Virus record (IMG/VR): IMGVR_UViG_3300033993_001613
Coordinates: 1 to 30,949 of that record
From: a virus
Strand: one strand, 5' to 3'
DNA length: 30,949 nt
Part shown: positions 1 to 30,949 of the stretch, piece after piece
Layout: the number at the start of each line of letters is the position of its first letter
How positions within the stretch are numbered: position 1 is the stretch's first letter
Position numbers and translations under genes: made by a program
Notes under the pieces: model-generated
The model's input: the letters and a program-made list of their open reading frames with translations, nothing else
What the model was told of the DNA's origin: nothing
Database searches by the model: none

Positions 1-243
1 GACGGGCGTTATAGAGATGGCTCGGATTTAATACGGGCTGGGTATGACACCGATGAGAAACTCAACGAGGCAACCGACAGCGGTGACTTGGACGTTGTTA
101 ATAACAGTTGGTTCGATTTGTATTGCGATGGCGAGCATCTTGATGCGGTAAGCCACGACATCTTCGATGCGGTACAAAGCGCGGTTGCTTGGTTGCAAGA
201 AGAGAAAGACAATGCGCTGAAGATTGAAAACGTATCCCTATAA
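1..243 (+). CDS. Hypothetical protein, 5' truncated
   Basis: Frame 1 is open from the first base to a TAA at 241-243, giving 80 codons with no start in view, so the gene begins upstream of the window. The visible part is acidic and mixed alpha/beta-looking, ending in a helical stretch around AVAWLQEEKDNAL. No family is recognised. It contains two copies of the polar word TGCGGT (144-149 and 168-173) and is followed at 245 by a GGGTAAAAAT word, both of which recur through the left arm. The next gene starts 32 bases downstream on the same strand, so the two are probably co-transcribed. The antisense frame over it is treated as a shadow. Confidence 0.7.
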   Translation, partial: DGRYRDGSDLIRAGYDTDEKLNEATDSGDLDVVNNSWFDLYCDGEHLDAVSHDIFDAVQSAVAWLQEEKDNALKIENVSL

Positions 244-275
244 CGGGTAAAAATAACGACAAGGAGAAAACGACG

Positions 276-755
276 ATGGCAAGAGTTATTCAGTTGATGT
301 TGGTTGAAGCAGAGACAGCAGAAGACGCAGCGAGTTCTGTATCAAGTTTGCTTGGAGATGGTTCTCCTAGTTGGTCGGACTACCACGACCTTGTTGAGGA
401 GTTTGATGGTAAGTCAGCAGTTTCTTATGCGGAGACCATTGGCAAGTTAAAGTTCAAGGAGTTCCTTGATTACCGCGAAGCTGATCTGAAAAGATACTAC
501 GACCGGGTAAAAAATTTCGATCTCGCCAAAGCAGTTGAGAATTACGATCCGTTTCGGCCAGGGTATTCTTTTACGGAAGATGACTTCCGAACCTATGAAC
601 TACGCAAACTTGCAAACCTCTTGGAAGATACTTGGACTATGGACACAGGCGTCTATGACTTGGAGATTTGGTCAGCGAACCTCAAAGCCTTCAGAGAGCG
701 TTGCGAACTTGCACCTGAGATGCAATTCCTAGTTGCGGTGAGTTTTCACCACTAG
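276..755 (+). CDS. Hypothetical actinophage protein, 159 aa
   Basis: ATG at 276 follows AAGGAG at 261-266 and the leader word ACGACG, which supports this start. The product is acidic, with a helical middle rich in Tyr, Phe and Asp, and ends in LVAVSFHH. It resembles small unassigned actinobacteriophage proteins, but I cannot name a family or function. There is no signal peptide, membrane segment or metal site. Promoter P778 begins 22 bases after its stop, and the upstream element GCGACACGCC of that promoter abuts the stop codon. Confidence 0.8.
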   Translation: MARVIQLMLVEAETAEDAASSVSSLLGDGSPSWSDYHDLVEEFDGKSAVSYAETIGKLKFKEFLDYREADLKRYYDRVKNFDLAKAVENYDPFRPGYSFTEDDFRTYELRKLANLLEDTWTMDTGVYDLEIWSANLKAFRERCELAPEMQFLVAVSFHH

Positions 756-807
756 GCGACACGCCCAGCGGAAATGTTTGACACAGATGCAGGAAAGTGC
801 AACAATA
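756..807 (+). promoter_or_regulatory. Promoter P778 with spacer word TGCAGGAA and upstream GCGACACGCC
   Basis: TTGACA at 778-783 is followed by TGCAGGAAAGTG (788-799) in the spacer and an AT-rich -10 (AACAAT 801-806, or ACAATA one base later). GCGACACGCC at 756-765 recurs before TTGACA at 4158-4167 and, as GCGACACGC, at 1770-1778. The leader AACGACGAAAGGAG (814-827) carries the ribosome site for the gene at 833. Transcription would start near 812, leaving a very short untranslated leader. Confidence 0.75.
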
Positions 808-832
808 GGCTCAAACGACGAAAGGAGTAGAA

Positions 833-943
833 ATGGCGACTAAAAAGCCCGTCATTATTTACATACATTGTTGGAGATGCGGTGCGCCCTTCTCTATCAA
901 GGAAAGTGATTACACTCATCACGCAGGGTGCGGAAAATGCTAA
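833..943 (+). CDS. Tiny zinc-ribbon protein, 36 aa
   Basis: ATG at 833 lies 6 bases after GAAAGGAG, under promoter P778. The 36-residue product has two CxxC pairs, CWRC near residues 13-16 and CGKC at the very C-terminus, with two histidines (THH) between them, so a small treble-clef or ribbon zinc knuckle is likely. Such miniproteins usually contact nucleic acid or a protein partner; here the role is unknown. Its last codons overlap the ATG of the next small gene by 7 bases (ATGCTAA), indicating translational coupling. It is too short for default ORF length cut-offs but has a promoter, ribosome site and conserved-looking cysteines. Confidence 0.75.
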   Translation: MATKKPVIIYIHCWRCGAPFSIKESDYTHHAGCGKC

Positions 944-1083
944 GAAGCGTCTGCGCCAGATGCGGTTGGGAACTTCATCAAGACTTCGGGTGGGTAGATG
1001 CCTTTGGCGAACTCACTTGTGCAGATGGAGTAGCCCATCAAGCATCAAAAGTTGTTACCAAATCGTTACCAAAAAGTGCTTGA
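937..1083 (+). CDS. Tiny zinc-ribbon-like protein, 48 aa
   Basis: ATG at 937 overlaps the stop of the previous 36-residue gene. The product starts MLRSVCARCGWELHQDFGW and later has LTCADGVAH, so it holds a CxxC pair plus a third cysteine and a histidine 5 residues after it, a plausible CCCH metal site. Together with the previous gene it forms a tandem pair of small metal-binding proteins. The stop TGA (1081-1083) lies inside a triple TTGAC repeat (1080-1094) whose last copy is the -35 of the next promoter. No family is recognised. Start choice rests on coupling, since no separate ribosome site is obvious. Confidence 0.65.
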   Translation: MLRSVCARCGWELHQDFGWVDAFGELTCADGVAHQASKVVTKSLPKSA

Positions 1084-1168
1084 CTTGACTTGACAGATGT
1101 CAGGAAGGTCGTGTAATGTTTTATCTATCAGGGAAACCTGAGAACCTCTCTGAGGAAGTCTCCGAGAG
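1054..1168 (+). promoter_or_regulatory. Promoter P1090 with GTTACCAAA repeats and structured leader
   Basis: TTGACA at 1090-1095, an 18-base spacer containing the variant word TCAGGAAGG (1100-1108), and TAATGT at 1114-1119 form the promoter. Upstream is a tandem pair GTTACCAAATC / GTTACCAAAAA (1054-1075), the same word that opens the conserved element beside both minus-strand promoters. The predicted leader folds into a TCAGG-GAAA-CCTGA hairpin (1128-1141) and a second stem CTCTC/GAGAG (1146-1150 with 1164-1168), ending just before the ATGACGAAAAG leader word. Confidence 0.7.
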
Positions 1169-1197
1169 AAATGACGAAAAGAAAAGGAGTCTTAGTT

Positions 1198-1560
1198 ATG
1201 TCTAAGGCAACAGTTACAAAGACAGTAGCAACACCAGCAGTAGTAGAAGTAACAACCACAGTTGAGACAAAAGCAAATGCGGTTTATCTCGACAAGGCAA
1301 CACAGATTGTGATTGAGCAGTTTATTGAGAAGCGTGACCTCATCACAAAGATGGAAAAAGAAAAGAAGGAACTAGAGGCACAAATCAAGAATTATCTTGG
1401 TGAGGCGACACAGGGACTTCTACCAGATGGAACTCTCCGTCTTGAAGTATCACACCGCGAGCGTCGCGGTATTGACACCGAAGCCCTAAAGACCGCCTTC
1501 CCAGAGGCATACGAAGCAACACAGACTCTTAGCAAGTATGTGGTGCTAGTCGCTAAGTAA
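1198..1560 (+). CDS. Coiled-coil protein resembling the C-terminal part of YqaJ-type recombinases
   Basis: ATG at 1198 is preceded by AAAAGGAG (1182-1189). An in-frame ATG at 1171 would read through the ribosome site and was rejected. The 120-residue product has a Thr/Val-rich N-terminus, a coiled coil around residues 30-72 (LITKMEKEKKELEAQIKNYL), then a region with LRLEVSHRERRGIDTEALK and PEAYEATQTLSKY. That last pattern resembles what follows the nuclease core in YqaJ/lambda-exonuclease family proteins, where a stand-alone helper is common in phages. The catalytic nuclease part is absent here, so a recombination accessory role is only inferred. A strong terminator follows directly. Confidence 0.75.
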   Translation: MSKATVTKTVATPAVVEVTTTVETKANAVYLDKATQIVIEQFIEKRDLITKMEKEKKELEAQIKNYLGEATQGLLPDGTLRLEVSHRERRGIDTEALKTAFPEAYEATQTLSKYVVLVAK

Positions 1561-1584
1561 AACCTAACCCCCCAATTAGGAGAA

Positions 1585-1616
1585 GCCCCTCGCAGAAATG
1601 CGGGGGGTTTTCTTTT
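1585..1616 (+). terminator. Rho-independent terminator
   Basis: The stem CCCCTCGCA pairs with TGCGGGGGG (one G-T pair) around a GAAA tetraloop, followed by TTTTCTTTT. It lies 25 bases after the stop at 1560 and ends the transcript from P1090. Confidence 0.85.
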
Positions 1617-1790
1617 GCTCAGATGTAGGGGTAAAAATTCCGGGAGCTGCGGCAGCAAATTCCAGGTCAGCAGCAATTTCCTGCACCAGGACTTCCAAAT
1701 AACTTTTCAATGATGCACGGATTATTTGGTGGTGGGTGCGGTGGTGGTGGTGGCGCTCGCAAAAAGTTTGCGACACGCTGAAAAATAAAC
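1617..1790. other. Non-coding spacer with recurring polar words
   Basis: No gene is visible between the terminator and promoter P1791. The stretch holds one copy each of the recurring left-arm words: GGGTAAAAAT (1629-1638), TTCCTGCA (1678-1685, reverse orientation), TGCGGT (1737-1742) inside a run of GGTGG repeats, and GCGCTCGC (1753-1760). Having all of them in one non-coding stretch shows they are not by-products of codon use. Confidence 0.6.
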
Positions 1791-1820
1791 TTGACAGAAA
1801 TGCAGGGAAGTGAAATGATT
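1770..1820 (+). promoter_or_regulatory. Promoter P1791 with spacer word TGCAGGGAAGTG
   Basis: TTGACA at 1791-1796 is followed by TGCAGGGAAGTG (1801-1812) and a weak -10 (AATGAT 1814-1819 or ATGATT 1815-1820). GCGACACGC lies 12 bases upstream of the -35 (1770-1778), the same distance as in P778. The predicted +1 is close to 1826, exactly where the structured leader begins. Confidence 0.75.
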
Positions 1821-1825
1821 CTTTC

Positions 1826-1902
1826 ATACACGGAGTTCAGCAGTGGTCACCTGAACGACTTAAGACTCTAGAGGGTCGGAAACAAGATGTTGCTCCGTGT
1901 AT
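1826..1902 (+). ncRNA. Structured 5' leader RNA closed by a 10-bp stem
   Basis: ATACACGGAG (1826-1835) is perfectly complementary to CTCCGTGTAT (1893-1902). Inside are three smaller pairings: TTCAG/CTGAA (1836-1840 with 1851-1855), GACTC/GGGTC with a G-T pair (1864-1868 with 1873-1877) or alternatively CGAC/GTCG (1856-1859 with 1875-1878), and AACA/TGTT (1881-1884 with 1888-1891). The result is a cloverleaf-like fold starting at the predicted +1 of P1791. It is not a tRNA: there is no T-loop consensus and no 7-base anticodon loop. The ribosome site for the gene at 1931 lies just after it, so it could be a cis-regulator, a 5' protective cap or the source of a small RNA. Confidence 0.55.
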
Positions 1903-1930
1903 ACCTAAAAATGACGAGAGGACAACTCAA

Positions 1931-2173
1931 ATGGCAACAATAGAACTAAATGAAAAAGAAGCAGAACTATCTGCAATGGGTATGGCAATGTTATTAACTT
2001 TCTTTCAAGAAAGAATTAACAAGCACAAGAACCACAAAGATTATTCAATGGATAAGTTGTTTGCAATGATGGAAATGTATGCAACAACAGGCGACCTGTG
2101 GGTGCGGTTTCAAGAAGCAACAGGAACTACAAAAGAAGAGATTGCACAGTATCTAGCAGAGCAGGAGAAGTAA
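1931..2173 (+). CDS. Hypothetical protein, 80 aa
   Basis: ATG at 1931 follows the leader GACGAGAGGA (1913-1922), a variant of the shared ACGACGAAAGGA leader. The product is helical and Met-rich (MGMAMLLTFFQERINKHK, then MDKLFAMMEMYATTGDLWVRFQ) and ends in a Glu-rich tail. No family is recognised. Expression would depend on P1791 and the structured leader at 1826-1902. The next gene starts 3 bases after the stop, so the two are coupled. Confidence 0.75.
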   Translation: MATIELNEKEAELSAMGMAMLLTFFQERINKHKNHKDYSMDKLFAMMEMYATTGDLWVRFQEATGTTKEEIAQYLAEQEK

Positions 2174-2175
2174 AA

Positions 2176-2589
2176 ATGGTAAAAGCAGATGAAAAAGTAG
2201 TTGCGAGACTACAAGAACTAAGACCACTTCAACGAGAAAAAGCAAGAGGGTTGAAGAGAGATGCTCCTGAAGTTTTAGAGTTTGACAGACTTCTTGTAGA
2301 GGAGATTGAGCGAGGAGTTTCGGCAGCAGAACTTGCGGTGCTTCTTGGATACAAAACTACGGGTGGAGTTTCTAATAGATACAAAAGAGTAAAGAAAAGT
2401 TATTCTGTTGGCTTCACTCAAACTGGAGAAGTGAAATCTACTCAGAGTTATAGGTTGGGGAGAAAAAGAAAAAAGATGAAAGTTCGAGACCTTGTAAATC
2501 ACTTGCAGATGAACTATCTCCCTGATGACGAAGTTGATACAAGAGATGTTGTTGAGTTAATAAAGGAGTTAGAGGGTAAAAATGAGTGA
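2176..2589 (+). CDS. HTH DNA-binding protein, 137 aa
   Basis: ATG at 2176 follows GCAGGAG (2161-2167); the reading frame is open further upstream but overlaps the previous gene without a ribosome site. Residues 44-67 (RGVSAAELAVLLGYKTTGGVSNRYKR) match a helix-turn-helix: a short helix, a glycine turn and a recognition-type helix rich in Arg/Lys. Basic stretches flank it (REKARGLKR, GRKRKKMKVR), and the C-terminus is acidic and helical. A transcription regulator is likely, and it is one candidate reader of the spacer word found in the left-arm promoters, but nothing here proves the target. It overlaps the next gene by 8 bases. Confidence 0.75.
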   Translation: MVKADEKVVARLQELRPLQREKARGLKRDAPEVLEFDRLLVEEIERGVSAAELAVLLGYKTTGGVSNRYKRVKKSYSVGFTQTGEVKSTQSYRLGRKRKKMKVRDLVNHLQMNYLPDDEVDTRDVVELIKELEGKNE

Positions 2590-2806
2590 GATGGGAACGA
2601 TTGACTCAATAACTCTTTCGCGGACAGTTTTGTTTGTTGGCGATTACTTTTCAATGATGACGACAGTTGTCCTAGATGAGAAGTTGCGTGCCGAAGGAGA
2701 AGACGACGACGAGTTTGCCATTAGATTGGCAAAGCAATTTATGTTGGGTCACTACGGGTGGGACTTGGAGTCAGTTTCCAATGAAATTGGGGTTGTAGAG
2801 GAGTAG
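2582..2806 (+). CDS. Hypothetical protein, 74 aa
   Basis: ATG at 2582 lies inside a GGGTAAAAAT word (2574-2583), with GAGGG as the likely ribosome site, and overlaps the previous gene by 8 bases. An alternative ATG at 2591 gives MGTIDSIT. The protein has a short hydrophobic N-terminal half (TLSRTVLFVGDYFSMMTTVV) and an acidic helical C-terminal half with DDDEFAIRLAKQF. No domain is recognised. It is the last gene before a 190-base non-coding stretch. Confidence 0.7.
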   Translation: MSEMGTIDSITLSRTVLFVGDYFSMMTTVVLDEKLRAEGEDDDEFAIRLAKQFMLGHYGWDLESVSNEIGVVEE

Positions 2807-2996
2807 CTGCGGCAAATCAAGGGTAAAAATTTGTTTTATTCTAGAACTCCAGCTCGTGCTGGAGCTCCGCGCTCGCCGAGCTGATGAGGCGGGATTGCTA
2901 CCCCCTGCCGCACCCTTTCCTGCACACCCTATGCGGGGAAGAGGTGTCCCTGCGTGCCTTCCTATCACACCCCTAAAAGAGGTTTACGATTGAGGT
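2807..2996. other. Non-coding stretch with hairpins and recurring words
   Basis: The stretch holds GGGTAAAAAT (2821-2830), a perfect hairpin CTCCAGC-TCGT-GCTGGAG (2847-2864), the palindrome GGAGCTCC (2861-2868), GCGCTCGC (2869-2876) and TTCCTGCA (2917-2924). The hairpin lacks a T-run after it, so it is not a standard terminator. TACGAT at 2985-2990 sits 6 bases before the next ATG and may be a -10 giving a nearly leaderless transcript; no good -35 is seen. Confidence 0.5.
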
Positions 2997-3245
2997 ATGT
3001 CAGAAATAGAGATTCTTGATTCCTCAGTCCACACCAACTCAGATGGGCAAAAGTTTGTTGCCGCATTGGTTGATGATACAAATGATGGAAGAGTAAAACT
3101 TGTAATTATGTTTGATGAAGAGGGCTACACGGCTGTCCTTGATTTAGACACACTCATTGAGGAAGAAGATGTTTCTGCAAAGAGGCACGCTCATCTAGGA
3201 ACTGAGTATGACGAACTACTTAGAGAGATGCTCTGGGATTACTGA
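2997..3245 (+). CDS. Small acidic protein coupled to the HslV-like hydrolase
   Basis: ATG at 2997 follows GAGGT with short spacing. The 82-residue protein is strongly acidic (DSSVHTNSDGQKF, LDTLIEEEDV) and ends in LREMLWDY. Its fold looks like a small beta-rich domain followed by a helix, and no family is recognised. Its stop and the ATG of the proteasome-like gene share one base (TGATG), so the two are translationally coupled. By position it could be a partner, inhibitor or substrate adaptor of that hydrolase; this is inference from gene order only. Confidence 0.7.
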   Translation: MSEIEILDSSVHTNSDGQKFVAALVDDTNDGRVKLVIMFDEEGYTAVLDLDTLIEEEDVSAKRHAHLGTEYDELLREMLWDY

Positions 3246-3829
3246 TGACAACGATGGTGGCTGTGCAAGGACCTCATTGGTCTGTGGTTGGTTGCGACAG
3301 CCAAGTAACTGAAGATGACAGGATTTTCTACCTTCCAAAAGATAATCCAAAGATAGTAAAAAATGGGCCCTTCTTGTTAGGGGCCGCGGGTGACATGCGG
3401 GCAATTAACTTGCTTGCTTATCAGTTTAAGCCACCTGTGCCGCCTATGAATTGCTCTGGCAATAGGCTGGATAAATTCATCTCAACTAAATTTATACCTG
3501 AACTCAAAGCCTTGTTTGATGAGGTGCAGTATGGCGAGAAGGGTAATCAAGACTCAACAATTCTCTGCGTTGTGCACGGTGCGGTCTATGAGATTGGCTC
3601 TGGTTATGACTGGGCAAGGGACGCATCTGGAATTTACGCATTTGGATCTGGCGGAGCTTACGCTCTTGGATCGCTGCACGCTGATCTCCAGGGTAAAAAA
3701 TTCTCCGTTTCTTCAGTGCGTGCTGCTGTGCGGCGCTCGCTGGAGATTGCAACAAGCCTGGAACCTAACACGGGTGGTCAGTTGTTGATTTCTGTTCAGC
3801 AAGACGAGTGTCATCAGCCAAGTCGTTAA
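3245..3829 (+). CDS. HslV/20S-proteasome-like Ntn hydrolase
   Basis: The 194-residue product begins MTTMVAVQGPHWSVVGCDSQ, which lines up with HslV: Thr directly after Met, a beta strand, then GxDxQxT with Asp at position 17 of the mature chain (D18 here) and a following Thr. K36 (NPKIVK) sits two residues later than the HslV catalytic lysine, and LLGAAGD matches the AGFAGG-type oxyanion loop. A later YAFGSGGAYALGSL segment fits the Gly-rich second half of proteasome beta-type subunits. Met removal would expose the Thr nucleophile, as in HslV, with no propeptide. No HslU/ClpX-like ATPase is in the window, so it may use a host unfoldase or act alone. It is coupled to the acidic protein upstream. 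Confidence 0.8.
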   Translation: MTTMVAVQGPHWSVVGCDSQVTEDDRIFYLPKDNPKIVKNGPFLLGAAGDMRAINLLAYQFKPPVPPMNCSGNRLDKFISTKFIPELKALFDEVQYGEKGNQDSTILCVVHGAVYEIGSGYDWARDASGIYAFGSGGAYALGSLHADLQGKKFSVSSVRAAVRRSLEIATSLEPNTGGQLLISVQQDECHQPSR

Positions 3830-3930
3830 AGTTATTTGGAAGTTAAAACCACCAATACGCCTTAGCCTCGAAAGTGTCACTAAAAATCGGACATTTTGCC
3901 TGTGGTCTTTCTCACAAAAAATTATTTTAT

Positions 3931-3980
3931 TTTCCTGCATTTGGACTTGACTTTCCTGCACTTTCGTATAAAGTTATCTA
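3931..3980 (+). promoter_or_regulatory. Promoter region with two reversed TTTCCTGCA words
   Basis: TTTCCTGCA occurs at 3931-3939 and again at 3952-3960, exactly 21 bases or two helical turns apart, on either side of TTGACT (3947-3952). The AT-rich stretch TATAAAGTTATCTA (3967-3980) supplies the -10, though the exact hexamer is unclear. The words are the reverse complement of TGCAGGAA found in the other left-arm promoters. The leader ACGACGAAAGGA (3993-4004) precedes the gene at 4011. Confidence 0.6.
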
Positions 3981-4010
3981 TGTAAGGAAAAAACGACGAA
4001 AGGAAAGACA

Positions 4011-4172
4011 ATGCGAGGACTACCTGATAGTGCGGTTTATGGCACATACAAGCGCCTAAAGCCACGCCGTCGCCGTAATCGCCGACAGGAACTAACCTTC
4101 CTAGAGATGGTGCAGGAAATCCTTCACGCTCTCTATGTGTGGAACTTGCGTAGAAAAGCGACACGCCGATAG
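4011..4172 (+). CDS. Small basic protein, 53 aa
   Basis: ATG at 4011 lies 6 bases after AAAGGA within the shared leader ACGACGAAAGGA, and a promoter sits upstream. The product has a highly basic N-terminal third (YKRLKPRRRRNRRQ), a predicted helix (ELTFLEMVQEILHALYVW) and a basic tail (LRRKATRR). It could bind nucleic acid or act as a small amphipathic membrane or host-targeting factor; no family is recognised. Its last codons contain GCGACACGCC (4158-4167), the upstream element of the next promoter, which starts two bases after its stop. Confidence 0.7.
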   Translation: MRGLPDSAVYGTYKRLKPRRRRNRRQELTFLEMVQEILHALYVWNLRRKATRR

Positions 4173-4205
4173 TTTGACAAAATGCAGGAAGATGTAATAA
4201 ACTTA
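4158..4205 (+). promoter_or_regulatory. Promoter P4174 with spacer word TGCAGGAAGATG
   Basis: TTGACA at 4174-4179 is followed by TGCAGGAAGATG (4183-4194) and an AT-rich -10 around TAATAAACT (4195-4203). GCGACACGCC lies 6 bases before the -35. The string GATGTAATAAAC (4191-4202) is also found in the conserved element beside the two minus-strand promoters. The leader ATGACGAAAGGA (4219-4230) precedes the gene at 4238. Confidence 0.75.
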
Positions 4206-4237
4206 TCCAGTAAGACAAAATGACGAAAGGAAACAAA

Positions 4238-4453
4238 ATGTTCGACAAAGCGATTGAGTTCATTGGACTAGCAGAAACTTCTAAGTGGAAGCAAGAGCGC
4301 AAGTATGTGGTGCGCCGTAATGTGTTCTTCTCTGTGGCGCTCGCCGTAGTTGTTTTTGCGGTGTGGCAGGTGTCTGCCAATTTGTGGTGGACAGAAAATG
4401 GCTATTGCTGGGGCGATTTGATTGAGTGCCACTTTCCAAAGGAGACCAAGTAA
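4238..4453 (+). CDS. Small single-pass membrane protein, 71 aa
   Basis: ATG at 4238 has the ribosome site GAAAGGA 8 bases upstream; an in-frame ATG at 4220 lies upstream of that site and was rejected. A basic N-terminal half (KWKQERKYVVRR) is followed by one clear membrane segment, about residues 30-50 (NVFFSVALAVVVFAVWQVSA), and a short Trp-rich outer tail with two cysteines. The basic-then-hydrophobic order predicts N-in, C-out. The membrane part contains GCGCTCGC (4337-4344) and TGCGGT (4357-4362). A host envelope role is possible but unproven. Its TAA overlaps the next ATG. Confidence 0.75.
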   Translation: MFDKAIEFIGLAETSKWKQERKYVVRRNVFFSVALAVVVFAVWQVSANLWWTENGYCWGDLIECHFPKETK

Positions 4454-4635
4454 TGCGTAAAGGAAGATTTGGACAAGACCTTGATTTGATTTCAGATACA
4501 GACTTTGCGGACTTCCTACTGAAGTTTGCCTTTATGACAGATGCGCAACTAGCAGAACGAGATGCGTTGCCAACTAAGGAAGCACGCCGACAGTATGTAA
4601 AAGACCTTCCACTTCCCAACAGAAAGCGAGGGTAG
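4453..4635 (+). CDS. Hypothetical protein, 60 aa
   Basis: ATG at 4453 overlaps the previous stop (TAATG) and follows AAAGGAG at 4439-4445. The product starts MRKGRFGQDLDLISDTDFA, is helical in the middle (FLLKFAFMTDAQLAERDAL) and ends in a basic PLPNRKRG. No family is recognised. The tight coupling on both sides places it in one operon from P4174. Confidence 0.7.
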   Translation: MRKGRFGQDLDLISDTDFADFLLKFAFMTDAQLAERDALPTKEARRQYVKDLPLPNRKRG

Positions 4636-4637
4636 TG

Positions 4638-5129
4638 ATGGCAAAGGGTAAAAAAGCTGGCACAACTGCGCCGATTTGGGACGAGTTCGTTGAAGCGATG
4701 CCGATGGTCGATGGGAATCCAAGACCTGATTTGCTGGGCGAAGGCGAAACAATGTGGCAGAACAGGTTTTATGTTGTATTCAAAACGCTGTTGATACCTC
4801 ATCAAGGAGAAGATGGACCTATTCATCTAAGTATCAGACATCAGCAACGCAAGGCTGTTCGAGATTGGCGTCATTTTCAACGCATCAAGAACGAACTTGC
4901 GGGCAAGCAACGAGAAGCAATAGAGATTTTCCCACCTGAAGCCATGTTGGTTGATGGTGCGAATCAGTATCACCTCTGGGTTTTACCGATGGGAGATACA
5001 ACGCCATTTACTTGGAAGTCAGGTCGTGCTGTTTCTGGGGAAGAAGGCGGGCAAGAGTTAGAAAGAAAGATGCGGGACATGGGATTTGACCCAAAGTCAG
5101 CAATTCAAAGACCAAGAGATGAGGAGTAA
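4638..5129 (+). CDS. DUF7694-like phage protein, 163 aa
   Basis: ATG at 4638 is chosen; the GTG at 4635 overlapping the previous stop would add one residue. The core of the protein has PIHLSIRHQQRKAVRDWRHF followed by QRIKNELAGKQREAIEIFP and ANQYHLWVLP. This is the signature of the small phage family DUF7694, widespread in actinobacteriophages and without a known function. An N-terminal lysine-rich segment includes a GGGTAAAAA word (4646). It sits in the P4174 operon, 3 bases before an HTH gene. Confidence 0.75.
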   Translation: MAKGKKAGTTAPIWDEFVEAMPMVDGNPRPDLLGEGETMWQNRFYVVFKTLLIPHQGEDGPIHLSIRHQQRKAVRDWRHFQRIKNELAGKQREAIEIFPPEAMLVDGANQYHLWVLPMGDTTPFTWKSGRAVSGEEGGQELERKMRDMGFDPKSAIQRPRDEE

Positions 5130-5132
5130 AAA

Positions 5133-5333
5133 TTGAAGAGTCAGCGTCTGGCTGAAGAAGCAGCGAAGATGTATGTGGAAGGTATGGCTGTTGAGGCTGT
5201 AGCAAAGCAACTCGGCGTCGCTTATAGAACAGCGAGAAAAGCCATTAGAGCAGGTGGTATCGAGTTTCGTGACCCATCACAGCGTCTAGTGGGTAGAACT
5301 CGTCCTGATAGAAGGGTTGTCACCAATGCCTAA
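5133..5333 (+). CDS. Small homeodomain-like HTH protein, 66 aa
   Basis: TTG at 5133 is the start, with GATGAGGAG (5118-5126) 6 bases upstream; no ATG fits. The protein is almost entirely one HTH: LAEEAAKMYVEGMAVEAVAK, then QLGVAYRTARKAIRAGGIEF, the pattern of resolvase- or Mor-type small DNA-binding proteins where a three-helix domain probes the DNA. The C-terminal 15 residues are basic (VGRTRPDRRVV). It is a candidate local regulator. It overlaps the next gene by 8 bases. Confidence 0.75.
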   Translation: MKSQRLAEEAAKMYVEGMAVEAVAKQLGVAYRTARKAIRAGGIEFRDPSQRLVGRTRPDRRVVTNA

Positions 5334-5472
5334 GAACATTGTTTGGACAGCATTAGTCTCGGCGCTCGCAAGCGCTGGTGCGGTGTTGTCTGCGGTATTA
5401 AATTCACCAAATTTTGTGATGGCATTTGGTGCAGTAGCAATTTCATCTGCCATCTTGAGTGGAAGAGAGTAA
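5326..5472 (+). CDS. Tiny hydrophobic membrane protein, possible holin-like
   Basis: ATG at 5326 overlaps the end of the HTH gene. The 48-residue product is nearly all membrane-compatible: IVWTALVSALASAGAVLSAV, then FVMAFGAVAISSAILSG, separated by a short LNSPN turn, so one or two membrane passes are possible. Size and lack of charged core suit a small holin or spanin-like accessory, and the lysis genes lie 550 bases downstream, but it is in a different transcription unit, so this remains a guess. It carries GCGCTCGC (5362-5369) and two TGCGGT words in 35 bases. Confidence 0.6.
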   Translation: MPKNIVWTALVSALASAGAVLSAVLNSPNFVMAFGAVAISSAILSGRE

Positions 5473-5474
5473 TT

Positions 5475-5870
5475 ATGTGGTTATTTACTGATACAGGGTT
5501 TGTTAGTGCGGTTGTTTCAAAGGAAGACCGAAGCAAGATTTCTGTTCGCGCTCGCGATAAGAAGTCCCTTGAAGGTTTTGTGAAGATGTTCAAGGTAAAA
5601 ATTGTGGAGTTACAGCATCGTGACTACGAGTATCGCGTCTACCTCACAAAGGAACAACTGACTCAATGGATTTCAAGTCGCATCGAGCAGATGGATTACG
5701 ACAACTTCAAGACTCAGGTGACGAAGACTCGCGGCTATGATTTCGCGGAGCCTCTGCACGGAGTCTGGTATGAGATGCTCGAAGTGTCTGACAAGCGTAA
5801 AAAGACCAAAAAAGGAAGCACTTTAGGTTCACGCTGGTATGACGAAGAATACAGTTTGCCTCAGGCGTAG
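5475..5870 (+). CDS. Conserved actinophage protein of unknown function, 131 aa
   Basis: ATG at 5475 is two bases after the previous stop and follows GGAAGAGAG; the frame is open upstream but overlaps the membrane gene. The sequence opens MWLFTDTGFVSAVVSKEDRS and has IEQMDYDNFKTQV followed later by GVWYEML. This order (MWLF.T..GF.SAV, then DYDNFK, then W..M) is familiar from a short family found in many actinobacterial phages, whose function is not known to me. It is probably soluble, with a basic Lys-rich C-terminal region (KRKKTKKGS). A promoter follows at 5886. Confidence 0.75.
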   Translation: MWLFTDTGFVSAVVSKEDRSKISVRARDKKSLEGFVKMFKVKIVELQHRDYEYRVYLTKEQLTQWISSRIEQMDYDNFKTQVTKTRGYDFAEPLHGVWYEMLEVSDKRKKTKKGSTLGSRWYDEEYSLPQA

Positions 5871-5885
5871 CGTGCGTGTCTGTGT

Positions 5886-5916
5886 TTGACAGACCTTCCT
5901 GCACGTGTGCTATGGT
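5886..5916 (+). promoter_or_regulatory. Promoter P5886 with reversed spacer word
   Basis: TTGACA at 5886-5891 and TATGGT at 5911-5916 flank a 19-base spacer with CTTCCTGCA (5895-5903), the reverse complement of the word in the other promoters. The leader contains ACGACA and ACGAAGGG words and a small hairpin GGTTGC/GCAACC (5968-5973 with 5983-5988) before the lysozyme-like gene. Confidence 0.65.
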
Positions 5917-6018
5917 TTTAGTGATGAAACGACACCTTAGACAAAACGAAGGGCGCCTCAGCCCATTGGTTGCGAGTAACTAGCAACCTGCCCATGTCCC
6001 CTAACAAAGGAGAAGCAA

Positions 6019-6672
6019 ATGCGAAAGCCCTTATTTCGCCATGCCGAAACTACTACGTTTGGTGTGATAGCAGCAGTGCTAGCAGGAGCAGTCGTGTGGA
6101 GCGCGGCAGCAAATGCAGAAACAGAGAACGAAGAACAGAAACAAATAGTGGCGGCTGAAGTAGCCGCGGCTGAAGAAGTGCGGTTGTTCCAAGTAGCAAC
6201 AGCGCGGATTACCCAAACTGCGTCCCGTGACAAGCAGCTTGAAGAGGTAAAAAATCTGAAGACTCAGATACAGCTCGAACTATTTGAAGACAGAACTGTC
6301 CCTCTTGCGCCGCTTGAGCTGAAGAACTTGCTCAAGCTCGTTGGGTTCGAAGGTCAAGGTTTGAAGACAGCATGGGCTGTTGTGATGACTGAGTCCAATG
6401 GTCGCCCTAAAGCCCATAACTCGAATACCCGAACTGGAGACAATTCTTACGGGTTGTTCCAAATCAACATGATAGGAGCACTTGGAGACGCTCGTCTTGA
6501 GAAGTTTGAACTCAAGAAGAACGAAGAGTTGCTTGACCCTGTGACTAATGCAGAGATTGCATTTCACATGAGTGCTAAAGGAACTGACTTCTCGGCTTGG
6601 AAAGTCCAAGGGTATAATCAGGGTAGTGAAAGATTTGAATCTTTCCTTGCTGAATACCCAACCAAAGGATAG
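6019..6672 (+). CDS. Secreted lysozyme/transglycosylase-like lysis enzyme
   Basis: ATG at 6019 follows AAAGGAG. The 217-residue product has a signal peptide: basic start (MRKPLFRH), hydrophobic core (FGVIAAVLAGAVVW) and a signal-peptidase site ANA at 31-33. A charged coiled-coil region (about 35-95) leads to a lysozyme-like fold: MTESNG with E125 as the likely catalytic acid, and YGLFQINM at 144-151, the hallmark of soluble lytic transglycosylase-like domains. It should cleave the glycan of host peptidoglycan after export, so a canonical holin may not be needed for its transport. The next gene, a peptidoglycan-binding-like protein, starts 3 bases later. Confidence 0.85.
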   Translation: MRKPLFRHAETTTFGVIAAVLAGAVVWSAAANAETENEEQKQIVAAEVAAAEEVRLFQVATARITQTASRDKQLEEVKNLKTQIQLELFEDRTVPLAPLELKNLLKLVGFEGQGLKTAWAVVMTESNGRPKAHNSNTRTGDNSYGLFQINMIGALGDARLEKFELKKNEELLDPVTNAEIAFHMSAKGTDFSAWKVQGYNQGSERFESFLAEYPTKG

Positions 6673-6674
6673 TT

Positions 6675-7172
6675 ATGAGCCAAGAACCAGAGCGTTTGTA
6701 TAACTTAGAGGAGCCTATTGTTCCTGCGGTTGAGCCTGTTGCGCTCGCCGTTGAGCCTGAGACTCTGCCTGTAGTAATGGCTGAGCCTAAGACTCCTGTA
6801 GTTGAAGAAGTAAAGCCTGAAGTGATTGCTGTAGTTGAAGAAGACGCAGCAGCTGAGAAGAAGAGCAAGGGTAAAAAAATTACGCCTCAAGCTGTTTCAA
6901 CTCAGATCGCCGATGGCTCTGCGGTCTATTTGTCGAAGATCGTTTTTGAATCCCTCTATGCGAAGAACAGTAACTCTGTTGCTCTTCTTCAGTCTCGCCT
7001 AGTTGAACTAGGTTATGTCTCTGCTGGAGATGACAAGCAAGGTTGGATTAGTGCAGGAACTGCTAAAGCCCTTGAAGATTTTAAGGCTGACAATGCGGTG
7101 ACTCATAGCCTCTACTCCCAAGAGATGATTGAGGCAGTATTCGCTGGGACATCTGTAAAAGTCCTACCATAG
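6675..7172 (+). CDS. Pro/Val/Glu-rich protein with peptidoglycan-binding-like domain
   Basis: ATG at 6675 follows the lysozyme-like gene by 3 bases. Residues 1-65 are a repetitive EP/VE-rich linker (VEPVALAVEPETLPVV) with no signal peptide. Residues about 100-145 (VALLQSRLVELGY, then GTAKALEDFKADN) match the helical peptidoglycan-binding type 1 repeat: LQ.xL...GY ... T..AL..F. A cell-wall-targeting partner for the enzyme upstream is the simplest reading, making a split two-gene lysin; a wall-contacting structural protein is the alternative. The linker contains GCGCTCGC (6741-6748) and three TGCGGT words lie in the gene. Confidence 0.75.
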   Translation: MSQEPERLYNLEEPIVPAVEPVALAVEPETLPVVMAEPKTPVVEEVKPEVIAVVEEDAAAEKKSKGKKITPQAVSTQIADGSAVYLSKIVFESLYAKNSNSVALLQSRLVELGYVSAGDDKQGWISAGTAKALEDFKADNAVTHSLYSQEMIEAVFAGTSVKVLP

Positions 7173-7185
7173 TCGTAAAAGAAAG

Positions 7186-7218
7186 AACCCCGCCTCTTTG
7201 GGCGGGGTTTTTCTTTTT
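7186..7218. terminator. Bidirectional terminator between convergent genes
   Basis: AACCCCGCC (7186-7194) pairs with GGCGGGGTT (7201-7209) around a 6-base loop, with an A-rich run before and TTTTTCTTTTT after. It lies between the plus gene ending at 7172 and the minus gene ending at 7224 and can stop both. Confidence 0.9.
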
Positions 7219-7223
7219 AATCC

Positions 7224-7457
7224 TTATTCGACATTTCTTTCAATGTCTCTAGTTGCTCCACAAGTTGGACACTTCCACTCGTAGTATTCGGTGTCGTGTG
7301 ACAATTCGATTTCAACCTCTGCCTCTACATCTTCAACCTCGAACATTTTGCAGTCTTCGTTGTAGCAAGCCTCTGCACGGACATCACTCCACTCGTGTTG
7401 AGCCCCTGCGATTTGGTATTCGTTTCCTGTAACACCTTCTGGGTAGTAGCCTGACAT
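7224..7457 (-). CDS. Zinc-ribbon protein, 77 aa
   Basis: The minus-strand ATG at 7457 has AAAGGA about 8 bases upstream within the shared leader AACGACGAAAGGA (7464-7476 on the minus strand). The protein has CYNEDC near residues 31-36 and CPTC near 63-66, a four-cysteine zinc ribbon split by an acidic beta-rich segment (VEDVEAEVEIELSHDTEY). It may bind nucleic acid or replace a host zinc-ribbon subunit; the function is unknown. It has its own promoter at 7491-7518. Confidence 0.75.
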   Translation of the reverse strand: MSGYYPEGVTGNEYQIAGAQHEWSDVRAEACYNEDCKMFEVEDVEAEVEIELSHDTEYYEWKCPTCGATRDIERNVE

Positions 7458-7490
7458 TTGTTTTCCTTTCGTCGTTTGCCTCTAAGTAGA

Positions 7491-7518
7491 ACAATAACAC
7501 CTTCCTGCACTTTTGCAA
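7491..7518 (-). promoter_or_regulatory. Minus-strand promoter with spacer word TGCAGGAAGGTG
   Basis: Read on the minus strand, TTGCAA (7518-7513) and TATTGT (7496-7491) flank a 16-base spacer with TGCAGGAAGGTG. Directly upstream, at 7530-7555, lies an element repeated beside the other minus promoter. Confidence 0.7.
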
Positions 7519-7529
7519 GTCTATTCGGT

Positions 7530-7555
7530 GTTTATTACATCACATTTTGATAACG
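7530..7555 (-). repeat. Conserved promoter-upstream element, copy 1
   Basis: A 26-base element, opening GTTATCAAAATGTGATG on the minus strand, matches the copy at 8229-8254 with one clear mismatch. It sits 11 bases upstream of the -35 and may be an activator site or UP element. Confidence 0.7.
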
Positions 7556-7589
7556 AAAAAACCCCCCTGGTGAACTAAGCCAGAGGGGT
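7555..7589 (-). terminator. Rho-independent terminator of the minus operon
   Basis: On the minus strand ACCCCTCTGG pairs with CCAGGGGGGT around a 9-base loop, followed by TTTTTT. It lies 14 bases after the stop of the DUF3846 gene and partly abuts the upstream element of the next minus promoter. Confidence 0.8.
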
Positions 7590-7602
7590 CTTTCCCTAGA
7601 TA

Positions 7603-7929
7603 CTAGGAGGCAACCAGTATCTTGCGGACTCGTTGTGCGGTGTCGTCGCCCAGAGGAAGGGTTTCACCCTCTTCCCCTGTGCCACCAGTGAGAACGACAT
7701 CACCAACGACGAAATCTGAACCAACCCAGAAAGTCTTGTCCCAGAGTTTCTGTGCGGTTGTGTTGTGCGGTAGCCCTACAAGTTTGCCTTCCTCGTTGAG
7801 CCACATAGTCAAGTCTTCTGCTAGGTCAATAGCCTGAACCCAGCCACCTACTGCGGACTGTAAGTCCTGAAGAGTAATGCCGTCAAGCTCCTTGACTTCA
7901 CCTGTTGCGGTTAGAACTAGAGCCTTCAT
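7603..7929 (-). CDS. DUF3846-like protein, 108 aa
   Basis: ATG at 7929 (minus) overlaps the stop of the gene before it (TAATG), so the two are coupled. Key segments are ITLQDLQSAVGGWVQAIDL, LNEEGKLVGLPHNTTAQKL and GDVVLTGGTGEEGETLPL. The order (LQ..VGG, then NEEGK..GLP.N..A, then G-V...G, then E-x-L) is that of DUF3846, a small domain common in phages and mobile elements of Actinobacteria and Firmicutes, often encoded near anti-restriction or replication genes. No biochemical role is established. Confidence 0.8.
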   Translation of the reverse strand: MKALVLTATGEVKELDGITLQDLQSAVGGWVQAIDLAEDLTMWLNEEGKLVGLPHNTTAQKLWDKTFWVGSDFVVGDVVLTGGTGEEGETLPLGDDTAQRVRKILVAS

Positions 7930-8138
7930 TAGGCAGCCCTTCCCCAGATAATGTCCTGCACTTCTTCATCTGTCATAGTGCGGTAAGTCATTGCGGTGCC
8001 TGTGTGTGTCTGCTCGTATACGGTGAACTCTGTAATGTAGCGAGAGCCTGTAAATAACTCACGCACCTTCTTGATAGTGTCCACGTGGAAGTTGTATTGC
8101 GCTCCACCTGCGGTGATTGAAATTCCGTATGTCTTCAT
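7929..8138 (-). CDS. Hypothetical protein, 69 aa
   Basis: ATG at 8138 (minus) follows CGAAAGAGG in a leader like the other promoters. The product begins MKTYGISITAGGAQYNFHV and has EFTVYEQTHTGTAMTYRTMT followed by a short acidic helix (DEEVQDIIWG). It looks like a small beta-rich domain; no family is recognised. It is the first gene of a two-gene minus operon with the DUF3846 gene. Confidence 0.7.
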   Translation of the reverse strand: MKTYGISITAGGAQYNFHVDTIKKVRELFTGSRYITEFTVYEQTHTGTAMTYRTMTDEEVQDIIWGRAA

Positions 8139-8191
8139 TTTGTGCCTCTTTCGTTTTGTCGTTTATGCGGTGAGCCTCTCACCACACGCTT

Positions 8192-8219
8192 AATCTAGCA
8201 CCTTCCTGCACTATGTCAA
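8192..8219 (-). promoter_or_regulatory. Minus-strand promoter with spacer word TGCAGGAAGGTG
   Basis: On the minus strand TTGACA (8219-8214) and TAGATT (8197-8192) flank a 16-base spacer with TGCAGGAAGGTG. It is the best match to the promoter consensus of this window and drives the operon 8138-7603. Confidence 0.8.
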
Positions 8220-8228
8220 GTCCATTTA

Positions 8229-8254
8229 CTGTTTATTACATCACATTTTGGTAA
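8229..8254 (-). repeat. Conserved promoter-upstream element, copy 2
   Basis: Second copy of the 26-base element seen at 7530-7555, opening GTTACCAAAATGTGATG on the minus strand, 9 bases upstream of the -35. GTTACCAAA also occurs twice upstream of P1090 (1054-1075). Confidence 0.7.
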
Positions 8255-8848
8255 CAAGTTTCTAGCAGTCTCATAGCCATAGTGCTAGCCCTGACATCAC
8301 AATAACTCCCCAGATTGTAGGCAGTCGCCAGGTGCTAGGCAGCCTGGCTGCCAGGTCAAACTTTGACAAGTTGTTTTGACCTGTCATCAACTTATTTGCT
8401 ACTCGTCAGTAACCAGCTGACCAGTCTGACTATCAACAACTGAACAACATAGCCAGCCCAACCAAGATTGCTAGTAGCCCAGACCATCAACAACCTAACA
8501 ACTTCTTAGCCTCAACAAGTCAAGCCCACCTAGACAAGCAAGAGCAAGCCTGACAACAAGTAAAAGCAAGCCTTGACCTAACATCTCAACATTGTTTAGC
8601 CCCCTAGACCAGAGGCAAAAGAAAAAAGATGCACGAACATTGCCTTGCCTTTCCTACACCTACCCCCCTGCCTCAAGAAAAAAATAAAAAGCACATAGGC
8701 ATTAACCAGAGAACAAGAAAAAGTTTTTGAAAAGAAAAAAGCCAGGGCCAGCAAAAAAAGCCCGGAACGATTTGGCGAAAGGCCAAATAATAGCAGAGCC
8801 GTCTGACAGGCCAAAAGTAAAAAACGTTAAGGTTCATAAAATCGCTGC
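8255..8848. other. Long non-coding region with C/A-rich repeats; candidate origin or control region
   Basis: Nearly 600 bases carry no convincing gene. The plus strand is strongly C/A-rich and G-poor in 8390-8600. Direct repeats include a 17-base word opening ATCAACAAC (8432-8448 and 8486-8502, two mismatches), and AGCAAGCCT twice near 8543 and 8564. Hairpins include GGCAGCC-T-GGCTGCC (8338-8352), the long one at 8352-8383, GGGC/GCCC (8745-8763) and ATTTGGC-GAAAG-GCCAAAT (8770-8788). Oligo-A runs fill 8680-8760. It separates the minus operon from the late operon, a usual place for an origin, a packaging site or late control; which one cannot be told from sequence alone. Confidence 0.55.
8338..8383. 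repeat. Strong inverted repeats in the non-coding region
   Basis: A near-perfect palindrome GGCAGCC-T-GGCTGCC (8338-8352) abuts a second inverted repeat, CAGGTCAAA (8352-8360) with TTTGACCTG (8375-8383). The second continues inward as AACTT-TGAC-AAGTT (8359-8372), so a hairpin of roughly 13 pairs can form. There is no T-run after it, so it is not a classic terminator. Confidence 0.7.
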
Positions 8849-8900
8849 TGCCGTACAATGTATTGGCTCCGTACGGCACCTCTAAAATCCTGTACACTAT
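8849..8900 (+). promoter_or_regulatory. Inverted-repeat operator and likely late-operon promoter
   Basis: TGCCGTAC (8849-8856) and GTACGGCA (8871-8878) form a perfect 8-bp inverted repeat with a 14-base spacer, 26 bases before the ATG at 8905. TACACT (8893-8898) is a good -10, placing transcription at or beside the ATG, so the mRNA may be leaderless; no ribosome site is visible. The inverted repeat covers the -35 position, as expected for a repressor or activator site. Confidence 0.6.
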
Positions 8901-8904
8901 AGAA

Positions 8905-9399
8905 ATGAAAATCCCTCACCTCTCAGCAGATGAAGTGGCTTTTATCAATTCCTTAGATAAAGCTTCCGCTGAGTCGCGCCTTCGCGCTTTGTGGGAAGCA
9001 GGTTGGTCTCTACAAGCTCTTGGCTCTTCTTTGGAACCTGCCAAGCCAAAGACAACCATCCACTTCTGGGTACGTCGTGCTGAGATTGTTGAGCAGCACA
9101 GACCAGTGCCTTCTCCACCACCCCGCTCCTTCACTGTCTCTACCCCTGTAAAGACAGCGCCCCGTTTGAGGACCATTTCTCCGGGCGTCCCTCCCAATGT
9201 AAAAGACCAACTACGAGAGCTTTCTGACCAAGCAAAGCGTTATAGAGCAAGGACCCCAGATAACCACCCAGTATCTGTAGCCAATCAGCAGTTGACTACG
9301 ATGGTGAAGACCCTCTACACCTTGGGTGTACCTACCCAAGCGTTGGCAGAGGCCGCTGGAGTCTCCTACCGAGCCATGGCTCGAAGGATTGCTAAGTGA
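8905..9399 (+). CDS. HTH protein opening the late operon, 164 aa
   Basis: ATG at 8905 is preferred; a TTG at 8863 keeps the frame open but reads through the operator and promoter. The N-terminal part (LSADEVAFINSLDKASAESR, then ALWEAGWSLQALGSSLEP) looks like one HTH, a basic Pro-rich linker follows, and the C-terminus (GVPTQALAEAAGVSYRAMAR) is a second clear HTH. The arrangement suits a DNA-binding regulator or a small-terminase-like recognition protein; there is no large terminase next to it. The inverted-repeat operator directly upstream invites self-regulation. It overlaps the next gene by 4 bases (GTGA). Confidence 0.75.
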   Translation: MKIPHLSADEVAFINSLDKASAESRLRALWEAGWSLQALGSSLEPAKPKTTIHFWVRRAEIVEQHRPVPSPPPRSFTVSTPVKTAPRLRTISPGVPPNVKDQLRELSDQAKRYRARTPDNHPVSVANQQLTTMVKTLYTLGVPTQALAEAAGVSYRAMARRIAK

Positions 9400-9737
9400 A
9401 TACCGTTTTTAAGAATAAGACAGGCTCATACGCCCCTGAGGAGTTGGCTGTGGTTGTTTGGTCCAACCCAAAGATAAAAAACGGCAGAGGTAAGCAAGTC
9501 AGAGCTTTAGAGACTATGACTACCGATGATTCAACCCTGCCTATGGTTTTTCCAATTACACTATTAAAAAAGAGACGAGAGTGGAAGAATGCCACCTTCG
9601 TTAATTCATCCAATGATGTCTTTACTCTCCTACCCAAAAGTCATAGAAGCGTCCCTTTGATTATTCCTATGACTATAGCCAAACAGGCTCTCGGTTGGGA
9701 CAATTTCTACATCCCTACCGAATACACAGAGGAATAA
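9396..9737 (+). CDS. Hypothetical protein, 113 aa
   Basis: GTG at 9396 overlaps the previous TGA by 4 bases. The product starts MNTVFKNKTGSYAPEELAVV and includes FPITLLKKRREWKNATFV and IIPMTIAKQALGWDNFYIP. The two segments (P(I/M)T(L/I)(L/A)K...W.N/D) look like an internal duplication: PITLLKKRREWKNATF and PMTIAKQALGWDNFYI. No family is recognised. Its TAA shares a base with the next ATG. Confidence 0.75.
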   Translation: MNTVFKNKTGSYAPEELAVVVWSNPKIKNGRGKQVRALETMTTDDSTLPMVFPITLLKKRREWKNATFVNSSNDVFTLLPKSHRSVPLIIPMTIAKQALGWDNFYIPTEYTEE

Positions 9738-10108
9738 TGAGAAAGCAACTAGACGTATTTCCAGCCATTGTAAAAGTCATTTCTCCGGGCTCTCTTTCCG
9801 ATCTTAGCCTCGCCAATGTCACAGGGGATTTACCTCAAGGGACAAGGAAGTTGGATAGGTGTCGGGTGGCAATTGTCAATGACACGATTCTGATTGCTGT
9901 TGACTCCCCAGAAGGTCCCAAGCTGGTCTTCCGTGAGAAGGTTGTTGAGATGATTAACGAGAAGGGTCTAGACCGCGTAAAGACAGAATCAGGCAAGATG
10001 CTTGCCTTTGTGAAGGACACCAACTGCGGCTGTGGCTCTCGCCTAAGAAGCTGGAACCCATTTGGCAATGTCGTCTCATCAACGGAGGACCCAAATGGCT
10101 TGGTTTGA
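9737..10108 (+). CDS. Conserved actinophage protein with CGCGSRLRSWNP motif, 123 aa
   Basis: ATG at 9737 (TAATG) gives 123 residues; the frame is open upstream but overlaps the previous gene. Features are KLVFREKVVEMINEKGLDRV and KDTNCGCGSRLRSWNPFGNV. The CGCGSRLRSWNP motif is familiar from short proteins encoded beside terminase and portal genes in many actinobacterial phages, with no known function to me. The closely spaced cysteines could hold a metal. It overlaps the DUF1360 gene by 14 bases. Confidence 0.75.
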   Translation: MRKQLDVFPAIVKVISPGSLSDLSLANVTGDLPQGTRKLDRCRVAIVNDTILIAVDSPEGPKLVFREKVVEMINEKGLDRVKTESGKMLAFVKDTNCGCGSRLRSWNPFGNVVSSTEDPNGLV

Positions 10109-10379
10109 GTTCGCCATCCTCGCTCTGGCAACCTATCGCATCACCAGACTAATAACGCGAGACGTTATTACCGAATCAATCCGAAACCGAGTGTGGAAGA
10201 AGTACCCTCCAGAGTCCTCAAAGCTTGGGTACTTGTTTACTTGTGAGTGGTGTATGTCAATTTGGACAGCATCACTTCTCTACGGATGCTTTATCATTAC
10301 ATCAGTAACTGTTATTGTTGTCGTGCCATTCGCACTATCAGCCGTAGCAGGTCTGTTGACTGCGTATGAGGACAAATAA
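10095..10379 (+). CDS. DUF1360-like small membrane protein
   Basis: ATG at 10095 follows ACGGAGGA. The 94-residue protein starts MAWFEFAILALATYRITRLI (a membrane segment merging into the ATYRxTRL motif), continues with TRDVITESIRN, then TCEWCMSIW, and ends with a long hydrophobic segment (ASLLYGCFIITSVTVIVVV...). The ATYR.TRL, D.I.E..R and (T/L)C.WC.S.W order is typical of DUF1360, a membrane family found in bacteria and often in actinophage genomes just before portal or terminase genes. Its role is unknown. Confidence 0.85.
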   Translation: MAWFEFAILALATYRITRLITRDVITESIRNRVWKKYPPESSKLGYLFTCEWCMSIWTASLLYGCFIITSVTVIVVVPFALSAVAGLLTAYEDK

Positions 10380-10413
10380 TCTCGTGCTCCGTAACAAAGT
10401 GAAGGGTTAGACA

Positions 10414-12171
10414 GTGGCTGTATTCAAGAAAGATGAACCACAGGAGCCAGTAAAGGCTGCACCTAAGGCAAAGTCTAATTCTACTCGTCGTCCTCGGACT
10501 AATCGCTCCCGTCAGGTTGTAGCGCCAACACCAACACCATCAGGCATTCTTTCAGTTTTTACAACTAACACTCCTGCCTCATCTGCTGCATACAACGTTC
10601 CTCGTTCTCTTACTGCAGCAGCAGTTCAAGTTAAAGTAAATGACAAAGGCGAGTTTGAACAATTTAAAAATCGCAGAAGTGCATCTTCTAGCGCATGGCA
10701 AGCAGAAGCTTGGGAATACTACGACGCAATTGGTGAAATTAAATACGCATTTAATCTTGTTGCATCTGTTGTCTCACGCATTCGCATTTACGCAGCAGCA
10801 ATTGATGATGCTTCGCAAGCTCCAGTTTCAGTAAACGAATCTCGAGTTATTGAAGAGCGTCTTGCATCTGCCGCAGAGCGTGCACTAGAACGCCTTAACT
10901 CTGCATATGGAGGACAAGCAGGTCTTCTTAAGGATGCAGCACTAAATCTTTCTGTTGCTGGTGAATGCTATTTAGTACAAATGCCAGCACGTCCAGGAAC
11001 TGGAACACCAGAGTCTTGGGATGTTCGCTCTGTAGATGAAGTTGTTACAGATGCACGTGGTGGTTTCAATGTTATTGGTCGTCGTGAACAAGGTGCAGGA
11101 CAAGGTGGCGGTGCATCATTTGGAGTAAGTAGACTTCAAAAGAATGCATTCGTAGGACGCATTTGGCGTTCACACCCACGCTTTTCTGATGAAGCAGATT
11201 CATCACTTCGCGGTCTACTAGATCTTTGCGCAGAACTTCTTCTCCTCAACAGAACATTCCGTGCAACTGCACGCTCTCGTCTCAATGCAGGAGCACTTTA
11301 TCTTCCAGATGGACTTTCTGTTGCAGCACAAGGTGACCCAGACTATCCATACGATTCAGAAGACGGTCTTGGTTCAGGTTTCACTGCTGAAGAAGCAGAA
11401 GATGAATTTGAAGAGCAACTTATCGATGCGATGACAACTCCGATTCGCGATGAAGAATCTGCGAGCGCCGTTGTTCCTCTCATCATTCGTGGACCTGCAG
11501 AACTTGGCGACAAGATTAAGCAGTTCAAGTTTGAGCGTTCATTCGACCCAGCACTTGCTGAGCGTTCAGACCGTGTACTAGAGCGCATCCTTCAGGGACT
11601 AGATGTTCCAAAGGATGTTGTAACAGGTCTTGCAAATGTTAAGTACTCAAACGCATTGCAAATTGACGAAGCACTTTACAAAGCACACATCGAGCCATTG
11701 ATGCTTTTGATTTGTGACTCTTTGACTGTTGTTTACCTTCGTCCATATCTTCTTGCAAATGGATTCACAGAGTCTGAAGTAAACCGTCTTACTGTTTGGT
11801 ATGACCCATCAGCGGTTTCAACTCGAAACGACCGTGCTGCAGATGCAGATGCTGGCTTTGACCGCATGGCAATCTCTGGCGATACATGGCGTCGTGCACA
11901 TGGATTCTCTGACCAAGATGCACCAACTCCAACAGAAGTTGCACTTCGACTTCTACAAGAGCGTGGAGCAATTACTCCAGAACTCACAGAAGCAATGCTT
12001 AAGGCAGTAGCTCCTGAAGTTATGGAAGCAGTTCAAGCAGTAAGCCAAGAGTCTTCTGTTGCTCCAATGTCTCCAGAACTACAAAACCTTCTTGATGGTG
12101 CAATTGGAGAAGCTCCAGCAGCAACACCTACCGAAGAACCAGCACCTGCAACCGAGGAGGTTCAGCAGTAA
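10414..12171 (+). CDS. Portal protein
   Basis: GTG at 10414 with GAAGGG upstream opens a 585-residue protein. After a basic Pro/Thr-rich N-terminus (1-70), residues about 90-135 (AWEYYDAIGEIKYAFNLVAS, then VVSRIRIYAAAID) and about 385-480 (LERILQGLDVPKDVVTGLAN and ALYKAHIEPLMLLICDSLTV) are typical of actinophage portals, as is RRAHGFSDQDAPTPTEVALR near the C-terminus. The tail is Ala/Pro/Glu-rich. As the dodecameric vertex ring it would carry DNA into the head and join the tail. Its place before the protease and capsid genes fits. The gene below starts directly after its stop. Confidence 0.85.
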   Translation: MAVFKKDEPQEPVKAAPKAKSNSTRRPRTNRSRQVVAPTPTPSGILSVFTTNTPASSAAYNVPRSLTAAAVQVKVNDKGEFEQFKNRRSASSSAWQAEAWEYYDAIGEIKYAFNLVASVVSRIRIYAAAIDDASQAPVSVNESRVIEERLASAAERALERLNSAYGGQAGLLKDAALNLSVAGECYLVQMPARPGTGTPESWDVRSVDEVVTDARGGFNVIGRREQGAGQGGGASFGVSRLQKNAFVGRIWRSHPRFSDEADSSLRGLLDLCAELLLLNRTFRATARSRLNAGALYLPDGLSVAAQGDPDYPYDSEDGLGSGFTAEEAEDEFEEQLIDAMTTPIRDEESASAVVPLIIRGPAELGDKIKQFKFERSFDPALAERSDRVLERILQGLDVPKDVVTGLANVKYSNALQIDEALYKAHIEPLMLLICDSLTVVYLRPYLLANGFTESEVNRLTVWYDPSAVSTRNDRAADADAGFDRMAISGDTWRRAHGFSDQDAPTPTEVALRLLQERGAITPELTEAMLKAVAPEVMEAVQAVSQESSVAPMSPELQNLLDGAIGEAPAATPTEEPAPATEEVQQ

Positions 12172-13653
12172 ATGGCTGAAGAGACTTGCCCTCCAGCAAC
12201 ACAGGATATTGCACTTAATCTTGACAACCGCAAGAAGGCAATTGATAGTGCAATGTATGGACCACTTAACCCTGCAGAACCAAACGAAGAGTATTGGACT
12301 GCACTAGGCGCTGAGTGGGGCGTTGATGTAGAAACTGCAAAGAAACAACGTTGTGGCAACTGTGCTGTCTTTATTCAAACTCCAGAGATGCTCTCTTGCA
12401 TTGAAAGCGGTTTGACAGATAACGCAGATGAGTTTGATTCAATCAACGAAGCTGGCGAACTTGGTTACTGCGAAGCATTTGATTTTAAGTGTGCATCAGC
12501 ACGCACATGCCGTGCTTGGGTTGCTGGCGGTCCAGTAGTTGCTGCAGTTGACATTATTGACGAAGTGGAACCAATCACCGCTGCACAAGGTCCTTGCTGG
12601 GACGGTTACGTCCAAGTAGGAATGAAAAAAGGCAAAGACGGAAAGATGGTTCCAAACTGTGTACCAAAAGATTCTTCAGATGCGAGTGAATTTGCAAAGC
12701 GCACTATCTCTCAAACTCCTGCTCCTAAAAAAGACCGTATCAAAGGTTCTGATAAAAATTCAAAGGGCTCAGCTTCAGGCGGTAAGAAAATCACTTTTAC
12801 TCCTGCGATTGAGTCTTCTCTTCAAAAGAAAGTCGCAGAGCACAACGAGAAGGCACCAAAGGGTCGCAAGACAACTGTTGCCACACTCAAGGCGGTCTAC
12901 CGTAGGGGTGCAGGAGCCTATTCCGTATCTCATCGACCTGGGATGACACGCAATCAGTGGGCGATGGGTCGTGTTAACGCATTCCTTCGTTTGCTTAAGT
13001 CTGGTAAGCCAGCAAATTCTGCATACAAGGCAGATAATGATTTGCTACCAGCAGCGCATCCAAAATCTACAAAGAAGAGTTCTTCCACAATTACTGCATC
13101 TGGTTTGATTCCAGAAGAGCGAGACCTAGCAGAAGCACTCATTGCTATTACTCAGAAGCATGGTCCATTTGACCAAGATGGTGATGGTGTTTGGGCTGGC
13201 TACACACCTGCTTATGAAAACGATGTCAAAGACATTGGAGTCAAGTGTGCAAACTGCGTATTCTTCCAAGGACCAAACAAATGCCAAATTATTTCTCTTG
13301 AAGTTGAAGCAGATGGTAAGTGCCGTTTTGCTGTTCTTCCAGAAGGTGCAGTTTCTGGTTACGACGTTCCAGTTCGTGACAAAGAAGATTTAGACCTACT
13401 TCTTGCATCTGCAGTTGCAGAAGCAGAACTTAATGTTGAATTAAAGTCTGAAGAAGAGTACGAAACTCCAGAACAAGCAATCTTTGCTATGACAGAATTT
13501 GCAGGTCTAGGTTACGAAACCGAACCTGCTTTCCGTGCTGCTTGGCTTCGTGCAGTTCGCAACAATGAGAACCCATTCAAGCGAGCATCTGTTCTTGCAG
13601 TAATGACATACGACAGCATGGACTCAGACCTTCTGCCGAAAAGGAAGAACTAG
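12172..13653 (+). CDS. Cys-rich multidomain head-region protein, 493 aa
   Basis: ATG at 12172 is adjacent to the portal stop and follows GAGGAGG (12154-12160). Residues about 60-125 hold a cluster of at least six cysteines (CGNCAVF, LSC, YCEAFDFKCASARTCRAWV), followed by PCWDGYVQVGMKKGKDGKMV and PNCVP. Residues about 200-285 carry a domain common in phages (LKAVYRRGAGAYSVSHRPGM, TRNQWAMGRVNAFLR). Residues about 325-400 have DQDGDGVWAGYTP and a second Cys cluster (KCANCVFFQ, KCQII, GKCRFAV), a loose repeat of the first. The cysteines suggest zinc or iron-sulfur sites. NDLLPAAHPKSTK (289-301) is shared with the giant protein next door. It occupies the slot of a MuF-like minor head protein. Confidence 0.75.
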   Translation: MAEETCPPATQDIALNLDNRKKAIDSAMYGPLNPAEPNEEYWTALGAEWGVDVETAKKQRCGNCAVFIQTPEMLSCIESGLTDNADEFDSINEAGELGYCEAFDFKCASARTCRAWVAGGPVVAAVDIIDEVEPITAAQGPCWDGYVQVGMKKGKDGKMVPNCVPKDSSDASEFAKRTISQTPAPKKDRIKGSDKNSKGSASGGKKITFTPAIESSLQKKVAEHNEKAPKGRKTTVATLKAVYRRGAGAYSVSHRPGMTRNQWAMGRVNAFLRLLKSGKPANSAYKADNDLLPAAHPKSTKKSSSTITASGLIPEERDLAEALIAITQKHGPFDQDGDGVWAGYTPAYENDVKDIGVKCANCVFFQGPNKCQIISLEVEADGKCRFAVLPEGAVSGYDVPVRDKEDLDLLLASAVAEAELNVELKSEEEYETPEQAIFAMTEFAGLGYETEPAFRAAWLRAVRNNENPFKRASVLAVMTYDSMDSDLLPKRKN

Positions 13654-13655
13654 CG

Positions 13656-16600
13656 ATGGCTAAAAACGAATCTGCCAAGAGCAAAGTACAGGTACCCGTT
13701 CTTTCTTACGAAGAGCAAAACAAGAGAATTATTGATGCTGGCCTTGAGCTAGTAAAAGAATCTAACTCTAAGTTCTCTGGCTCTCGAATCATCACACGTC
13801 GTGCTGCTCTTGCTGTTCTTAACCGCTCACTTAGCAAGTATGAAGGTGAGTCTTACTCTCTTCGCCGTATTCGTTCAATCAAAGAGCTAAACAACTACAT
13901 CAAACTTGCTCAATACAACAAGGTTTTTTCAACTACTGTAGAAAATACAGACCTACTTCCAGTTTCACACCCACGCTCTACTCGTAAGCATGAACTAAGC
14001 ACCGCTGAGTTGATGCGTTTCCGCGCTCGGTGGATTTGCGATGACCCTCACATTCAAGATGACACTGTTAGAACAGTTCTTGCTTCTGCATTAACTGCTC
14101 ACCCAGCATCTCCTGAGTACGAATACTCAATTGCTCGTTTGCAATCAATGCCTCAAGGTTCAATCCCTCAGTATGCACTTCTAGCAGCCTTGGGTGATGG
14201 AAACTCATCTGCTGCTCGTCGTGCTCGTGCAATGCGTCAGCGCCGTGACCGTAAGGGTCGCTTTGCTTACATGGGCGGAGGACTTCGTGCATTTGTTCGT
14301 CGTGTAAATGGTGCTATTCAGTCTTTAACTGGTCGTAGCGTTGCAACTGATGAAAACAGTGACACCTTTGATATGGAATTGCCAAATGGTGATTTGGTTC
14401 GTGTTCCAGCAAAGTCTGCTGAAGGTGTAAAGGCGATTCTTAAGTCTGCTCAAGGTCCAGATGGATACAGCAAGACAAATGCAAAGGTTAAAACAGGCGA
14501 CCCTGTTATCGAAGAAGCAGATCTTGTAAAGATTGATGCTCCTGCAGGATTTAGCAAAGATGAAAGCTGGTCACCTAACGATAACGACGTAGAGTTTTAT
14601 GGAACCAAGATTGACCTTGGAACTAAGTACACAGATGATGCTTACGATGTCATTAAGATTTCAACTCCTAATGCTGCAGCAAAAGATAAGTTTGAAGCTG
14701 CTCAGCAAAGAGAAAACGAAGGACAGAATGTTGTTACAGAGGGTGCAGGAAAGAATGGCTCTCTAGACCCTAATCTTCCTGTTTACTTTGTATCTCGCCG
14801 TGGAGAAGATGACAACAAGCCTTTTGCTGTTGCACAGCGTTGGTCTGATGTTCAAGATTACATCTCACAAGATGAGCCAAAGTTTGAGAAGGGTGACCTC
14901 CCAGACCCAACAAAGATGGCTGAAGATACAGAAGAAGCCGAAACTCCAGAGGCAACTCCTGCAGAAGGTCTTGAAGGCCAACTCATTCCTAAGGTTGGAA
15001 AATCAGCTCTTAAGAAAGAGATGAAGCAGTACAAAAAAGATTTAAAGGATTACGAAGAAAACGGTGGACTCTTCCCACTTGACCCAAGTAAAGATCACAT
15101 CGTTCTTCCTGATGGTTCTGTCGTAGACGCTGAGACTGGTGAACTCGAAAGAGATGCATCTGGAAACTCTGCAAAGAAGCCAGCAGCACCTGCTGCTCCT
15201 GCTAGTGAAAAGCCTGAAGAGTTTGACGTACCTGAAGGTGCATACAAGATGGACCCAGAACCTTATGTCCCACAGGGTGCAGGTCCTGATGTTGAATCTA
15301 AAGACTACACAGATGACCCTGCAGAACTTGCTCAAAAGTTTGACGAGGAAGAAATTACCTCTGCACTAGAAGAGTCTCTTGAAGGTGACGGAACTGCTCA
15401 ACTTCCATTTGAGAATGGTGACGAGTCTGTTCCTGCTGAATCACTTCGTGACACTCTTGGTGAACTTGGAAAAGATATTGGTGCCGCTGTAAAGAAGGCA
15501 TACTCAAAGATTAAGGCAAAGCTTGCTGGAGATAAGGGAGAACAAACTCCTGAAGTTCCACAAGATGTAAAAGACGAGCTTGGAAAAGAGATTCCAGAAG
15601 CTCCTATGCCTTCTGCAGAAGCAGACCCAGCAAAACTTCCTGCACTGCTTGATGGTTTGTCAGACGATGAGAAGGACGAGTACGCCAAGACTGGTGATTA
15701 CGCAAAGCATCTTCCACAGAACACCGAGTTTGAAGTGCCAGATGGTTATAGCATCCTAGATACAAATCCATTTAACAAGGACCTTTACCCACTTCCAGAG
15801 GATGCTCCAGAAGGATTTACTTTTGACCCTCTAGACATTGCAAATAACTACGACACAGAAGATTTGAAGAATGAACTACGCCGTGGCATTGAGCCAGGTG
15901 GAGATGGTTATGGAATTCTTTCCCAAGAAACAGAGACAGGTGAAGACTACAAGGGCTACGTTCCTGTAGAAGCAATCCGTGATGCTCTGCAATTGCAAGG
16001 TGAAGATACCGACAGCTTGATTGATGGTATCTACAAAGAAGGCATTTCAGGTCAAGAAGATTCTGAAATTACTCCAACAGAAATCAGTGACGCTCTAGAA
16101 GGAGAAGATACTGAAACACCAGAAGGAACCCCAACACCTCAAGAAGAAGTCCCTGCCGAAAGCACGGAACAAGCTACGACGAATGAAGCGGGACCCCAAA
16201 CCGTTACCAACGTTAACGTCGGAGAACCAACAGGACCAGCAAAGCTAAAAGCTAAGACTTCTGAACTTAAAGCAGGAGACGTTACAACTAACGACTTCTT
16301 TACAATTGAGTCTGTTGAACCTTCTGAAATTCCAGGAAAATCTTGGGTCACTGGTTACTACCCAGGTCACGTTTCTCAAAAGACAAAGTTGTGGAACAAC
16401 GACACTGATATTTCTGTATTTAGAAATGTTGATGGTCCTACAAAGGGTGACCTTCCAGTTCTTTCAAAGCCAAAGGCAAAAGAGTATGACCCTGAAGGTA
16501 AGGTTTACAAAGATAAGAACCTTGACCTTTGGGTTCCAAAAGATGCAGAGGCTCGTAGCAAGTATCTAGATGCTGTTGACCAGTACAACAAAGACCTTGC

Positions 16601-19600
16601 CGCTGCTAAGGAAATGTGGTCTGCACCTGAGAATGTTGAAGAATGGAACACAGAATCTGAAGCACCTGTTTACGACCCAACTAAGAACACTGTTGGTGTA
16701 GTTGATGTTGCTGCTACTGAAGTAAAGCCAGGAGACATTGCCTTCAAGAAAGAAGGAAAGAATGACTTCTACGAATACTTCATTGTTCAAGACGTTACAA
16801 CTGATGAAAACGGTAATGCTGTAATCACTGGTTACTATCCAGACCACCAGTCTCAATCAAAGAGCTGGAAGGGTACAACTCCTATCAAGGTAATCCGTGG
16901 AGCTTCCTCTCTTCCAGAGCCAGGAAAGAAGCCAGCACTTGAGCGTCCAAAGAAGGACGACGCTGATTACAAGCAAAAGTATGCAGACTTTAATGCAGCA
17001 AAGAAGGAATCTGCTGCAACATTTACTCCTCCAATTGATGTAGATGCATTACCAGCTGCACCAAAGAAGGTTTCTCGCCCAACTCCTCCTGCATTCATGG
17101 GAGATAAGCTCAAGGCAATTGCTGCAGAGGCAAATGGCGACCCAGTTAAGTTTAAAGAACTTCTTGCAAATGAAGAAGTAGTTCACCTTGACTTCGAATC
17201 AACTGGAGGCTTTACAGCTCCAAGTCCAATTCAAGTTTCGATGACCAAGATGAAGAACGGTGAAATCGTCGAGCAGAAGACGCTTTTCATGAATCCAGAG
17301 CAACCATTGGATTCCTTCTACACAGATAAAGATCCAAAGGACATTCTTAAGGATGCAGATGGAAATCCAATTTCCGATGAGTTCCTTTCAAAGCAGATGT
17401 CTCAGCAAGATGCATTTAACGAGATTGCTGACTTCCTTGGTGCAAACCCAATCGTTTCTGCACACAACATGCCTTTTGATGGTGAAATCCTTCGACGCAA
17501 GATGGCTGAGTATGGACTTGATTACAAGCCATCAGGTGAGATTGACACACTCTCGCTTGCTCGGAAGGTAATTAATGGAAGCGCTGGCGACCACAAACTT
17601 GAGGCTGTAGCAAACCGTTACGGACTAGCAGAGCCAAATACAGATTGGCACGATGCTTCTGTTGACGTTGCTGTATTGCCTGGAATTCTTGACAACCTTC
17701 TTGATGAAATGGCTGTCACAAAGTCTGGCATTGATGTTCTTGACATTGACAAGAGCCAAGCAGATTACGACAAGGCTAAGGCAGAGTACGACGCTTACAA
17801 GAATCCAAAGGCTAAGGCTGATTCAGAACTTGTTATGGCAAAGACTTTTGCAGATGGTATGGCTGGAAAAGAGATTCCAGAAGACCCAGAGGTACTTGCA
17901 AAGGCTCTTCCAAAGGACAAGCCAACATCAGACGAGCTTTCCCCTGCAACTACTCCAAAGGCAACAGAAGTTGGCGACGGAGACTTCGAAATCGAATCAG
18001 TTCTTGGTGGAAACATTTCTAACAACTGGGTATCAGACCCAGAGAACACAACAAATGTTGGTTCAATCGCTGTTGAAGAGTGGCAACCAGGTGACTTCAT
18101 CAAGGCTAAGCATGATGGATTCCACGAAATCATCTCTATCACTCCTATCGATGGAGATGACAAGCGTGTACTAGTTAAGCGCAGACTTCTTGCAACTGGA
18201 AAAGAATACGAATCTGCTTGGGTTAAGTACCAAGCTTACGAAGTATGGCGTCGCAACAGCGAGCCAGATGCTGTTCCAGAACCAGAACCAGAATTAGAAC
18301 AACCACAACTTGAAATTGATGATGCTCCTGAGAAGGAAGCAAACGCTGGTAAGTGGGCTGACTACAACATTGCAGAAGGTACTGATGGTGTCTTCTACGC
18401 AGAAAACATTTCTGCTGCAGATGTTCAAGCACTTCGCAACGGAAGTTTGACTCCTCCAAAGCTTCCATTCTTTGCACCTCTTGGTGGCGGAAGCAATCAG
18501 GAAACTGGTGAAGGTTATTTCTTTACAACAGATGGTAAGCGCTTCTGGGGTAAGTACGGTGCTGGTGGTGCATTGCTTCGTCGTAAGAACGCAGATGGAG
18601 AGTACGAGTACTTCCTAGCAAAGCGTTCATCTAGCCTTTCACAAGGTGGAGGCAAGTGGGGCATTCCAGGTGGAGCTCACAAAGACCAAACAATTGCTAA
18701 GGCACCTAACGCCACAGCAAAAGAAGAGTTTATGGAAGAAGTTGGTGGAGATATCTCTGCCTTCGAACCAATCTACGTCGACACAAACAAAGTTGGCGCT
18801 GAATGGGCGTACGAAACTTCTGTCTTCGAAGTAGGACCAGACCAGTTCAACGACCTATCTAGCAAGGATGGCGAGAACACAGCAACTGGTTGGTTTACTG
18901 GAGACCAAATCAACAAGATGTCTGATGCAGGAATGTTGCATCCAGACTTCGCAGACTCTTTCCCAAACATTGTTAGCAACCTTGAAGATGAGGATGCAAA
19001 GACTGACAAGCCAATTCCAGCAGAAGAAGTTTCTCCTGAAGATGTAACTTCAGTATTTGATACTTCTAAGTGGAAGAAGGTTGCAGGACAAGCTGGCTCC
19101 AATCAAGGTGCTTTCTATGTAGACCCAGACACTGGAAATCAGTATTACGTTAAGAAGCCAAAGTCTGACAAGCATGCAGAGAATGAAATCTTAGGCGGTG
19201 CTCTTTATGAAGAGGCTGGCGTTAAGTTTGGTCGTGCATACAAGGGTGTAGACAAGAGTGGAAACACTGTTCTTGTTTCTCCAGTTTTAGATGGAAATAC
19301 TCTTGCATCTGACAAGAACAATGCAGATTTAAAGAAGAAGGCTCAGGCTGACTTCGCAGTTGACGCATGGCTTGGTAACTACGATGTAGTTGGCCTTGAG
19401 TATGACAACATGCTTGTTGACAAGGATGGAAACATCGCTCGTATTGATGCTGGTGGTTCTCTACTATTCCGTGCACAGGGTGGAACTGACAAGGAGTTTG
19501 GTCCTGAAGCAACACAAGTTGACTCGATGCGTGATGCAAAGCAGAACGCACAGGCTGCAGACATCTTTGGAGATATGAGCGATGAAGAAATCGCTGAGTC

Positions 19601-22600
19601 TGTTAAAAAGGTACAAGCAATAACTCCAGAAAAGATTGATGAGCTTGTAGATGCTGCCTTCTCTGACCCAGACACTGCTGAGTCAGTTAAAGAAACTCTT
19701 AAGGCACGTCGTCAATATCTAATCGACCGTTTCTTGGGCGGACAAGCAGAAGAAACACCTGCCGAAGAGCCAAAGAAGCCAGTTGTTGATACCAATACAG
19801 TTGTTATTGATGCTGCAGGTGACATTGAAGCACAAATTACTGCTGCACAAGATGCTGGAAAGAAGATTGCGTTCAAGTACAACGGAAAAGAGAGAGTTGT
19901 AACTCCAAAGGGAGTGTGGAAGAACCCACAGAACGGCAACATTAATCTTTCAGCAATCGGTGAAGATGGTGTGAAGAAGAACTACACCCTCTCTAAGTTT
20001 GAGCAAAGTGATTCTTCTGCTACAGAAGCACCAGAGGCTGCTCCAACACCTGAGAAGGAACTTCCACAGGCACCAGAAGCTGCTCAGATTGATCCAGTTG
20101 AGAAACAAAAGGTTCTTGACGAAGTTTCAGCTCTTGCAGAAAAGCTTTTTGGTAGCAAGGGCAAGACAAAGGACCTACTTGAGTCTCTCAAGGGGCAGGA
20201 AGGCTCTAACGATGAGCTTATCGATTCAATTCTTGAGGACATCAACACTGTATCTGCTCCTGCAGATGCAACTCCTGAAGAAAAGATTCAGTCTGACCTT
20301 GCTCAAGCACTGACACCAGATGAAGATGCTGCTCCAGAAGATGAAGTGGAGCCAATCGATGCTGATGCACTTGCTGAAGAGTTAAAGAAGCCTTTAGACC
20401 CAGATTTGATTTGGGCAAAGGTTAAAGATGAGAAGGGAATCTCTGTCATCGAAAACGGTGACATTGTTGTTGCTGAGAATGTAACACCTGCTGGCTCAAC
20501 TATTTATACAATGGTGAAGCGCAACTCTGACAACACCTTTAGTGTCTATCACAGAATTAAGGGTTCTGATGGAACTACAAGAGTTAAAACTCTTGCAGGA
20601 CGTTGGCACTCATACACAGCTCTTTCTAGCCGTATTGAGAACGAGAAGTGGAAAGCAAAGGTAACTCCAAGCAAGGTTATCTCAAAATCTAAGCCAGAAA
20701 CTCCAGGAACTATCGCTCCTTCTGCAATTCCAACAAAGAAGGGTGCTTATGTATCTGCTGATGGCAAGACTCCAATTAAGGTTGGAATGATTGTCAAAGA
20801 TACTAAGACTGGTAAGACTGGAAAGGTTGTTTCACTTAAGGATGAGCTTGTTACATCTAAGAGCAAATCAAATCCACAGGGTTACACCTACACAGACGTT
20901 GCCAAGGTTCAATGGGATGATGGCAAGAAGAACTGGAAGGTTTCAACCTATCTAGATATTCAGGACACTTCAGGTGTAAAGCCTGACAAGCCAGAAGATG
21001 ATGGCCCAACTGGTGGAAGTGGTGGAACACCAACAACTCCTAAAGAGCCAACAAGTCCTGCACCTGTAAACAATCCAGAACCTGCAGTTGAACTTCCAAC
21101 TTTTGAAGGTACTGACCTTGCTGGTGCTACTGCAATCAAAGATGTTGAATCTAAAGCAGTAGAAAAAAACTCTGTTGGTCACTTAGCTGCTTATGGAGCA
21201 AATGATTACAGCGATTACAAGAGTTTTTTAAGTGGCGAGTTTATTAAAGACCCAAACTCTAAGAACATGGTTCCAGGAATTTTGGTTCAAAACGTAAGCC
21301 CAAACGATTCTGACCAAGACTTGACTAGCTACGGTGTAATTTCAAAACAAGATGCAAAAAGTGGTGAAATTTTTGTTTCATACTTTGATGGACCTCTTGC
21401 AGGACAGACTAAGAGCACAAAGTCTGACAAGTTGTGGTCCCGTGAGAAGTTTATTACTCCTGAGCAAGCAAAAGAACTAGACATTACTCTTGACCCAACA
21501 CTTTTTGACAAGTCTAAGGCTGCAGCAAAGGCTAAAGGCGAGGCTTATGCAAAGAAGCAAGCAGATGCTTTGAAGAAAGCTCAATTGGAAGCAGAAGCTA
21601 AAGCTCTAAAGGATAAGTTCTCTGTCAACGGTCCAGGTTTTGCTGTTCAAACACTAGATGCCGCACCTGACTATTCGCAATCTCCACATCCAGATGTGCC
21701 TTCACTAGAAGACTCGTTGAAGATGGCAAAGAATGACAATGCTGGAGAAGCTGCAAATGGTTCAACTACTCTTCTTGACTCAGATTCAATCGAGGACCTA
21801 GAAGTCCACGTTGGAATGGTTACAGACAAGAATGGCGAAAAGAAGATTCGTCTTCAGTTCACTTTAACTAACTGGGCTGGAAAGCAAATAGTTGCTAAAG
21901 CAGATTCTGACCCGAATGTAACTAAAACAAAAGCATTGCGTTTGGATAAGTGGGAGAAGAAGGCAGATGGTTCTCTCGTTTGGAAAGACACTTGGGATAC
22001 AAGCACAGTTGACTCAAATAAAAACGGTGTAACTTTTGAAGGACCTGCTGGAAAGGGAACTTTCCTTCTTCACAGAGCAAGTAAGTCTATTGATGATACT
22101 GAAGTGGACTTCTTTAAGTACCACAGTAGTAGTCCATACGCTGTTTCCTTCCACAACAAAGCAGAAATCTATCTTCCAGCAGATGCAACTTCTGAGGATG
22201 TAGCTGAGGCCCTTAACTCTTTGGGTGGAATCTCTCAAGTTCGTCCAGCACTTGAATCTGATGTTCAAGGTGTTATTGAAAACAAAATGATTTGGTTGCT
22301 TGGCTCTTCTACCGATGGAAAGAAGAACTACGCAGGTGAACTCCGTGAGAAGACCCTTGAGTACATTAAGGATGAATATGGATTCACAGCAGCTGATGTT
22401 GAAGTTGTCGTAGACCCACTTGCTCGTGGTCGAGTTAACTATTACATGCCAGAGTCCGCTGTAGAAAAGTTGATGGAAAAAACTGGATTCTCTCCATACA
22501 TTGTTCACAATTGGAAGGGTGGAGACCAGACCAACACTGTTGACTGGTTTTACAACGTTGTTACATCAGGAGGCGTCTACGCAACTGCTACTCGTTGGAT

Positions 22601-23000
22601 GAACGGAATTAACAAGAGCGGAATGTCTTCATCTGCAGATATTGATGCTAACGGCGGAAACTATGTTTTTGCCTCTCCATCATCTAAAGGTTCAAGCACT
22701 TCTACAAGCTTTGCTTTGTACTTCGATTCACGAAAAGTTCTTCGTCGTTTGGATTACTACAAGAACAACTCCGATAAGTATGGTCAGCTTCAATCTGACT
22801 CAGAGGATATCGTTCAGTCTCTAAGCAACAACTACGGAGAGTTGATGTTTAAGAAGAACCTTTCATGGGCAGACATTTCATCCATGTCAATGCCAGCAGC
22901 TATCCGAGAGAAGCTCATCGAGCGTCTTATGACTGAAGGTCTTACTGATTTGGCAGACATGGTTTCTGGCAAAAAGAAAAAGAAAGGGGCTAAGAAATAA
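13656..23000 (+). CDS. Giant 3114-aa polyvalent head protein
   Basis: Seen: a helical N-terminus with TDLLPVSHPRSTRKHE (98-113); acidic Pro/Glu linkers; three SH3-like modules opening K-x-GD (about 871, 1023, 1476), the first two sharing V(T)GYYPxHxSQ; a DEDDh exonuclease with LDFES (D1179, E1181), HNMPFD (D1275), H1332 and D1337; a Nudix-like segment WGIPGGAH to EEFMEEVGG (1668-1698) with a stretched, imperfect box; a HipA/PI-kinase-like domain (about 1800-2020) with YYVKKP (K1833), DVVGLEYDN (D1910, N1918) and RIDAGG (D1931); a further beta module (2249-2340), a KOW-like module (about 2360-2440) and a C-terminal region with GMSSSADID and LYFDSRKVLRRLDYY. Known: arrays of unrelated enzymes in one phage head protein are called polyvalent proteins and are thought to be injected. 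Inferred: this one acts on the host early. Confidence 0.85.
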   Translation: MAKNESAKSKVQVPVLSYEEQNKRIIDAGLELVKESNSKFSGSRIITRRAALAVLNRSLSKYEGESYSLRRIRSIKELNNYIKLAQYNKVFSTTVENTDLLPVSHPRSTRKHELSTAELMRFRARWICDDPHIQDDTVRTVLASALTAHPASPEYEYSIARLQSMPQGSIPQYALLAALGDGNSSAARRARAMRQRRDRKGRFAYMGGGLRAFVRRVNGAIQSLTGRSVATDENSDTFDMELPNGDLVRVPAKSAEGVKAILKSAQGPDGYSKTNAKVKTGDPVIEEADLVKIDAPAGFSKDESWSPNDNDVEFYGTKIDLGTKYTDDAYDVIKISTPNAAAKDKFEAAQQRENEGQNVVTEGAGKNGSLDPNLPVYFVSRRGEDDNKPFAVAQRWSDVQDYISQDEPKFEKGDLPDPTKMAEDTEEAETPEATPAEGLEGQLIPKVGKSALKKEMKQYKKDLKDYEENGGLFPLDPSKDHIVLPDGSVVDAETGELERDASGNSAKKPAAPAAPASEKPEEFDVPEGAYKMDPEPYVPQGAGPDVESKDYTDDPAELAQKFDEEEITSALEESLEGDGTAQLPFENGDESVPAESLRDTLGELGKDIGAAVKKAYSKIKAKLAGDKGEQTPEVPQDVKDELGKEIPEAPMPSAEADPAKLPALLDGLSDDEKDEYAKTGDYAKHLPQNTEFEVPDGYSILDTNPFNKDLYPLPEDAPEGFTFDPLDIANNYDTEDLKNELRRGIEPGGDGYGILSQETETGEDYKGYVPVEAIRDALQLQGEDTDSLIDGIYKEGISGQEDSEITPTEISDALEGEDTETPEGTPTPQEEVPAESTEQATTNEAGPQTVTNVNVGEPTGPAKLKAKTSELKAGDVTTNDFFTIESVEPSEIPGKSWVTGYYPGHVSQKTKLWNNDTDISVFRNVDGPTKGDLPVLSKPKAKEYDPEGKVYKDKNLDLWVPKDAEARSKYLDAVDQYNKDLAAAKEMWSAPENVEEWNTESEAPVYDPTKNTVGVVDVAATEVKPGDIAFKKEGKNDFYEYFIVQDVTTDENGNAVITGYYPDHQSQSKSWKGTTPIKVIRGASSLPEPGKKPALERPKKDDADYKQKYADFNAAKKESAATFTPPIDVDALPAAPKKVSRPTPPAFMGDKLKAIAAEANGDPVKFKELLANEEVVHLDFESTGGFTAPSPIQVSMTKMKNGEIVEQKTLFMNPEQPLDSFYTDKDPKDILKDADGNPISDEFLSKQMSQQDAFNEIADFLGANPIVSAHNMPFDGEILRRKMAEYGLDYKPSGEIDTLSLARKVINGSAGDHKLEAVANRYGLAEPNTDWHDASVDVAVLPGILDNLLDEMAVTKSGIDVLDIDKSQADYDKAKAEYDAYKNPKAKADSELVMAKTFADGMAGKEIPEDPEVLAKALPKDKPTSDELSPATTPKATEVGDGDFEIESVLGGNISNNWVSDPENTTNVGSIAVEEWQPGDFIKAKHDGFHEIISITPIDGDDKRVLVKRRLLATGKEYESAWVKYQAYEVWRRNSEPDAVPEPEPELEQPQLEIDDAPEKEANAGKWADYNIAEGTDGVFYAENISAADVQALRNGSLTPPKLPFFAPLGGGSNQETGEGYFFTTDGKRFWGKYGAGGALLRRKNADGEYEYFLAKRSSSLSQGGGKWGIPGGAHKDQTIAKAPNATAKEEFMEEVGGDISAFEPIYVDTNKVGAEWAYETSVFEVGPDQFNDLSSKDGENTATGWFTGDQINKMSDAGMLHPDFADSFPNIVSNLEDEDAKTDKPIPAEEVSPEDVTSVFDTSKWKKVAGQAGSNQGAFYVDPDTGNQYYVKKPKSDKHAENEILGGALYEEAGVKFGRAYKGVDKSGNTVLVSPVLDGNTLASDKNNADLKKKAQADFAVDAWLGNYDVVGLEYDNMLVDKDGNIARIDAGGSLLFRAQGGTDKEFGPEATQVDSMRDAKQNAQAADIFGDMSDEEIAESVKKVQAITPEKIDELVDAAFSDPDTAESVKETLKARRQYLIDRFLGGQAEETPAEEPKKPVVDTNTVVIDAAGDIEAQITAAQDAGKKIAFKYNGKERVVTPKGVWKNPQNGNINLSAIGEDGVKKNYTLSKFEQSDSSATEAPEAAPTPEKELPQAPEAAQIDPVEKQKVLDEVSALAEKLFGSKGKTKDLLESLKGQEGSNDELIDSILEDINTVSAPADATPEEKIQSDLAQALTPDEDAAPEDEVEPIDADALAEELKKPLDPDLIWAKVKDEKGISVIENGDIVVAENVTPAGSTIYTMVKRNSDNTFSVYHRIKGSDGTTRVKTLAGRWHSYTALSSRIENEKWKAKVTPSKVISKSKPETPGTIAPSAIPTKKGAYVSADGKTPIKVGMIVKDTKTGKTGKVVSLKDELVTSKSKSNPQGYTYTDVAKVQWDDGKKNWKVSTYLDIQDTSGVKPDKPEDDGPTGGSGGTPTTPKEPTSPAPVNNPEPAVELPTFEGTDLAGATAIKDVESKAVEKNSVGHLAAYGANDYSDYKSFLSGEFIKDPNSKNMVPGILVQNVSPNDSDQDLTSYGVISKQDAKSGEIFVSYFDGPLAGQTKSTKSDKLWSREKFITPEQAKELDITLDPTLFDKSKAAAKAKGEAYAKKQADALKKAQLEAEAKALKDKFSVNGPGFAVQTLDAAPDYSQSPHPDVPSLEDSLKMAKNDNAGEAANGSTTLLDSDSIEDLEVHVGMVTDKNGEKKIRLQFTLTNWAGKQIVAKADSDPNVTKTKALRLDKWEKKADGSLVWKDTWDTSTVDSNKNGVTFEGPAGKGTFLLHRASKSIDDTEVDFFKYHSSSPYAVSFHNKAEIYLPADATSEDVAEALNSLGGISQVRPALESDVQGVIENKMIWLLGSSTDGKKNYAGELREKTLEYIKDEYGFTAADVEVVVDPLARGRVNYYMPESAVEKLMEKTGFSPYIVHNWKGGDQTNTVDWFYNVVTSGGVYATATRWMNGINKSGMSSSADIDANGGNYVFASPSSKGSSTSTSFALYFDSRKVLRRLDYYKNNSDKYGQLQSDSEDIVQSLSNNYGELMFKKNLSWADISSMSMPAAIREKLIERLMTEGLTDLADMVSGKKKKKGAKK

Positions 23001-23605
23001 TGGCTCTTATCTCTGAAGAAGTAATTTTTGGGACTCCAGGTGTTATTGAAAAACTATCTGGAGAAAACCAAAGCAAATTCCCTCTATTCGATGTAGTTCA
23101 GTTTGTATATGAGGGAGACGACGATGAAGCCGATAGCGGCATCCTCGTTCGTGGAGGACGCGGCATGTTTTACCCAGTTGATCCAGAGTTAGTTAAGAAA
23201 ACCGAGGGTACAATTGAGTTTGCTGCGTTCGACGGTACCTATCGAATCAGAAAGTTCACAGAGGATGACTCTGCGCTTCTAACTGGTTATGGACTGACTC
23301 TAACCCCGCAAATGATGGAGGAAATGATGGTAATCGACGAGCAAGTCGGTTTAGAACAAGCCGTAGAGGCTTTGTCTAACGATGCTGGTGACGTCACAGC
23401 TGTTGTCTTCACGGTTGCTGGGCTTGGTACTTTCTTCCGCAACGAGGGTAAGTGGGTTCCTGCCACTCCTGAGATGTCAGAAGAGTATGACGGCTCAGAA
23501 ATCACAGACATTGATGTTGAAAAAGGAAAAGACCTCGTAGCCCGCTGGGACGCTGGTGAAAAAATTACTAAAGATAATTTAGCAGAGTACGCGGTAGAGG
23601 AATAA
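23000..23605 (+). CDS. Hypothetical acidic head-region protein, 201 aa
   Basis: ATG at 23000 shares a base with the stop of the giant gene (TAATG). The product is acidic, opening MALISEEVIFGTPGVIEKLS, with VYEGDDDEADSGILVRGGRG and LTPQMMEEMMVIDEQVGL. The middle is beta-rich (VVFTVAGLGTFFRNEGKWVP) and the end is helical and acidic. No family is recognised. Its place between the giant protein and the protease suggests a head-assembly or cargo partner. Confidence 0.7.
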   Translation: MALISEEVIFGTPGVIEKLSGENQSKFPLFDVVQFVYEGDDDEADSGILVRGGRGMFYPVDPELVKKTEGTIEFAAFDGTYRIRKFTEDDSALLTGYGLTLTPQMMEEMMVIDEQVGLEQAVEALSNDAGDVTAVVFTVAGLGTFFRNEGKWVPATPEMSEEYDGSEITDIDVEKGKDLVARWDAGEKITKDNLAEYAVEE

Positions 23606-23607
23606 TC

Positions 23608-26600
23608 ATGGAATTTCTAGGTAGAAACGATAATTACGTTCTCTTCTCGAACGACGACTTGGCAACAGTTATTGACGAGTCTACTAATACAGTTGTTCGG
23701 GTTGATAGCAGTGCTGTTCTACTAGCTTCTGCAGAATGGAGTACTTATGGTGAAAGACCAGAAGCTTCTTCTGTTGAGTTAGCAAACGCTGCCGTTACTG
23801 ACCTAGATATTAAAGTTCTTAGCAATGGTGATAGCAGCAATATGTACACCATTCCTGATGCTGTTGTTTCAGAAGCAAAAAGAGGACTCGCTTGGAGAAA
23901 AGAAGAAAAACGAGGTGGCACACCTGTTGGCCTGAATACTGCACGCACTCTGGCGCAGGGTGGGCAGATTGGTATCCAAAAGATTCGTCACATCGCGAAA
24001 TACTTCCCACGTCACGAAGTGGACAAGAAGGGCAAAGGCTACAAACCGGGCCAACAAAACTACCCAAGTAATGGTCGCATTGCATGGGCTCTTTGGGGTG
24101 GAGATGCTGCAAAGCGTTGGGCGTCAGCAATTGTTGAGCGCGACAATAAAAAGCGTGCAAACAATTCTGTAGTTGCATCTATCGATGAGTTTATGCCGAT
24201 AGAGCGTATTGATTACAAGTCATTTAATCCATCAGAGTACGAGCCAGATTTTTATATTCGAATTCGTTTAGATGGCTCAGGTATTGACCGTCTATACAAA
24301 GTAGATATGGAAGGTTACTGCACCGTTTGGGATGACGGCTGCTGGGAAGACCTTGGTCACATTGACCATGACTTTATTACATATGACAAGTCACTTGACG
24401 ATCCTTATGACCAAGTGCAAAAAATTCACACTCCTGTAGACCGTGAATCTGCAGTAAAGATTTCAGCGATGCTGGATAACAACCCATTTGATTCAATTTC
24501 TATTCAAATGATTGATTTCAATGAATCAGATTTGATTGAAAAAGCAATTCCAGAAATTGACTGGAAGTTCCTTGACCAGCTTTCTGAAGATGAAGTATTT
24601 GAAGTAGATGAGTGGGATGACGGCCTTCTTGCTGTAGGTGCTCCTACAACACAAGCTCCAACAAACCAAGATGGAAACTACACACCTGAAGAACGTTCAG
24701 AGAAGGCTTCTCAGCAAGTTCGTGACCAGCTAGGTAAATTTGCTAAAGCTGGAAGCACTGTGATTGTTGGAAACGACCCTAAGTACACAGGAAAAATTCT
24801 TTCTATCAACTCACAAACTCAAGAAGCAAACGTTGAGTTTCCTAATGGAAATGTCGTAGCAGTTCCAGCAAACCAAACTCAGTTGGCAGAAGATTATCAA
24901 CCTCTTCCTGTACAAGGCTTTCCAAGTTTTGAACTAGACACTTCTGGCATTCTTGGAGAACCACGAGTTCCAATTGATGAGCCAACAGCAAAACTTCCAG
25001 GACGTCTACCACCACTTACAGTAGACAGTCTTCAAACAATGCTTACTGACTGGTCTAGTTGGATGTCAGACCAAAGAGTTACTCCTGAATACACAGGACA
25101 GCCAGTAAATGCTCCAGCACCAGTTGCTGGAACTTCACCTGCTGTAGATACACGTCTTGACCCAAATACTGTTCTTGGTCAGTACTACACAGGTTCATTT
25201 AATCCAGATGGCACACCAAAGCCAGGTTGGAATCCTGCTACAACAGAAAATGTTTACAACAACCCACTACTACGTGATTGGTTGGATAAAAAGTACAACA
25301 AGAACGCATCTCCAGAAAATGCTTATCACCGAGATGGTTGGTATAAAGAAAATCCTTACGGAAAACTTGGACCTAAGGTAGAACCAAAGAAATCTGCTAA
25401 AGATGTAAGAAAAATTAGCGCAGAAGATTACATGAAGAGGTTTGATCCAGACCTTGAGATGTCAATTACCTCTTCTGCCGAGGCTAAAAAACCTAACTAT
25501 GAAATCACACCTGAAAAAACAGATGTGGCTCCTATGTACATTGCAATTGTCGCTGAGGATGACCCAGCAGCAGTGATGGAGTTAGTTGCTGTTGTTCCAG
25601 CAGGTTTCGATACAAATCAACCTTCTACTTTCAAACGCCGTGACCGTAAGTGGGTACGCGATGAAAGAATTCTTGCTGACCTAAACAGCCCAACACCTCC
25701 ACCAACTATTGTTCTAAGCACAGAACAATTGGCTGAAGTTGTTTCTCAAATTGATGGTGGAATTGTTGCTTCAATTCGAATCAACCCTGCGATGGCTCTT
25801 ACTCTTAACGCTATTACAGCTGCTGGAGGACTTGACCAAAACCGCGGTAACGCAGAGAAACTTCGCCGTTATTGGACAGTAGGTAAGGGTGGATTAAAGA
25901 TTCGTTGGAACAGCCCAGGAGACTGGACTCGTTGCCACAAGTATCTTTCAAAGTATCTTGGACCTCGCTCAAAAGGTTACTGCGCTCTTCGTCACAAAGA
26001 GATGACTGGCATGTGGCCTGGAGATAAGCGCAATCCAGGAATGAAAAAGAAGTCTATGGTTTCTAGCATTGAAGCCTTACGTTCTGAAGAACAAATTATT
26101 GATTCATTTACTCTATCTGCTCGTGCTGAAGCAGCTAAGGCTCAATTCATGGGCCGTGAAGGTGCTAAACCAGTAGAACACGGAGCAAAATTTGTTATCC
26201 CATTGGTTATTCCTGAAGACAAGGAATCTGGCGATGGTCGCATCTTTGATAAAGGTGTAATAGTTATGCGAGACCTACCTCTGCCTCTACTGTGGCAGAT
26301 TAAAACAGGTCAAGGTCACGATGGTTCCGTTGTGGTTGGTCAAATCACGCATATGGAGCGCATCGATGGTGGAATTGGAAATGCTGTAGGCGTTTTCGAT
26401 ACAGGCGAATATGGAAAAGAAGCTGAAAGGCTTGTTCGCAATGGGTTTATCCGTGGAGTATCTGCTGACATGGATATGTTTGAGGCTGATGAGGAAGAGG
26501 CTTCTGAGGACTCAGGAAAAGTAGAGGCAGGTAGAATAGTAATCAAGAATGCTCGAATTATGGCTGTCACCATTGTGCCAAAACCAGCATTCCAAGAGTG

Positions 26601-27795
26601 TTATATCCAAATCGTTGATGATGGCAACGAAGTTGAGGAGGAAGAAATGTCAGTTCCAGATGGTATTTATGTAGATGGGGTGAGCCCGCTTGATGCGTCA
26701 GCACTTGTTGCTTGTGGCATGGTAGCTGGTGCTATCCCTGTAGAGCCTCCTTCAGAATGGTTTGGAAATCCAAAGCTTGACAAGGCAACCCCACTTACCA
26801 TCACAGATGAGGGTCGCGTATTCGGTCACATTGCTGCTTGGCATGTAGACCACATTGGAATGGCATTTGGAACTCGTCCTCCACGTAGCCGTTCTAAGTA
26901 TTCATATTTCCACACTGGTGTAATTCGTACCGCTGAAGGTAAGGATATGCCAGTTGGTCAACTAACTTTGGCTGGCGGTCACGCTGGTCTAGAAGCTTCT
27001 GCTGAAGAAGCAGTTCGTCACTACGATGACACTGCATCAGCATTCGCAGACGTGCACGCAGGTGAAGATGCTTACGGAATTTGGGTTTCAGGTGCTCTAC
27101 GCCCTGGCACAACCCCCGAGCAAATTAGAGCCGCTCGTGCATCAGCTCCATCAGGTGACTGGCGACCAATCAAGGGACACCTTGAGTTGGTTGCTGTTTG
27201 CCAAGTAAACGTTCCAGGATTCCCAATCGCACGTGCTCGTGTCGCATCAGGTCAGGTTATGGCTCTTGTTGCTGCAGGTGCAAATGTACTTGCTCAGCTT
27301 AAGCATGACCCAATCGCTGAGATTAATTCAAAGATTGATGCCCTTGAAGCAATCCACAAGAGTGCAGAGGCTGCTGCTCTATCTGGAAAAATGGCTGAAT
27401 TTTCAGCTCGTGTAGCCAGTGCTAAAGCAGAAGCAGAGGCTGTTTCAGAGTACATGCTTCAAATGTTCGATGAGAATCCTGAAGCAGAGATGTCAGTTGT
27501 TACTCGCCGTGAGCGTCAAAAACTTGCTGAAGAGGGCAAGGCTCTTAAGGATGGTTCATTCCCAATCCGCAATGTAACCGACCTTCGTAATGCAATTCAA
27601 GCTTATGGACGTGCTAAGGCTGGAAAGCGTGGTCTTGTTCAAAAGCACATTATGAAGCGAGCAAAGGCTCTTGGTAAAGAGACTTTAATTCCACAAAAGT
27701 GGGCAGCTGCTTCTATTGATGTAGATAGCTTCCGAGAAAGAGCTATATCTGCTGCAGCAAAACTTCAAACTTCTGATAGTGAAATTAAGGACTAA
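23608..27795 (+). CDS. Capsid-maturation protease fused to several phage domains, 1395 aa
   Basis: ATG at 23608 follows AGAGGAA. Domains in order: AKRGLAWRKEEKRGGTPVG to GRIAWALWGGDAAKRWA (about 88-173), common in actinophage head proteins; an acidic region (about 205-340); an SH3-like module (375-425); Pro-rich linkers; GNAEKLRRYWTVGKGGLKIR to KGYCALRHKEMTGMWPGD (745-807); a prohead protease (860-965) with RDLPLPLLWQIKTGQGHDGS (H904) and RGVSADMDMFEAD (S952), candidate catalytic residues; a conserved domain (1068-1230) with GHIAAWHVDHIGMAFGTRPP and LELVAVCQVNVPGFP; a coiled coil (1233-1288); and SFPIRNVTDLRNAIQAYGRA (about 1317), a short phage head domain. It should process the capsid extension during maturation. 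An internal start at 26647 may make the C-terminal part separately. Confidence 0.85.
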   Translation: MEFLGRNDNYVLFSNDDLATVIDESTNTVVRVDSSAVLLASAEWSTYGERPEASSVELANAAVTDLDIKVLSNGDSSNMYTIPDAVVSEAKRGLAWRKEEKRGGTPVGLNTARTLAQGGQIGIQKIRHIAKYFPRHEVDKKGKGYKPGQQNYPSNGRIAWALWGGDAAKRWASAIVERDNKKRANNSVVASIDEFMPIERIDYKSFNPSEYEPDFYIRIRLDGSGIDRLYKVDMEGYCTVWDDGCWEDLGHIDHDFITYDKSLDDPYDQVQKIHTPVDRESAVKISAMLDNNPFDSISIQMIDFNESDLIEKAIPEIDWKFLDQLSEDEVFEVDEWDDGLLAVGAPTTQAPTNQDGNYTPEERSEKASQQVRDQLGKFAKAGSTVIVGNDPKYTGKILSINSQTQEANVEFPNGNVVAVPANQTQLAEDYQPLPVQGFPSFELDTSGILGEPRVPIDEPTAKLPGRLPPLTVDSLQTMLTDWSSWMSDQRVTPEYTGQPVNAPAPVAGTSPAVDTRLDPNTVLGQYYTGSFNPDGTPKPGWNPATTENVYNNPLLRDWLDKKYNKNASPENAYHRDGWYKENPYGKLGPKVEPKKSAKDVRKISAEDYMKRFDPDLEMSITSSAEAKKPNYEITPEKTDVAPMYIAIVAEDDPAAVMELVAVVPAGFDTNQPSTFKRRDRKWVRDERILADLNSPTPPPTIVLSTEQLAEVVSQIDGGIVASIRINPAMALTLNAITAAGGLDQNRGNAEKLRRYWTVGKGGLKIRWNSPGDWTRCHKYLSKYLGPRSKGYCALRHKEMTGMWPGDKRNPGMKKKSMVSSIEALRSEEQIIDSFTLSARAEAAKAQFMGREGAKPVEHGAKFVIPLVIPEDKESGDGRIFDKGVIVMRDLPLPLLWQIKTGQGHDGSVVVGQITHMERIDGGIGNAVGVFDTGEYGKEAERLVRNGFIRGVSADMDMFEADEEEASEDSGKVEAGRIVIKNARIMAVTIVPKPAFQECYIQIVDDGNEVEEEEMSVPDGIYVDGVSPLDASALVACGMVAGAIPVEPPSEWFGNPKLDKATPLTITDEGRVFGHIAAWHVDHIGMAFGTRPPRSRSKYSYFHTGVIRTAEGKDMPVGQLTLAGGHAGLEASAEEAVRHYDDTASAFADVHAGEDAYGIWVSGALRPGTTPEQIRAARASAPSGDWRPIKGHLELVAVCQVNVPGFPIARARVASGQVMALVAAGANVLAQLKHDPIAEINSKIDALEAIHKSAEAAALSGKMAEFSARVASAKAEAEAVSEYMLQMFDENPEAEMSVVTRRERQKLAEEGKALKDGSFPIRNVTDLRNAIQAYGRAKAGKRGLVQKHIMKRAKALGKETLIPQKWAAASIDVDSFRERAISAAAKLQTSDSEIKD
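26635..26649 (+). promoter_or_regulatory. Strong in-frame internal ribosome site and start inside the protease gene
   Basis: GAGGAGG (26635-26641) is 5 bases before ATG 26647, codon 1014, in frame. It lies exactly between the protease domain and the C-terminal half, and would give a 382-residue protein starting MSVPDGIYVDG that contains the coiled coil. The arrangement recalls lambda C/Nu3, where a scaffold is made from an internal start of the protease gene. The site encodes Glu-rich residues, so chance is possible. Confidence 0.45.
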
Positions 27796-27797
27796 TA

Positions 27798-28520
27798 GTG
27801 ACTACAAATAGTGACGATACAGCTTCTAAAATGAGAGAAGCCATTTCTACTGCTCAAGCGGTGTTGGCTTCTGCAGAGTCAAAAAATGATAATTCTGAAA
27901 AATCAGAAGCACTTTTTAAAATTGACCCAGAACTCGAGGGTTTAACTGACGAAGAGGTAAAAGCTCTTAAGCTGGAAAAAGCCACTCGAAATAAGGAAGA
28001 AGAAGAGCGGGCTAAATACACCCCAAAGACTCAACCTCGTGACGCTGGAGGTAAATTCCGTCAAGTCCTAGCTCGACTCAAATCTGACCTAGGTACTGCT
28101 GGGTTAGACCGAGTTATCGAAAAGGTTGAAGAAGCCGAAAATCTTGATAATGCGGGAGACTACGGAAAAGCATCCAAAGCAGCTGACGATTTAATTGGAA
28201 TTATTGACCGATTGGACGCAAAAGCGTTGAATCCTGAAGCTTTAGAGAACATTCGTACTAGTTCAGCAGAGCTTGGAAAGGTTATTGCTAACCTCCCATT
28301 TGGGTTCGGTCAAGATGCTGAAAAGATTAGATTCTCTGATGTACCCCCAGCCCTACGTAAGCTAATGAAAAATATGATTACTAGGGTCGAAGACAAGATT
28401 GGCGATGAGGATGCCGATATCGCCACAGCGGAGCTAAAGAAGTTCATGTCTGGTAGCGAGCTCTACAACCAATCAGAGATTTCCAGCCAGATGGCGAAGC
28501 TTTTAAGACTTTTAACATAA
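27798..28520 (+). CDS. Helical acidic protein, candidate scaffold, 240 aa
   Basis: GTG at 27798 is two bases after the protease stop; a ribosome site is weak. The protein is highly charged and helical (AISTAQAVLASAESKNDNSE, LTDEEVKALKLEKATRNKEE), with TQPRDAGGKFRQVLARLKSD and a C-terminal helical bundle ending SEISSQMAKLLRLLT. Its place between protease and capsid genes, its size and its charge suit a scaffolding or head-assembly protein; no enzyme motif is seen. The RDxxGKF pattern is also found in the SH3 region of the protease fusion (RDQLGKFAK). Confidence 0.7.
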   Translation: MTTNSDDTASKMREAISTAQAVLASAESKNDNSEKSEALFKIDPELEGLTDEEVKALKLEKATRNKEEEERAKYTPKTQPRDAGGKFRQVLARLKSDLGTAGLDRVIEKVEEAENLDNAGDYGKASKAADDLIGIIDRLDAKALNPEALENIRTSSAELGKVIANLPFGFGQDAEKIRFSDVPPALRKLMKNMITRVEDKIGDEDADIATAELKKFMSGSELYNQSEISSQMAKLLRLLT

Positions 28521-28691
28521 AGGACAGAAACACGGCGTTTTCCGTCCAATCACCTTTTATAAGTGGTTGTACCATTTATAACTAGGTGGAGTGCCTCCAC
28601 GCATTTATTGCGTTTCTCGGAGTCCCTCGGCCTCGACTAAATCAGCGATAGAACTATTGTTTTGTTCTACACAACTGCCCAAGGAGGGACA
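28521..28691 (+). ncRNA. Structured leader of the capsid gene, four hairpins
   Basis: A 171-base gap in an otherwise gapless operon folds into tandem hairpins: GGAC-A-GAAA/TTTC-C-GTCC (28522-28547); TTATAAGTGGT-TGT-ACCATTTATAA (28557-28581, 11 pairs with one G-T); GTGGAG-TGC-CTCCAC (28586-28600); and ACGCA-TTTAT-TGCGT (28599-28613), which overlaps the third by two bases. GGAGGG lies just before GTG 28692. None has a clear T-run, so processing, mRNA stabilisation or translation control is more likely than termination. No good promoter is seen within it. Confidence 0.6.
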
Positions 28692-30782
28692 GTGGACCGA
28701 ATCACAGAAATGATGGATTCTCTGTCTGAACTCGACAGCGATAAGCTTGCCGATCTTCAACAGACAATCATCAGCGAATTCGAATCGGTTGAGAAATCAG
28801 ACATCACTCCTGAGACAGTTGACGCTATGAAGTCGCTCGCCGACATGCTTGATTCAGTTCGCACTGAGCTAAAGCAGCGCGAAGCCGCAGTTCAGGAGCT
28901 CGCCCAGCGGGCCGCTGAGGCCGCGTCCCGTGTTTACGGCGACGACAAGAAGGAAGATGGCGAAATGCCAGAATCAGATGAAGCTAAAGAAGGAGACACC
29001 GATATGGAAAAGTCTCCTGAAATGGCTGCACCTGTAATGGAAGAGGAAAAGAAGGAAGAAGCTCCAGCTCCTGCTGAAGAAGTTCCTGCTGCTCCTGCCG
29101 ATTCCGCACCTGCAGCTGAAGAAGCACCTGTTGCTGAAACAGATGCAGAAAAAGAGAAGGAAGAGGAGAAAAAGCCAATGACCGAAGCGTCAACAGAGTC
29201 TGAGAAGACCGTCGAGCTCTCAACTGAGACAACCGAGACAGCTGAAGTAGCACCAGTTGCTACAGAGGCACAAGTAGTTACCGCATCAGCAGAAGAGGAA
29301 GCAGCACCTGCTGCAGAGGCTTCAGCAGATGTAGCAGAGGAAGCACCTGCTTCTGATGCAGATGCAGATGCAGCATCCGATGATGCAGCAGATGCAGCAG
29401 CCGATGTCGCCGATGGCGCAGAGGCTTCAATTCAAGAAACCCAAACAAATGAACCAGTTGTGGTTCAGGAAACTATGGAGGCACCCGTGACCGCCGCTGC
29501 AAATGCAGACGACCTCACACCAGAGGTCCCAGCGGACCGCCGTCCTGTAGCTCAGGTATCAGCCGCTCCCGTGGCAATCACGGCAGGTGCTGACATTCCT
29601 GGCCTAACAGCTGGCAGCCCGCTTTCAAGCATGGACGATGTAGCTGAAGCTTTTTCAAAGCGCATCCATGCTCTACGCCGTGTAAACGGCGGAGATGGAG
29701 AACAACACATTGTTGCATCCGTCTCTACCTCTTTCCCAGAAGAGCGCACTCTTTCAACAGATGCTGAAGCTAACTGGGCAAAGATCCAAAAAGTTGTCTC
29801 TCCAGAAGCCATTGTGGCTGCTGGTGGACACGTCGCACCATTCGAGGTTCGCTACGACATCTTCGGACTAGGAACTACAGCACGTCCAGTACGTGACGCA
29901 CTTCCTCGTTTCCAAGCTGACCGTGGTGGTATCCGCTACATCGTTCCACCAGTTCTAACTGACTATGCAAACGCTGTCGGTGTATGGACTGCAGCAAACG
30001 ATGCAGCAACCACTCCAAACCCTGCTGCTAAGGCAAGTTTGACAGTGGCAGCAGCATCTGAGACAACAGTCGCAACTGACGCTGTTACTCTACAGATGCA
30101 GTTCGGTAACCTTGCAACTCGTGCATATCCTGAGTTGATCGCTCGTCACAACGAGCTTGGTCTTATTCAGCACGCACGTGAGGCAGAGCAAAACCTTCTA
30201 GCGAAGATTGCAGCTGGTTCAACAGCTGTTACAACTTCTTCACTAATCGGTTTCGGTCGTGACTTCCTAGTACAGGTTGGTCGCGCAGCAACTGCTTACC
30301 GTTCACGTCACCGTCTAGAAGCTGACGCATCACTTCGCATCATTATCCCAGCATGGGTTAAGGATGCAATGGCAGCTGACCTAGCACTAAACATGCCTGG
30401 TGATTCAACATTGAACGCTTACTCAGAGATCGACGGCTACCTAGCTGCTCGTGGCGTTGTCGTAAGCTACTCACTTGACCAAGATGTATTCGGCGCTCAG
30501 GGTGCAACAGCACTTGTTGAGTTCACCGATTCATTCACATGGTACCTATTCGCTGAAGGAACATTCTTGTTCCTAGATGGCGGAACTTTGGACCTTGGAA
30601 TCATCCGCGACTCATCTCTAGTCGGAACTAACGACTACAAGATGTTCGTAGAAACATTCGAAGGTGTTGCAAAGGTCGGTATCGAAGGTCTTGCAATCAC
30701 TTCAACCATCAGCATCAACGGTGTAGCAGCAGCTCTCCGTGATACAACTGGTGGCGCAACAGCTGCAGCAGTCGAATACTAA
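28692..30782 (+). CDS. HK97-fold major capsid protein with long acidic N-terminal extension
   Basis: GTG at 28692 follows AAGGAGGG; the frame is open to a TTG at 28662 without a ribosome site. The 696-residue product has a helical N-terminus (MDRITEMMDSLSELDSDKLA), an Ala/Glu/Pro-rich low-complexity extension (about 70-270) and a capsid core (about 300-696) with HVAPFEVRYDIFGLGTTARP, RDALPRFQADRGGIRY and DSFTWYLFAEGTFLFLDGG, as in actinophage capsid hexamer proteins. The extension probably acts as a delta domain or built-in scaffold removed by the protease upstream. In-frame starts with strong ribosome sites inside it (29004, 29178, 29487) could give shorter forms; the last leaves nearly only the core. 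Confidence 0.85.
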   Translation: MDRITEMMDSLSELDSDKLADLQQTIISEFESVEKSDITPETVDAMKSLADMLDSVRTELKQREAAVQELAQRAAEAASRVYGDDKKEDGEMPESDEAKEGDTDMEKSPEMAAPVMEEEKKEEAPAPAEEVPAAPADSAPAAEEAPVAETDAEKEKEEEKKPMTEASTESEKTVELSTETTETAEVAPVATEAQVVTASAEEEAAPAAEASADVAEEAPASDADADAASDDAADAAADVADGAEASIQETQTNEPVVVQETMEAPVTAAANADDLTPEVPADRRPVAQVSAAPVAITAGADIPGLTAGSPLSSMDDVAEAFSKRIHALRRVNGGDGEQHIVASVSTSFPEERTLSTDAEANWAKIQKVVSPEAIVAAGGHVAPFEVRYDIFGLGTTARPVRDALPRFQADRGGIRYIVPPVLTDYANAVGVWTAANDAATTPNPAAKASLTVAAASETTVATDAVTLQMQFGNLATRAYPELIARHNELGLIQHAREAEQNLLAKIAAGSTAVTTSSLIGFGRDFLVQVGRAATAYRSRHRLEADASLRIIIPAWVKDAMAADLALNMPGDSTLNAYSEIDGYLAARGVVVSYSLDQDVFGAQGATALVEFTDSFTWYLFAEGTFLFLDGGTLDLGIIRDSSLVGTNDYKMFVETFEGVAKVGIEGLAITSTISINGVAAALRDTTGGATAAAVEY

Positions 30783-30802
30783 AATTCGATAAATAACACG
30801 TA

Positions 30803-30926
30803 GGCAACGCTTAGGAACGAAGGAGTAAGAACAAATGGCACCATTCAGAGGAGTTTTTCCAGCGAATGAGCTAGTTCCTGCCCCTTGCGGTCTCCTAAGC
30901 GTTGCCCGTGTTGTGCAGCACACGGG
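30803..30926. repeat. 14-bp inverted repeat flanking a ribosome site, plus hairpin
   Basis: GGCAACGCTTAGGA (30803-30816) is perfectly complementary to TCCTAAGCGTTGCC (30893-30906), enclosing the ribosome site GAAGGAG and ATG 30835. A second hairpin CCCGTGT/ACACGGG (30905-30911 with 30920-30926) follows, overlapping the first arm by two bases, so the folds may compete. Confidence 0.65.
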
Positions 30927-30949
30927 GCGCGAAGGCGATGAGAGATGGG
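30835..30949 (+). CDS. Head-region protein following the capsid gene, 3' truncated
   Basis: ATG at 30835 follows ACGAAGGAG. Only 38 codons are in view: MAPFRGVFPANELVPAPCGL, then LSVARVVQHTGREGDER and W. The pattern (short Pro-rich start, CGLLSVA, then a charged stretch ending in W) matches the small gene that follows the capsid gene in many actinophages, sometimes labelled capsid pentamer protein. The label is tentative because most of the protein lies outside the window. Confidence 0.6.
   Translation, partial: MAPFRGVFPANELVPAPCGLLSVARVVQHTGREGDERW

What the first reader, a model, noticed from the sequence alone, without database searches (positions are those of the whole stretch)
13656..23000. 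A 3114-residue polyvalent protein in the head gene cluster
One gene fills 30% of the window. It combines a DEDDh exonuclease with all five motif residues, a Nudix-like domain, a HipA/PI-kinase-like domain and repeated SH3-like modules, joined by acidic linkers. The mix of nuclease, nucleotide hydrolase and kinase-like parts suggests a set of anti-defence or takeover tools delivered with DNA. Its place between the portal-linked protein and the protease supports packaging in the head.
Basis: partly seen in the sequence, partly recalled or inferred. Interest (0 to 1): 0.75.

Follow-up and report, generated by a model that had tools for sequence, protein, structure and literature searches.

The report
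Giant multi-enzyme phage head protein
A lake virus of bacteria carries one very large gene, placed among its shell-building genes, that strings several different enzymes together and is probably loaded into the virus particle and delivered into the cell with the DNA, although no delivery or activity has yet been shown.

Summary
The observation largely stands. The 3114-residue gene is exact, kept in relatives and under purifying selection. The DEDDh exonuclease, Nudix and HipA/CtkA-type kinase domains are supported, with motif residues kept across relatives. Two repeat pairs are real; their SH3 fold was not tested.

New points. (2) The N-terminus is a DUF5824-like domain, also present in the neighbouring gene, followed by a short RDxxG[RK]F tag also present in the protease and scaffold-like proteins; this may load the protein into the prohead. 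(3) The kinase is widespread: 115 non-redundant ORFs, up to 6091 aa, usually between portal and capsid genes in virus contigs. Exonuclease, Nudix and kinase change order; the DarT-like domain is last of the four wherever found (38 of 38). (4) A kinase relative in a Yersinia phage, and a Nudix protein two genes on, are annotated as particle-associated.

Best reading: a head-packaged, injected polyvalent effector. Polyvalent proteins are a known class (Iyer 2017); a HipA-like kinase between portal and capsid genes was noted by Benler 2021, with another interpretation. Injection and all enzyme activities remain untested.

The parts
13656..23000 (+). giant polyvalent protein, 3114 aa
   Evidence: single ORF; relatives of like length; dN/dS 0.10-0.14
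13722..14003 (+). N-terminal DUF5824-like domain, about residues 23-116, ending in the DLLPxxHPxST motif
   Evidence: hhalign of giants only against DUF5824-type genes only, E 2.7e-13, 89 columns; single-sequence BLASTP with the neighbouring gene 28% over 82 residues, E 7e-5; motif at 99
14244..14264 (+). RDRKGRF tag, residues 197-203; candidate head-targeting motif
15198..15575 (+). repeat A1 (515-640)
   Evidence: hhalign with A2, E 6.4e-15
15708..16055 (+). repeat A2 (685-800)
16239..16550 (+). repeat B1 (862-965)
   Evidence: hhalign with B2, E 4.9e-19
16683..17030 (+). repeat B2 (1010-1125)
17181..17675 (+). DEDDh exonuclease (1176-1340)
   Evidence: RNase_T 8.4e-12; PHROG 192; PolC/DnaQ structures; five catalytic residues invariant 11 of 11
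18453..19025 (+). Nudix domain (1600-1790)
   Evidence: alignment of 12; 6uuf 9.3e-18; relative L013 NUDIX 3.5e-20
19053..19745 (+). HipA/CtkA-type kinase domain (1800-2030)
   Evidence: model pLDDT 88.1, CtkA Z 16.0, catalytic residues invariant 22 of 22
19782..20012 (+). WYL-like piece (2043-2119)
   Evidence: matches L013 repeats, one of which is a Pfam WYL hit
22431..22985 (+). C-terminal DarT-like ADP-ribosyltransferase domain (2926-3110), with H2951, R2980, S2991, D2995, Y3003, E3062
   Evidence: top six structural matches all DarT, Z 6.6-4.6; Pfam DarT in 3 of 39 family members and 1.1e-5 in record G008; conservation
10414..12171 (+). portal protein
   Evidence: phrog_776 2.9e-108
12172..13653 (+). 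neighbour with a DUF5824 domain (12784-13044), DLLPAAHPKST motif and Cys-rich pieces
   Evidence: PF19141 8.3e-09, 1.9e-11; motif
23000..23605 (+). 201-aa protein of unknown function; its start overlaps the giant's stop by one base
23608..27795 (+). 1395-aa head protein with S78-like protease region; RDQLGKF tag at residue 372
   Evidence: phrog_859 1.5e-89; Peptidase_S78 0.0019, below cut-off; tag
27798..28520 (+). 240-aa scaffold-like protein; RDAGGKF tag at residue 81
   Evidence: position and tag; the role as scaffold is inferred
28662..30782 (+). major capsid protein
   Evidence: phrog_777 9.1e-89

Best explanation
The gene makes a head-packaged polyvalent effector. Steps: (1) it is made with the late head genes between portal and protease (shown: position). 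(2) Its N-terminal DUF5824-like domain and the RDxxG[RK]F tag, both shared with co-encoded head proteins, dock it into the prohead together with scaffold and protease (inferred from sharing and position). (3) The protein, whole or cut by the head protease in its acidic linkers, leaves the capsid with the DNA (inferred; a relative is annotated as particle-associated). (4) In the cell the modules act in parallel: a HipA/CtkA-type kinase phosphorylates host proteins, a Nudix hydrolase removes nucleotide-diphosphate compounds such as ADP-ribose-type signals, a DEDDh exonuclease trims nucleic acid, and a C-terminal DarT-like transferase attaches ADP-ribose to DNA or another target (folds and motifs supported, the last only moderately; substrates inferred). 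The net effect would be early host takeover or blunting of defence.
For: Conserved position (also a phage-plasmid of another head type with a DUF935 protein, a minor head protein, a 1466-aa kinase-bearing protein annotated NUDIX, an XkdF-like protease and a capsid protein). Four folds with kept motif residues. Purifying selection on all four enzyme parts, dN/dS 0.01-0.15. Domain order changes among relatives: of 17 ORFs with all four domains, EXO-NUD-KIN-CART 10, KIN-EXO-NUD-CART 5, two other orders 1 each; CART last in 38 of 38. Tag in 3 of 1011 six-frame ORFs of a whole relative genome, all in the head cluster, and in 28 of 57 kinase ORFs against 0.68 expected, 23 of the 28 at residues 193-219. 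DUF5824-like domain in 31 of 57, always starting at residues 15-42. Yersinia phage giant, and a NUDIX protein two genes on, annotated particle-associated.
Against: No proteomics or activity for this phage; the particle-associated label is a depositor's note on a phage of a different type whose giant lacks the tag. Tag and N-terminal domain are each missing from about half of the complete kinase ORFs; 21 of 57 have neither, so they cannot be the only loading route. The tag pattern was chosen after seeing it in the window proteins. In bacterial genomes only 1 of 39 kinase loci has this portal type upstream. DarT assignment: Foldseek finds nothing under 0.001, Z 6.6 alone is within the noise range the tool states, the PDB profile search is empty, 1 of 100 shuffles matched the profile score. 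The Nudix of the Yersinia phage is not detectably close to this one. The window Nudix lacks the first glutamate of the standard box.
Confidence: 0.62

Rival explanations
1. Superinfection exclusion: the enzymes are made late in the infected cell and modify the host so that other phages cannot enter; the protein need not be packaged. This is the published reading of a HipA-like kinase encoded between portal and capsid genes in Gratiaviridae.
For: Late-gene position; PMC8008677 argues this for its kinase (passages).
Against: It does not explain the N-terminal domain and tag shared with head-cluster proteins or the particle-associated annotation of a relative. Fusion of four unrelated enzymes behind one head-type N-terminus fits delivery better.
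Confidence: 0.15
2. Structural or assembly protein: a very long internal head protein (core, ruler or scaffold helper) in which the enzyme folds have become binding platforms.
For: Head-cluster position, acidic linkers, shared motifs with scaffold-like and protease proteins.
Against: Catalytic residues of exonuclease (11 of 11) and kinase (22 of 22) are invariant across divergent relatives; modules are lost, gained and reordered, unlike an essential ruler.
Confidence: 0.12
3. Replication or repair aid: exonuclease (joined in a relative to UvrD helicase) and other modules process the incoming phage genome, for instance its ends, rather than attack the host.
For: Exonuclease next to UvrD helicase in L013; UvrD domains in 3 of 14 large kinase ORFs; profile relatives are DNA polymerase exonuclease subunits.
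Against: Does not explain kinase, Nudix and transferase; the kinase, not the exonuclease, is the most widely kept module in this set, although the set was collected by kinase.
Confidence: 0.08

Closest known systems
Polyvalent proteins of phages and conjugative elements (Iyer et al. 2017, PMC5512222; abstract, sections 6, 9 and 32, and passages read)
   Same: Large single polypeptides with enzymes of unrelated activity, in phages encoded near portal and other late genes, predicted to be packaged and injected; ADP-ribosyltransferases common.
   Different: The main text mentions neither HipA nor DEDD, exonuclease only in a reference title and NUDIX once; the kinases described there are a different, truncated protein kinase group. 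The DUF5824-plus-tag N-terminus and a C-terminal DarT-like domain were not met in the parts read.
HipA-like kinase of Gratiaviridae gut phages (Benler et al. 2021, PMC8008677; passages read)
   Same: HipA-type kinase encoded between portal and capsid genes.
   Different: Neighbours are an ATPase and a glycosyltransferase gene; no multi-enzyme giant is described in the passages; interpreted as superinfection exclusion. Sequence kinship with the present kinase was not tested.
Virion-packaged NAD/ADP-ribose enzymes of phages (PMC9503650; passages read)
   Same: Nudix and ADP-ribosyltransferase domains predicted to be packaged in heads and injected.
   Different: Mostly standalone or fused to head proteins; no kinase-Nudix-exonuclease-DarT chain in the passages read.
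DarT of DarTG systems
   Same: Fold match and collinear H...E motif of the C-terminal domain.
   Different: Part of a giant phage protein; no Macro partner found in 25 records; DNA target unknown.
Helicobacter pylori CtkA kinase
   Same: Best fold match of the kinase domain (Z 16.0).
   Different: Only 13-17% identity; standalone bacterial kinase.
N4 virion RNA polymerase (abstract in listing, PMC12633501)
   Same: A protein of about 3,500 residues that is packaged and expelled into the cell, so size is no bar.
   Different: Different enzyme and phage group.

Membership tests
Polyvalent proteins (Iyer 2017) | Two or more domains of disparate biochemical activity in one polypeptide | tested here: met
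   exonuclease, Nudix, kinase and probable DarT-like domain in one ORF
Polyvalent proteins (Iyer 2017) | Phage members lie near portal and other virion genes | tested here: met
   portal upstream, protease and capsid protein downstream
Polyvalent proteins (Iyer 2017) | Packaged in the virion and injected | not testable with these tools
   only indirect: a relative annotated particle-associated
Polyvalent proteins (Iyer 2017) | Frequent zincin peptidase, MuF or similar hallmark domains (common, not obligatory) | tested here: inconclusive
   none by Pfam in the window protein; of 14 large kinase ORFs, MuF in 1, Zeta_toxin in 1 and ADPrib_exo_Tox in 2
HipA/CtkA-type kinases | HipA/PI-kinase-like kinase fold | tested here: met
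   CtkA Z 16.0, rmsd 3.5, 214 aligned; HipT 12.4; HipA 11.1
HipA/CtkA-type kinases | ATP-binding and catalytic residues | tested here: met
   G-loop, K, E, D, N, D invariant 22 of 22; their role is inferred from position
HipA toxins proper | HipB-type antitoxin partner and HipA N-terminal subdomain | not tested
   no search made for a partner
DEDDh exonucleases | DxE, D and HxxxxD residues in an RNase_T fold | tested here: met
Nudix hydrolases | Nudix family similarity | tested here: met
   profile to 6uuf 9.3e-18
Nudix hydrolases | Complete Nudix box Gx5Ex7REUxEExGU | tested here: inconclusive
   GG, E1691, E1694, E1695, G1698 kept but the first E is absent and spacing is longer; L031 is closer to the standard box (box recalled)
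DarT transferases | DarT-type ADP-ribosyltransferase fold | tested here: inconclusive
   top six VIA rows all DarT but Z 6.6-4.6; Foldseek none under 0.001
DarT transferases | Sequence match to the DarT family | tested here: inconclusive
   3 of 39 members, best 5.6e-4; 2 of 38 records, best 1.1e-5 at 20 bits, cut-off 22.5; hhalign E 0.006, or 0.033 with 1 of 100 shuffles as good
DarT transferases | DarG macrodomain partner | tested here: not met
   no Macro domain in 25 of 25 records searched, many of them fragments; so it is not filed as a DarTG system

The most novel reading that the evidence does not exclude
The giants are a phage counterpart of polymorphic toxins: a head-loading cassette at the N-terminus (DUF5824-like domain plus RDxxG[RK]F tag shared with scaffold and protease), an interchangeable middle of enzymes (kinase, Nudix, exonuclease with or without helicase, others), and an often present C-terminal DarT-like transferase that marks nucleic acid with ADP-ribose on entry. 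The kinase would be one of the most widespread virion-delivered kinases, so far without a curated family.
Probability: 0.35. Interest if true: 0.82.

Novelty: new variant of a known kind. Interest (0 to 1): 0.6.

Why it matters
If right, many uncultured and cultured phages deliver a kit of enzymes on one very long chain at the moment of infection, with a recognisable loading cassette. That makes two questions directly testable: which short signal loads cargo into these heads, and what a phage-delivered HipA-type kinase and a DarT-like transferase do in the first minutes of infection. The kinase gave no Pfam match in the proteins scanned and almost no PHROG match, although at least 578 viral stretches, repeats of near-identical contigs included, encode it, so annotation pipelines are likely to miss it.

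Tried and rejected
Nucleotide search for the gene in phage records: no match. Protein search of residues 115-3114 in phage records: 30 records, none covering 80%; 11 of these match only the exonuclease part. Pfam at E up to 1: kinase, Nudix and C-terminal domain of the window protein are not matched. PDB profile searches: kinase only weak CtkA at 0.21, C-terminal domain nothing useful. PHROGs for the kinase: window 0 families, best family 3 of 22 members at 3.6e-4. BFVD fold search of the C-terminal model: best E 1.7e-3, an uncharacterised Tupanvirus protein, none under 0.001. Follow-up Pfam scan of ten chosen C-terminal members to locate the DarT hits found none of them; a record-level search then found two of 38. 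Idea that the proteobacterial-phage Nudix is the same Nudix: not supported in the one compared. Idea that all beta-rich pieces are one SH3 repeat family: rejected, only two pairs relate; self-BLAST at 0.05 found no repeats. DarTG toxin-antitoxin reading: no macrodomain partner; ADP-ribosylglycohydrolase in 1 of 25 records, the Gordonia phage. The first N-terminus comparison (E 5e-39) was inflated, because the giants' alignment had taken in DUF5824 genes (78 of 82 ORFs shared); with giants and genes kept apart E is 2.7e-13, which is the value used. The protease profile used was built by iterating on a whole 1395-aa protein and may have drifted, so I rely on the portal and capsid counts. The control that shuffled alignment columns failed once by a script error and was rerun.

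Rows dropped before counts: 205 kinase ORFs were reduced to 115 at under 90% identity; the counts use viral and phage ORFs with a complete 5' end only (57); one search scanned 72 upstream ORFs of 400-1000 aa from 45 of 49 viral and phage loci; one search scanned 14 of 52 ORFs of 2000 aa or more; one search scanned the Nudix gene of 5 of the 6 proteobacterial phages whose regions I opened; one search used 18 of the 23 DarT loci. Some of the 115 ORFs are cut by locus ends, so lengths are lower bounds.
Full report
What is there. The window is a 30,949-base virus record. One ORF, 13656-23000 (+), codes for 3114 residues. It starts two bases after its upstream neighbour ends and overlaps the next gene by one base. 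Around it lie a portal protein (phrog_776, 2.9e-108), a DUF5824 protein, a 201-aa protein, a 1395-aa protein with an S78-like protease region (phrog_859, 1.5e-89; Peptidase_S78 0.0019, just below cut-off), a 240-aa protein and a capsid protein (phrog_777, 9.1e-89). Near relatives have 3114 to 3181 aa. Against three of them, overall dN/dS is 0.10-0.14. The four enzyme parts lie between 0.01 and 0.15, some non-enzyme parts equally low; several linkers are looser, one at 1.35 on 61 codons against L003 and L007. The gene is therefore real and kept.

The exonuclease is clear: RNase_T 8.4e-12, PHROG 192 1.2e-22, profile matches to PolC and DnaQ structures, and D1179, E1181, D1275, H1332, D1337 invariant in 11 of 11 sequences. 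The Nudix has no Pfam hit in the window protein, but its relative in L013 (64% identical) scores 3.5e-20 and the family profile matches the solved Nudix 6uuf at 9.3e-18. The box keeps GG, E1691, E1694, E1695 and G1698 but lacks the first glutamate and is longer (the box itself is recalled). The kinase has no Pfam hit. Its model (pLDDT 88.1) matches CtkA (Z 16.0, rmsd 3.5, 214 aligned), HipT (12.4), LepB (12.2) and HipA (11.1), and Foldseek also ranks CtkA first (4.9e-08). The residues that fit G-loop, lysine, helix-C glutamate, catalytic aspartate, asparagine and metal-binding aspartate are invariant in 22 of 22 sequences down to 28% identity.

Repeats and linkers. Profile comparison finds two repeat pairs, 515-640 with 685-800 (E 6e-15) and 862-965 with 1010-1125 (E 5e-19); no other pair among eleven pieces relates. 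A piece at 2056-2119 matches one of three repeats in L013 that is a Pfam WYL hit. The acidic linkers are real. An SH3 fold was not tested.

The C-terminal domain. The model of residues 2690-3114 is fair (pLDDT 74.1). Foldseek finds nothing under 0.001, but in the second alignment pass the six best rows are all DarT, from four different proteins, Z 6.6 to 4.6, with the next unrelated row at 4.2. The tool warns that a best Z of 7-8 is common without clear relation, so this alone is weak. Independent support: 3 of 39 family members match Pfam DarT in a blind scan (best 5.6e-4; the next family 0.017), one record gives 1.1e-5 at 20 bits, under the cut-off of 22.5, and a profile comparison with 18 bacterial DarT proteins aligns 167 columns with a histidine, a glycine turn and the glutamate in register (E 0.006; kinase, Nudix and exonuclease controls 0.037, 0.54 and 0.11). 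With gap-rich columns removed, E is 0.033; 1 of 100 column shuffles scored as high, and none aligned more than 99 columns, against 165 observed. In the family, H is kept in 37 of 39, R in 38, S and D in 39, Y in 38 and E in 37. DarT uses R51 and E160 (PMC9967889, passages); the arginine conserved in the 18 DarT proteins is not in register with the one here. I put a DarT-like transferase at about 0.6 to 0.7; a DNA target is not shown. No macrodomain partner was found in 25 records.

The N-terminus. With giants (43 sequences) and DUF5824-type genes (45) kept in separate alignments, about residues 23-116 match the DUF5824 genes at E 2.7e-13 over 89 columns; the window's own two proteins share 28% over 82 residues (E 7e-5). 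An earlier figure of 5e-39 came from overlapping alignments and is withdrawn. Both end in DLLPxxHPxST. The domain is in 31 of 57 complete viral and phage kinase ORFs, always starting at residues 15-42. In Roseobacter phage CRP-823 a DUF5824 relative sits directly between the portal gene and a capsid gene. About 80 residues later comes RDRKGRF. The pattern [RK][DN]xxG[RK]F, chosen after seeing it here, also occurs in the protease protein (372) and the 240-aa protein (81) of the window. In the complete 129-kb relative DSL-LC01 it occurs in 3 of 1011 six-frame ORFs, all in the head cluster: a protein before the giant, the giant itself, and a protein annotated as capsid maturation protease. Among 57 complete viral and phage kinase ORFs, 28 carry it against 0.68 expected from shuffles, 23 of them at residues 193-219; 23 have both domain and tag, 21 neither. 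The simplest reading is a head-loading cassette; this is inference.

Relatives and shuffling. DSL-LC01, an uncultured lake phage with Actinomycetia as predicted host (PMC10611076, passages), has a 3289-aa relative in the same place. L013 has a 6091-aa one, identical in three records, with kinase, exonuclease followed by UvrD helicase, Nudix, an exoenzyme-type ADP-ribosyltransferase, WYL, KTSC (just below its cut-off) and the same C-terminal domain, in a different order from the window. The non-redundant set is 115 ORFs, 52 of at least 2000 aa and 8 of at least 5000. Of these 115, 70 show only the kinase among my four profiles and 17 show all four, in four orders (10, 5, 1, 1); the C-terminal domain is last in 38 of 38. 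Of 14 large ORFs scanned, 3 hold UvrD, 3 HD, 2 an exoenzyme-type transferase, 1 Zeta_toxin and 1 MuF.

Context. In virus contigs with room upstream, a portal relative lies upstream in 35 of 42; capsid protein lies downstream in 22 of 29. In bacterial genomes only 1 of 39 has that portal type. In a Pseudomonas phage-plasmid the order is DUF935 protein (the Mu-type portal, recalled), minor head protein, a kinase-bearing protein annotated NUDIX, XkdF-like protease, capsid protein, so the place recurs in another head type. In three Gordonia phages the kinase gene follows the portal gene, and in two of them an ADP-ribosyltransferase gene comes two genes later. In proteobacterial phages the kinase protein also bears an exoenzyme-type transferase in both that I scanned, and a NUDIX gene follows two genes on in 5 of 5 scanned, though the one compared is not detectably close to this Nudix. 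In the Yersinia phage record the giant and the NUDIX protein are both annotated as particle-associated; no paper on that phage was found in the library.

Mechanism and likelihood. I judge head packaging and injection of an effector chain most likely (0.62). Rivals are superinfection exclusion (0.15, the published reading of a HipA-like kinase between portal and capsid genes, PMC8008677, passages), a structural role (0.12) and a replication aid (0.08). Passage of so large a chain has a precedent: the abstract listed describes a ~3,500-residue RNA polymerase expelled by N4-type phages.

Known or new. Polyvalent proteins are a described class (PMC5512222; abstract, sections 6, 9, 32 and passages). 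The main text of that paper names neither HipA nor DEDD. Library searches for this combination found no description (of 22 papers only 10 were listed), but the library holds only open-licence papers. I therefore file this as a new variant of a known kind.

Noticed in passing
window 3245-3829: 194-aa protein, 46% identical over 188 columns (E 7e-59) to a DSL-LC01 protein annotated as HslV, an ATP-dependent protease subunit; a protease-subunit-like gene ahead of the head cluster.
   Followed up: partly
window 12172-13653: Two Cys-rich pieces (about residues 60-113 and 347-385) beside the DUF5824 domain; the second has weak Pfam HIPIP and DUF3716 hits. They look like metal-binding pieces.
   Followed up: no
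L007 and L139 (contig IMGVR_UViG_3300047564_003843): One 160.7-kb contig holds two different giants, 60% identical in the kinase, far apart; each seems to occur on a contig of its own as well, so the record may be a chimera.
   Followed up: partly
L060 2-14212: A 4737-aa frame (5' end open) in Actinocatenispora with NUDIX, this kinase, ADPrib_exo_Tox and a separate PI3_PI4_kinase-like piece just below cut-off, perhaps a prophage.
   Followed up: no
L082, L164, L188, L190: Four of the 115 ORFs carry two copies of the kinase domain.
   Followed up: no
L019 976-1986: Gordonia phage Mareelih codes for an ADP-ribosylglycohydrolase (5.7e-36) about 10 kb before its kinase and ADP-ribosyltransferase genes, on the other strand; a possible self-protection enzyme.
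   Followed up: partly
window 24073-24102 and about 25975-26000: The protease protein holds a GRIAWALWGG piece (residue 156) and a GYCALRHKEMTGMWPG piece (residue 790); both recur in related phages, function unknown.
   Followed up: no
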